This document shows, in pieces, positions 1 to 64,000 of a DNA stretch of 64,000 nt. Where the stretch lies: the NCBI GenBank assembly GCA_037833965.1, contig AP031354.1, positions 22,794,001 through 22,858,000 on the forward strand, read 5' to 3'. The notes under the pieces were generated by a model, which saw only the letters and a program-made list of their open reading frames with translations, was not told the DNA's origin and searched no databases. The DNA comes from Marchantia polymorpha subsp. ruderalis (lineage: Eukaryota > Streptophyta > Marchantiopsida > Marchantiales > Marchantiaceae). The position numbers and the translations under genes are program-made. Every line of letters begins with the position of its first letter. Position 1 is the stretch's first letter.

Positions 1-1
1 C

Positions 2-1252
2 CGCTATGCCGACCTATATCGATATCTGCTAACCCTCCAGTGTCCCGAAGGCATGGATTTGGAACAGCGAACTGTCTTTATTCATAAGGCAGGCCCGTAC
101 CAACTCCAGCAGGGGGTTTTGTTCAAGAAGATGGCAGATGAGCGCTTATGCAGATGCCTGGAGGAATCAGAGGTACCAAGAATAGTGAGTGCGATGCATA
201 CAGAGGAGGCGGGTGGACACTATGCCACCAGGAACACGGTCACAAAGATCCTAAATGCGGGGTATTGGTGGCCGACCATGTTTAAGGATGTTCTCGATTA
301 CATCCGCAAGTGCGACAGTTGCCAGAGGACGGGGAGACCGACGCCTACAACACGCTGGCCCCTGACTCCCATCATGCCTCTAGCACCGTTCGAAAAGTGG
401 GGTATTGACTTTGTAGGGCCGATACAACCAGTGACTAGAAGTACACGAAGGCGCTACATTCTGGTAGCAACGGACTACGCCACCAAAATGGTAGAGGCCA
501 GGGCCACCAGAAGGGATGATGCTGCCACAGTGGCAGCATTCTTGTTTGAGTCGATCATCACACGCTACGGATGTCCCTTAGAGCTAGTCAGCGACCGGGG
601 CACGCATTTTCTGAATCAGATCATCGAAGATCTGACACGGTATTTCCACATCAAGCACCGGAAGACTACTCCATACAATCCCAAGGCAAATGGACTGACG
701 GAGAAGTCCAATGGTCTGCTGTGTAAAATACTACTCAAGGTCACGGTGAATCACGCTCACGACTGGGATACGAAGCTAGCAGCCGCTCTATGGGCGTACC
801 GCACAGCTGAGAAGATCACGACCAAACAGACACCATACTTTCTGGTGTATGGGCAACACCCGATCCTCCCGATCGAATTTGAAGTACCCACCCAACGAAC
901 GTTGGATTTGCAGAGGATGGGCGCAGAGGAGAGTCAGCTCTACAGGTTACAGGAGGTCACGCTGCTGGATGAGAGGAGACGAGACGCCGAAGATCGCACC
1001 AGGAAAATCCAGCTCCGCCGAAAGGAGAGATACGATAAAAAGATCAAACCGGTACTACTGCAGGCGGGTGATTTGGCATTGCTCTACGACAGCAGGCATG
1101 CCAGATTCCCAGGCAAACTGCACCTAAGGTGGATGGGACCTTACAGGGTTGTCGAAGTCTTCCCGAATGGATCCATCCAACTTGCGGACCTGGCCGGCGA
1201 TTTGTTAGGCACCCGAGTGAACGGGTGGCGGTTGAAGAAATACCACATGTGA
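2..1252 (+). CDS. Ty3/gypsy integrase, C-terminal part of pol (copy 1, 5' cut by window edge)
   Basis: The frame is open from the window edge, so this is the end of a longer pol polyprotein. The first ATG is at 53, but residues before it match the RNase H-integrase linker of the second copy near 23530. The integrase carries an N-terminal zinc-binding region ending in CDSCQRTGR. A DDE core follows, with D in GIDFVGP, D in SDRGTHF and E in LTEKSNG. The C-terminus ends RVNGWRLKKY with no chromodomain, as in the Athila/Tat-like (non-chromovirus) branch. Integrase joins the element cDNA to chromosomal DNA. The frame has no stop or frameshift in the visible part. A polypurine tract and an LTR start within 40 bp after the stop codon. 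Confidence 0.93.
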   Translation, partial: RYADLYRYLLTLQCPEGMDLEQRTVFIHKAGPYQLQQGVLFKKMADERLCRCLEESEVPRIVSAMHTEEAGGHYATRNTVTKILNAGYWWPTMFKDVLDYIRKCDSCQRTGRPTPTTRWPLTPIMPLAPFEKWGIDFVGPIQPVTRSTRRRYILVATDYATKMVEARATRRDDAATVAAFLFESIITRYGCPLELVSDRGTHFLNQIIEDLTRYFHIKHRKTTPYNPKANGLTEKSNGLLCKILLKVTVNHAHDWDTKLAAALWAYRTAEKITTKQTPYFLVYGQHPILPIEFEVPTQRTLDLQRMGAEESQLYRLQEVTLLDERRRDAEDRTRKIQLRRKERYDKKIKPVLLQAGDLALLYDSRHARFPGKLHLRWMGPYRVVEVFPNGSIQLADLAGDLLGTRVNGWRLKKYHM

Positions 1253-1276
1253 GTGTTCGCGTGGGCGCTCACAATT

Positions 1277-1287
1277 GAGGAGGGGGG
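1277..1287 (+). other. Polypurine tract of gypsy copy 1
   Basis: GAGGAGGGGGG lies directly before CA and the LTR start TGTGGTACC. The same arrangement occurs before LTR D. It is the expected site of plus-strand priming and fixes the 5' end of the 3' LTR. Confidence 0.85.
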
Positions 1288-1796
1288 CATGTGGTACCCC
1301 ACTTTTGGCAATTTTGAGGAAATTAAAACATTTTTGGAAAACTGTACCCTGGCAGCGTTGTAAATAGCCTTCGGTACATCAAAATAGAGTGAATCCGGAA
1401 GATCGCGGGGATTCTCGAGGGATCTTGTAGAATCTGGGATTTGGGGTGCCGCAGTAAGGACAGGCACCACCCTCCCTGCGAGCTCTGCAGTTAGGATCTC
1501 TACGGCGCAAGGCGCAAAACCCGCCTTCGGAGGTTGCGTCCGCGGCTGTAGGGAAACCCTCCCTAATTAGGTCAACCCTCGGGCGCCTTGACCAAGTCAG
1601 GGTCTCGTTGGAAAGAGCTCGACGCGGTGATTCTAACGAGCCCAAGAACGCTTGGAACGGACGAGGACTTAGGGAGTTATCGCTACTGGAAGAAACGGAG
1701 GCGGTCGCCTACGGCGGAAGGAGTTCGCCACCGGCGCGAATTCCGCCTACGCGGAAGGGGGAATCAAGTTTTGTCCTATGCGCGGACGAAGGCGTT

Positions 1797-1812
1797 CGCC
1801 TGTGCACAGGCG
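1797..1812. repeat. Example of the CGCCT...AGGCG palindrome family
   Basis: CGCCTGTGCACAGGCG is a perfect 16-bp palindrome. Further copies lie at 1858-1873 and 2904-2919 and at many places in every LTR copy, both in the leader and inside the U3 ORF. Confidence 0.9.
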
Positions 1813-2358
1813 AAGTAGGGTTAGGGAAGGCGCGAAGTCCGCCTACGCACAGGCGTTCGCCTGTGCACAGGCGCTTCGGCGTCGGCGGAAAATCCGCCTT
1901 GGGCCCTAGAAATGCGCCTTGTGAGGTAGAAAGTGTACGGCGCCTTCCGCGCCAGCGCAGCGCCGCGTACGTCGGAAGAGCCGCCAGAGTAATCCCATCG
2001 GTACGGACCATGCGGACGGCACGGGTGGATGCGCTCTTGGACGGACGGAGTTGCGGCGGCGGAAGCGCCGACGGAGAGACAAGGAACGGACAGATTGGAC
2101 GGAGACGGCTGACCACGGCCAACGCCTTCCGCGCCAGCGCAGCGCCGCGGACGGAATTCGCCTGCGCACAGGAGAACGCCTGTGCACAGGAGGATGTTCA
2201 AGTTCCGCGCCGGCGGAGAATCCGCCGAGGCTCCTGCCTGCGCACAGGCAGGAGTTGAATTTTTGTCCGACATGCGGACACACGCGTCAAGGCAGAGGGA
2301 GATTGGCCGAGGGGCGGTACGAACAAGTGTACCGCGCAAGGCGGAAAACTCGCCTTCG

Positions 2359-4618
2359 ATTTTCCGCCATTGTCCATCGACCATCCCGGGAAGTATGTGC
2401 GGGAGAACGAGGTCGACACTGATGCGGAGGAGTCACCGACTTCTACCCCATCAAGACGGAGGGACGAAGGGAGACACACCCCTGCAGCGCGAGTGCCGCG
2501 GAAGCGGCGATGGAGGGAAGAGTCCGAAGAGGAGCAGCATCAAGAACCCTCTGCTCCCATTCGACCGCGGCCGCTGTGCGAGCCATACAGCCGGCCGAAG
2601 CAGAAGGCACGCAGACTGGTGTTACCAGCTGACAGTGCGGACACGGCGACGATTGCGACGGAGATAGGAAGTGCGTCGCCAGAGAGGCGAGAGGAAGCGC
2701 GGACGACCGTAGGAGCAACGGGCCACGCTGCAACCTCGTCGGGAGAGAGGCCGCCTACGGGCCAAGGGCCTCCGGAGTTACCACGTGCGATGCGGACAGA
2801 TGTTCCGTTCGCGCACAGGCAAACCTCCAAAACGGACGAGCCTCCGCGGACCGGCGAACACAAGTGGACGTGGATCTACGCTTACGCGTGGGAAGGAGCA
2901 GTCCGCCTGTGCACAGGCGCTCACCTGTGCACAGGTCGCCTGTGCACAGGACACCTCCACACGTGCCGCCTGTGCACAGGCAAGAATCACCCCCGTTCCA
3001 ACGTAGGAAGGGGAAGGAGCCGGCGGAAGAACCGCCTACGAGACACCGGCCCTCGGGGCCAGACCCTCCGGCGCACCACGCGCCGCAATTCGCGCCTTCG
3101 GCGCCAGGACCTTCGAGCAGAGGAGATACGAGCAGAGAGCGTGCGGAGGCCGCACCATCGGCGGGAAGTCCGCCGATAGATGCGCCTTCGGCGGTAGGGC
3201 CTATAGGCCAAGGAACATCGGGCGTGCGGCCCCCGGCCATGTCGCCTTCGGCGATAGATGTCCGCGGCGCTACGCCTGCGGCGGACAAGGCGCCGGCAAA
3301 TGCGCCTGCGCACGGGCCGGGCACAGTCCCCACGGACCGATCAAGGGAACAACAGACGGAGGAGCGGAGTGACTGTCCGCGGGATGAAATCTCGATGCGC
3401 GATGCGCAATCAAACCCCGCGCAGCCACCCTCCGCTCGATCGCCTTCGGCGGCGGACGACGGAGGCAGAGAGGACGCGGTAGACCATCAACAAGCGAGAG
3501 ACGGGGATGCCGCACGGGTACATTCGCCTTCCGCCTTAGACATTTTGGCGACGAGCAGCGAGGCTGCAGCCGTGCCTTCGCAGGCAGCACACGTCGACGA
3601 CGTGCAGCCCCACTCGGGGCAGTCGCCGACGCAATCAATGGCGACTGAAATTCTCCACTCGGATGATGACGACGGAGGCTCCACGGAAGAAATGTCAGGA
3701 GCAGAAGACACCGAGGAGGAGGAGGAGGAAATTGTTGGAGCGCCGGCGGCGGCGCTCTCTGAGCAGGTGATTCCGTTGCTGCGGTACTTGGATCGCAAGG
3801 TCGATAAATACGCCGACCCACTCCAGCCGGGATCTTACATCGAGTTAGTGCGCAGGCGGACTCGCACTAAAGTCCACACCAGCAAGCTATTAGCTAGAGT
3901 GGACCAGGAGTTGAAGGACTTGAAGGAGAAGCATGCGTGCTTGTGGGGTCAGTACAAGCTTAATCAGAAATTCTACAAGCACTCCGAGAAGATGAAGGAT
4001 GAGAAACTGGGCGAGCTCACCAAGGAGCAGGTGAAGGTCAAGGAAGCACTCGATTCTAAACAGGCCCAGAATCGGATTTTGTCAGAGGAGCTTGTGCGAC
4101 AGACGCGGTTGTTGGAACAATGTCAGCTCGCACGGCAGGCGGATGAAGAATTAATCCGCAGGTTACAGTCAGAGTGTGGCGAATTGAGAGCGCAACGTGC
4201 TGAAGCCGAATCGCAATTAGTGATAATTGAAGAGGATCGCAGGAAGGAGGCGGATCGCACGAAGGTGGAGACGGCGCGGCGAGTCGCCCACTGTCTCAAG
4301 GGCTACGCCCACTGGGAAGTGAAGGCGCAGGAGAAACTCACACTGCGTGAGTTTGAATTGCGCGCAGCCGGGTTGTTGTCAGGCGACAGTAGGAGTCGGC
4401 GGAAGGTAGCAAAGAAGCTCGAAGCCTTTCTGTCAAAGGCACAGGATACCATGTCCGCCCTCGAGGGGGAGGTGTCCGCGGCGTTGCAGAGGTTGGGACT
4501 GCGCAGTCGAGCGGAAGAGTGGCAGGGTAGGGAGTTAGTGCGCGGCAGTCGGCCGCGCAGGAGACGTAGTACAGGTTCCGCGGAGTGTAGTGTAGCGTGG
4601 TTCCGTGCAGGCGTGTAG
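2359..4618 (+). pseudogene. U3 ORF remnant in LTR A (N-terminus deleted, one frameshift)
   Basis: This is the remnant of the LTR-encoded protein that is intact at 6370-9507. The N-terminal domain of about 300 residues is lost in the 1,055-bp deletion. An open frame from about 2370 carries the acidic and Arg-rich linker. Near 2825-2840 one base is missing relative to copy C (CCAAAACGG in place of CCGCGGACGG), and the reading continues in the frame that ends at 4618. That second frame keeps the palindrome-coded VHRR repeats, the acidic run, the coiled coil and the usual C-terminus. It is non-functional as a full protein. The downstream half is nearly identical to the intact copies, so the damage is recent. 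Confidence 0.8.
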
Positions 4619-4654
4619 CGTAGTGCAGTGTAGTGTTAGGTAGGACTTAGAAGG

Positions 4655-4660
4655 TATAAA
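4655..4660 (+). promoter_or_regulatory. TATA box of LTR A
   Basis: TATAAA lies 37 bp after the U3 ORF stop and is followed by a short hairpin at 4667-4683. The position is conserved in copies B, C, D, E1 and K. It marks the probable U3/R boundary about 30 bp downstream, leaving roughly 950 bp for R plus U5. Confidence 0.65.
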
Positions 4661-5412
4661 ATAGTTCCAGGCGTTTTGCCTGGGGTTCTTTCCCAAACTC
4701 AGAAGTATAGATCAGGAACCCATTTCCTTTGCGTGTTTGTGTCCTTGAGTTCTGTCACCACGCATGAGGAGTTACAACTTAGCGTTCCGCATTTTGTAGC
4801 TGAAGGCCTTCGGCCGAATGTTCAGAGCTCGTACATTGGTTAGAGACTTGAGTAGTTCGGATCTGCACCTGCGGGTGACTGCCGATGCTCAGAGCCAGTG
4901 ACTAGTTAGATACTTGAACAGTTTCGCCCCTACACCTTCGAGTGTTTCTTTCTGATTGTACTCCTTGGGATTTTTCCCCTGAATGCCAAAGTGAAGTTTT
5001 GCTACTTCGTGTAAGCCTTGGTTGTAAATTCAGGTTACGCTGCAGCAGGTGCCTTGAGGGTAACCCCTGTAGTATTTCTGGGAATGACAAGTGCCTGAGA
5101 ATTCAAACTCTTCAATAGACTGTTGTTGTGTTACTGGAATGTTTCTCAGTGAGCCCTTCAGTGCGGACCTGTGTTCTCTGCGCGTTTTGTGAGTTGAGAG
5201 TGTTGTTCACCGCGTATGAGTGACTTCGATCCGAAGTAGGCAGTCCAAACCGGGTTTCCTACACTAGCAGCAAGCTAGTGGAAGTGTTGTAAAAGCCGGA
5301 GTTGGAAGTCACTGCCCGCAGCTTTGCCGAGTGTGCTCTTGAGAGACTTTCCCCCTGAAATCTTGAAGTAGAGGTCCTAACGGATCTCTGGGTTGTGTTT
5401 CTGTAGTTTCAG

Positions 5413-5440
<28 letters not shown>
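5413..5440 (+). repeat. GT dinucleotide microsatellite in U5 of LTR A
   Basis: About 14 uninterrupted GT units. The same site holds shorter or longer GT (or CA) runs in B, C, D, G and K, and only a short run in J and E1. Length varies between copies. Confidence 0.9.
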
Positions 5441-5443
<3 letters not shown>

Positions 5444-6369
5444 GCTGCACTGTGCGACCTCCGAGTGCGCTCCGAGTGGACACTTGCAGTATTTCTGGGA
5501 GTGACAGTTGCCTGAGAATTCAAACTCCTCAATAGTCTGTTAAAACGTGACACTTTGTACCCTGTGTGTTCCTCTGTCCCTGTGGGTTCGACCTTTCTAC
5601 CACTATATTGCAGTTTTAGCCTTTAGTGGGTTATTACAACAGGCGAAGTAGGGTTAGGGGAGGCGCGAAGTCCGCCTACGCACAGGCGCTCGCCTGTGCA
5701 CAGGCGCTTCGGCGTCGGCGGAAAATCCGCCTTGGGCCCTAGAAATGCGCCTTGTGAGGTAGAAAGTGTACGGCGCCATCCGCGCCAGCGCAGCGCCGCG
5801 TACGGCGGAAGAGCCGCCAGAGTAATCAAATCGGTACGGACCATGCGGACGGGACGGGTGGATGCGCTCTTGGACGGACGGAGTTGCGGCGGCGGAAGCG
5901 CCGACGAAGAGACAAGGAACGGACAGACTGGACGGAGACGGCTGACCACGGTCAACGCCTTCCGCGCCAGCGCAGCGTCGCGCACGGAATTCGCCTGCGC
6001 ACAGGCGAACGCCTGTGCACAGGAGGATGTTCAAGTTCCACGCCGGCGGAGCATCCGCCGAGGCTCCTGCCTGCGCACAGGCAGGAGTTGAACTTTTGTC
6101 CGACATGCGGACACACGCGTCAAGGCAGAGGGGGATTGGCCGAGGGGCGGTACGAACAGGTGTACCGCGCAAGGCGGAAAACTCGCCTTCGGCGCTACGC
6201 CCCCATGTCCGCGGGGTAATACGCTCGCGGAGTTCAAATCCGCCAATTCGAGCGTGAGAGTTTAATCGACGACGGCGGAGCGTGAAGCCGCGCGTGAGAG
6301 CGAAGACCGTTCCAGCGTACAGCCGGCGCGGCCATCAAGTGAGACGTTCTTCACGAGCAAGAGCCGACC

Positions 6370-9300
6370 ATGACCTTCGACCGGGCGGCGGAGAACGTCC
6401 CATTCTTGAATTCGCGATTCCAATCTCTTGTGCGCGCTGCGCGCATCCATCTGCTGGCTGCTGAACATTCTCGACGTCGCCGCACAGGAGATTTCTTGTT
6501 GATTGAGGGAGAAGTGAGTGCGCGTGATTTGGAATTGAGGGCAATTAGAGTTTGCCGAGAGAGAAAGAAGCTCGGGCGGTGCGGAAGTAGAATGAGCGGG
6601 CGAGCGAACCCCAGGAACGCAATGACGAGACCGAGCAGATTGCGGATGGTGCCACTTCGCCTACCACAGAACGGGCTACGCGCTTTCGAGGAGCGCTTGA
6701 TAGCAAGAAAGCTCGATTTCTTGCTATGGGGATGGAACTACATCTGTGCGAATATGGTGCGCGAGTGGCTAGAGCCACAGGGACCACCCTCGCGCGGATT
6801 GCGTCCGCATGTTGATCGGTGGACAGTCCAAGATTGGGCGCAGGCGTTGGGAAGATGTGCTGGCATGCCAGGGCATCTCCTTTTCGACAGTGAGAGCATC
6901 AAGGTGACCAAGCAGGAAGAGGCGCAATTTGTGGAGCTGTTCAAGACCGGGAGGTCTACCAAGAATGGGTACAGGACCCGTGATTACAAGGATCGATTTC
7001 GCCGGACTTTGTCCGCGGCGCTGATGCAATTACTGCAGCCGCACCGCGCCTGCTACATCACATTGTGGCAGGTCTCTTTTGTGGAGTGCGTCATCGAGGG
7101 AACTCCAATTCACTGGGCGCGCATCCTGCACAGGGTGATGCGACAGCACGCGTTTGAGGAGAAGGGGGGAACTCTAAACCATCTCTCTCCTTTCCTCATC
7201 AATTTTTATCGACAGCGGAATTGTTTGACAGCGGCGGAGCTTGAACATTTTCCGCCATTGTCCATCGACCATCCCGGGAAGTATGTGCGGGAGAATGAGG
7301 TCGACACTGATGCAGAGGAGTCACCGACTTCTACCCCATCAAGGCGGAGGGACGAAGGGCGACACACACCTGCAGCACGAGTGCCGCGGAAGCGGCGATG
7401 GAGGGAAGAGTCCGAAGAGGAGCAGCATCAAGAACCCTCTGCTCCCATTCGACCGCGGCCCCTGTGCGAGCCATACAGCCGGCCGAAGCAGAAGGCACGC
7501 AGACTGGTGTTACCAGCCGACAGTGCGGACACGGCGACGATTGCGACGGAGAAAGGAAGTGCGTCGCCAGAGAAGCATGAGGAAGCGCGGACGACCGCAG
7601 GAGCAACGGGCCACGCTGCAACCTCGACGGGAGAGAGGCCGCCTACGGGCCAAGGGCCTCCGGAGTTACCACGTGCGACGCGGACAGATGTTCCGTTTGC
7701 GCACAGACGAGTTTCCGCGGACGGACGAGCCTCCGCGGACAGGCGATCACAAGTGGACGTGGATCTACGCTTACGCGTGGGAAGGAGCAGTCCGCTTGTG
7801 CACAGGCGCTCACCTGTGCACAGGTCGCCTGTGCACAGGACACCTCCGCACGTGCCGCCTGTGCACAGGCAAGAATCACCCCCGTTCCAACGTAGGAAGG
7901 GGAAGGAGCCGGCGGAAGAACCGCCTACGAGACACCGGCCCTCGGGGCCAGACCCTCCGGCGCACCACGCGCCGCAATTTGCGCCTTCGGCGCAAGGGCC
8001 TTCGAGCCAAGGAGATACGAGCAGGGAGCGTGCGGAGGCCGCACCATCGGCGGGAAGTCCGCCGATAGATGCGCCTTCGGCGGTAGGGCCTATAGGCCAA
8101 GGGACATCGGGCGAGCGGCCCCCGGCCATGTCGCCTTCGGCGATAGATGTCCGCGGCGCTACGCCGGCGGCGGACAAGGCGCCGGCAATTGCGCCTGCGC
8201 ACGGGCCGGGCACAGCCCCCACGGACCGATCAAGGGAGCAGCAGACGGAGGAGCGGAGTGACTGTCCGCGGGATGAAATTTCGATGCGCGATGCGCAATC
8301 AAACCCCGCGCAGCCACCCTCCGCTCGATCGCTTTCGGCGGCGGGCGACGGCGGCAGAGAGGACGCGGTAGGCAACCAACAAGCAAGTGACGGGGATGCC
8401 GCACGGGTACATTCGCCTTCCGCCTTAGACATTTTGGCGACGAGCAGCGAGGCTGCAGCCGTGCCTTCGCAGGCAGCACACGTCGACGACGTGCAGCCCC
8501 ACTCGGGGCAGTCGCCGACGCAATCAATGGCGACTGAAATTCTCCACTCAGATGATGACGACGGAGGCTCCACGGAAGAAATGTCAGGAGCAGAAGACAC
8601 CGAGGAGGAGGAGGAGGAAATTGTTGGAGCGCCGGCGGCGGCGCTCTCTGAGCAGGTGATTCCGTTGCTGAGGTACTTGGATCGCAAGGTCGATAAATAC
8701 GCCGACCCACTCCAGCCGGGATCTAACATCGAGTTAGTGCGCAGGCGGACCCGCACTAAAGTCCACACCAGCAAGCTATTCGCTAGAGTGGACCAGGAGT
8801 TGAGGGAATTGAAGGAGAAGCATGCATGCTTGTGGGGTCAGTACAAACTTAATCAGAAATTCTACAAGCACTCCGAGAAGATGAAGGATGAGAAACTGGA
8901 CGAGCTCACCAAGGAGCACGTGAAGGTCAAGGAAGCACTCATTTCTGAGCAGGCCCAGAATCGGATTTTGTCAGAGGAGCTCGTGCGACAGACGCGGTTG
9001 TTGGAACAATGTCAGCTCGCACGGCAGGCGGATGAAGAGTTAATCCGCAGGTTACAGTCAGAGTGTGGCGAATTGAGAGCGCAACGTGCTGAAGCCGAAT
9101 CGCAATTAGTGATAATTGAAGAGGATCGCAGGAAGGAGGCGGATCGCACGAAGGTGGAGACGGCGAGGCGTGTCGCCCACTGTCTCAAGGGCTACGCCCA
9201 CTGGGAAGTGAAGGCGCAGGAGAAACTCACACTGCGTGAGTTTGAATTGCGCGCAGCCGGGTTGTTGTCAGGCGACAGTAGGAGTCGGCGGAAGGTAGCA

Positions 9301-9507
9301 AAGAAGCTCGATGCCTTTCTGTCGAAGGCACAGGATACCATGTCCGCCCTCGAAGTGGAGGTGTCCGCGGCGTTGCAGCGTTTGGGACTGCGCAGTCGAG
9401 CGGAAGATTGGCAAGGTAGGGAGTTAGTGCGCGGCAGTCGGCCGCGCAGGAGACGTAGTACAGGTTCCGCGGAGTGTAGTGTAGCGTGGTTCCGTGCAGG
9501 CGTGTAG
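6370..9507 (+). CDS. LTR U3-encoded protein of unknown function, intact (1,045 aa)
   Basis: One uninterrupted frame lies inside the LTR, upstream of its TATA box. Residues 1 to about 300 form a conserved region rich in W, R and L, including NGYRTRDYKDRFRR and TPIHWARILHRVM. The pattern loosely recalls the 'putative plant transposon protein' accessory ORFs of Athila-like elements, an untested resemblance. Next come an Arg/Glu-rich linker and a Pro/Ala-rich middle. Palindromic DNA there encodes repeated VHRR/VHRS units near residues 475-500. An acidic run (SDDDDGG...EEEEEE) starts near 726, a predicted coiled coil spans about 806-960, and a basic tail ends in WFRAGV. No nuclease, polymerase or protease motif is visible. 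The ATG follows GAGCCGACC, conserved in copies C, D and K. Function is unknown; a structural, Gag-like or nucleic-acid-binding role is only a guess. Confidence 0.8.
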   Translation: MTFDRAAENVPFLNSRFQSLVRAARIHLLAAEHSRRRRTGDFLLIEGEVSARDLELRAIRVCRERKKLGRCGSRMSGRANPRNAMTRPSRLRMVPLRLPQNGLRAFEERLIARKLDFLLWGWNYICANMVREWLEPQGPPSRGLRPHVDRWTVQDWAQALGRCAGMPGHLLFDSESIKVTKQEEAQFVELFKTGRSTKNGYRTRDYKDRFRRTLSAALMQLLQPHRACYITLWQVSFVECVIEGTPIHWARILHRVMRQHAFEEKGGTLNHLSPFLINFYRQRNCLTAAELEHFPPLSIDHPGKYVRENEVDTDAEESPTSTPSRRRDEGRHTPAARVPRKRRWREESEEEQHQEPSAPIRPRPLCEPYSRPKQKARRLVLPADSADTATIATEKGSASPEKHEEARTTAGATGHAATSTGERPPTGQGPPELPRATRTDVPFAHRRVSADGRASADRRSQVDVDLRLRVGRSSPLVHRRSPVHRSPVHRTPPHVPPVHRQESPPFQRRKGKEPAEEPPTRHRPSGPDPPAHHAPQFAPSAQGPSSQGDTSRERAEAAPSAGSPPIDAPSAVGPIGQGTSGERPPAMSPSAIDVRGATPAADKAPAIAPAHGPGTAPTDRSREQQTEERSDCPRDEISMRDAQSNPAQPPSARSLSAAGDGGREDAVGNQQASDGDAARVHSPSALDILATSSEAAAVPSQAAHVDDVQPHSGQSPTQSMATEILHSDDDDGGSTEEMSGAEDTEEEEEEIVGAPAAALSEQVIPLLRYLDRKVDKYADPLQPGSNIELVRRRTRTKVHTSKLFARVDQELRELKEKHACLWGQYKLNQKFYKHSEKMKDEKLDELTKEHVKVKEALISEQAQNRILSEELVRQTRLLEQCQLARQADEELIRRLQSECGELRAQRAEAESQLVIIEEDRRKEADRTKVETARRVAHCLKGYAHWEVKAQEKLTLREFELRAAGLLSGDSRSRRKVAKKLDAFLSKAQDTMSALEVEVSAALQRLGLRSRAEDWQGRELVRGSRPRRRRSTGSAECSVAWFRAGV

Positions 9508-9543
9508 CGTAGTGCAGTGTAGTGCTAGGTAGGACTTAGAAGG

Positions 9544-9549
9544 TATAAA
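9544..9549 (+). promoter_or_regulatory. TATA box of LTR B
   Basis: TATAAA lies 37 bp after the U3 ORF stop, followed by a CCAGGC/GCCTGG hairpin at 9556-9572. Same arrangement as in A. Confidence 0.65.
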
Positions 9550-10520
9550 ATAGTTCCAGGCGTTTTGCCTGGGGTTCTTTCCCAAACTCCGAAGTATAGA
9601 TCAGGAACCCATTTCCTTTGCGTGTTTGTGTCCTTGAGTTCTGTCACCACGCAGGAGGAGTTACAACTTAGCGTTCCGCATTTTGTAGCTGAAGGCCTTC
9701 GGCCAAACGTTCAGAGCTAGTACATTGGTTAGAGACTTGAGTAGTTCGGATCTGCACCTGCGGATGACTGCCGATGCTCAGAGCCAGTGACTAGTTAGAT
9801 ACTTGAACAGTTTCGCCCCTACACCTTCGAGTGTTTCTTTCTGATTGTACTCCCTTGGGATTTTTCCCCTGAATGCCAAAGTGAAGTTTTGTTACTTCGT
9901 GTAAGCCTTGGTTGTAAATTCAGGTTACGCTGCAGCAGGTACCTTGAGGGTAACCCCTGTAGTATTTCTGGGAATGACAAGTGCCTGAGAATTCAAACTC
10001 TTCAATAGACTGTTGTTGTGTTACTGGAATGTTTCTCAGTGAGTCCTTCAGTGCGGACCTGTGTTCTCTGCGCGTTTTGTGAGTTGAGAGTGTTGTTCAC
10101 CGCGTATGAGTGACTTCGATCCGAAGTAGGCAGTCCAAACCGGGTTTCCTTCACTAGCAGCAAGCTAGTGGAAGTGTTGTAAAAGCCGGAGTTGGAAGTC
10201 ACTGCCCGCAGCTTTGCCGAGTGTGCTTGAGGGAGACTTTCCCCCTGAAATCTTGAAGTAGAGGTCCTAACGGATCTCTGGGTTGTGTTTCTGTAGTTTC
10301 AGGTGTGTGTGTGTGTGTGTGTTACGCTGCACTGTGCGACCTCCGAGTGCGCTCCGAGTGGACACTTGCAGTATTTCTGGGAGTGACAGTCGCCTGAGAA
10401 TTCAAACTCCTCAATAGTCTGTTAAAACGTGACACTTTGTACCCTGTGTGTTCCTCTGTCCCTGTGGGTTCGACCTTTCTACCACTATATTGCAGTTTTA
10501 GCCTTTAGTGGGTTATTACA

Positions 10521-12361
10521 AACACAAGCCTGCGCGCCTTCTGCTTCGGCCGGCTGCACACTTCGTGCAATGGCCGCTGTCGAATGGGAGCAGTGGGTTC
10601 TTGATGCTGCTCCTCTCCGGACTCCTCTCTCCATCGCCGCTTCCGCGGCACTCTTGCTGCGGGAGTGTTTCTTCCCTCGTCTCTCCGCCTTGGCGGAGTA
10701 GAAGTTGGCGACTCCTCTGCGTCAGTGTCGACCTCGTTATCCCGCACATACTTCCCGGGATGGTCGACGGACAACAGCGGAAAACGAGCAAGCTCCGCCA
10801 CGGTCAAACAATTTCGCTGCCGATAAAAATTGATCAGGAAAGGAGAGAGGTGATTTAGAGTTCCCCCCTTCTCCTCAAAAGCGTGTTGTCGCATCACTCT
10901 TTGCAGGATGCTCGCCCAGTGAATTGGAGCTCCCTCGATGATGCACTCCACAAAAGAAACCTGCCACAATGTGATGTAGCATGCGCGGTGTGACTGCAGT
11001 AATTGTAGCAGTGCCGTCGCTATAGTCCGGCGGAAACGATCTTTGTAATCGCGGGTCTTGTACCCATTCTTGGTAGACATCTCCCGCTTGAACAACTCCA
11101 CAAATTGCGCCTCATCCTACTTTGACACCTTGACGCTCTCGCTGTCAAAGAGGAGGTGCCCTGGGATGCCGGCACACCTTCCCAATGCCTGCGCCCAGTC
11201 TTGGACGGTCCACTGATCAACATGCGGACGCAATCCGCGCGAAGGTGCTCCCTGTGGCTCCAGCCACTCGCGCACCATATCCACACAAATGTAGTTTCAT
11301 CCCCACAGCAAGAAATCGAGCTTTCTTGCAATCAGCCGTTCCTCGTAGGCGCGCAACCCGTTCTGTGGGAGACGGAGAGGCAGCATCCGCAATCGGTTGA
11401 GCCTCGACATCGCGTTCTTAGAATTCGCCTGCTCGCTAATTCTTTCTCTGCTCCGCTCGAGCTCCTTGGTCCCTCGGCAAACTCTAATCTCACTCAATTC
11501 TAAATCACGCGCACTCAATTCTCTCTCAATCAACAAATAATCTTTTGCGCGGCGCTGCCTGGAATGCTTAGCAGCTAGCAGAAGGACGCGCGCAGCTCGC
11601 ACTAGAAAATGGAATCACGAATTCAAGAATGGGGCGCTCTCCGTCTCACGGTCGAAGGTCATGGTCGACTCTTGATCCTGAGGGCCGAATCAATTGATGG
11701 CCGCGCCGCCTCTACGCCAAAACGGTCTCCGCTCTCATGCGCGGCTTCACGCTCCGCCGACGCTGATTTAACTCACACGCTCGAATTGGCAAATTTGAAC
11801 TCCGCGAGCGTACTACGCCGCGGACATGGGTGTGCAACGCCGAAGGCGTCTTTTCCGCCTTGCGCGGTACACTCGTTTGTACCGCTCCTCGGCCCATCCT
11901 CCTCTTCCTCGGCACCCGTCCGCGCATCGGACAAAAGTTAAACTCCCGCCTGTGCGCAGGCGGAATCCCCGGCGGATTCTCCGCCGGCGCGGAACTTCAC
12001 CCGCCTGTGCGCAGGCGCTCGCCTGAGCATAGGCAAATTCCGTCCGCGCTGCTGCGCTAGCGCGGAAGGCGTTGACCGCAGTCAACCGACTCCGTTCAGA
12101 CTGTCCGTTCCTTGTCTCTCCGTCGGCGCTCTCGCCGCCGCAACTCCGTCCGACCAAGAGCGCATCCATCTGTCCCGTCCGTACGGTCCGTACGGATTTT
12201 ACTACTCCGGCGGCTCCTCGCTCGTCCGCGCTGTTGCGCTGGCGCAGAAAGCGCCGTACAATTTCTACCTCCGAAGGCGGATTTCCCGCCAACGCCTTAG
12301 CGCCTGTGCGCAGGCGACCGCCTGTGCGTAGGCGAACTTTGCTCGTCCGCCTAGGCAGAGA
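10521..12361 (-). mobile_element. Inverted giant-LTR fragment F
   Basis: Read on the minus strand, this matches the leader and first ~40% of the U3 ORF, whose ATG is at 11662. The N-terminal reading is broken between frames near 11300 and 11100, so the ORF is a pseudogene. At 12361/12362 the LTR sequence stops abruptly inside a GCCTAGGC-type palindrome and gag sequence begins. LTR B joins its other end at 10520. It is best read as an old LTR that received one insertion and was later joined to gypsy copy 2 by a deletion. Confidence 0.78.
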
Positions 12362-12362
12362 T

Positions 12363-14264
12363 TCCTACATCAAGTTGTTCGAATCAGTGTCCATCGCTAA
12401 TCGCGAGATCCACGACGAGGACCGACTACAGATTTTTCCAAGTCTTCTACGGAAGAAGGCACGAAGTTGGTACAACCACGAGAGCATCGATCCGAATGGG
12501 TTGACAACATGGGCTCAACTGAAGGAGAAATTCCTCCGACGCTTCCGTGAGCTCGGCTACGACAGTCGAGTATTGACAAAGTTACGTAACCTGCAGCGGG
12601 AGAAGGAGAGTCTGCGTGACTACACCGAGAGATTTCTGGACCTCCTTGACCGAATACCGAAAACGGGGCCAGGATCCCCCTTCTCGGTGCAGCAAGCTGT
12701 GGATTGGTATGTGACCGGCTTGACTCGGAAGATGGAGACTTTTTGCCGACAAAGTAAGTGCGATACTATCGAGGACGTGATTGCATCGGCCGAAGCCTTT
12801 GAAACTTCCACTCTCAACCGAAGAGGGAGAGAGCGACGGGAATCGAAGGAGCGAAAACCGAAGGGAGGACGAAGACGACGCAGAAGCGCGACACCGTCAT
12901 CGGAAGAACAGTCCTCGGAGGAGAACCGTTCCTCATCCGAAGAAGGAGAAACCTCCTCGTCGGAGGAAGAGAAGAAGAGAAAGAAGCATGGGGCAGCAAA
13001 GAAGAAGGGCCCCCGACGAGCAACTATGGACAGAGCGCCGGGAGACATGGCATCGAAGATGGAGATCCTTGTGAAGGACTTCGCCGACCTGAAAGTTCAT
13101 GTGGTAGGCGGCAAGGATCGACAAAAATCGCCCGGGAGAGTGCGAGCGAACTTGTGGTGCACTACGTGCGGAGCGGTAGGACATGCGAACACCGAGTGTC
13201 TTACCAACCGTCCATCATTTCTAGTCAACGCAGTGGAGTGGGCACAACCGTATTATGGGGAAAGCCCCCAGTACTATGGAGAGGCGAGCGAGGAGACAGC
13301 CTACGCCGTCCAGTCGGTCCCCGCCCCTACTGCAGTTACGCAAGTGCATATCCCCCGGTATCATCCGGTAGATAGGGCCACTACGGTACCCGTGAGGCGC
13401 AGGGCCCCTCCAGGGACGTTTGACCCACCGCCACCTCGAGCTTGTTTCAATTGTGGGGAAGTTGGACACTACTCACCCCAGTGCCCCCATCCCAAAAGAC
13501 AAACCGGGTATGTTCCGACCTGTAGTAACTGCAAGAAGTCTGGGCATACTGCACCAGAGTGTGATCAACCACCAGTGCCCTGGCAAACGGTACGATTTGT
13601 GACAACTCCTGCCAAGGAGGACGTCCAAGTTAACCAGGTCGAAGTAACTTCGGACAGGAATGACGAAGAAGAAGAATGGCCGGCGGAAGAAGTTATGTGC
13701 GCACGGGTCGAAACTCGTAGTTCCAAGAAATCGAAGGAACAAGAGCGCGACACTCGCAAGCACGACCGGAAGGCCGACGACCGAACGGGAAAAGTGAAAG
13801 AGAAGGCAACCAGCAAGTCCGACTTGCGACCTGCACAAAAACCTTCGGCTATGCGAGAAGCACCAGCAGTGCGGACCGATACATCGGTCGAGGATGAGCC
13901 AGTACGCGTGCTGAAGCGGGACTATGCCCCGGATATCAGAGAGGAGGTGGCGAACTTGTTGAAGGAAGCGACCCGCAACCAAAAGGGACCAGAGCGGGAA
14001 GACTTGTCAACATCCTTTGGTGCAAAGATGGTAGCAACTCTGGAACCACGCAGGACGTCGACTCCAAACCGACGCGTCCACTATGACTTAGTCGAAGATC
14101 TCGGGAACCGACAAGTGAACATCACGTTCAACCAGCTTCTAGAGGACAACAAGACGTATCGGAAGATGTTGATGCTTTCGTTACGCCGCCCGCAGCCAAA
14201 ACCCCCCAGGTGTACCAAGTGGCCAGCGAAGACCAAGGACCTCCAGAGATCGATGTGGAAATAG
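12363..14264 (+). CDS. Ty3/gypsy Gag, N-terminally truncated (copy 2)
   Basis: Capsid-type retrotrans_gag sequence begins at about SYIKLFESV, with the conserved region KARSWYNHES through LRDYTERFLDL. A Ser/Glu-rich, then Lys-rich, segment follows near 12890-13020. Three CCHC zinc knuckles follow: CTTCGAVGHANTEC, CFNCGEVGHYSPQC and CSNCKKSGHTAPEC. Gag packages the element RNA. The same frame runs upstream to 12072, but that part is antisense LTR and not Gag, so the true N-terminus is missing. The frame ends at 14264 and overlaps the protease frame by about 55 bp in the -1 register. This could be programmed frameshifting or an indel near 14170; no canonical slippery heptamer is in phase. Confidence 0.88.
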   Translation, partial: SYIKLFESVSIANREIHDEDRLQIFPSLLRKKARSWYNHESIDPNGLTTWAQLKEKFLRRFRELGYDSRVLTKLRNLQREKESLRDYTERFLDLLDRIPKTGPGSPFSVQQAVDWYVTGLTRKMETFCRQSKCDTIEDVIASAEAFETSTLNRRGRERRESKERKPKGGRRRRRSATPSSEEQSSEENRSSSEEGETSSSEEEKKRKKHGAAKKKGPRRATMDRAPGDMASKMEILVKDFADLKVHVVGGKDRQKSPGRVRANLWCTTCGAVGHANTECLTNRPSFLVNAVEWAQPYYGESPQYYGEASEETAYAVQSVPAPTAVTQVHIPRYHPVDRATTVPVRRRAPPGTFDPPPPRACFNCGEVGHYSPQCPHPKRQTGYVPTCSNCKKSGHTAPECDQPPVPWQTVRFVTTPAKEDVQVNQVEVTSDRNDEEEEWPAEEVMCARVETRSSKKSKEQERDTRKHDRKADDRTGKVKEKATSKSDLRPAQKPSAMREAPAVRTDTSVEDEPVRVLKRDYAPDIREEVANLLKEATRNQKGPEREDLSTSFGAKMVATLEPRRTSTPNRRVHYDLVEDLGNRQVNITFNQLLEDNKTYRKMLMLSLRRPQPKPPRCTKWPAKTKDLQRSMWK

Positions 14265-14788
14265 AAGGGTGTTGTGTACGCAAGGTACCAGTAGACCCTG
14301 GATCAGGAGTCAACATAATGACGGAGGACACTGCGCGAGCCTTGGGGTTCAGTGAATACAAACCTTCGAGGCGTGTGTTGAGGTTAGCGGATCAGACGCG
14401 GAGAATGCCTGTAGGTATGCTGCGCAATGTCCGAACAAACATTGGTGGTGCGGACTTTCGGTTGAACTATATCATCCTGCAGCCCATGCTGAAGCAAGGC
14501 TATGACATCCTGCTCGGGCGACCGTGGCTGTATGGCGCACAAGTACGATGTGACAGGCGTAGGCATCGCCTTAAGTTCCCCCATCCTAAGGAGCCGACCA
14601 AGACTATCACTGTGCCCTGGACCAAGGTCCGACATGAAGGGGAGACACCGTCGACTAGTGCGGGTTACACATCGGGGATGGACAGTGATTCGGCCGCCCG
14701 ATCCGTTGAATCCGATTATTTTGTGGGATTCGTTGCTTGCTGTTTTGTACAAGAGGAACCAGACGCTATTCAACCGGAGGACGAATAG
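14210..14788 (+). CDS. Retropepsin-like protease region of pol (copy 2)
   Basis: This frame overlaps the end of gag in the -1 register. The putative active site reads VDPGSGVNIM, where the usual motif is D(T/S)G. The position and the following hydrophobic region, including YDILLGRPWLYG, fit an aspartic protease that matures Gag-Pol. A Pro at the second motif position would be unusual for an active enzyme, so this copy may be inactive or divergent. The frame ends at a single TAG (14786-14788), after which the same frame continues into reverse transcriptase. The start given is the first ATG-like codon context; translation more likely enters from gag. Confidence 0.75.
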   Translation: MYQVASEDQGPPEIDVEIEGCCVRKVPVDPGSGVNIMTEDTARALGFSEYKPSRRVLRLADQTRRMPVGMLRNVRTNIGGADFRLNYIILQPMLKQGYDILLGRPWLYGAQVRCDRRRHRLKFPHPKEPTKTITVPWTKVRHEGETPSTSAGYTSGMDSDSAARSVESDYFVGFVACCFVQEEPDAIQPEDE

Positions 14789-14794
14789 CAATTA
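14786..14794 (+). promoter_or_regulatory. Candidate stop-codon readthrough site TAG-CAA-TTA
   Basis: The only stop between the protease and RT parts of one continuous frame is TAG followed by CAA TTA. This matches the UAG-CAR-YYA context known to promote readthrough in plant tobamoviruses and discussed for a soybean Copia element. Whether it is functional or a random nonsense mutation cannot be decided from one copy. Confidence 0.45.
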
Positions 14795-15671
14795 ACGGTA
14801 GGACTGGGAAGGAGTGAGACGAGTCACACAGAGGGCATTGTCGACCTGAGTGACTGTCACGAAGTACAACTCAGTCCTGACAAGTGCTTGAAGGTATCAA
14901 GCACAGTGAAAGGAGACGAGCTAAGGGAGGTACAGGCCTTTCTTCGCCATTACGTTGATGTCTTCGCATGGAAGATAGAAGACATGAAGGGGATACCTGC
15001 ACGGTATGGAGAACACCGCATTGATTTACTGGATGAAGCAGTACCCATACGTCAACGCCAGTATCGCCTCAACCCAAAATACTCCTTGCTCGTTAAGGAG
15101 GAGATAGATAAGTACCTGAGTGCTGGCATTATCTACCCAGTGCTCAGCAGTGAATGGGTATCGCCGATTGTTATCGTACCAAAGAAGTTGACGGGTAAGA
15201 TACGGGTGTGTCAGGATTTCCGGAAGTTGAATGTAGCAACACGTAAGGATCACCACCCGCTGCCGTTCACGGATGCCATTTTAGACCATGTCGCGGGACA
15301 TGAGTGCTATAGCTTCCTAGATGGGTTCTCAGGCTACAATCAGGTGTCTATCCGGGAACTTGACAAGGATAAGACGACATTCACAACCGATTGGGGAACT
15401 TATGCGTACCACAAGATGCCCTTAGGTCTGTGCAATGCACCTGCCACCTTTCAGCGGATGATGATCAATATTTTTCAGGAGCAGCTGAGGAAGTTCCTAG
15501 AAATATTCATAGATGACTTCTGTCTTTGGAAAGCGGTCAGAACACCTAAGTCACCTGAAGCAGACCTTTGATAAATGTAGGGAGAGCAGTTTATCGCTGC
15601 ACCCCGAGAAGTGTTTCTTCTTTATGACTAGTGGAATCTTGTTGGGCCATCGTGTTTCGTCAGACGGCATT
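14789..15671 (+). pseudogene. Ty3/gypsy reverse transcriptase, broken (copy 2)
   Basis: In frame with the protease after the TAG. The RT core includes YPVLSSEWVSPIVIVPKK, IRVCQDFRKLN, FLDGFSGYNQV and the catalytic FIDD (usual form YVDD/FIDD). The wording resembles non-chromovirus Ty3 elements. After FIDDFC near 15520 a 1-2 nt loss shifts the frame; homology continues in another frame (VFGKRSEHLSHLKQTFDKC...) up to 15671. There LTR G is inserted and interrupts the thumb/RNase H junction. The remainder of the gene continues at 22822. Confidence 0.88.
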
Positions 15672-17063
15672 TGTAATAACCCACTAAAGGCTAAAACTGC
15701 AATATAGTGGTAGAAAGGTCGAACCCACAGGGACAGAGGAACACACAGGGTACAAAGTGTCACGTTTAACAGACTATTGAGGAGTTTGAATTCTGAGGCG
15801 ACTGTCACTCCCAGAAATACTGCAAGTGTCCACTCGGAGCGCACTCGGAGGTCGCACAGTGCAGCGTAACACACACACACACACACACACCTGAAACTAC
15901 AGAAACAGCTGCTAGCTGCTAGCAGCTAGCAGCTAGCAGAAGGACGCGCGCAGCTCGCACTAGAAAATGGAATCGCGAATTCAAGAATGGAGCACTCTCC
16001 GTCTCACGGTCGAAGGTCATGGTCGGCTCTTGATCGTGAGGGTCGAATCAATTGATGGCCGCGCCGGCTCTGCGCTAAAACGGTCTCCGCTCTCACGCGC
16101 GGCTTCACGCTCCGCCGACGCTGATTTAACTCACACGCTCGAATTGGCGAATTTGAACTCCGCGAGCGTACTACGCCGCGAACATGGGTGCGCAGCGCCG
16201 AAGGCGGCTTTTCCGCCTTGCGAGGTACACTCGTTTGTACTGCTCCTCGGCCAATCCTCCTCTGCCTCGGCGCTCGTCCGCACATCGGACAAGAGTTAAA
16301 CTCCCACCTGTGCGCAGGCGGAATCCCCGGCGGAATCTCCGCCGGCGCGGAACTTCACCCGCCTGTGCGTAGGCGCTCGCCTGCGCGTAGGCGAATTCCG
16401 TCCGCGCTGCTGCGCTGGCTCGGAAGGCGTTGACCGCGGTCAACCGACTCCGTCCAGACTGTCCGTTCCTTGTCTCTCCGTCGGCGCTCTCGCCGCCGCA
16501 ACTCCGTCCGACCAAGAGCGCATCCATCCGTCTCGTCCGTACAGTCCGTACGGTCCGTACGTATTTTACTACTCCGGCGGCTCCTTGCTCGTCCGCGCTG
16601 TTGCGCTGGCGCGGAAGGCGGCGTACAATTTCTACCTCCGAAGGCGCATTTCTAGGGCCGAAGGCGGATTTCCCGCCTACGCCTTAGCGCCTGTGCGTAG
16701 GCGAACTTTGCTCGTCCGCCTAGGCAGAGGTTTCCTCGCCTGTGCCTAGGCGACATTCGCGCCTACGTCAAAAACCCTATTTTGCCTGTGCGCAGGCTGT
16801 CATGGCTCGAGACGTTGGGTCGATTTGAGTGGAGACACGTTGAGTTCGAGTTGGAGTCGGGGAACGTTGGATGGAGTCGACACCTTCCGTGGGTTATATT
16901 CGTGGCGAACTCGAAGAACTGTCAGTTCTTCGAGTTGAGCCTTACGCGTCGGGGTTTTTCCCCTTAGCTTCGACTTTTAGTCTACCTACGAGTAGTGAGT
17001 TTGGCTTGACTCTTTGTGTATTGGTGTTTCGACATCCCTTTTACTCGAAGAACTGTCATATGA

Positions 17064-17069
17064 TATAAA
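17064..17069 (+). promoter_or_regulatory. TATA box of element H
   Basis: TATAAA in the context TGATATAAATGCGG, about 270 bp from the left end of H. The position is typical for the promoter of an LTR. Confidence 0.45.
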
Positions 17070-19084
17070 TGCGGATTATAGTTTTCGTTTCCTTTTCGAT
17101 CCTTTGAAGAGAATTTCTCGTCGCGTGTGACGGGATTATGGCGCTGCGTTGGAATTCTTGTTCGGCTCGGTCCCCGATCGTTTGAATTTTTTCAGACAGG
17201 CGCTGTGCGCTCTGTCGCAGGACGAGAACGTGAACCTCTGTGGAGGTTTGTTATTTCATGTTCATGCGTTTCGTGGAAGGCGATTGACTGACTGACTGGT
17301 CGAGTGTCGGCCGCTTCGCTTTGTGGAACTTGCATGCGGTTGGGTTCGGAGAGCTGCGTCGAGTTAAGAAATGGTCGGACCAGAGCACGGAATCAGATTC
17401 CGGCGATCGTTCGATTTGACAGTCGCGAGTGGATGAAGATTGGAGGGCAGCAGAGGCGTCCAGCGAGACTGTGAATCTGCACTCTGGCTCTGAAGTGTTG
17501 GCAACTCCAGCTCGTGTCGCGATTTTGTCAACCGGCGATTTGGTTTTGCGCGATATTCTTGCAACGGAGGAAGGTCCTCTTTTCTGTTCCTCCCGAAGCT
17601 CGAGTGTCATTCCATCTCGTAGTCAATTTAGTTTTTTTTGTGGGGAAGAGGATTTAGAGCGGCTTGGTGCTGGTTTTCGAACGCTGTTGTTTCAGGGTGG
17701 AGTAGTGCTCGTACTTTAGTTTCTCTGTTGGAAGACTCCGGTTCATTGGAGGCTCAGTCAAAATTGGAGGCTCAAGTGGTGTGGATCTTGGGGTTGTCTC
17801 AGTTCAGGCTTCAGGCTTGATTGAACTTGGCCGGTTTTGAAACTTCGAAGTATGGTGATGATTATTTTCTAGAGGAAAATGGAATGGTCTACATCTTGGA
17901 GATTCAGGTGAAGGTGGAAATGTTATAGTGTGTTGCAATAATTGTTGCAATGGTCATTGGCAAAATTCTGATCGATCAACGATAGTTCGCTCAATTGATG
18001 TGTTCTATTTTATCAATCGTTTCTGGTAGAAATCTGGATAATTCCTTCTGGTTCTGTTTAAACGATGATATGATCACTGGGGTCGATCGTACTTGAAGCA
18101 ATAACAAGTGGACTTATTCATCACTCAGCTTCCGTGGTTCTGTCCATTCGCTTCTTCACTAATCTAAACGGCTATTCGGGAGCACTGGCCTCCAACGTAA
18201 GGGATTTAGTTCACCAGAGTGAACTCGTCTTGATTAAGCACAGCTGATGGTAGTCGAGGGTTAAGCAAGGACCAGTTCATTGAGCTCCGAAGGTGGGTGT
18301 TTGACCTGGATGAAGTCTAGATTGAGCAGGAGTTTACTATGACGACAATACGATCTGATCTGAGGTCTGACCTTTGGATCCAAGGACAGTCCGGATGAAA
18401 TATTCCTCACAACAAAAGTCGCTGACTGAAGTGTTGTTCGACAGACTGATTGCTCAATGCTTCTGAACCGCAATCATTGAGGGAAAGTGGTGGAATCGTT
18501 TGGTCTGTCTACTTGTTCACCTGTGTCGGTTTGGGGTACGGTTTTTTTTCACGAAGTTTTTTCCTGGAAGTCAGTTCTTTCAGCAGATGGACGTCAAGAC
18601 TTTCGTGAGTTCAGAGAGGATGCCCCTTCTTCTCGGTGGTGCTTGTGCCCAGGAGGCATCTTTCACCAGGAAACACGATTTTCAGAGATGATCGGCAGCC
18701 ATTGATAGAGTGTAGACACCAAAAGCAACTTGCGTGTTTTTTTGATGCCACCGAGATCAGGTCTCGCATCGGACTCCATCCTCCGTTAAAACGAGGATCA
18801 AGTGCATGTAAAGAGGAGGAACAAAAAGCCACGTGAAAATGGAAGGGCCAACTCCTTTCCTTGACAGCGAGGAAAACATTAAACTTGGCGGACCGAAGTG
18901 CATGTCTCGGCTTACATCGTCAAATAAGTGGACAAATTTCCTCTTGGGAATCAAAACTTGGAGCGTCCAAAACATTTGAAATTGATCGAAAGCAGCTCCA
19001 TTGTGTTTTTCAAGGTGAACTCCATCAGGAGAGTACAGTACGTCGGACAGAATTGTCTTTGCTGAAGTCAATGTGAGTTGACAA

Positions 19085-19200
19085 GAGAGACAAAAAGGAA
19101 GGAAGGAAGGAAGGAGAGGAAGAGGAAAAGCGGGAAGAGAAGAAAAAAAAAAAGTAAAAAAAAAAAAAAAAAGAAAGAAAGAAAGAAGAGAAGAAAATAT
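19085..19200 (+). repeat. Purine-rich low-complexity tract in leader of H
   Basis: GGAA and GAAA repeats with long A runs. It lies between the H promoter and its gag gene. It is not next to an LTR boundary, so it is unlikely to be the priming tract. Confidence 0.8.
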
Positions 19201-20036
19201 TCTGGAAGAATCTGCACTCGGTCTCATTTATTATGATTTTTTTTAGTTGTGAAAGTATGTATTTATCATTATTATTTTTTTTCTATGGAGAACAGTTAGG
19301 GTAGATAGGTTTTTTGTATTTGTTATATTCCTTACCCCTAGTTACAGTGTGAAATGGAGTTATGAGGTGAAGTACGGGGCAGCTCGGCGTGGATACACTC
19401 TTTGCGACGAGATGAACGAGATGGCGTTGCAGGCGCTGGAGATAGAAGGTGGTAGGGGGCGATGGAGTTCGACTCGGGGTCGCGATGCGAGGCGATGTCC
19501 CGTGTGTTGTGTTGTTCTGTGCTGTGTTTCATTTCGGCTGGAGAGTCGTTGCTAGCTGTTTGCTTGTGTTTGGATCCTCTCCAGTCTGGCTTCTTGATGC
19601 GCGCCCATGTCTGGGTTGACGTTGATTTTCGGAGTAGTTTTACTCCAGTGTGCTGTCGATAGTGCGGCTGGATTTGATCACCGGCGCCTATCTTTGTTTC
19701 TCTCATGGTGAGACTGGAGTGATGACCAGTGGACTAGGAGAGTCTTCTTGCGGTGATGACAGGTTAGGTTGCCCATACCCATAGTCAGTAGGGCTAGAGC
19801 AGGTTAGTGCAGGGACGAGGGCAGGTGGAGTTGTGGCAGTGGTGCCGATTGGTGAGTCAGTCATCACGGAGGAGTTTGGGCGTTCCGTTGAGGACCGTGG
19901 AGGATTTACGCGGAGTGGGTTGAGGTATCGGCTACCTCATCCCAGCGCATCAGTGGTTGGAGAGGCGCGGAGTGTGGCAGATATCGGATCTTTGGTGGTG
20001 ATATTCTCTAGGGTCCCACACTCGTGGACTGGGGAC

Positions 20037-22241
20037 ATGGACGGTATGTACGGGGCCATGAAGGGCCCACGGCGGTACTCTGGTGCAGTGGGCACCATTG
20101 AGTTGGATGATTTCATCCAGGAGTTTGACACGTGGTGCGATATGCAGTTCTTGCGTAACCCCGCGTTGTTTACACCCTTCTTTGCATGGAAGGGGTTGTT
20201 TCAGCATCTGGAGGGACCTCCCATGGATGACTACCATGAGTTTGGGAGAGAGTATGCTGTGGAGATTGACGCATGGAGGCGTCATTGGTCTCCAAACTAT
20301 ACGTCGATCACCCAGGGTGGTGTTGGTACCAGTGGAGGTGCGAGTGGTAGCATCACCGATGGTACTAGTGGAGCAGGTACCACCAGCGGTGCTGTTGGCG
20401 TTGCCAGCACGAGTGGAGAGACTACTTGCGTACCTTCGTTCAGCCCCATTCCTGAGTTCTTCAAGAGGTTGAGGAAGAACTATCAGGGGGTGAGGACAGA
20501 GAAGTTGAGGAGTCTCCAGGAGTTTGAGCGGAAGACTGGTGAGAGTCTTCGGGAGGCATACACGCGTATGCGGCGGTTGATCTCAGTTACTCACGGTGTA
20601 ACTGAGGCACAGGCAGTCCAGTATTGGTACAGGATACTGGACAGAGAGCTACGGCGGAGGGTTCGGGATGCTACCCTCTTGAGCGATGCGTCACCGACAT
20701 TGGCCTATGTGTTTGCTCTTTCTGAGAAGATTGAGCTTAACATAGTGGAGGAGAGAGTGGTGACTTCTTCATTCGCTAGAGACGCAGCCACTACCTCTCG
20801 TGTCCCGCAGAGCACGGCACAGTCTAGACCCTTTGGTGGTGGTAGTGGTGGGGGTCGCGGAGCGCAGACACGACACCAGACAGCCGCTAGAGATACAGGG
20901 GCACGTGCACTAGTGCCGTCGTTTGCTGGCCAGCAGCAGGGACCAGCATGTTGGACATGTGGAGGGGATCATCGGCGGAGAGATTGTCCCCAGGAGGCCG
21001 GAGGTCAGAGTTCACAGGCTAGACCCCAGTCAGCACAGGTGGTGTGTGACCACTGTGGTCGAGCAGGTCATACTCGAGATCGGTGTTTTGACCTTCATCC
21101 AGAGTTGACATCTGGTGGTAGAGGTCGTGGTGGTGATGCTTCTCGAGGTCGAGGTGGCCGTGCTGGTAGAGGTGGTCGAGGTGCCGGTGTAGTTGGACGT
21201 CCTGTAGCGAGTGCTACTTCGGCTACAGAGAGCGCGATGGCTGCTCGTATTGAGCAGTTGGAGCAGAGGCTTGCTGCTATGGTGAGTTCTGGGGCGAGCA
21301 CTTCCACCTCTTACGAGGAAGAGGATTTCCCTTATCTAGCGAGTGCAGCACAGGTGGAGGCATCGGTTGCAATGACTAGAGGTGCAGCTCGAGCTCTAGA
21401 GCCACGCGGGGCGACAGGGGAGTTGGATCCTCAGAGGGGTGAGGGTGGGCGTCAGGCCAGACTTCCCCAGTCGTTTTTGCTGTCAGAGGTGGGCAGTACT
21501 TCATCCATGAGACCTGTACCACCCAGTGGCCTTAGTGGGAGGACTGAGACATCTACGTCACGTGTGGTGGACACGGACACACCATCTAGTGCAGTGACGC
21601 GGATGGCTAGCTCAGTGATGAGATCTCCATTGTTTTCAGCTATGGAGCTGATAGACTCTGGGATCGACTTGGCTCGAGTTTTTCGTGCAGCAGCCACGTT
21701 GTGTGAACGTGGGAGTATTCCTGCTACGAGTGCCGACATAGGTGAGACTATTGGTGAGGAGCTATCCTCTACAACTCCATCGAGCGATGAGTCGACATGG
21801 CAGGCGGCAGCGGCACGGATGGAGTCCTTGCCAGCCCGACCAGCCATTGATCGGGAGAGGGTTGTCCCTGGTGTGTGTATGGTGGACAACCGGAGCGGTG
21901 TATTTCACTTGGTGAGTGCTACAGGGCAGGTGTATGTCCCAGCCAGAGTGTTGCTGGATTCTGGTGCACAGCCTTTGATGTTGGGCAAGATTGCCTGCAT
22001 TAGTTTGGGAGTTCGGAGGTCCGAGTTGGAGCCTTGTCCGTTCCAGATTCAGACATCACTCGGTGGCACCAGCGACAGGTCTTACAGGATGACCAGAGAG
22101 CGCATATCAGTGCAGTTGAGGCATGGTCATGCTCAGGATAGCTCGCAGTTTGGAGTTCGAGCGGTGGTTACATCCGCAGAGTCATATGATGTGCTTGTTG
22201 GTGGAGCGGTGTTATATCCGATGGGATTTCGGATGTTGTGA
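20037..22241 (+). CDS. Gag-protease polyprotein of element H (734 aa)
   Basis: The frame is open from 19785, but the first ATG is at 20037 (MDGMYGAMKG), a natural Gag start. Residues to about 250 are a retrotrans_gag capsid region (FIQEFDTWCD; LQEFERKTGESLREAYTRMRR). Two zinc knuckles follow (CWTCGGDHRRRDC and CDHCGRAGHTRDRC), then an Arg/Gly-rich basic stretch. A C-terminal retropepsin fold carries the active-site motif LLDSGAQ and a final segment YDVLVGGAVLYPMGF. Proteins of this kind normally continue into RT, but here translation stops directly after the protease. The frame has no internal stop, although the element is nested three levels deep. It is not closely related to the gag at 12363-14264. 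Confidence 0.85.
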   Translation: MDGMYGAMKGPRRYSGAVGTIELDDFIQEFDTWCDMQFLRNPALFTPFFAWKGLFQHLEGPPMDDYHEFGREYAVEIDAWRRHWSPNYTSITQGGVGTSGGASGSITDGTSGAGTTSGAVGVASTSGETTCVPSFSPIPEFFKRLRKNYQGVRTEKLRSLQEFERKTGESLREAYTRMRRLISVTHGVTEAQAVQYWYRILDRELRRRVRDATLLSDASPTLAYVFALSEKIELNIVEERVVTSSFARDAATTSRVPQSTAQSRPFGGGSGGGRGAQTRHQTAARDTGARALVPSFAGQQQGPACWTCGGDHRRRDCPQEAGGQSSQARPQSAQVVCDHCGRAGHTRDRCFDLHPELTSGGRGRGGDASRGRGGRAGRGGRGAGVVGRPVASATSATESAMAARIEQLEQRLAAMVSSGASTSTSYEEEDFPYLASAAQVEASVAMTRGAARALEPRGATGELDPQRGEGGRQARLPQSFLLSEVGSTSSMRPVPPSGLSGRTETSTSRVVDTDTPSSAVTRMASSVMRSPLFSAMELIDSGIDLARVFRAAATLCERGSIPATSADIGETIGEELSSTTPSSDESTWQAAAARMESLPARPAIDRERVVPGVCMVDNRSGVFHLVSATGQVYVPARVLLDSGAQPLMLGKIACISLGVRRSELEPCPFQIQTSLGGTSDRSYRMTRERISVQLRHGHAQDSSQFGVRAVVTSAESYDVLVGGAVLYPMGFRML

Positions 22242-22821
22242 TACCTTTGTGTGTGGACACTCTCGTTCCTTGTGTATGTATGTGTGAGTTGTGAGTAGAG
22301 CATGTCAGCGATGTATGATGTATGGCGATACTGAGTAGCACGACAAGGCGAACTTCCTTCGTCCGCGCATAGGACAAAACTTTCTTCGCCTGTGCGTAGG
22401 CGGAAAGCTGAGTATCCTGCGACCTTCATAGCTCCCGGAGTCCTCATCCATTTGTGGCGTTCTTGGGCTCGTTGGAATCAGCGCGTCGAGCTCTTTCATA
22501 CAAGACCCTAATCAAGTCAAGGCGTTTGGGGATTGCCCTAATTCTGAAGGATCCCTCTAGCGTCGAAGGCGCAGCGCCGAAGACGGATTTTGCGCCTTGC
22601 GCCGAAGGAATCATACCTTCAGAGCTCGCAGGGAGGGTGGTGCCCGTCCCTGACGTTGCACCCTAGTCCTAGATCCTACGAGTTCCCGTGAGAATCTCTG
22701 CGATCTTCCGAATTCACTCTGTTTTGATGCACCGGAGGCTATTTACACTGCTGCCGCGGTACAGTTTTCCAAAAATGTTTTAATTTCCTCAAAATTACCA
22801 AAAGTGGAGTACCACAGCATT

Positions 22822-24777
22822 GCAGTGGACCTCGAAAAGGTCAAGGTTATACTCGAGCTTGAGCCACCAACGAATCTGAGGGAGCTTTGAGCATTCTTGG
22901 GTCATGTGGGCTACTACCGAAGATTCATACACATGTATGCAATCTTGGCGGCCGACCTGACCAAATTGTTAAAGAAGGACGAGCCTTACGCTTGGGGTGC
23001 GAAGCAGCAGTCAGCATTCGAGGCTCTTAAAGCGAAACTCACGACTGCTCCGGTACTGAGGAGTCTAGACTGGGATCGACCCTTCCATGTTTACGTCGAC
23101 ACATCTGCATTCGCCATCGGCGTCGTCTTGAGACAGAAGGATGACAACAAAAAGGATTACCCAATTTATTTCGCGAGCCGTCAGCTGTCTCTAGCAGAGA
23201 GGAAGTACACCACGACAGAGAGAGAAGCGTTGGGGATGGTGTACTCCTGCAAAAAATTTCGACACTACTTAATCTGCTACGAGTTTGTGTTCCATGTGGA
23301 TCACTACGCATTGCAACACCTAGTCAAGAAAGCCGACCTGTCCGGTCGGATAGCCAGATGGGTGCTGTTGCTACAGGAGTTCACCTACACGGTCCAGACC
23401 CGGAAAGGGGTGCATCACGAAAATGCAGATTACTTATCCAGATTATGGACCCAGCCTACCGAGGAGGAACTGGTGGACAACTTTCCGGACGAACAATTGT
23501 TTCAGTTGTCTGCTGGACAGGCGTCCCGCTATGCAGAGCTGTACCGATACCTGCTAACGCTTCAGTGTCCCGACGGCATGGACTTATAACAAAGGACTGT
23601 CTTTATTCATAAGGCGGGCCCGTACCAACTCCAACAGGGAGTTTTGTTCAAGAAGATGGCAGACGAACGTTTGTGCAGATGCCTGGAGGAAACAGAGGTC
23701 CCAAGAGTAGTAAGCGCGATGCACACCGAAGATGCGGGTGGACACTATGCCACCTGGAATACAGTCACGAAGATTGTAAATGCGGGGTATTGGTGGCCGA
23801 CTATGTTTAAGGATGTTCTCGATTACATCCAAAAATGCGATAGTTGCCAAAGGACAGGGAGACCAACGCCTACAACCCGGTGGCCCCTGACTCCCATCAT
23901 GCCTCTAGCACCTTTTGAGAAGTGGAGCATCGACTTTGTAGGGCCGATACAACCGGTGACTAGGAACACACGAAGGCGCTACATTCTGGTAGCTACGGAC
24001 TACGCCACCAAGATGGTGGAGGCCAAGGCCACGAGAAGAGATGATGCAGCCACAGTAGCAGCCTTTTTGTTCGAGTCGATCATCACGCGCTACGGGTGTC
24101 TTTCGGAGCTAATCAGCGACCGAGGCACACACTTTTTGAACCAAATAATCGAAGATCTGACACGGCATTTCCACATCAAGCACCGGAAGACTACCCCATA
24201 CAATCCCAAGGCAAATGGATTGACGGAGAAGTCCAATGGTCTGTTGTGTAAAATACTGCTCAAGGTCACGGTAAACCACGCTTACGACTGGGATACGAAG
24301 TTAGCAGCAGCTCTGTGGGCGTACCAGACAGTTGAGAAAATTACGACGAAACAGACACCATACTTTCTGGTGTATGGTCAGCATCCGATCCTCCCGAATG
24401 AATTCGAAGTACCCATCCAACGAACGTTGGACTTACAGAGGGTGAGTGCGGAGGAGAGTCAGCTCTACAGGTTACAGGAGGTCATGCTACTGGAAGAAAG
24501 GCGACGAGAAGCCGAGGAGAGCACCAGGAGAATTCAGCTCCGCAGAAAGGAGAGATACGATAAGAAGATCAAACCTGTACTCCTTCAGAAGGGCGATTTG
24601 GCGTTGCTCTACAACAGCAGGCATGCCAGATTCCCAGGCAAACTGCACCTAAGATGGATGGGACCATACAAGGTAGTCGAAGTCTTTTCGAATGGATCCA
24701 TCCAACTTGCGGATTTAACCGGAGATTTATTAGGCACCCGAGTGAATGGGTGGCGGTTAAAGAAATATCACGTATGA
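22822..24777 (+). pseudogene. RNase H and integrase part of pol (copy 2), two in-frame stops
   Basis: Continues the RT frame after LTR G. The connection region (FLGHVGYYRRFIH) leads into RNase H, with D in HVYVDTSAF, E in TTEREALG and D in FHVDHYAL. Integrase follows with CDSCQRTGR and the DDE residues in SIDFVGP, SDRGTHF and LTEKSNG. A TGA replaces an expected codon after NLREL near 22888, explicable as CGA to TGA. A TAA follows GMDL at 23587-23589, where copy 1 has GAA. From 23590 to 24777 the frame is open. There is no chromodomain. A polypurine tract and LTR D follow. Confidence 0.92.
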
Positions 24778-24801
24778 GTGTTCGCGTGGGCGCTCACAAT
24801 T

Positions 24802-24812
24802 GAGGAGGGGAG
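24802..24812 (+). other. Polypurine tract of gypsy copy 2
   Basis: GAGGAGGGGAG lies directly before CA and TGTGGTACC, 24 bp after the integrase stop. Matches the tract at 1277-1287. Confidence 0.85.
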
Positions 24813-26032
24813 CATGTGGTACCTCACTTTTGGTATTTTTGAGGAAATTAAAACATTTTTGGAAAACAGTACCGCGGCAGTAGTGTAAATAGCCTTCGGT
24901 GCATCAAAACAGAGTGAAATCGGAAGATCGCAGAGATTCTCGAGAGAACTCGTAGAATCCAGGAGTGGGGTGCAACGTCGGGGACAGACATCACTCTCCC
25001 TGCGGGCTCTGAAGGTATGACCCCTTCGGCGCAAGGCGCAAAATCCGCCTTTGGCGCTAGAGGAATCCTTCAGAATTTGGTCAATTCCCGAACGCCTCGA
25101 CTTGGTTAGGGTCTTGTTGAAAAGAGCTCGATGCGCTGATTCCAACGAGCCCAAGAACGCCACGAACGGATGAGGACTCCGGGAGTTATGAAGGTAGCAA
25201 GATACTCAGCTTCTCGCCTACGAGTAGGCGAGGAAAGTTTTGTCCTATGCGCGGACGAAGGCAGTTAGCCTACGCGTAGGCGAAATAGGGTTTGACGTAG
25301 GCGCGATATCCGCCGCGAATGTCGCCTACGCGTAGGCGAGGAAACCTCTGCCCAGGCGGACGAGCGAAGTCCGCCTACGCACAGGCGCTTCGGCGTCGGC
25401 GGGAAATCCGCCTTCGGCCCTAGAAATGCGCCTTCGGGGGTAGAAATTGTACGGCGCCTTCCGCGCCAGCGCAACAGCGCGGACGGGCGAGAAACCAGCG
25501 GAGTAGTAAAATCCGTACGGACTGTACGGACGGGACGGATGGATGCGCTTTTGGTCAGACGGAGTTGCGGCGGCGAGAGCGCCGACGGAGAGACAAGAAA
25601 CGGACAGTCTGGACAGAGTCTGTTGACCGCGGTCAACGCCTTCCGCGCCAGCGCAACAGCGCGGACGGAATTTGCCTACGCGCAGGCGAGCGCCTACGCA
25701 CAGGCGTGTGAAGTTCCGCGCCGGCGGAGATTCCACCTACGCAGAAGGGAGTTCAACTTTTGTCCGATGCGCGGACGATCGCCTTCGGCGGAGGAGGATT
25801 GGCCGAGGAGCGGTACGAACGAGTGTAGCGCGCAAGGCGAGAAATCCGCCTTCGGCGCTGCGCACCCATGTCCGCGGCGTAGTACGCTAGCGGAGTTCAA
25901 ATTTGCCAATTCGAGCGTGTGAGTTAAATCAGCGTCGGCGGAGCGTGAAGCCGCGCGTGAGAATGGAGACCGTTTTAGCGTAGAGCCGGCGTGGCCATCA
26001 AGTGATTCGACCCTCACGACCAAGAGCCGACC

Positions 26033-29028
26033 ATGACCTTCGACCGGGGGACGGAGGGCGCCCCATTCTTGAATTCGCGATTTCATTTTCTAGTGCGAGC
26101 TGCGCGCATCTACCTGCTAGCTGCTAAACATTCCAGACATCGCCGCGTGGAGGATTACTGGTTGATTGAGAGTGAATTGAGTGCGCGCGATTTGGAATTG
26201 AGTGAGATTAGAGTTCGCAGAGGGAGCAAGGAGATTGAGCGGAACAGAGAGAGAACCAGCGAGCAAGTGAATTTCAAGAACGCAATGTCGAAGTTGAGCA
26301 GATTGCGGATGCTGCCGCTCCGGCTTCCACAGAACGGGTTGCGTGCCTACGAGGAACGGCTGATTGCAAGAAAGCTCGATTTCTTGCTGTGGGGATGGAA
26401 TTACATTTGTGTGGATATTGTGCGCGAGTGGCTAGAGCCACAGCGACCACCTTCGCGCGGATTGCGTCCGCACGTCGATCGGTGGACCGTCCAAGATTGG
26501 GCGCAGGCATTGGGGAGGTGTGCCGGCATCGAAGGGCACCTTCTCTTTGATCGTGAGAGCGTCAAGGTGTCGAAGCAAGACGAGGCGCAATTTGTGGAAT
26601 TGTTCAAGCGGGAGAGGTCTACCAAGAATGGGTACAAGACCCGCGACTACAAAGATCGCTCCGCCGAACTTTAGCGGCGGCGCTGCTGCAATTGCTGCAG
26701 CCACACCGCGCTTGCTACATCACCTTGTGGCAATTTTCTTTTGTGGAGCTCATCATCGAGGGAGCTCCAATTCACTGGGCGAGCATCCTGCACAGAGTGA
26801 TGCGACAGCACGCATTCGAGGAGAAGGGGGGAACTCTTAATCACCTCTCCCCTTTCTTGATCAATTTCTATCGTCAGAGAAATTGTTTGACCGCGGCGGA
26901 GGTCGCTCGTTTTCCGCCATTGTCCGTCGACCATCCCGGGAAGTATGTGCGGGATAACGATGTCGACACCGATGCGGAGGATTCACCAGCTTCTACTCCA
27001 CCGAGGCGGAGGGACGAGGGAAGAAACACACCCGCAGCAAGAGTGCCGCGGAAGCGTCGATGGAGAGAGGAGTCCGAGGAGGAGCAGCATCGAGAAACCA
27101 CTGCTCCCATACGATAGCGGCCACTGCACGAAGTGTGCAGCCGGCCGAAGCAGAAGGCGCGCAGGCTTGTGTTACCAGCCAGCAGCGCAGACACGGCGAC
27201 GATCGCCACGGAGAAGGGAAGTGCATCGCCGGAGAGGATCGAGAGAGCGCGGACGTCTGCAGGAGCGACGGACCACGCTACACCTCCGACGGACGAGAGG
27301 CGGCCTTCGGGCCAAGGGCCTCCGGAGTTACCACGTGCGATGCGGACGAGTGTTCCGCCTGCGCACAAGCCGCCTACGCACAGGCAGGATTCACCCCCGG
27401 TACAACGTAGGAAGGGGAAGGAGCCGGCGGAAGATCCGCCTTCGGGTCAAGGGCCTTTAGGACCAGACCCTCCGGCGTACAACGCGCCGCGATTTGCGCC
27501 TTCGGCGCGAGGACCTTCGGGTCAGCGAGTTTTGAGTAGGGAGTGTGCAGAGGCCGCACCTTCGGCGGGTAATCCGCCGGTAGATGCGCCTTCGGCGGTA
27601 GGGCCTTCGGGGCCAGGGACATCAGGCGAGCGGCCTCCGGCTATGTCGCCTTCGGCGATAGTCGCCTTCGGCGCTGCGCCTGCGGCGGACAAGGCGCCAG
27701 TATTTGCGCCTACGCACAGGCCAGACACAGCCCTCGCGCAGGACCGATCGAGGGAGAAGGACCTAACGGAGGAGCGGATTGTCTGTCCGCGGGACGAAAT
27801 TCGGGTGCGCTATGCGCAATTACACCCCGCGCAGACACATTCCGCTCGATCGCCTTCGGCGGCGGGCGTCGGCGGCGAAGAGGACACAGTCGACGATCGA
27901 CAGGCAGGGGATGGGGATGTAGCACGACCACATTCACCCACCGCCTTGGACATTTTAGCGGGGAGCAGCGAAGCTGCAGGAGTGCCTGCGGCGGCAGCAA
28001 CCGTAGACAACGTGGAGCCCCACTCGGGTTAGTCGCCAACGCAATCAATGGCGACTGAAATCCTTCCCTCGGATGATGACGACGGAGGCTCCACAGAAGC
28101 AATGTCGGGGTCAGGAGATACCGAGGAGGAGGAGGAGGAAATTGTTGGAGCGCCGGCGGCGGCGCTCTCTGAGCAAGTACTACCTCTGCTGAAGTACTTG
28201 GATCGCAAATTTGATAAATACGCCGATCCACTCCAGCCGGGGTCCTACATCGAATCAGTGCGCAGGTGGACTCGCACTAAAGTCCACACCAGTAAGCTAC
28301 TAGCTAGGGTGGACCGGGAGTTGAAGGATTTGCGGGAGAAGCATGACTGTTTGTGGGGACAGTATAATCTCGTGCAGAAGACACACACCCACTACGACGC
28401 ATTGAAGAAGGCGAGACTAGAAGAGCTCACCAGGGATGTGGTGAAGACTACGGAGGAATTGATTTATGAGAAGACTCAGAATCAGATTCTGTCAGAGGAG
28501 CTCGTGCGATAGACGCGGTTGTTGGCGGAATGTCAGCTCGCACGACAGGCGGATGAGGAATTGATCCGCAGGCTACAGTCGGAGTGCGGGGAATTGAGAG
28601 CTCAGCGTGCGGAGGCCGAATCGCAGTTGGTGGTAATTGAAGATGATCGCAGGCGAGAGGCAGATCGCATGAAGGAGGAGATGGCGAGGCGAGTCGCCCA
28701 CTGTCTCAAAGGCTACGCCCACTGGGAAGTGGCGGCGCAGGAGAAACTCACACTGCGTGAGTTGGAGCTTCGTGCAGCCGGGTTGTTGTCAGGTGACAGT
28801 AGGAGTCGGCGGAAGGTGGCGAAGAAGTTAGACTCTTTTTTGTCGAAGGCGCGGGATACCATGTCCACCCTCGAGGCGGAGGTGTCCGCGGCGTTGCAGC
28901 GTTTGGGACTGCACAGTGGAGCGGAAGACTGGCTGGGTAGGGAGTTAGTGCGCGGCAGTCCGTCGCACAGGAGGCGAAGCACAGGTTCCGCGGAGTGTAG
29001 TGTAGCGTGGTTCCGTGCATGCGTGTAG
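26033..29028 (+). pseudogene. U3 ORF of LTR D, broken
   Basis: Starts at the conserved ATG (MTFDRGTEGAPF) and follows the intact protein throughout. It has a frameshift near 26660 (after TRDYKDR), a TAG at about 27115 where a Gln codon is expected, a TAG near 28030 and a TAG near 28510 (again in place of CAG). Some of these stops fit single C-to-T changes. The N-terminal region, acidic run and coiled coil are otherwise well conserved at the protein level. Confidence 0.85.
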
Positions 29029-29064
29029 CGTAGTGAAGTGTAGTGCTAGTTAGGACTTAGAAGG

Positions 29065-29070
29065 TATAAA
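29065..29070 (+). promoter_or_regulatory. TATA box of LTR D
   Basis: TATAAA 36 bp after the U3 ORF stop, followed by the CAAGGC/GCCTTG hairpin at 29077-29093. Confidence 0.6.
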
Positions 29071-30091
29071 GTAGTTCAAGGCGTCTTGCCTTGGGTTCTT
29101 TCCCAATTTCGGAAGTGCAGATCAGGAACTCATTTTCTCTGCCTGTTTGTGTCCTTACTTCTGTCACCACGCAAGAGGAGCTACAACTTGGCGTTCCGCA
29201 TTTTGTAGCTAAAGGCCTTCGGCCGAATGTTCAGAGCTAGTACATTGGTTAGAGACTTGAGCAGTTCGGATCTGCACCTGCGGGTGATTGCCGATGCTCA
29301 GAGCCAGTGACTAGTTAGATACTTGAATAGTTTCGCCCCTACACCTTTGAGTGTTTATTCCTGATTGTACTCCTTCGGGATTTTTCCCCTGAATGCCAAA
29401 GTGAAGTTTTGCTACTTCGTGTAAGCCTTGGTTGTAAATTCAGGTTACGCTGCAGCAGGTGCCTTTGGGGTAACCCCTGTAGTATTTCTGGGAATGACAA
29501 GTGCCTAAGAATTCAAACTCTTCAATAGACTGTTATGGTGTGTTACTGGAATGTTTCTCAGTGAGTCCTTCAGTGCGGACTTGTGTTCTCTGCGCGTTTT
29601 GTGAGTTGAGAGTGTTGTTCACCGCGTATGAGTGACTTCGATCCAAAGTAGGCAATCCAAACCGGGTTTCCTACGCTAGCAGCAAGCTAGTGGAAGTGTT
29701 GTAAAAGCCGGAGTTGGGAGTCACTACCCGCAGCTTCGCTGAGTGTACCCTTGAGGGACTTTCCCCCTGAAATCTTGAAGTAGAGGTCCTAACGGATCTC
29801 TGGGTTGTGTTTCTGTAGTTTTAGGTGTGTGTGTGTGTGTGTGTTACGCTGCACTGTGCGACCTCCGAGTGCGCTCCGAGTGGACACTTGCAGTATTTCT
29901 GGGAGTGACAGTCGCCTGAGAATTCAAACTCCTCAATAGTCTATTAAACGTGACACTTTGTACCCTGTGTGTTCCTCTGTCCCTGTGGGTTCGACCTTTC
30001 TACCACTATATTGCAGTTTTAGTCTTTAGTGGGTTATTACACTGAGGTACCTGGATCGTAAGATGGAGAAGTAGGCAGAGAAAGTTCGCCT

Positions 30092-32343
30092 ATGCATAGG
30101 CGGGTTCCTACGCATAGGCAGGACTCACCCCTGGTGCAACGCAGGAAGGGGAAGGAGCCGGCGGAAGATCCGCCCTCGGTTCAAGGGCCTTCGGGGCAAG
30201 GCCCTTCGGCGGTGAGATCGCCGGGATTTGCGCCTTCGGCGCAAGGGCCTTCGGGCCAGCGAGTTACAAACAGAGAGCCGGCGAGAGCCTCGCCTTCGGC
30301 GGGAAATCCGCCGAAAGGTCTGCCTTCGGCGGAAGGGCCTTCGGGCCAAGGGACATCGGGTGGGCCGTCTTCGGCGCTGCGCCCTCGGCAGAAGAAGCGC
30401 CGGGAATTGCGCCTACGCGTAGGCCGGACGCATCCCTGCCGCAGGACGTAAGGGTGGAGCAGGACCGATCGGTGGAGCCGATTGACTGTCCGCAGGGTGA
30501 AATTCGTGCGCGCGATGCACAATTACACTCCGCGAAGGTACATTCCGCACGATCGCCTTCGGCGGTAGACGTCGGCGGCGAGGAGGTTACAGTAGCGGCG
30601 GGACAGGGACAGGCGGACGATGTGAATTTGGCACAGCCGCATTCACCCACCGCCTTGGACATTTTAGCAGGGAGTAGCGAGGCTGCAGGAGCGCCAGCGG
30701 CGGCAGAGCACGCAGACATCTCGCAGCCCCGCACAGGCCTGTCGCCGACGCATTCAATGGCGACCCAAATCCTCAATTCAGAGGATGACGAAGAAGGAGG
30801 ATCCACGGAATCAGTGTCGGGATCGGGATCCACCGAGGAGGAGACGGGGGAAATGGTAAGCGCGCCGACGGCGGCGCTCTATGAGCAGGTAGTACTACTG
30901 CTGAGGTACCTGGATCGTAAGATGAAGAAGTACGCGGACCCTCGCCAGCCTGGGTCCTACGTCGAGTTAGTGCGTAAGCGAACTCGCACTAAAGTCCACA
31001 CCAGCAAGTTGCTGGCCCGTGTGGACCAGGAACTTAAGAATCTGCGGGAGAAGCATGAGTCCTTGTGGGGTCAGTACAACCTCAATAAGAAGTTGTACAA
31101 ACATTTCGACAAGGTGAAGGACGAGAAGCTGGAAGAGTTCGCCAAGGAGAAGGCGAAGCTCATAGAGGAGCTGGATTCTTAGCAAGCTCAGAATCAAATT
31201 TTGTAAGAGGAGCTCGTGCGACAGACACGGTTGTTAGAGCAGTGTCAGCTCGCACGACAGGCGGACGGGGAATTAATCCGCAGACTGCAGTCCAAGTGCG
31301 GGGAATTGAGAGCATAGCGTGCGGAGGCCGAATTACAGTTGGTTGTAGTTGAAGACGATCGCCGGCGAGAGGCAGATCGCACGAAGGAAGAGATGGCGAG
31401 GCGAGTCATCCACTATCTCAGGGGCTACGCCCACTGGGAAGTGGCGGCGCAGGAGAAACTCACACTGCGTGAGTTAGAGCTTCGTGCAGCCGGGTTGTTG
31501 ACAGGTGACAGTCGGAGTCGGCGGCGAGTGGCGAAGAAGTTAGATTCTTTTCTGTTGAAGTCACGGGACACCATGGCCGCACGAACCCGCACTAAAGTCC
31601 ACACTTGCAAGTTGCTGGCCTGTGTGGACCAGGAACTTAAGGCTCTGCGGGAGAAGCACGAGTGCCTGTGGGGTCAGTACAACCTCAATAAGGAGTTGTA
31701 CAAAGCCTTCGACAAGACGAAGGACGAGAAGCTTGAAGAGTTTGCCAAGGAGAAGGCGAAGCTCGCAGAGGAGCTGGATTCGGAGCAGGCTTAGAATCGA
31801 ATTTTGTCAGAGGAGCTCGTGCGACATACACGGTTGTTAGAGTAGTGTCAGCTCGCACGGCAGGCGGACGAGGAATTAATCCGCAGACTGCAATCCGAGT
31901 GCGGGGAATTGAGAGCGGAGCGTGCGGAGGCAGAATTGCAGTTGGTTGTAGTTGAAGACGATCGCCGGCGGGAGGCAGATCGCACGAAGGAAGAGATGGC
32001 GAGGCGAGTCACCCGCTGTCTTAGGGGCTACGCCCACTTGGAAGTGGCGGCGCAGGAGAAACTCACACTGCGTGAGTTAGAGCTTCGTGCAGCCGGGTTG
32101 TTGACAGGTGACAGTCGAAGTCGGCGGCGAGTGGCGAAGAAGCTGGACTCTTTTCTGTCAAGATCGCGGGACATCATGGCCACCCCCGAGTCGCAGGTTT
32201 CCGCAGTGTTGCGGCGATTGGGACTGCGCAGTCGAGCGGAGGACTGGCAGGGTAGAGAGTTAGTGCGTGGCAGTCCGTCGCGCAGAAGGCGAAGCACAGG
32301 TTATGCGGAGTGTAGTGTAGCGTGGTTCCGTGCAGGCGCGTAG
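30092..32343 (+). pseudogene. U3 ORF remnant in E1 with internal duplication
   Basis: Covers the Pro/Ala-rich middle, acidic run and coiled coil of the LTR protein, with several in-frame stops (near 30453, 31182, 31316, 31793 and 31845). The coiled-coil part is present twice. The C-terminal part from 31909 to 32343 keeps the usual ending with one frame. Confidence 0.75.
30980..32185 (+). repeat. Tandem duplication of 603 bp in the coiled-coil coding part of E1
   Basis: Sequence from 30980 (AACTCGCACTAAAGTCC) recurs from 31583 (AACCCGCACTAAAGTCC). The offset of 603 bp is exactly 201 codons, so the duplication kept the frame. The two units have since diverged and both acquired stops. Confidence 0.75.
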
Positions 32344-32379
32344 CATAGTGCAGTGTAGTGTTAGTTAGGACTTAGAAGG

Positions 32380-32385
32380 TATAAA
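32380..32385 (+). promoter_or_regulatory. TATA box of LTR fragment E1
   Basis: TATAAA in the conserved context GAAGGTATAAAGTAG, followed by the CAAGGC/GCCTTG hairpin. Confidence 0.5.
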
Positions 32386-33345
32386 GTAGTTCAAGGCGTC
32401 TTGCCTTGGGATTTTTCCAGTTTCGGAAGTGCAGATCAGGAACTCATTTTCTCTGCGTGTTTGTGTCCTTAGTTCTATCACCACGCAAGAGGAGATACAC
32501 CTTGGCGGTCCGCATTGTGTAGCTGAAGGCCTTCGGCCGAATGTTCAGAGCTAGTACATTGGGTAGAGACTTGAGTAGTTCGGATCTACACCTACGGGTG
32601 ATTGCCGATGCTCAGAGCCAGTTACCAGTTAGATACTTGAACGGTTTCCCCCTTACACTCTTGAGTGATTGTTCCTGATTGTACTCCTTCGGGATTTTTC
32701 CCCTGAATGCCAAAGTGAAGTTTTGCTATTTCGTGTAAGCCTTGGTTGTAAATTCAGGTCACGCTGCAGTAGGTGCCTTCAGGGTAACCCCTGTAGTATT
32801 TCTGGGAATGACAAGTGCCTGAGAATTCAAACTCTTCAATAGACTGTTATGGTGTGCTACTGGATCGTTTCTCAGTTGAGTCCCTCCGTGCGGACTTGTG
32901 TTCTCTGCGCGTTTTGTGAGTTGATAGTGTTGTTCACCGCGTGTGAGTGACTTCGATCCGAAGTAGGAAGTCCAACCCGGGTTTCCCACGCTAGTGGAAG
33001 GGTTGTAAAAGCCGGAGTTGGAAGTCACTGCCTGCAGATTCGCCGAGTGTACTTGCAAGAGACTTTCTCCCTGAAATCTTAAGTAGAGGTCCTAGCCGAT
33101 CTCTGGGTTGTGTTTCTGTAGTTTGAGGTGTGTGTGTGTTGAGTGAACTACGCTGCATTGTGCGACCTCCGAGTGAGCTCCGAGTGAACACTTGCAGTGT
33201 TTTTGGGAGTGACAGTCGCCTAAGAATTCAAACTCCTCAATAGTTTGTTAAATGTGACACTTTGTACCCTGTGTGTTCCTCTGTCCCTATGGGTTCGACC
33301 TTTCTACCACTATATTGCAATTTTAGCCTTTAGTGGGTTATTACA

Positions 33346-34407
33346 GTTGCGGCGGCTGGGGTTGCGCAGTAGAGCCGAAGACCGGTCGGGAAGGGAGTCA
33401 GCGCGTGGTCGGCTTTCGCATAGGCGGCATAGCAAATGACATGTAGCGTAGCGTAGTGTTAGGAAGTTAGGATTTTAGAGGTGTATAACTTAGTTCAAGG
33501 CGTTTTGCCTTGGAGATTTTCCAGTTTCGGAAGTTCAGTTCAGGAACTCGTTTCCTCTGCGCTTTTGTGTAATGCGTTTTGTCACCGCGCAAGAGGAGTT
33601 GTAGTATTGTCAAAGTTACCGCAGCCTACAGCCGAAGTCCTTCGTCCGAATGCTCTGAGCTAGTGTAGTCTAGTTAGAACCTGAGCAGTTCGGACTTACA
33701 CCTTCGGACGATTTTTCCTGTTTGTACTCCTTCGGGATTTTTTCCCCTCAATGCCAAAGTGAAGTTTTGTTACTTCGAGTAAGCCTTGGTTGTAAATTCA
33801 GGTTGTACGCTGCTTGAGGGTACTTTGAGGGTAGCCTCTGCAGTATTTCTAGGAATGACTAGTGCCTGAGAATTCAAACTCGTCAATAGATTGTTAAGTT
33901 TTCACACTAGTTCGTTTCTCAACATAGTTGCTCAGTTCGGATTTCTGTATTCTCTACGCGTTTTGTGAGTTGAGTGTGTTGTTCACCGCGTGAGAGTGAC
34001 TTCGGTTTGACGAAGGTACCGCATCCGAAGTAGGAAGTTCAAGCCGGATGCCCTGCACTAGCAGTAACTAGTGGGAGGGTTGTCAATTCGGAGTTGGGCG
34101 ACTACCTGCAGATCCTCTGAGCGTACTCTTGAGAAACTTTCCCCCTGAACCTTAAGTGGAGGTCCTAATCGGCCTCACAGTTGTGCTTTTCCAGTTTCAG
34201 GTGTGCGTTGGGGTGAACTACGCTGCACTGTGCATACTCCGAGTTGAGCACTTGCAGTATTTCTGGGAGTGACAGTCGCTTGAGAATTCAAACTCTTCAA
34301 TAGTCTGTTAAAACGTGACACTTTGTACTCTGTGTGTTGCCTCTGTCCCTGTGGGTTCGACCTTTTTGCTGCTATACTGCAGTTTTAGCCTTTGGTGGGT
34401 TATTACA
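33346..34407 (+). mobile_element. Giant-LTR 3' fragment E2, divergent
   Basis: Starts in the last codons of the U3 ORF (GTTGCGGCGGCTGGGG) directly after the end of E1. It continues through a TATA-like TATAAC near 33484, R and U5 to GGTGGGTTATTACA. It is the most divergent R-U5 in the window, so it is probably the oldest copy. Confidence 0.78.
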
Positions 34408-34779
34408 CTTTGCTGTACTGCATAGGAACCTACTTTGGTTTAGTTCATCCTGTTGTAAGAAGAAGAAAGTGTGATTCTTGAAGAATACTAACTACTTGGT
34501 ACAACAGTGCTGTCGTCAGCCATCTGCGCAACAAATTTTCTATCTGTTCGTTTTGATTTCCCACCAGAGTTTTGCCTTCTATGTGAGGTATTGAGAAGTA
34601 ATGTCTATTTGTCGGCCATGGTTTCGATCGTTTGCTTTTGCGTGCAGTTCATGGTTATTTTGAAATTGTCTTCCTCTTTCAGTCCTACCTATACTTTTAT
34701 TCTGTCGATGGCAATGAACCTCTGTAAGGCTCTGTACTACTTGCTCCTCTAATTCCTACGTACTTTTGCTCAGTAATTT
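34408..34779 (+). other. Non-repeat stretch between LTRs E2 and J
   Basis: About 370 bp of AT-richer sequence unlike the LTRs. Together with 45372 onward it formed the target of LTR J. A short open frame at 34507-34752 has no recognisable domain and no supporting context, so I do not call it a gene. Confidence 0.6.
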
Positions 34780-37700
34780 TGTGGTACCCCACTTTTGGTA
34801 TTTTTGCGGAATTTAAAACATTTTTGGAAAACTATACCACGGCAGCAGTGTAAATAGCCATCGGTGCATCAAAATAGAGTGAGACTGGATGATCTCGAAG
34901 AATCTCGTAGAATCCAGGAGTTCGGCGCAACGTTTGGGACAGACGCCGCCCTAAACGACGGGCGCTGAAGGAGTGCCCCTTCGGCGCAAGGCGCATAATC
35001 CGCCTTCGGCGCTAGAGAAATCCCTCAGAATCTAATCAATTCCCAAACGCCTTGACTTGGTTAGGGTTTCGTTGAAAAGAGCTCGACACGCTTGTTCTAA
35101 CGAGCGCAAGAACGCCTGGAATGGATCAGGGAGTTGCGACGGTCGAAAGATACGAAGACCTTCGCCTACGCATAGGCGAAATAGGGTTTGACGTCGGCGG
35201 GGTGTCCGCCGAGAATGCCGCCTACGCATAGGCGGGGAGGACTTGCACCTACGCATAGGCGGACGGAAACCGCCTACGCATAGGCGCTTCGGCGTCGGCG
35301 GGAAGTCCGCCTTCGGCCCTAGAAATCCGCCTTCGGGGTTGGAACTTGTACGGCACCTTCAGCGCCAGCGCATCACGGATGGGCGAGGACCCAACGAAGT
35401 AGTAAAATCCGTACGGACCGTACGGACTGTACGGACGGAACGGACGAGTGCGCCTTCGGCCGGTCGGGATTACGGAGACAAGAGCGCCGACGGAGAGGCG
35501 AGAGAGATGGACAGACTGGACGGAGTCCGTTGACCGCGGTCAACGCCTTTGGCACAGCCACCTTCAGCGCTGCGCCTGCGGCGAGGGACCTGCGCGGATG
35601 AACGTCCTGTGTGCGGACAGAATTTGCCTACGTATAGGCGAGCGCCTACGCACAGGCACATGAAGTTCTGCGCCGGCGGAAACTCCGCCGGGGATTCCAC
35701 CTACGCAGAAGGGAGTTCGACTTTTGTCCTATGCGCGGACGAACGCCTTTGGCGGAGCGGGACTAGCCAAATTGAAGTACGAAGGAGTGCAGCGCGTCGG
35801 CGAGAAATCCGCCTTCGGCGCTGTGCGACCATGGCCGCGGCGTGATACGCTGGCGGAGTTCAATTTACCAATTCGAGCGTGTGAGTGAAGTCGGCGTCGG
35901 CGGAGCGTGAAGCCGCGCGTGAGATAGAAGGCCGTTATACCGCGGAGCCGGCGCGGCCATCAAGTGATTCGACCTTCACGACCAAGAGCTGACCATGACC
36001 TCCTGCGAGCGGACAGAGGACGCCTCATTCTTGAATTGGCGATTTCAATTTCTGGTGCGAGCTGCGCGCGTCCACCTCCTAGCTGAGAGACGTTCTAGAC
36101 ATCACCGCGCGGAGAGTTACTCGGTGGCTGAGAGAGAATTGAGTGCGCGACATTTGGAATTGAGAGAGATTAGAGTTTGCAGAGGAGACAGATCCGCGAG
36201 CAAGAAGCTCGAGCAGAGCAGAGAGAGAGTTGCGCAAACCAATTTCAAGAACGCAATTTTGAAATCGATGAGGCTGCAGATGGTGCCACTCAAGCTCCCG
36301 CAGAACGGTTTGCGTGCCTTTGAGGAACGGCTGATTACAAGGAAACTCGAGTTCTTGCTGTGGGGATGGAATTACGTGTGCGCAGACATGGTGCGCAAAT
36401 GGCTAGACGAGGAACGACCACCTATGCGCGGATTACGTCCGCACGTAGATAGATGGACTGTCCGCGATTGGGGACAGGCATTGGGGAGGTGCGCAGGTGA
36501 GGACGGGTACCTCCTGTTCGAGAGTGAGAGCGTCAAGGTAACGAAGCAGGATGAAGCCTCCTTCGTGGAATTATTCAAGCGGGAGAGGTCTTCCAAGAAC
36601 GGGTACAGGACCCGCGACTACAAAGATCGTTTCCGCAGGACCATAGCGATGGCGCTGCTGCAATTGTTGCAGCCGCACCGAACTACGTACATCACGTTGT
36701 GGCAGGTGTCCTTCGTGGAGCTCATCTTGGCCGGAGCTCCAGTTCACTGGTCGCGTATCCTGCATAGGGTGATGCGACAGCATGCGTTTGAGGAGTGGGG
36801 AGGAACTCTCAATCACCTCTCCCCCTTCTTGATAAATTTTTATCGGGAGATGAATTGTTTAACCGCGGCCGAGCGTGCTCGATTTCCGCCGTTGTCAGTC
36901 GATCCTCCCGGGAGGTATGTGCGGGATAACGAGGTAGACACTGACGCGGAGGACTCACCGACTTCCACTCCACCAATTCAACAGGATGCGGGGAGAGACA
37001 CACCCACAGCGCGAGTGCCGCGGAGGCAAAGGTGGAGAGAGGAACCGGAGAAAGAGCAACGTCGAGAATCAGCTGCTCTCACTCGGAAGCGGCCACTACA
37101 CGAAGTTTGCAGCCGGCCGAAGCAAAAGGCGCGCAGGCTTTTGTTACCAACCAGCAGCGCGGAAACAGCGACGATCGCCACAGAGAAAGGAAGTCCGTCC
37201 CCGGAGAAGGATGGGACTACGCGGACGGCCGAAAGGGCGGTAGACCACCCTACGCCTTCGGCGGAAGAGAGACGACCTTCGGGTCAGGAGTTACCACGTG
37301 CGACGCGGATGAGTGTGCCACCTACGCATAGGCGACTCCCTGTGGATAGGCGACCCCTTGCGGACCTGAATTTGTGCCTACGCATAGGCAGAGAAAGTTC
37401 ACCTACGCATAGGCGGCCGCCTACGCATAGGCAGGACTCACCCCCGGTACAACGCAGGAAGGGGAAATCCGCCAAAAGATGCGCCTTCGGCGGAAGGGCC
37501 TTCGGGCCAAGGGACATCGGGCGGGTCGCCTTCGGCGGTAGACGCCTTCGGCACTGTGCCTTCGGCGGATGAAGCGCCGGGAATTGCGCCTACGCGTAGG
37601 CTGGACGCATCCCTCGCGCAGGATCTAAGGGTGGAGTAGGACCGATCGGTGGAGCGGGACCTAACGGAGGAGCGGATTGTTTGTCCACAAGATGAAATTC

Positions 37701-38287
37701 GTGTGCGCGATGCACAATTACACCCCGCGCAGGTACATTCCGCACGATCGCCTTCGGCGGTAGACGCCGGCGGCGAAGAAGTTACAGTCGCGGCACGACA
37801 GGCGGACGATGGGGATGTGGCACGGCCGCATTCACCCACCGCCTTGGACATTTTAGCAAGGAGCAGCGAGGCTGCAGGAGCGCCATCGGCGGCAGAACAC
37901 GCAGACAACTCGCAGCCCCACTTAGGCCAGTCGCCGACACAATCAATGGCGACCGAAATCCTCAAATCGGAGGATGATCAAGAAGAAGCGTCTACGGAAT
38001 CAGTGTCGGGATCGGGATCCACCGAGGAGGAGGAGGAGGAATTAATTGGAGCACCGGCGGCGGCGCTCTGTGAGCAGGTAGTACCTCTGCTGAGGTACTT
38101 GGATCGCAAGATGGAGAAATATGCGGATCCTCGCCAGCGTGGGTCCTACGTCGAGTTAGTATGCAGGCGAACTCGCACTAAAGTCCACACCAGCAAGTTG
38201 CTAGCTCGGGTGGACCGCGAACTTAAGGATCTGCGAGAGAAGCATGAATGCTTGTGGGGTCAGTACAACCTCAATCAGAAATTTTAC
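34780..38287 (+). mobile_element. Giant LTR, copy J, left part
   Basis: Starts TGTGGTACCCCAC after the target duplication AATTT (34775-34779), repeated at 45367-45371 after the right part. It is a solo LTR, with no internal gypsy sequence next to it. Palindromes are mostly CCTACGCATAGG. It is interrupted at 38287 by inverted LTR C with the duplication TTTAC. Without C it is about 5.2 kb. Confidence 0.92.
35995..38287 (+). pseudogene. U3 ORF of LTR J, left part, broken
   Basis: The first 500 or so codons (35995 to about 37470) are open although this copy is clearly diverged from A-D, with many amino-acid changes but a conserved pattern (e.g. NGYRTRDYKDRFRRT, THRR repeats). A deletion and frameshift near 37465 remove part of the Pro-rich middle. 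The frame from 37649 carries the acidic run and the start of the coiled coil up to the LTR C insertion. The ORF resumes at 43708. Confidence 0.82.
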
Positions 38288-38482
38288 TGTAATAACCCAC
38301 TAAAGGCTAAAACTGCAATATAGTGGTAGAAAGGTCGAACCCACAGGGACAGAGGAACACACAGGGTACAAAGTGTCACGTTTTAACAGACTATTGAGGA
38401 GTTTGAATTCTCAGGCAACTGTCACTCCCAGAAATACTGCAAGTGTCCACTCGGAGCGCACTCGGAGGTCGCACAGTGCAGC

Positions 38483-38513
<31 letters not shown>

Positions 38514-39265
38514 CTGAAACTACAGAAACACAACCCAGAGATCCGTTAGGACCTCTACTTCAAGATTTCAGGGGGAAAGTCTCTCAAGAGCACACTCGGC
38601 AAAGCTGCGGGCAGTGACTTCCAACTCCGGCTTTTACAACACTTCCACTAGCTTGCTGCTAGTGTAGGAAACCCGGTTTGGACTGCCTACTTCGGATCAA
38701 AGTCACTCCTACGCGGTGAACAACACTCTCAACTCACAGAACGCGCAGAGAACACAGGTCCGCACTGAAGGACTCACTGTGAAACATTCCAGTAACACAA
38801 CAACAGTCTATTGAAGAGTTTTAATTCTCAGGCACTTGTCATTCCCAGAAATACTACAGGGGTTACCCTCAAGGCACCTGCTGCAGCGTAACCTGAATTT
38901 ACAACCAAGGCTTACACGAAGTAGCAAAACTTCACTTTGGCATTCAGGGGAAAAATCCCAAGGAGTACAATCAGAAAGAAACACTCGAAGGTGTAGGGGC
39001 GAAACTGTTCAAGTATCTAACTAGTCACTGGCTCTGAGCATCGGCAGTCACCCGCAGGTGCAGATCCGAACTACTCAAGTCTCTAACCAATGTACTAGCT
39101 CTGAACATTCGGCCGAAGGCCTTCAGCTACAAAATGCGGAACGCTAAGTTGTAACTCCTCATGCGTGGTGACAGAACTCAAGGACACAAACACGCAAAGG
39201 AAATGGGTTCCTGATCTATACTTCTGAGTTTGGGAAAGAACCCCAGGCAAAACGCCTGGAACTAT

Positions 39266-39271
39266 TTTATA
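39266..39271 (-). promoter_or_regulatory. TATA box of LTR C
   Basis: TATAAA on the minus strand, 36 bp after the U3 ORF stop. The CCAGGC/GCCTGG hairpin follows at 39243-39259. Confidence 0.65.
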
Positions 39272-39307
39272 CCTTCTAAGTCCTACCTAACACTACACTG
39301 CACTACG

Positions 39308-42300
39308 CTACACGCCTGCACGGAACCACGCTACACTACACTCCGCGGAACCTGTACTACGTCTCCTGCGCGGCCGACTGCCGCGCACTAACTCCCTACC
39401 CTGCCACTCTTCCGCTCGACTGCGCAGTCCCAACCTCTGCAACGCCGCGGACACCTCCCCCTCGAGGGCGGACATGGTATCCTGTGCCTTCGACAGAAAG
39501 GCTTCGAGCTTCTTTGCTACCTTCCGCCGACTCCTACTGTCGCCTGACAACAACCCGGCTGCGCGCAATTCAAACTCACGCAGTGTGAGTTTCTCCTGCG
39601 CCTTCACTTCCCAGTGGGCGTAGCCCTTGAGACAGTGGGCGACTCGCCGCGCCGTCTCCACCTTCGTGCGGTCCGCCTCCTTCCTGCGATCCTCTTCAAT
39701 TATCACTAATTGCGATTCGGCTTCAGCACGTTGCGCTCTCAATTCGCCACACTCTGACTGTAACCTGCGGATTAACTCTTCATCCGCCTGCCGTGCGAGC
39801 TGACATTGTTCCAACAACCGCGTCTGTCGCACGAGCTCCTCTGACAAAATCCGATTCTGGGCCTGCTCAGAGTTGAGTGCTTCCTTGACCTTCACCTGCT
39901 CCTTGGTGAGCTCGCCCAGTTTCTCATCCTTCATCTTCTCGGAGTGCTTGTAGAATTTCTGATTAAGCTTGTACTGACCCCACAAGCACGCATGCTTCTC
40001 CTTCAAGTCCCTCAACTCCTGGTCCACTCTAGCTAATAGCTTGCTGGTGTGGACTTTAGTGCGAGTCCGCCTGCGCACTAACTCGATGTAAGATCCCGGC
40101 TGGAGTGGGTCGGCGTATTTATCGACCTTGCGATCCAAGTACCGCAGCAACGGAATCACCTGCTCAGAGAGCGCCGCCGCCGGCGCTCCAACAATTTCCT
40201 CCTCCTCCTCCTCGGTGTCTTCTGCTCCTGACATTTCTTCCGTGGAGCCTCCGTCGTCATCATCCGAGTGGAGAATTTCAGTCGCCATTGATTGCGTCGG
40301 CGACTGCCCCGAGTGGGGCTGCACGTCCTCGACGTGTGCTGCCTGCGAAGGCACGGCTGCAGCCTCGCTGCTCGTCGCCAAAATGTCTAAGGCGGAAGGC
40401 GAATGTACCCGTGCGGCATACCCGTCTCTCGCTTGTTGATGGTCTACCGCATCCTCTCTGTCGCCGTCGTCCGTCGCCGAAGGCGATCGAGCGGAGGGTG
40501 GCTGCGCGGGGTTTGATTGCGCATCGCGCATCGAGATTTCATCCCGCGGACAGTCACTCCGCTCCTCCGTCTGTTGTTCCCTTGATCGGTCCGTGGGGAC
40601 TGTGCCCGGCCCGTGCGCAGGCGCATTTGCCGGCGCCTTGTCCGCCGCAGGCGTAGCGCCGCGGACATCTATCGCCGAAGGCGACATGGCCGGGGGCCGC
40701 ACGCCCGATGTTCCTTGGCCTATAGGCCCTACCGCCGAAGGCGCATCTATCGGCGGACTTCCCGCCGATGGTGCGGCCTCCGCACGCTCTCTGCTCGTAT
40801 CTCCTCTGCTCGAAGATCCTGGCGCCGAAGGCGCGAATTGCGGCGCGTGGTGCGCCGGAGGGTCTGGCCCCGAGGGCCGGTGTCTCGTAGGCGGTTCTTC
40901 CGCCGGCTCCTTCCCCTTCCTACGTTGGAACGGGGGTGATTCTTGCCTGTGCACAGGCGGCACGTGTGGAGGTGTCCTGTGCACAGGCGACCTGTGCACA
41001 GGCGACCTGTGCACAGGTGAGCGCCTGTGCACAGGCGGACTGCTCCTTCCCACGCGTAAGCGTAGATCCACGTCCACTTGTGTTCGCCGGTCCGCGGAGG
41101 CTCGTCCGTCCGCGGAGGTTTGCCTGTGCGCGAACGGAACATCTGTCCGCATCGCACGTGGTAACTCCGGAGGCCCTTGGCCCGTAGGCGGCCTCTCTCC
41201 CGACGAGGTTGCAGCGTGGCCCGTTGCTCCTGCGGTCGTCCGCGCTTCCTCTCGCCTCTCTGGCGACGCACTTCCTATCTCCGTCGCAATCGTCGCCGTG
41301 TCCGCACTGTCAGCTGGTAACACCAGTCTGCGTGCCTTCTGCTTCGGCCGGCTGTATGGCTCGCACAGCGGCCGCGGTCGAATGGGAGCAGAGGGTTCTT
41401 GATGCTGCTCCTCTTCGGACTCTTCCCTCCATCGCCGCTTCCGCGGCACTCGCGCTGCAGGGGTGTGTCTCCCTTCGTCCCTCCGTCTTGATGGGGTAGA
41501 AGTCGGTGACTCCTCCGCATCAGTGTCGACCTCGTTCTCCCGCACATACTTCCCGGGATGGTCGATGGACAATGGCGGAAAATGTTCAAGCTCCGCCGCT
41601 GTCAAACAATTCCGCTGTCGATAAAAATTGATGAGGAAAGGAGAAAGATGGTTTAGAGTTCCCCCTTTCTCCTCAAACGCGTGCTGTCGCATCACCCTGT
41701 GCAGGATGCTCGCCCAGTGAATTGGAGTTCCCTCGATGACGCACTCCACAAAAGAGACCTGCCACAATGTGATGTAGCAGGCGCGGTGCGGCTGCAGTAA
41801 TTGCATCAGCGCCGCGGACAAAGTCCGGCGAAATCGATCCTTGTAATCACGGGTCCTGTACCCATTCTTGGTAGACCTCCCGGTCTTGAACAGCTCCACA
41901 AATTGCGCCTCTTCTTGCTTGGTCACCTTGATGCTCTCACTGTCGAAAAGGAGATGCTCTGGCATGCCAGCACATCTTCCCAACGCCTGCGCCCAATCTT
42001 GGACTGTCCACCGATCAACATGCGGACGCAATCCGCGCGAGGGTGGTCCCTGTGGCTCTAGCCACTCGCGCACCATATTCGCACAGATGTAATTCCATCC
42101 CCATAGCAAGAAATCGAGCTTTCTTGCTATTAAGCGCTCTTCGAAAGCGCGCAGCCCGTTCTGCGGCAGGCGAAGTGGCACCATCCGCAATCTGCTCGGT
42201 CTCGTCATTGCGTTCCTGGGGTTCGCTCGCCCGCTCATTCTACTTCCGCACTGCCCGCGCTTCTTTCTCTCTCGGCAAACTCTAATCGCCCTCAATTCCA

Positions 42301-42460
42301 AATCACGCGCACTCACTTCTCCCTCAATCAACAAGAAATCTCCTGTGCGACGACGTCGAGAATGTTCCGCAGCCAGCAGATGGATGCGCGCAGCACGCAC
42401 AAGAGATTGGAATCGCGAATTCAAGAATGGGACGTTCTCCGCCGCCCGGTCGAAGGTCAT
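39308..42460 (-). CDS. LTR U3-encoded protein of unknown function, intact (1,050 aa)
   Basis: Second fully open copy of the LTR protein, near-identical to the one at 6370-9507. The extra residues come partly from one more palindrome-coded SPVHR unit near 40975-41010. Order: N-terminal conserved region (1 to about 300), Arg/Glu-rich linker, VHRR repeats, Pro/Ala-rich middle, acidic run at about 730, coiled coil at about 810-965, basic tail. Two copies this long with no stop, in a family where other copies are degraded, suggest recent coding function. The ORF ends 36 bp before the LTR's own TATA box. It would therefore need a separate upstream promoter, or a transcript entering from flanking DNA or from the element body. 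Confidence 0.82.
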   Translation of the reverse strand: MTFDRAAENVPFLNSRFQSLVRAARIHLLAAEHSRRRRTGDFLLIEGEVSARDLELRAIRVCRERKKRGQCGSRMSGRANPRNAMTRPSRLRMVPLRLPQNGLRAFEERLIARKLDFLLWGWNYICANMVREWLEPQGPPSRGLRPHVDRWTVQDWAQALGRCAGMPEHLLFDSESIKVTKQEEAQFVELFKTGRSTKNGYRTRDYKDRFRRTLSAALMQLLQPHRACYITLWQVSFVECVIEGTPIHWASILHRVMRQHAFEEKGGTLNHLSPFLINFYRQRNCLTAAELEHFPPLSIDHPGKYVRENEVDTDAEESPTSTPSRRRDEGRHTPAARVPRKRRWREESEEEQHQEPSAPIRPRPLCEPYSRPKQKARRLVLPADSADTATIATEIGSASPERREEARTTAGATGHAATSSGERPPTGQGPPELPRAMRTDVPFAHRQTSADGRASADRRTQVDVDLRLRVGRSSPPVHRRSPVHRSPVHRSPVHRTPPHVPPVHRQESPPFQRRKGKEPAEEPPTRHRPSGPDPPAHHAPQFAPSAPGSSSRGDTSRERAEAAPSAGSPPIDAPSAVGPIGQGTSGVRPPAMSPSAIDVRGATPAADKAPANAPAHGPGTVPTDRSREQQTEERSDCPRDEISMRDAQSNPAQPPSARSPSATDDGDREDAVDHQQARDGYAARVHSPSALDILATSSEAAAVPSQAAHVEDVQPHSGQSPTQSMATEILHSDDDDGGSTEEMSGAEDTEEEEEEIVGAPAAALSEQVIPLLRYLDRKVDKYADPLQPGSYIELVRRRTRTKVHTSKLLARVDQELRDLKEKHACLWGQYKLNQKFYKHSEKMKDEKLGELTKEQVKVKEALNSEQAQNRILSEELVRQTRLLEQCQLARQADEELIRRLQSECGELRAQRAEAESQLVIIEEDRRKEADRTKVETARRVAHCLKGYAHWEVKAQEKLTLREFELRAAGLLSGDSRSRRKVAKKLEAFLSKAQDTMSALEGEVSAALQRLGLRSRAEEWQGRELVRGSRPRRRRSTGSAECSVAWFRAGV

Positions 42461-43707
42461 GGTCGGCTCTTGGTCGTGAAGAACGTCTCACTTGATGGCC
42501 GCGCCGGCTGTACGCTGGAACGGTCTTTGCTCTCACGCGCGGCTTCACGCTCCGCCGTCGTCGATTAAACTCTCACGCTCGAATTGGCGGATTTGAACTC
42601 CGCGAGCGTGTTACCCTGCGGACATGCGGGCGTAGCGCCGAAGGCGAGTTTTCCGCCTTGCGCGGTACACTTGTTCGTACCGCCCCTCGGCCAATCTCCC
42701 TCTGCCTTGACGCGTGTGTCCGCATGTCGGACAAAAATTCAACTCCTGCCTGTGCGCAGGCAGGAGCCTCGGCGGATTCTCCGCCGGCGCGGAACTTGAA
42801 CATCCTCCTGTGCACAGGCGTTCTCCTGTGCGCAGGCGAATTCCGTCCGCGGCGCTGCGCTGGCGCGGAAGGCGTTGGCCGTGGTCAGCCGTCTCCGTCC
42901 AATCTGTCCGTTCCTTGTCTCTCCGTCGGCGCTTCCGCCGCCGCAACTCCGTCCGTCCAAGAGCGCATCCACCCGTGCCGTCCGCATGGTCCGTACCGAT
43001 GGGATTACTCTGGCGGCTCTTCCGACGTACGCGGCGCTGCGCTGGCGCGGAAGGCGCCGTACACTTTCTACCTCACAAGGCGCATTTCTAGGGCCCAAGG
43101 CGGATTTTCCGCCGACGCCGAAGCGCCTGTGCACAGGCGAACGCCTGTGCGTAGGCGGACTTCGCGCCTTCCCTAACCCTACTTCGCCTGTGCACAGGCG
43201 AACGCCTTCGTCCGCGCATAGGACAAAACTTGATTCCCCCTTCCGCGTAGGCGGAATTCGCGCCGGTGGCGAACTCCTTCCGCCGTAGGCGACCGCCTCC
43301 GTTTCTTCCAGTAGCGATAACTCCCTAAGTCCTCGTCCGTTCCAAGCGTTCTTGGGCTCGTTGGAATCAGCGCGTCGAGCTCTTTCCAACGGGACCCTGA
43401 CTTGGTCAAGGCGCCCGAGGGTTGACCTAATTAGGGAGGGTTTCCCTACAGCCGCGGACGCAACCTCCGAAGGCGGGTTTTGCGCCTTGCGCCGTAGAGA
43501 TCCTAACTGCAGAGCTCGCAGGGAGGGTGGTGCCTGTCCTTACTGCGGCACCCCAAATCCCAGATTCTACAAGATCCCTCGAGAATCCCCGCGATCTTCC
43601 GGATTCACTCTGTTTTGATGTACCGAAGGCTATTTACAATGCTGCCAGGGTACAGTTTTCCAAAAATGTTTTAATTTCCTCAAAATTGCCAAAAGTGGGG
43701 TACCACA

Positions 43708-45366
43708 TTTACAAACACTCCGACAAGGTGAGGGATGGGAGACTGGAAGAGCTCGCCAAGGAGCAGGTGAAGCTCACGGAAGCGCTGGATTCTGAGCAGG
43801 CTCAAAACCGAATTTTGTCAAAGGAGCTCGTGCGACAGACACGGTTGTTAGAGCAGTGTCAGCTTTCACGATAGGCGGATGAGGAATTAATCCGCAGGCT
43901 ACAATCCGAGTGCGGAGAATTGAGAGCACAGCGTGCGGAGGCCAAATCGCAGTTGGTAGTAATTGAAGACGATCGCCGGCGAGAGGCAGATCGCACGAAG
44001 GAAGAGATGGCGAGGCGAGTCACCCACTGCCTCAGGGGCTACGCCCACTGGGAAGTGGCGACGCAGGAGAAACTCACACTGCGTGAGTTAGAGTTTCGTG
44101 CAGCCGGGTTGTTGACAGGTGACAGTCGGAGTCGGCGGCGAGTGGCGAAGAAGCTGGATTCTTTTCTGTCGAAGGCGCGAGACACCATGGCCACCCTTGA
44201 AACGGAGGTTTCCGCGGTGTTGCGGCGTTTGGGACTGCGCAGTCGAGCTGAAGACTGGCAGGGTAGAGAGTTAGTGCGCGGCAGTCCGTCGCGCAGGAGG
44301 CGAAGCACAGGTTCCGCGGAGTGTAGTGTAGCGTGGTTCCGTGCAGGCGCATGGCATAGTGTAGTGTAGTGCTAGTTAGGATTTAGAAGGAATAAAGTAG
44401 TTCAAGGCGTCTTGCCTTGGGATTTTTCCAGTTTCGGAAGTGTAGATCAGGAACTCATTTTCTCTGCGTGTTTGTGTCCTTAGTTCTGTCACCACGCACG
44501 AGGAGCTACACCTTAGCGATCCGCATTATGTTGCTGAAGGCCTTCGGCCGAATGTTTAGAGCTAGTACATTGGTTAGAGACTTGAGTAGTTCGGATCTAC
44601 ACCTGCGGGTGATTGCCGATGCTCAAAGCCAGTGACGAGTTAGATACTTGAACAGTTTACTCCTTACACCTTCGAGTGATTGCTTGTGATTGTACTCCTT
44701 CGGGATTTTTCCCCTGAATGCCAAAGTGAAGTTTTGCTACTTCGTGTAAGCCTTGGTTGTAAATTCAGGTTACGTTGCAGCAGGTACCTTTAGGGTAACC
44801 CCTGCAGTATTTCTGGGAATGACAAGTGCCTAAAAATTCAAACTCTTCAATAGACTGTTATGGTGTGTTACTGGAACGTTTCTCAATGAGTCCTTCCGTG
44901 CGGACCTGTGTTCTCTGCGCGTTTTGTGAGTTGAGAGTGTTGTTCACCGCGTGTGAGTGACTTCGATCTAAAGTAGGAAGTCCAACCCGGGTTCCCTACG
45001 CTAGTAGAAAGCTAGTGGGAGGGTTGTAAAAGCCGGAGTTGGGAGTCACTACCCTCAGCTTCGCTGAGTGTACTCGCGAGAGACTTTCCCCCTGAAATCT
45101 TAAGTAGAGGTCCTAACCGATCTCTGGGTTGTGTTTCTGTAGTTTCAGGTGTGTGTGTGTTGAGTGAACTACGCTGCATTGTGCGACCTCCGAGTGAGCT
45201 CCGAGTGAACACTTGCAATATTTCTGGGAGTGATAGTCGCCTAAGAATTCAAACTCCTCAATAGTCTGTTAAATGTGACACTTTGTACCCTGTGTGTTCC
45301 TCTGTCCCTGTGGGTTCGACCTTTCTACCACTATATTGCAGTTTTAGCCTTTAGTGGGTTATTACA
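43708..45366 (+). mobile_element. Giant LTR, copy J, right part
   Basis: Continues the J U3 ORF after LTR C, starting with the TTTAC duplicate. The ORF runs 43708-44369 with a TAG near 43872 (in place of CAG) and has lost its normal stop, extending a few codons to GAWHSVV. The TATA position reads AATAAA (44391-44396). It ends GGGTTATTACA and is followed by the AATTT target duplicate. Confidence 0.9.
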
Positions 45367-46387
45367 AATTTCATGCACATACCACTTGTCTGATCGATAA
45401 AGTCCTTGCATTTAGTCAACAAACTGTCAATGTCCATACCCAGATTTTTTTGTTTTCCAAATCTTCACCCCTTTTCTTCTTCGTTACTGTACACTGCTAA
45501 GGTCTTGTCACAGAACGGCTTCTTTCCGCTTTGTCCTTGAAGTTCGCTCTCAGTTCCTCTCCTGATCTTTTCCACAACATATTCACGTGCTTAAATCAAA
45601 ATTTCCTTGTCATATCTTGCAGGTAGAAGTAATGAGCAATCTCCTGTACAAGGCTAGACATTCTCCTCTAGAGAGGTAAGAGGCGGACATCCTGAATAGC
45701 AGGGTTTATCAATGAAAGTCTGGAACAAAAGCGTATCAAGTTTTACCTGAACATACGTATACTACCCTTACCAGTTAATTTCGTGTTAGCAGAGCATTTT
45801 ACCATCAATGTATTATGGTATACTCTTCGTCTTATGTTATGTTACATTGTTATCAGTTTTTTCTTCTTCAGAAACTCTTGGAGAACCTAGAACCTAGAAC
45901 CTTGGAATCTATGTATATCTCAGTGTGATCTTCATAGTTCTCATCCTAGTCCTCAATTTTATTTTCATAGTTCTCATCCTAGTTGCCATTTTTATGTTAC
46001 TATACAGAATCTACGTAATCCTGTTCATAGGGGTCTAACTCTAGTTCTACGTCGTCGTGACATGATGGGGGTTTTGAGTAAATCCGAGCGTCCTTCTTCG
46101 ACTACTACACCTTCAACTTATATGTTTGTATAGGAATCTTTCTCCAACTCCTATCCAACTGTTGTACACTGGCTGCAACAGATGATGGTTGTATATGATA
46201 TAGTCTGCAACAGATTGTAAATTCAAATTCAGATTGTCATCAATAGTGTTCACCATGTGTAGATCAGAAAGGCAAGTTTCATGCGTCTATGTCTAGTTCT
46301 ACGTCTTTGTGACTTGGTAGAAGGTTTGAGGGGATCCGAGTGTCCGTCTTTGACTACTACACCTACACCTGATAGCCAAGTCCACTT

Positions 46388-46418
46388 AACGCTAATGATT
46401 GAAACAATCATTAGCGTT
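46388..46418. repeat. Perfect hairpin, first copy
   Basis: AACGCTAATGATTG, a 3-nt AAA loop, and the exact complement. A 14-bp stem in AT-rich DNA with no gene next to it. The duplicated copy lies at 53275-53305. Confidence 0.85.
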
Positions 46419-46914
46419 ATTAACAATCTGCGAGATAATTCATAATGAATATCCTAGTCAAGGACATGCAACCAGAATCACATTCCCCATAATATTCAGC
46501 AAACGAGGTAGTGCATCCTTTGAAAACGTATGCTCCACGTAGGTGTCTCTTTAACTCAACGTCCACACGCAGTTCAATTGCAAAAGCATTCGTGCTTTGA
46601 AACTACCACATTTATACACGTGACAGTTCTGAGCGTGCTGGCCATTTAAAATGCGCTAAGAAACCCCGCTATGAAATAGCCTGTAATCACGATCTCGCAC
46701 GAAGAATACGGAACGAAAAACTCTGATAGCACCTCAACAATATATCATAGGAGAGAGATTTGTGCACAGGTTTTGTTTTACCGGTAAGATGCATTCGAAC
46801 TGGAGTTAGTCCTCCTAAGGAATCTTGTGAAATCTTCTGATCATACAAAGAAGCGCCACATCTTCATCTTCACAGATAGTATATTGTGCATGAATTCTTG
46901 GAAAATCATTCTCT

Positions 46915-47310
46915 TCAGACTAAATTGCTCTCTTTTTTAAACACGGATAGTACTTGAAAATGATAACACATCTCAATTTTTAGTTCCGGTCCATCATACA
47001 TTTGTTGGACCTTCATCCGTGGGACATAAGAATCAGTCAAGGATATGTGTGGAAGTTCAAGATGACCACCCTCACGTGTCAAGGGAAGTGTTTTCATCAT
47101 AGTGAGACTTGCAACGAGACAATATGAACACTCTACGCTCAAAAAGTCATCTTCATAGTTTAGCCGAACACTGATCTTCTTCAGAAACATAATTGTGCGA
47201 TTGACATTATGGGAAAGACTATAGAAGACTTCTTGTTGTGAAAACTGCAAGGAAGAATTTGCAGAGTTGTATATTGCATGAGGGTATAAACACATGCTTG
47301 TCAATTGCAT
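46915..47310 (-). CDS. Hypothetical ORF downstream of ROCO gene, first copy (131 aa)
   Basis: Begins 27 bp after the ROCO stop on the same strand. The composition looks protein-like (FLKKISVRLNYEDDFLSVECSYC) but I recognise no domain. It could be a displaced 3' exon or out-of-frame extension of the ROCO gene. The same ORF is duplicated at 53802-54197. No promoter or splice evidence. Confidence 0.35.
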   Translation of the reverse strand: MQLTSMCLYPHAIYNSANSSLQFSQQEVFYSLSHNVNRTIMFLKKISVRLNYEDDFLSVECSYCLVASLTMMKTLPLTREGGHLELPHISLTDSYVPRMKVQQMYDGPELKIEMCYHFQVLSVFKKESNLV

Positions 47311-47336
47311 AGTGGCATTCTAACCTCTTCTAAATC

Positions 47337-47396
47337 CTAACATGTCAAAATTCCACAATCAAGGCCTTTCTTCATGCACCTCTCGCATACCCATGC
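47337..47396 (-). pseudogene. Last codons of ROCO gene, duplicated fragment
   Basis: Encodes WVCERCMKKGLDCGILTC and stop, identical to the end of the ROCO gene at 54224. It is cut at 47396 by the duplication junction and fused to LTR C sequence. Confidence 0.85.
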
Positions 47397-49347
47397 GGTT
47401 TGATTGCGCATCGCGCATCGAGATTTCATCCCGCGGACAGTCACTCCGCTCCTCCGTCTGTTGTTCCCTTGATCGGTCCGTGGGGACTGTGCCCGGCCCG
47501 TGCGCAGGCGCATTTGCCGGCGCCTTGTCCGCCGCAGGCGTAGCGCCGCGGACATCTATCGCCGAAGGCGACATGGCCGGGGGCCGCACGCCCGATGTTC
47601 CTTGGCCTATAGGCCCTACCGCCGAAGGCGCATCTATCGGCGGACTTCCCGCCGATGGTGCGGCCTCCGCACGCTCTCTGCTCGTATCTCCTCTGCTCGA
47701 AGATCCTGGCGCCGAAGGCGCGAATTGCGGCGCGTGGTGCGCCGGAGGGTCTGGCCCCGAGGGCCGGTGTCTCGTAGGCGGTTCTTCCGCCGGCTCCTTC
47801 CCCTTCCTACGTTGGAACGGGGGTGATTCTTGCCTGTGCACAGGCGGCACGTGTGGAGGTGTCCTGTGCACAGGCGACCTGTGCACAGGCGACCTGTGCA
47901 CAGGTGAGCGCCTGTGCACAGGCGGACTGCTCCTTCCCACGCGTAAGCGTAGATCCACGTCCACTTGTGTTCGCCGGTCCGCGGAGGCTCGTCCGTCCGC
48001 GGAGGTTTGCCTGTGCGCGAACGGAACATCTGTCCGCATCGCACGTGGTAACTCCGGAGGCCCTTGGCCCGTAGGCGGCCTCTCTCCCGACGAGGTTGCA
48101 GCGTGGCCCGTTGCTCCTGCGGTCGTCCGCGCTTCCTCTCGCCTCTCTGGCGACGCACTTCCTATCTCCGTCGCAATCGTCGCCGTGTCCGCACTGTCAG
48201 CTGGTAACACCAGTCTGCGTGCCTTCTGCTTCGGCCGGCTGTATGGCTCGCACAGCGGCCGCGGTCGAATGGGAGCAGAGGGTTCTTGATGCTGCTCCTC
48301 TTCGGACTCTTCCCTCCATCGCCGCTTCCGCGGCACTCGCGCTGCAGGGGTGTGTCTCCCTTCGTCCCTCCGTCTTGATGGGGTAGAAGTCGGTGACTCC
48401 TCCGCATCAGTGTCGACCTCGTTCTCCCGCACATACTTCCCGGGATGGTCGATGGACAATGGCGGAAAATGTTCAAGCTCCGCCGCTGTCAAACAATTCC
48501 GCTGTCGATAAAAATTGATGAGGAAAGGAGAAAGATGGTTTAGAGTTCCCCCTTTCTCCTCAAACGCGTGCTGTCGCATCACCCTGTGCAGGATGCTCGC
48601 CCAGTGAATTGGAGTTCCCTCGATGACGCACTCCACAAAAGAGACCTGCCACAATGTGATGTAGCAGGCGCGGTGCGGCTGCAGTAATTGCATCAGCGCC
48701 GCGGACAAAGTCCGGCGAAATCGATCCTTGTAATCACGGGTCCTGTACCCATTCTTGGTAGACCTCCCGGTCTTGAACAGCTCCACAAATTGCGCCTCTT
48801 CTTGCTTGGTCACCTTGATGCTCTCACTGTCGAAAAGGAGATGCTCTGGCATGCCAGCACATCTTCCCAACGCCTGCGCCCAATCTTGGACTGTCCACCG
48901 ATCAACATGCGGACGCAATCCGCGCGAGGGTGGTCCCTGTGGCTCTAGCCACTCGCGCACCATATTCGCACAGATGTAATTCCATCCCCATAGCAAGAAA
49001 TCGAGCTTTCTTGCTATTAAGCGCTCTTCGAAAGCGCGCAGCCCGTTCTGCGGCAGGCGAAGTGGCACCATCCGCAATCTGCTCGGTCTCGTCATTGCGT
49101 TCCTGGGGTTCGCTCGCCCGCTCATTCTACTTCCGCACTGCCCGCGCTTCTTTCTCTCTCGGCAAACTCTAATCGCCCTCAATTCCAAATCACGCGCACT
49201 CACTTCTCCCTCAATCAACAAGAAATCTCCTGTGCGACGACGTCGAGAATGTTCCGCAGCCAGCAGATGGATGCGCGCAGCACGCACAAGAGATTGGAAT
49301 CGCGAATTCAAGAATGGGACGTTCTCCGCCGCCCGGTCGAAGGTCAT
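47359..49347 (-). pseudogene. Truncated chimeric U3 ORF at the duplication junction (662 aa)
   Basis: The duplicated LTR C keeps the first ~650 codons of the U3 ORF from the ATG at 49347. At the junction (47397) the frame runs into host-like DNA and ends RMGMREVHEERP. The acidic run and coiled coil are lost. Confidence 0.85.
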
Positions 49348-50594
49348 GGTCGGCTCTTGGTCGTGAAGAACGTCTCACTTGATGGCCGCGCCGGCTGTAC
49401 GCTGGAACGGTCTTTGCTCTCACGCGCGGCTTCACGCTCCGCCGTCGTCGATTAAACTCTCACGCTCGAATTGGCGGATTTGAACTCCGCGAGCGTGTTA
49501 CCCTGCGGACATGCGGGCGTAGCGCCGAAGGCGAGTTTTCCGCCTTGCGCGGTACACTTGTTCGTACCGCCCCTCGGCCAATCTCCCTCTGCCTTGACGC
49601 GTGTGTCCGCATGTCGGACAAAAATTCAACTCCTGCCTGTGCGCAGGCAGGAGCCTCGGCGGATTCTCCGCCGGCGCGGAACTTGAACATCCTCCTGTGC
49701 ACAGGCGTTCTCCTGTGCGCAGGCGAATTCCGTCCGCGGCGCTGCGCTGGCGCGGAAGGCGTTGGCCGTGGTCAGCCGTCTCCGTCCAATCTGTCCGTTC
49801 CTTGTCTCTCCGTCGGCGCTTCCGCCGCCGCAACTCCGTCCGTCCAAGAGCGCATCCACCCGTGCCGTCCGCATGGTCCGTACCGATGGGATTACTCTGG
49901 CGGCTCTTCCGACGTACGCGGCGCTGCGCTGGCGCGGAAGGCGCCGTACACTTTCTACCTCACAAGGCGCATTTCTAGGGCCCAAGGCGGATTTTCCGCC
50001 GACGCCGAAGCGCCTGTGCACAGGCGAACGCCTGTGCGTAGGCGGACTTCGCGCCTTCCCTAACCCTACTTCGCCTGTGCACAGGCGAACGCCTTCGTCC
50101 GCGCATAGGACAAAACTTGATTCCCCCTTCCGCGTAGGCGGAATTCGCGCCGGTGGCGAACTCCTTCCGCCGTAGGCGACCGCCTCCGTTTCTTCCAGTA
50201 GCGATAACTCCCTAAGTCCTCGTCCGTTCCAAGCGTTCTTGGGCTCGTTGGAATCAGCGCGTCGAGCTCTTTCCAACGGGACCCTGACTTGGTCAAGGAG
50301 CCCGAGGGTTGACCTAATTAGGGAGGGTTTCCCTACAGCCGCGGACGCAACCTCCGAAGGCGGGTTTTGCGCCTTGCGCCGTAGAGATCCTAACTGCAGA
50401 GCTCGCAGGGAGGGTGGTGCCTGTCCTTACTGCGGCACCCCAAATCCCAGATTCTACAAGATCCCTCGAGAATCCCCGCGATCTTCCGGATTCACTCTGT
50501 TTTGATGTACCGAAGGCTATTTACAATGCTGCCAGGGTACAGTTTTCCAAAAATGTTTTAATTTCCTCAAAATTGCCAAAAGTGGGGTACCACA

Positions 50595-52253
50595 TTTACA
50601 AACACTCCGACAAGGTGAGGGATGGGAGACTGGAAGAGCTCGCCAAGGAGCAGGTGAAGCTCACGGAAGCGCTGGATTCTGAGCAGGCTCAAAACCGAAT
50701 TTTGTCAAAGGAGCTCGTGCGACAGACACGGTTGTTAGAGCAGTGTCAGCTTTCACGATAGGCGGATGAGGAATTAATCCGCAGGCTACAATCCGAGTGC
50801 GGAGAATTGAGAGCACAGCGTGCGGAGGCCAAATCGCAGTTGGTAGTAATTGAAGACGATCGCCGGCGAGAGGCAGATCGCACGAAGGAAGAGATGGCGA
50901 GGCGAGTCACCCACTGCCTCAGGGGCTACGCCCACTGGGAAGTGGCGACGCAGGAGAAACTCACACTGCGTGAGTTAGAGTTTCGTGCAGCCGGGTTGTT
51001 GACAGGTGACAGTCGGAGTCGGCGGCGAGTGGCGAAGAAGCTGGATTCTTTTCTGTCGAAGGCGCGAGACACCATGGCCACCCTTGAAACGGAGGTTTCC
51101 GCGGTGTTGCGGCGTTTGGGACTGCGCAGTCGAGCTGAAGACTGGCAGGGTAGAGAGTTAGTGCGCGGCAGTCCGTCGCGCAGGAGGCGAAGCACAGGTT
51201 CCGCGGAGTGTAGTGTAGCGTGGTTCCGTGCAGGCGCATGGCATAGTGTAGTGTAGTGCTAGTTAGGATTTAGAAGGAATAAAGTAGTTCAAGGCGTCTT
51301 GCCTTGGGATTTTTCCAGTTTCGGAAGTGTAGATCAGGAACTCATTTTCTCTGCGTGTTTGTGTCCTTAGTTCTGTCACCACGCACGAGGAGCTACACCT
51401 TAGCGATCCGCATTATGTTGCTGAAGGCCTTCGGCCGAATGTTTAGAGCTAGTACATTGGTTAGAGACTTGAGTAGTTCGGATCTACACCTGCGGGTGAT
51501 TGCCGATGCTCAAAGCCAGTGACGAGTTAGATACTTGAACAGTTTACTCCTTACACCTTCGAGTGATTGCTTGTGATTGTACTCCTTCGGGATTTTTCCC
51601 CTGAATGCCAAAGTGAAGTTTTGCTACTTCGTGTAAGCCTTGGTTGTAAATTCAGGTTACGTTGCAGCAGGTACCTTTAGGGTAACCCCTGCAGTATTTC
51701 TGGGAATGACAAGTGCCTAAAAATTCAAACTCTTCAATAGACTGTTATGGTGTGTTACTGGAACGTTTCTCAATGAGTCCTTCCGTGCGGACCTGTGTTC
51801 TCTGCGCGTTTTGTGAGTTGAGAGTGTTGTTCACCGCGTGTGAGTGACTTCGATCTAAAGTAGGAAGTCCAACCCGGGTTCCCTACGCTAGTAGAAAGCT
51901 AGTGGGAGGGTTGTAAAAGCCGGAGTTGGGAGTCACTACCCTCAGCTTCGCTGAGTGTACTCGCGAGAGACTTTCCCCCTGAAATCTTAAGTAGAGGTCC
52001 TAACCGATCTCTGGGTTGTGTTTCTGTAGTTTCAGGTGTGTGTGTGTTGAGTGAACTACGCTGCATTGTGCGACCTCCGAGTGAGCTCCGAGTGAACACT
52101 TGCAATATTTCTGGGAGTGATAGTCGCCTAAGAATTCAAACTCCTCAATAGTCTGTTAAATGTGACACTTTGTACCCTGTGTGTTCCTCTGTCCCTGTGG
52201 GTTCGACCTTTCTACCACTATATTGCAGTTTTAGCCTTTAGTGGGTTATTACA
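50595..52253 (+). mobile_element. Partial giant LTR J, duplicated copy
   Basis: Matches 43708-45366 at the 6,887-bp offset, including the broken ORF end (50807-51256), the AATAAA in place of TATA, and the terminal GGGTTATTACA. It is a product of the segmental duplication, not of transposition. Confidence 0.93.
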
Positions 52254-53274
52254 AATTTCATGCACATACCACTTGTCTGATCGATAAAGTCCTTGCATTT
52301 AGTCAACAAACTGTCAATGTCCATACCCAGATTTTTTTGTTTTCCAAATCTTCACCCCTTTTCTTCTTCGTTACTGTACACTGCTAAGGTCTTGTCACAG
52401 AACGGCTTCTTTCCGCTTTGTCCTTGAAGTTCGCTCTCAGTTCCTCTCCTGATCTTTTCCACAACATATTCACGTGCTTAAATCAAAATTTCCTTGTCAT
52501 ATCTTGCAGGTAGAAGTAATGAGCAATCTCCTGTACAAGGCTAGACATTCTCCTCTAGAGAGGTAAGAGGCGGACATCCTGAATAGCAGGGTTTATCAAT
52601 GAAAGTCTGGAACAAAAGCGTATCAAGTTTTACCTGAACATACGTATACTACCCTTACCAGTTAATTTCGTGTTAGCAGAGCATTTTACCATCAATGTAT
52701 TATGGTATACTCTTCGTCTTATGTTATGTTACATTGTTATCAGTTTTTTCTTCTTCAGAAACTCTTGGAGAACCTAGAACCTAGAACCTTGGAATCTATG
52801 TATATCTCAGTGTGATCTTCATAGTTCTCATCCTAGTCCTCAATTTTATTTTCATAGTTCTCATCCTAGTTGCCATTTTTATGTTACTATACAGAATCTA
52901 CGTAATCCTGTTCATAGGGGTCTAACTCTAGTTCTACGTCGTCGTGACATGATGGGGGTTTTGAGTAAATCCGAGCGTCCTTCTTCGACTACTACACCTT
53001 CAACTTATATGTTTGTATAGGAATCTTTCTCCAACTCCTATCCAACTGTTGTACACTGGCTGCAACAGATGATGGTTGTATATGATATAGTCTGCAACAG
53101 ATTGTAAATTCAAATTCAGATTGTCATCAATAGTGTTCACCATGTGTAGATCAGAAAGGCAAGTTTCATGCGTCTATGTCTAGTTCTACGTCTTTGTGAC
53201 TTGGTAGAAGGTTTGAGGGGATCCGAGTGTCCGTCTTTGACTACTACACCTACACCTGATAGCCAAGTCCACTT

Positions 53275-53305
53275 AACGCTAATGATTGAAACAATCATTA
53301 GCGTT
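53275..53305. repeat. Perfect hairpin, second copy
   Basis: Duplicate of the 14-bp-stem, AAA-loop hairpin at 46388-46418. Confidence 0.85.
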
Positions 53306-53801
53306 ATTAACAATCTGCGAGATAATTCATAATGAATATCCTAGTCAAGGACATGCAACCAGAATCACATTCCCCATAATATTCAGCAAACGAGGTAGTG
53401 CATCCTTTGAAAACGTATGCTCCACGTAGGTGTCTCTTTAACTCAACGTCCACACGCAGTTCAATTGCAAAAGCATTCGTGCTTTGAAACTACCACATTT
53501 ATACACGTGACAGTTCTGAGCGTGCTGGCCATTTAAAATGCGCTAAGAAACCCCGCTATGAAATAGCCTGTAATCACGATCTCGCACGAAGAATACGGAA
53601 CGAAAAACTCTGATAGCACCTCAACAATATATCATAGGAGAGAGATTTGTGCACAGGTTTTGTTTTACCGGTAAGATGCATTCGAACTGGAGTTAGTCCT
53701 CCTAAGGAATCTTGTGAAATCTTCTGATCATACAAAGAAGCGCCACATCTTCATCTTCACAGATAGTATATTGTGCATGAATTCTTGGAAAATCATTCTC
53801 T

Positions 53802-54197
53802 TCAGACTAAATTGCTCTCTTTTTTAAACACGGATAGTACTTGAAAATGATAACACATCTCAATTTTTAGTTCCGGTCCATCATACATTTGTTGGACCTT
53901 CATCCGTGGGACATAAGAATCAGTCAAGGATATGTGTGGAAGTTCAAGATGACCACCCTCACGTGTCAAGGGAAGTGTTTTCATCATAGTGAGACTTGCA
54001 ACGAGACAATATGAACACTCTACGCTCAAAAAGTCATCTTCATAGTTTAGCCGAACACTGATCTTCTTCAGAAACATAATTGTGCGATTGACATTATGGG
54101 AAAGACTATAGAAGACTTCTTGTTGTGAAAACTGCAAGGAAGAATTTGCAGAGTTGTATATTGCATGAGGGTATAAACACATGCTTGTCAATTGCAT
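53802..54197 (-). CDS. Hypothetical ORF downstream of ROCO gene, second copy (131 aa)
   Basis: Identical to the ORF at 46915-47310 and lies 27 bp after the ROCO stop at 54224. No recognised domain. It may be non-coding 3' sequence of the ROCO gene or a remnant of another exon. Confidence 0.35.
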   Translation of the reverse strand: MQLTSMCLYPHAIYNSANSSLQFSQQEVFYSLSHNVNRTIMFLKKISVRLNYEDDFLSVECSYCLVASLTMMKTLPLTREGGHLELPHISLTDSYVPRMKVQQMYDGPELKIEMCYHFQVLSVFKKESNLV

Positions 54198-54223
54198 AGT
54201 GGCATTCTAACCTCTTCTAAATC

Positions 54224-54501
54224 CTAACATGTCAAAATTCCACAATCAAGGCCTTTCTTCATGCACCTCTCGCATACCCATGCATGCCCACCTTTTTCTA
54301 AACTCACGTATTTCACCTGATACAACTTGAAGATTTCGGAATAGCAAAAATGAAGATGAGGAGCAAGAATTTGCTGAATCCTCAACCATGCTTCTTGCAG
54401 CTCCTTGCTTTCCCCACCTGTTAGAACTGCCCTACGATCTTCATTGCTAATACCATCCAGTTTAACAATATCCAATTCCAAATCTGCCCACGTCGGAATC
54501 T
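54224..54501 (-). pseudogene. ROCO (TORNADO1-like) gene, C-terminal end
   Basis: Encodes the last ~90 residues (PTWADLELDIVKLDGISNED... ending GLDCGILTC). The reading is continuous with 59456-59675 once LTR K and one copy of its GAATC target duplication are removed. The segment contains a CxxC-type WVCERCMKKG motif before the stop. Confidence 0.8.
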
Positions 54502-55347
54502 GTCGTACCCCACTTTTGGTATTTTTGAGCAAATTAAAACATTTTTGGAAAACTGTACCGCGGCAGCAGTGTAAATAGCCTTTGGTGCATCAAAATAGAG
54601 TGAATTCGGAAGATCGCAGAGATTCTCGAGGGAACTCGTAGAATCTAGGAGTAGGGTGCAACGTCGGGGACGGACACCACCCTCCGTGCGGACTCTGAAG
54701 GTATGACCCCTTCGGCGCAAGGCGCAAAATCCGCCTTCGGCGCTACGCCTTCGGTGCTAGAGGAATCCTTCAGAATTTGGTCAATTCCCAAGCGCCTTGA
54801 CTTAGTTAGGGTCTTGTTGGAAAGAGCTCAACGCGCTGATTCCAACGAGCCCAAGAACGCCACAAACGGATGAGGACTCCGGGAGTTACAAAGATCGCAA
54901 GATACTCAGCTTTCCGCCTACGAGTAGGCGAGGGAAGTTTGTCCTATGCGCGGACGAAGGCAGTTTGCCTACGCATAGGCGAAATAGGGTTTTTTACGTA
55001 GGCGTGAATGTCGCCTACGCACAGGCGGGTGAAGTTCCGCGCCGGCGGAGATTCCGCCGGGGATTCCGCCTACGCAGAAGGGAGTTCAACTTTTGTCCGA
55101 TGCGCGGACGATTGCCTTCGGCGGAGGAGGATTGGCCGAGGAGCGATACGAATGAGTGTACCGCGCAAGGCAATGCGCACCCATGTCCGCGGCGTAGTAC
55201 TCTAGCGGAGTTCAAATTTGCCAATTCGAGCGTGTGAGTTAAATCAGCGTCAACGGAGCGTGAAGCCGCGCGTGAGAGTGGAAACCGTTTTAGCGCAGAG
55301 CCGGCGCGGCCATCAAGTGATTCGACCCTCACGACCAAGAGCCGACC

Positions 55348-58300
55348 ATGACCTTCAACCAGGAGACGAAGGGCGCCCCATTCTTGAATTCGCGATTCCA
55401 TTTTCTAGTGCGAGCTGCGCGCGTCCATCTGCTAGCTGCTAAGCATTCCAGACATCGCCGCGCGGAAGATTACTTGTTGATTGAGAGAGAATTGAGTGCG
55501 CGCGATTTGGAATTGAGTGAGATTAGAGTTTGCAGAGGGAGCAAGGAGCTCGAGCGGAGCAGAGAGAGAATTAGCGAGCAAGTGAATTTCAAGAACGCAA
55601 TGTTGAAGCTGAGCCGATTACGGATGCTGCCGCTCCGGCTTCCACAGAACGGGTTGCGTGCCTACGAAGAACGGCTGATTGCAAGAAAGCTCGATTTCTT
55701 GCTGTGGGGATGGAATTACATCTGTGTGGATATGGTGTGCGAGTGGCTGGAGCCACAGCGACCACCTTCGCGCGGATTGCGTCCGCATGTCGATTGGTGG
55801 ACCGTCCAAGATTGGGCGCAGGCATTAGGGAGGTGTGCCGGCATCGAAGGGCACCTTCTCTTTGATAGTGAGAGCGTCAAAGTGTCGAAGCAAGACGAGG
55901 CGCAATTTGTGGAATTGTTCAAGCGGGAGAGGTCTACCAAGAATGGGTACAAGACCCGCGACTACAAAGATTGCTTCCGCCAAACTTTAGCGGCGGCGCT
56001 GCTGCAATTGCTGCAGCCACACCGCGCCTGCTACATCACCTTGTGGCAGGTTTCTTTTGTGGAGCTCATCATCGAGGGAGCTCCCATTCACTGGGCGAGC
56101 ATCCTGCACAGAGTGATGCGACAGCATGCATTCGAGGAGAAGGGGGGAACTCTCAATCACCTCTCCCCTTTCTTGATCAATTTCTATCGGCAGAGAAATT
56201 GTTTGACCGCGGCGGAGCTCGCTTGTTTTCCGCCATTGTCCGTCAACCATCCCGGGAAGTATGTGCGGGATAACGAGGTCGACACCGATGCGGAGGATTC
56301 ACCAGCTTCTTCTCCACCGACGCGGAGGGACGAGGGAAGAAACACAACCACAGCAAGAGTACCGCGGAAGCGTCGATGGAGAGAAGAGTCAGAGGAGGAG
56401 CAGCATCGAGAACCCACTGCTCCCATACGTCAGCGGCCACTGCACGAAGTGTGCAGCCGGCCGAAGCAGAAGGCGCGCAGGCTTGTGTTACCAGCCAGCA
56501 GCGCAGACACGGCGACGATCGCTACGAAGAAGGGAAGTGCGTCGCCAGAGAGGAGCGAGAGAGCGCGGACGTCCGCAGGAGCGGCGGACCACGCCACGCC
56601 TCCGACGGACGAGAGGCGGCCTTCGGGCCAAGGGCCTCCGGAGTTACCACGTGCGATGCGGACGAGTGTTCCGCCTGCGCACAGGCGAGCTTCAGCGGAA
56701 AGGCGACCTCAAGCGGACGTGGACCTCCGCCTACGCGTAGGCAGAGAAAGTCCGCCTACGCATAGGCGTTCGCCTACGCACAGGCAGGATTCACCCCCGG
56801 TCCAACGTAGGAAGGGGAAGGAGCCGGCGGAAGATCCGCCTTCGGGTCAAGGGCCTTCGGGACCAGACCCTCTGGCGTACAACGCGCCGCGATTTGCGCC
56901 TTCGGCGCCGGGGCCTTCGGGTCAACGAGTTGTGAGCAGGGAGTGTGCGGAGGCCGCACCTTCGGCGGGTAATCCGCCGGTAGATGCGCCTTCGGCGGTA
57001 GGGCCTTCGGGGCCAGGGACATCGGGCGAGCGGCCTTCGGCTCTGTCGCCTTTGGCGATAGACGCCTTCGGCGCTACGCCTGCGGCGGACAAGGCGCCGG
57101 TATTTGCGCCTATGCACAGGCCAAACACAGCCCTCGCCCAGGACCGATCGAGGGAGCAAGACCTAACGGAGGAGCGGATTGTCTGTCCGCGGGACGAAAT
57201 TTGGGTGCGCGATGCGCAATTACACCCCGCGCAGGCACATTCTGCTCGATCGCCTTTGGCAGCGGACGTCGGTGGCGAAGAGGACACAGTCAATGATCAA
57301 CAGGCGGGGGATGGGGATGTAGCACGACCACATTCACCCACTGCCTTGGACATTTTAGCAAGGAGCAGCGAAGCTGCGGGAGTGCCTTCGGCGGCAGCAC
57401 CCGTAGACAACGTGCAGCCCCACTCGGGTCAGTCGCCAACGCAATCAATGGCGACCAAAATCCTTCCCTCGGATGATGACGACGGAGGCTCCACAGAAGC
57501 AATGTCGGGATCCGGAGATACCGAGGAGGAGAAGGAGGAAGTTGTTGGAGCGCCGGCGGCGGCGCTCTCTTAGCAGGTACTACCTCTGCTGAAGTACTTG
57601 GATCGCAAATTTGATAAATACGCCGATCCACTCCAGCCGGGATCCTACATCGAATTAGTGCGCAGGCGGACTCGCACTAAAGTCCACACCAGCAAGCTAC
57701 TAGCTAGGATGGACCGGGAGCTGAAGGAATTGCGAGAGAAGCATGACTGTTTGTGGGGACAGTATAATCTCGTGCGGAAGACGCACACCCACTACGACGC
57801 ATTGAAGAAGGCGAGACTGGAAGAGCTCACCAGGGATGTGGTGAAGACCACGGAGGAATTGATTTCTGAGAAGACTCAAAATCAGATTCTGTCAGAGGAG
57901 CTCGTGCGACAGACGCGGTTGTTAGCGGAGTGTCAGCTCGCACGACAGGCGGATGAGGATTTAATCCGCAGGGTGCAGTCGGAGTGCGGGGAATTGAGAG
58001 CTCAGCGTGCGGAGGCCGAATCGCAGTTGGTAGTAATTGAAGATGATCGCAGGCGAGAGGCAGATCGCACGAAGGATGAGATGACGAGGCGAGTCGCCCA
58101 TTGTCTCAAGGGCTACGCCCACTGGGAAGTGGCGGCGCAGGAAAAACTCACACTGCGTGAGTTGGAGCTTCGTGCAGCCGGGTTGTTGTCAGGTGACAGT
58201 AGGAGTCGGCGGAAGGTGGCAAAGAAGTTAGACTCTTTTCTGTCGAAGGCGCGGGATACCATGTCCACCCTCGAGGCGGAGGTGTCCGCGGCGTTGCAGC

Positions 58301-58428
58301 GTTTGGGACTGCGCAGTCGAGCGGAAGACTGGCAGGGTAGGGAGTTAGTGCGCGGCAGTCCGTCGCGCAGGAGGCGAAGCACAGGTTCTGCGGAGTGTAG
58401 TGTAGCGTGGTTCCGTGCCGGCGCATAG
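55348..58428 (+). pseudogene. U3 ORF of LTR K, one nonsense codon (1,026 codons)
   Basis: Single reading frame from the conserved ATG to the usual end (WFRAGA), broken only by TAG at 57571-57573, where copies B and C have GAG (SEQV). All domains are present: N-terminal region, THRR repeats, acidic run, coiled coil. It is diverged from B and C at many codons yet stays in frame over 3 kb, which supports past selection on the protein. Confidence 0.88.
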
Positions 58429-58474
58429 CGTAGCATAGTGTAGCTCAGTGTAGTGCTAGTTAGGACTTAGAAGC

Positions 58475-58480
58475 TATAAA
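58475..58480 (+). promoter_or_regulatory. TATA box of LTR K
   Basis: TATAAA in the context GAAGCTATAAAGTAG, with the CAAGGC/GCCTTG hairpin just downstream. Confidence 0.6.
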
Positions 58481-59455
58481 GTAGTTCAAGGCGTCTTGCC
58501 TTGGGTTCTTTCCCAATTTCGGAAGTGCAGATCAGGAACTCATTTTCTCTGCGTGTTCGTGTCCTTAGTTCTGTCATCACGCAAGAGGAGCTACACCTTA
58601 GCGATCCGCATCGTGTAGCTGAAGGCCTTCGGCCGAATGTTCAGAGCTAGTACATTGGTTAGAGACTTGAGTAGTTCGCATCTGTACCTGCGAGTGATTG
58701 CCGATGCTCAGAGCCAGTGACGAGTTAGATACTTGAATAGTTTCGCCCCTACACCTTCGAGTGACTGTTCCTGATTGTACTCCTTCGGGATTTTTCCCCT
58801 TAATGCCAAAGTGAAGTTTTGCTACTTCGTGCAAGCCTTGGTTGTAAATTCAGGTTACGCTGCAGCAGGTGCCTTCAGGGTAACCCCTGTAGTATTTCTG
58901 GGAATGACAAGTGCCTAAGAATTCAAACTCTTCAATAGACTGTTATGGTGTGTTACTGGAATGTTTCTGAGTGAGTCCTTCAGTGCGGACCTGTATTCTC
59001 TGCGCGTTTTGTGAGTTGAGAGTGTTGTTCACCGCGTATGAGTGACTTCGATCCGAAGTAGGCAGTCCAAACCGGGTTTCCTACGCTAGCAGCACGCTAG
59101 TGGAAGTGTTGTAAAAGCCGGAGTTGGGAGTCACTACCCGTAGCTTCGCCGAGTGCACTCGCGAGAGACTTTTCCCCTGAAATCTTGAGTAGAGGTCCTA
59201 ACGGATCTCTGGGTTGTGTTTCTGTAGTTTCAGGTGTGTGTGTGTGTGTGTGTGTGTTACGCTGCACTGTGCGACCTCCGAGTGCGCTCCGAGTGGACAC
59301 TTGCAGTATTTCTGGGAGTGACAGTCGCCTGAGAATTCAAACTCCTCAATAGTCTGTTAAAACGTGACACTTTGTACCCTGTGTGTTCCTCTGTCCCTGT
59401 GGGTTCGACCTTTCTACCACTATATTGCAATTTTAGCCTTTAGTGGGTTATTACA

Positions 59456-60723
59456 GAATCGCTTCACCCAACCCAAAGAACTTAGTCAATGTAGCCTTTG
59501 CACCATAATATATGACTTTGTATGAAATTTCGATAATTTTCCGAATCCACGACCACTTCTCCGAATCCAATCGTAACTTCAACCCTTCTTGATCTTTGAC
59601 AGTGTGAAATCCAGTCACCGACTCACACATAAAGTGTAATCGAACAGTTGTCCCCACGTGCAAACCTGCATTCAACCTATAGAAAAGTCCTACATCGTCC
59701 GTAACGTAAGGTCGTTTGGGCGTTTTCCCCTACTGAAACGCTTGCGAATAGCCAATGATCCTGTCCACCTTAGACATGAAGACACTCAACGTTGACTGCA
59801 GTTCTTGTTGCACAGAGAGTATGTGTTCTATTTTCATGTCCACTCTTTGCATGATGCTATGCACTTCTCTCAACCTCTCATCCAAATCATCAACCTTTCT
59901 ATGCAAAACATCAACCTTTCCTTCTAGCTGGCCGAACTTAGACAAAAGAAGTTGGGTGGAACGATTTTCCACACTTGTGATGGATCGACTCAAGAAGCTG
60001 GATCTAGGTGGTTTGAGATCTTTCATTTGGGGGGCATTGGAGCCGCTAACCATGTTTTCAGCTTCAGGATAACACTGAGCCAAATCATTGTCCACGCTAA
60101 TTACACCTTCCTGCAATGACTTCAATTGTCAAATTCGATTACGTCAAATCTTATTCACAACTGCTTCCACATCGCTCTCCAACAACAAATCCCTTGCTCG
60201 TTCGGATTTCTCGCTGGTGTACCTTTCAATTGGAGGCCAACACTCTTTATAGTCGAACAACTCTTCCTTCTCCATCAAGTGCCACCTTTCCAACGGCATT
60301 TCCTCAAGTTTGTCATTGATGCTACGAAGTAAGTCCCATTGCAGCTTCTCGATCAGAATGGCTCCTCTGAGATGACTCGGAATCAGCATCTCCACGCAAA
60401 CTGTTTGGATCACACCAAGCACTAGAGCCACCCCGGGACAACCTTTTGGTGATGCGCAAAATGAAATCAACTCCTGGACGATATGCTTCATTAAATATTT
60501 AGTAGCCACCTCCCTTGACTTATGCTTCGAGCATAACATCTACGTATTTGTGGGAATTTTCACTCTCAACGTGCTCGATATATATCTGATGCCCGTCAAG
60601 GAAAAGTCGCAGATAATGTCGAGAGCAAGTCACATTCTCCCCGGAAACACCCATCTCAGATATCAATTTGCGTTCATGAACATCTACAATCATATAAAAC
60701 TTGGTAAATATTGAGTTGGACAT
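59456..60723 (-). pseudogene. ROCO (TORNADO1-like) gene, region after the COR domain
   Basis: Reading 60723 to 59456, the segments follow one another as in ROCO proteins. FTKFYMIVDVHERKL is followed by a frameshift near 60535 and then MKHIVQELISFCASPKGCPG. Two TGA codons lie at 60144-60146 and 60129-60131. A helical/coiled-coil part (LLSKFGQLEGKVDVLHRKVDDLDERL) comes next. A TAG lies at 59730-59732, followed by a conserved tail (VRLHFMCESVTGFHTVKDQEGL). Each stop equals CGA or CAG with C changed to T. A 51-bp intron covering the two TGA codons (ending CATTGCAG) is possible but short for a plant. Confidence 0.78.
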
Positions 60724-60741
60724 TTGAATAATGTGTTACAA

Positions 60742-62120
60742 TTAAAAAAATGGGGAAATTCTATTCATCATACGCAAATTACAATCATAACTTGTCACAT
60801 ACAATGCTTTCTCTGTGTTTATGAAATCATGATTGAAACTCACTTGGAAGCGCAGAAAAAAAGCAACAGTCAGTGACATTGTCTTTCCATCTTGACATTG
60901 AATCCGAATGCCGACAAACTGCAAAGTCTCACTCCTATTTTCCCAATTCATCCACTTTGCGTGCGCCCCTTCTTGATCATTCTGTTCCTTCTTGCTTGCA
61001 TGCTCAGGGATGAAGGAAGGAATGAAGTACTCAGAAGTATCTTCGAGCTTGAAACACAAATCTAAATCGATAAGGATTTTTTCAAGCAACTCTTTGTCCA
61101 CATTTTGAAAGCGTGGTTGCTTTTCCAAAAACTTCTCTATCAGTCCAGCAAAGACACTCTCACTCACAAATCCGTCCTTGCTTGCATATGAGCTAGTTCT
61201 ATAAGAAGACTCGGACTTTTTAGCTTGAAAGTGTTGACCTAGAGCTATAAGCTCACCCAAGAAGGTATTGGTGAGCCAGTTGGGATCAACAATGATGTAA
61301 TCAAGGTTAGGGATGTAAATGATGGATCCAACATCATTCAAATAGGATATGATAGATTCTATTATCCTTTAATGATCAACAGAGTGAGAAGAAGATGGAA
61401 TGAAGCTGGTCAAGCTTGTCAATTGTGGAGCACAGAAATCATGAAACTTTTTGGATGGCCACGCAGGGAAACTTCTGTTCTCATTGGTGTTTGTAACCAA
61501 GAGAGAGGTGAGTTGAGAACACAATTCGGGAACCTGTGAGGTCTTCTCTCTCAACAACTTGTGGAAATTCTCAAAAATGTGTCTACTAAGAGGTATAACT
61601 TGTTTCTCCTTCCGAGCATCCACATGAAAACACTCTTGAATAGGGCGAAGATCCACAAAGTTTGCGAATCGTTCGGTCAGTTTTTTCACAATGGAACGAG
61701 CCCAACTCAAAGAGCTGTATTTGGTTTTATCCTTGTGAGAAATCACAACAAAAACTTGGGGAAGATCACGTCCCGTGACTTTAATGCTGGATGTGATAAA
61801 ACTCAACCACTCCTCCAACTCAGTTCTGAAACAAGAGTCTGGTTTGTTCAAAGATGTTTTCTCACAGAAGGGGCTGTACACAAAAACAAAAACACAAAAT
61901 TTGTTAGTTTGAGGGAAGAGGACATTTTGAAGGGTACAAAAAATCCATTGTCCTGCAAGATCCCAAACTGAGATAACCATTTGGTCATCGTTTTGCAAAA
62001 ATTCCACCTCAATGCCTTTGGTTCTAGACAATGAGTCCGATCTAGTGAATAGACTCCTTATGCCTAGCGAGCTTTTGCCTTGATTTATCCTCATCAAGGT
62101 TTTACGCACTTGAGTCTTGC
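60742..62120 (-). pseudogene. ROCO gene, Roc GTPase and COR domains
   Basis: The Roc part (62109-61372) has the switch region VWDLAGQ (G3, DxxG) and ISHKDK at the G4 position. The Roc and COR parts share one frame, separated by a single TAA at 61369-61371, explicable as CAA to TAA. The COR part (IIVDPNWLTNTFLGELIALGQ) runs to a stop near 60742 within a T-run. In Arabidopsis the LRR-Roc-COR protein TORNADO1 acts in growth polarity and leaf patterning. I infer family membership only, from the domain order. Confidence 0.85.
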
Positions 62121-62467
62121 GTGCATTTTGGAAAAAAAATCATAAAATATAAAACTTGTTATTACCGATATCTTCACATAGGCTTAGATATGATATTCTT
62201 TAAATTCAATATGACACGATATTATTTTTAATGTGTAAAGATAAATTTGTTGAAAAAATGTAGAAATCATCAAAACAATTGAACTTATATAATTAATGAT
62301 TTACATATTTGAAATTCTTTTGTTATGTTACTATTTGTATCCACACATCAATATATCGAGATCAAAATAGCATTTGTTGTGTCAATTTTAGTTTTAGAAA
62401 AGTTAAACCATAGATGGCTATATGGCGTCCATTCAGGAAAAAACTGAGAATTTACAGCGCATCTTAC
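62121..62467 (-). other. Probable intron of the ROCO gene, in the P-loop codons
   Basis: The donor AGAGCAG|GTAAGA follows the codons for CGSPRAG. About 350 bp of AT-rich sequence leads to the Roc continuation KTQVRKTLMRI. The acceptor needed to rebuild GKT ends in AC, not AG. The nearest in-frame AG (CTCAAG) would delete GKTQ from the P-loop. The acceptor is therefore probably mutated. Confidence 0.55.
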
Positions 62468-63051
62468 CTGCTCTAGGAGAGCCGCACAAGAAGAGTCGAC
62501 CAGCTTTTGCATCTCCAAATGGTAAGTTGGCTTCTAGGAACACGGACATGTAGACAGCCCGCTTCTGGTTCTGCTGTAACGCCTCTTGAATCTGCGCCGC
62601 CTTTCCGTCTCTTGCCCACGATGTTCCTGAGACGTCGATTTCCTGGAGAGCCAAGTTCACTCGCAGGACCCCCATCAGGTCCTGAACGCCTCCTCGTCCG
62701 ACAAATCCAAGTGAGTGAGGTGGCTCCCTCGCATGCACCGAAGCATATCCTCCCATACTCCCTTCGAAATATATTTGCTTCGAACAGATAATTCCAGGCT
62801 CTTCGGGATTGAAGTTTCTCCCGTTTTCCCATTCATAAGAAGTATCATCTTAAAAGTACTAAAAGTGTTGGCTGTGTGAACATACACTTTCAGAAGGAGA
62901 GACTTTAAGGATTTGATTTCCCCGTGCAGTACCCTACCTAATAGGTTTAATGATAACATCACTTCATGGTCTTTCGTAGGTTGGAGTTCAAGATCCACTG
63001 TGGGGTTCTTCACTTGAGCAAGAGCTTCTATTGACTTCCAATCATCGTTTT
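62468..63051 (-). pseudogene. ROCO gene, LRR region and P-loop start
   Basis: Leucine-rich repeat-type sequence (LSLNLLGRVLHGEIKSLKSLLL; SHLTHLDLSDEEAF) is followed, after a one-base frameshift near 62690, by LALQEIDVSGTSW and the P-loop GSPRAGK at the exon end. The 5' part of the gene is cut by LTR L at 63051. LRR and Roc belong to one protein in this family. Confidence 0.8.
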
Positions 63052-64000
63052 TGTGGTACCCCACTTTTGGCAATTTTGAGAAAATTAAAACATTTTTGGA
63101 AAACTGTACCCTGGCAGCATTGTAAATAGCCTTCGGTACATCAAAACAGAGTGAATCCGGAAGATCGCGGGGATTCTCGAGGGATCTTGTAGAATCTGGG
63201 ATTTGGGGTGCAGCAGTAAGGACAGGCACCACCCTCCCTGCGAGCTCTGCAGTTAGGATCTCTACGGCGCAAGGCGCAAAACCCGCCTTCGGAGGTTGCG
63301 TCCGCGGCTGTAGGGAAACCCTCCATAATTAGGTCAACCCTCGGGCGCCTTGACCAAGTTAGGATCCCGTTGGAAAGAGCTCGACGCACTGATTCCAACG
63401 AGTCCAAGAACGCTTGGAACGGATGAGGACTTAGGGAGTTATCACTATTGGAAGAAACGGAGGCGGTCGCCTACGGCGGAAAGAGTTCGCCACCGGCGCG
63501 AATTCCGCCTACGCGGAAGGGGGAATCAAGTTTTGTCCTATGCGCGGACGAAGGCGTTCGCCTGTGCACAGGCGAAGTAGGGTTAGGGAAGGCGCGAAGT
63601 GCGCCTACGCACAGGCGCTCGCCTGTGCACAGGCGCTTCGGCGTCGGCGGAAAATCCGCCTTGGGCCCTAGAAATGCGCCTTGTGAGGTAGAAAGTGTAC
63701 GGCGCCTTCCGCGCCAGCGCGGCGCCGCGTACGTTGGAAGAGCCGCCAGAGTAATCAAATCGGTACGGACCATGCGGACGGGAAGGGTGGATGCGCTCTT
63801 GGACGGACGGAGTTGCGGCGGCGGAAGCGCCGACGAAGAGACAAGGAACGGACAGACTGGACGGAGACGGCTGACCACGGTCAACGCCTTCCGCGCCAGC
63901 GCGACGTAGCGCACGGAATTCGCCTGCGCACAGGCGAACGCCTGTGCACAGGAGGATGAAGTTCCGTGCCGGCGGAGAATCCGCCGAGGCTCCTGCCTGC
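63052..64000 (+). mobile_element. Giant LTR, copy L, 5' end (cut by window edge)
   Basis: Starts TGTGGTACCCCAC directly after GTTTT (63047-63051), which should recur after its far end as target duplication. The first ~950 bp match copy A closely, including the CGCCTGTGCACAGGCG palindromes. The sequence ends before the U3 ORF start. It is inserted in the ROCO gene, in the opposite orientation. Confidence 0.92.

What the first reader, a model, noticed from the sequence alone, without database searches (positions are those of the whole stretch)
6370..9507. A ~1,050-residue protein encoded in the U3 region of a giant Ty3/gypsy LTR
The unit is an LTR by two independent junctions (integrase, polypurine tract, TGTGGTACC at 1252-1290 and 24777-24815). 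Its TATA box lies after this ORF, so the gene is in U3 and would be duplicated in both LTRs of every full element. It is intact in B and C, one stop away from intact in K, and decayed in D, E1 and J. LTR genes are rare (the MMTV sag gene is the known animal analogue), and I know of no plant LTR gene of this size. The protein has a conserved N-terminal region, an acidic run and a long coiled coil, and no recognised enzyme motif.
Basis: partly seen in the sequence, partly recalled or inferred. Interest (0 to 1): 0.88.

Follow-up and report, generated by a model that had tools for sequence, protein, structure and literature searches.

The report
Liverwort retrotransposon gene inside LTRs
A family of jumping genes, most likely in the liverwort Marchantia, carries a large, selectively maintained protein gene inside the repeats at both of its ends, a place usually regarded as holding only control signals in plant jumping genes.

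Summary
An ATG-to-stop ORF of 1,045 codons lies at 6370-9507, wholly upstream of the TATA box of a Ty3/gypsy LTR; a second intact copy (1,050 codons) is at 42460-39308. Three LTRs of the window are solo LTRs with perfect 5-bp target-site duplications and contain the ORF or part of it. In the window's own genome (by its named relatives Marchantia polymorpha) 29 of 129 scored ORF places form 17 same-strand pairs 11.0-11.2 kb apart, none in adjoining distance bands. Of 7 pairs whose ends I read, 2 are full elements with matching duplications and the same 3,171 nt in both LTRs. In a divergent subfamily (protein about half identical) 7 of 8 places show the same order, and 3 of 3 LTRs with both ends recognised have duplications. 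Whole-ORF dN/dS is 0.17-0.50 over 33 pairs, 0.25-0.31 in the seven bootstrapped. No Pfam match above cut-off and no PDB relative. Best reading: a retrotransposon accessory gene lying in U3, placed like MMTV sag, probably encoding a nuclear, oligomeric regulator. Expression and function are not shown.

The parts
6370..9507 (+). U3 ORF, copy B, 1,045 codons, intact
5639..10520 (+). LTR copy B, lacking the first ~516 nt of the LTR
9544..9549 (+). TATAAA box, 37 nt downstream of the ORF stop; presumed U3 promoter of the element
53..1252 (+). end of pol (integrase: zinc-binding and core domains) of the element whose 3' LTR is copy A
1277..1289 (+). polypurine tract GAGGAGGGGGGCA directly before the LTR
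1290..5638 (+). 3' LTR copy A; N-terminal part of the ORF deleted
38288..43707 (-). solo LTR copy C, 5,420 bp, flanked by TTTAC/TTTAC, inserted in another LTR of the family
39308..42460 (-). U3 ORF, copy C, 1,050 codons, intact
34780..38287 (+). 5' part of solo LTR J/G (upstream flank AATTT), interrupted by copy C
43713..45366 (+). 3' part of solo LTR J/G (downstream flank AATTT)
35995..37572 (+). U3 ORF of copy J, open for 525 codons
54501..59455 (+). solo LTR copy K, 4,955 bp, flanked by GAATC/GAATC
55348..57573 (+). U3 ORF of copy K up to its in-frame stop (741 codons); the same frame is open again to 58428
23590..24777 (+). integrase of a second element
24815..30041 (+). 3' LTR copy D with a decayed U3 ORF
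12033..15568 (+). gag, protease and start of reverse transcriptase of a Ty3/gypsy-type element
   Evidence: that it belongs to this family is inferred

Best explanation
It is an accessory gene of a Ty3/gypsy LTR retrotransposon that lies between the polypurine tract and the promoter, that is, in U3. SHOWN: it lies in both LTRs of full elements and in solo LTRs, the layout recurs in a divergent subfamily, and the reading frame has been under purifying selection. FOLLOWS FROM KNOWN LTR BIOLOGY: the genomic RNA runs from R of the 5' LTR to R of the 3' LTR, so the copy in that RNA is the one in the 3' LTR, downstream of pol; reverse transcription copies it into both ends; LTR-LTR recombination leaves solo LTRs that keep the gene but have the recognised promoter behind it. 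INFERRED: it is made from a spliced or subgenomic RNA, or from a second promoter in the ~1.25 kb of U3 before the ATG; the product (basic, mostly helical N-terminal region, basic NLS-like clusters, Pro-rich and acidic linker, long C-terminal helix) is an oligomeric nuclear factor that helps the element's own cycle (RNA export, import of the integration complex, or resistance to silencing). Likelihoods: anatomy 0.97; functional accessory gene of the element 0.85; nuclear regulator or adaptor 0.4.
For: Target-site duplications: 3 solo LTRs in the window, 2 full elements, 3 of 3 divergent LTRs with both ends recognised. 17 same-strand ORF pairs at 10.8-11.5 kb, 0 in each 700-bp band from 5.2 to 10.8 kb and from 11.5 to 15.7 kb. 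In 7 of 7 pairs whose ends were fetched (of 17) the 5' LTR is followed by the same PBS-like sequence, and in 6 of 7 the 3' LTR start is preceded by the purine tract. 11 of 40 integrase-PPT places have a scored ORF hit 1.18-1.25 kb into the following LTR. Whole-ORF dN/dS 0.25-0.31 in seven pairs, bootstrap upper limits 0.35-0.42. Relatives conserve the N-terminal block and an LLRYLDRKxxKY block.
Against: No transcript or protein evidence was available. The N-terminal fold could not be predicted (mean pLDDT 37), so no fold supports the functional guess; the heptad test on the C-terminal helix was not significant. The U3 leader of copy C has 7 upstream ATGs, which does not favour translation from a transcript of the whole leader. 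Constraint is weaker than on integrase (0.067, 95% 0.042-0.101) and weak in the middle of the protein (0.21-0.81 over pairs, 0.94 for the nearly identical A-C). Of 3 paired loci whose two outer flanks were both read, one has flanks that do not match. One of 8 divergent places (L084) lacks the downstream LTR part.
Confidence: 0.6

Rival explanations
1. The ORF is an env-like or structural (particle) protein of the element that merely happens to lie in U3.
For: Sense-strand extra ORFs between pol and the 3' LTR of plant elements are often called env-like (PMC7264820, parts 1 and 2 of 3 read); its place in the RNA (after pol) is that of env.
Against: No strongly hydrophobic stretch at the scale examined: hydrophobic fraction at most 0.42 in any 95-residue block; no Pfam match above cut-off. 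A transmembrane predictor was not run.
Confidence: 0.12
2. The ORF acts mainly in cis: the GC-rich, repeat-rich DNA or RNA of U3 is what is selected and the reading frame is a by-product.
For: U3 is rich in the palindrome CCTGTGCACAGG (8 in LTR C, 0.000 per LTR in 200 simulations), also inside the ORF where it encodes PVHR repeats.
Against: Selection is frame-specific: over the 33 pairs the ratio is 0.17-0.50 in frame and 0.63-2.04 in the shifted frames (e.g. B-K 0.29 against 1.07 and 1.16); constraint is strongest in the N- and C-terminal parts, not in the repeat-rich middle.
Confidence: 0.05
3. A host gene recently captured into one LTR and amplified by tandem duplication.
For: Tandem arrays with an 11.15-11.2 kb period exist.
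Against: The ORF is in LTRs of subfamilies about half identical in protein; the relatives found are many and none carries a Pfam name.
Confidence: 0.08
4. The ORF was an ordinary extra ORF between pol and the PPT (as in Tat/Athila elements) and entered the LTR when plus-strand priming moved to a purine tract just behind pol. This is an origin hypothesis compatible with the best explanation.
For: The purine tract lies only 24 nt behind the integrase stop, leaving no room for an internal 3' ORF; many OTA-group elements have extra ORFs in the internal region (PMC6317226, passages).
Against: No match to PF04195, PF10536 or PF03078; no element with the ORF outside the LTR was found, but none was looked for beyond this genome.
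Confidence: 0.35

Closest known systems
MMTV sag (U3-encoded superantigen)
   Same: ORF in the U3 region of an LTR, with expression from U3 promoters described (PMC9412291, passages).
   Different: The liverwort ORF has no Pfam match above cut-off of any kind; animal virus; sag is much smaller (recalled); sag expression is shown, here it is not.
Extra ORFs (aORF/eORF) of plant Tat/Athila/Retand/Grande elements
   Same: Accessory protein gene after pol in a plant Ty3/gypsy element; nuclear product in Grande gene23 (PMC7264820, parts 1 and 2 of 3; PMC11963269, passages).
   Different: Those lie in the internal region, before the 3' LTR, often antisense; this one is sense and behind the PPT, so it is duplicated. 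No PF04195/PF10536/PF03078 match.
Retrosat2 ORF0 (rice)
   Same: Plant Ty3/gypsy element with LTRs over 3 kb and an extra ORF of unclear function (PMC3485330, passages).
   Different: ORF0 lies upstream of the gag-pol ORF, not in U3.
Cer1 CERV (C. elegans)
   Same: Extra protein of an LTR retrotransposon needed for nuclear export of its RNA (PMC10309623, title and start of abstract in a search listing).
   Different: Position and sequence not compared here.

Membership tests
LTR retrotransposon, Ty3/gypsy | Two LTRs with TG...CA ends and a short target-site duplication | tested here: met
   Of 3 paired loci with both outer flanks read, 2 match (GCGCG, GGGTG) and 1 does not; 6 solo LTRs with duplications
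LTR retrotransposon, Ty3/gypsy | gag, protease, RT, RNase H, integrase in this order, integrase last | tested here: met
   Pfam hits in the order gag, protease, RT at 12033-15568 and RNase H, INT at 22891-24774, the latter followed by PPT and LTR; the two groups are separated by other sequence and their unity is inferred
OTA (Athila/Tat) superclade | Position in an RT/INT tree | not tested
   PBS-like GGCGCCGCTGCCGGGGA and the integrase end VNGWRLKKY look OTA-like from recall only
Tat lineage | Additional RNase H (aRH) domain | tested here: inconclusive
   No second RNase H among the 10 ORFs scanned, but pol is interrupted
Tat/Athila-type extra ORF | Lies between pol and the 3' LTR in the internal region | tested here: not met
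   PPT and LTR start precede the ORF
Tat/Athila-type extra ORF | PF04195, PF10536 or PF03078 domain (present in only a part of such elements) | tested here: not met
   hmmscan up to E 1 and up to E 10; a profile-profile comparison was not possible
U3-encoded retroviral gene (MMTV sag type) | ORF wholly between LTR start and U3 promoter, in both LTRs | tested here: met
U3-encoded retroviral gene (MMTV sag type) | Expressed, with superantigen activity | not testable with these tools
   no RNA or assay data

The most novel reading that the evidence does not exclude
A plant retrotransposon lineage has made its LTR itself the carrier of a gene: a ~1,050-residue protein family of unknown fold is duplicated at both ends of the element and left behind, in part intact, in solo LTRs across the genome, so that the element keeps a dispersed reservoir of trans-acting genes after its gag-pol is deleted. 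If those are transcribed from neighbouring promoters or in tandem units, LTR-LTR recombination would no longer end the element's accessory function.
Probability: 0.3. Interest if true: 0.9.

Novelty: new variant of a known kind. Interest (0 to 1): 0.74.

Why it matters
Plant LTRs are generally treated as non-coding control sequence. A conserved ~1,050-codon gene in U3 shows that a plant LTR can carry a protein gene, as in MMTV; it makes a near-identical, multi-copy element in a genetically easy plant available for asking what such genes do, and it warns that LTR dating, solo-LTR counts and gene annotation (at least 33 M. polymorpha 'hypothetical proteins' match it) are affected.

Tried and rejected
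Chance ORF: rejected. Antisense 448-codon ORF 8774-7428 as the real gene: not pursued; frame-specific selection favours the sense frame. Known domain: only sub-threshold Pfam and NCBIfam matches (e.g. CENP-K E 0.0018 for P0005, Extensin_1 E 0.00019 for P0006), no PDB sequence match. Viral contigs: no relative. AF2 of the N-terminal region: too poor to use, so no fold search was run. Variants among 30 near-identical copies: one search mixed strands and is invalid; one search repeats it with strands right (38 synonymous, 5 nonsynonymous single-base codon variants among 22 distinct of 30), but these copies were taken as the best protein matches, so the ratio is biased and I do not use it. Heptad periodicity: not significant. 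A gene in a plant LTR in print: the listings (20 of 29 shown) show none by title or start of abstract; most subscription papers are not held. Species of P0046 (41% identical relative): open, its genome search did not complete.

Full report
Observation. The window has a 1,045-codon ORF at 6370-9507 (+) and a second intact one of 1,050 codons at 42460-39308 (-). In 500 Markov simulations of the same LTR the longest stop-free run was at most 476 codons. The repeat unit that holds it starts TGTGGTACC and ends GGGTTATTACA. At 1290 and 24815 it follows an integrase stop and a purine tract. In LTR C (5,420 bp) the ORF occupies positions 1248-4400 and the only TATAAA is at 4437, so the ORF is in U3.

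It is an LTR. Three solo LTRs in the window have perfect 5-bp target-site duplications: C (TTTAC on the + strand), K (GAATC) and J/G (AATTT), the last interrupted by C. Copy B's own LTR lacks its first ~516 nt, and copy A, directly after an integrase, has lost the N-terminal part of its ORF.

Full elements. The window lies in a 241-Mb, 9-contig genome. All named relatives of the ORF that were found are M. polymorpha subsp. ruderalis hypothetical proteins: 4 of 4 hits, 33 of 38 (5 unnamed) and 28 of 37 (9 unnamed); the species of the window is inferred from this. The N-terminal 307 residues matched 129 scored places; 8,267 first-look candidates were not otherwise confirmed. 78 of the 129, which are the best protein matches, sit in open frames of 1,000 or more codons. 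29 of the 129 form 17 same-strand pairs 10,995-11,210 bp apart; there is none in the 700-bp bands from 5.2 to 10.8 and from 11.5 to 15.7 kb; between 15.7 and 23.4 kb there are 12, five of them at 22.0-22.7 kb, twice the spacing; opposite-strand pairs at 10.8-11.5 kb: one. I fetched the ends of 7 of the 17 pairs. Two have matching duplications: C5:26235814-26252393 (GCGCG; LTRs of 5,392 bp, internal part 5,796 bp) and C4:18311973-18328284 (GGGTG). Two lie within tandem chains (the upstream LTR is also preceded by a purine tract). One has non-matching flanks (TAGAG/GGAAG). Two were not resolved. In 7 of 7 the 5' LTR is followed by TAAGAAGCCGACAACTTC...GGCGCCGCTGCCGGGGA, which looks like a tRNA primer site (recalled). 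In both duplication-bounded elements the 3,171 nt from the ATG are the same in the 5' and 3' LTR; in the first this includes the stop codon after 1,044 codons, in the second no stop falls within the stretch. Eleven of 40 integrase-PPT places have a scored ORF hit 1.18-1.25 kb into the following LTR; the other 29 do not, but only 129 ORF places were scored.

Depth of the family. A search with a relative 58% identical to the N-terminal region returned 120 matches, 82 candidates scored of 10,211. I fetched 8 of these, chosen for long open frames. Their ORF segments are about 36-61% identical to the window protein. Seven of 8 show ORF, then homology to the downstream LTR part, in order; L084 lacks the latter. 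In 5 of 8 (L081, L082, L083, L085, L086) TATAAA follows the in-frame stop by 39-72 nt; in L079 the frame runs into TATAAA, L080 has no exact TATAAA there, and the one in L084 is not in LTR sequence. The three LTRs with both ends recognised (L079, L080, L081; 4.1-4.4 kb) have duplications, 3 of 3. I infer that the arrangement is older than the split of these subfamilies.

Selection. Nei-Gojobori dN/dS was computed between copies found in the window by DNA similarity. Over 33 pairs the whole-ORF value is 0.17-0.50. Bootstrapped: B-K 0.29 (95% 0.23-0.35), C-K 0.29, B-J 0.29, C-J 0.30, B-D 0.31, K-D 0.31, B-C 0.25, with dS 0.07-0.67. N-terminal 310 codons: 0.16-0.27 in 13 of 15 pairs, 0.08 for B-C and 0.33 for K-D. 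Middle: 0.21-0.81, and 0.94 for A-C, which hardly differ. C-terminal part: 0.07-0.34. Shifted frames over the whole ORF: 0.63-2.04. Integrase, one pair: 0.067 (0.042-0.101). Part of each branch is decay after insertion, so selection during replication is probably stronger than these values (inference).

Protein. Residues ~90-310 form a conserved block (LLWGWN...NHLSPFLINFYR), followed by basic clusters (PRKRRWR; RPKQKARRLVLP), a Pro-rich linker, an acidic stretch (net charge -20 over residues 666-760), the LLRYLDRKxxKYADP...RTRTKV block and a predicted helix of 166 residues. Pfam and NCBIfam gave only sub-threshold matches and PDB none. The N-terminal model is unusable (pLDDT 37); the C-terminal one has mean pLDDT 78.5 but pTM 0.32. 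Heptad periodicity of hydrophobic residues was not significant.

How it probably works. The RNA from the 5' LTR promoter contains the ORF once, behind pol, in the U3 of the 3' LTR (established LTR biology). Expression needs a spliced or subgenomic RNA or an internal promoter; MMTV sag uses a second U3 promoter (PMC9412291, passages), and Grande gene23 has its own promoter and a nuclear product (PMC7264820, parts 1 and 2 of 3). There are 7 ATGs and no TATAAA/TATATA in the 1,247-nt leader of copy C; of the last 18 nt before the start codon 16 are the same in 5 of 5 copies. From the basic clusters and the long helix I infer an oligomeric nuclear factor serving the element; this is a guess at 0.4.

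Known or new. The papers I saw place extra ORFs of plant elements in the internal region (PMC7264820, parts 1 and 2 of 3; PMC6317226, passages). None of the listings shows a plant LTR-encoded protein by title or start of abstract. It works like an accessory gene and is placed like sag; by sequence I could show membership of neither. I call it a new variant of a known kind.

Noticed in passing
~9690-10520 and the same part of LTRs A, C, D, K, G: From LTR-C position 4601 to the end, C-K identity is 0.94-0.99 per 200-nt block (1.00 in the last 20 nt), against 0.69-0.90 in the blocks before it. Either strong constraint on the leader RNA or exchange of R-U5 between subfamilies at first strand transfer.
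   Followed up: partly
40510-47396 and 47397-54283: Tandem duplication of 6,887 bp at 99.985% identity that cuts through LTR C and makes a truncated second ORF copy; very recent, or an assembly artefact.
   Followed up: no
G000, e.g. C4:20818876-20852474, C7:8468125-8501632, C2:31340740-31385476: Tandem chains with an 11.15-11.2 kb period (LTR-internal-LTR-internal), several units long.
   Followed up: partly
U3 of several copies, e.g. LTR C positions 510-571 and 2673-2751: The palindrome CCTGTGCACAGG (31 in the window) and the short inverted repeat CGCCTTCGGCG (28) recur in U3, also inside the ORF; about none expected per LTR.
   Followed up: partly
60742-62136 (-): Two adjacent frames with weak Roc and COR-A matches (both below Pfam cut-offs): a possible ROCO-type gene or remnant beside LTR K.
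   Followed up: no
19785-22241 (+): 818-codon frame with only a sub-threshold gag match, between two pol fragments; may be gag of another element.
   Followed up: no
C5:26252394-26254325 of G000: The duplication-bounded full element at C5:26235814 appears inserted into the U3 leader of an oppositely oriented LTR of the same family (inferred from an integrase hit on the other strand and the flanking letters).
   Followed up: no
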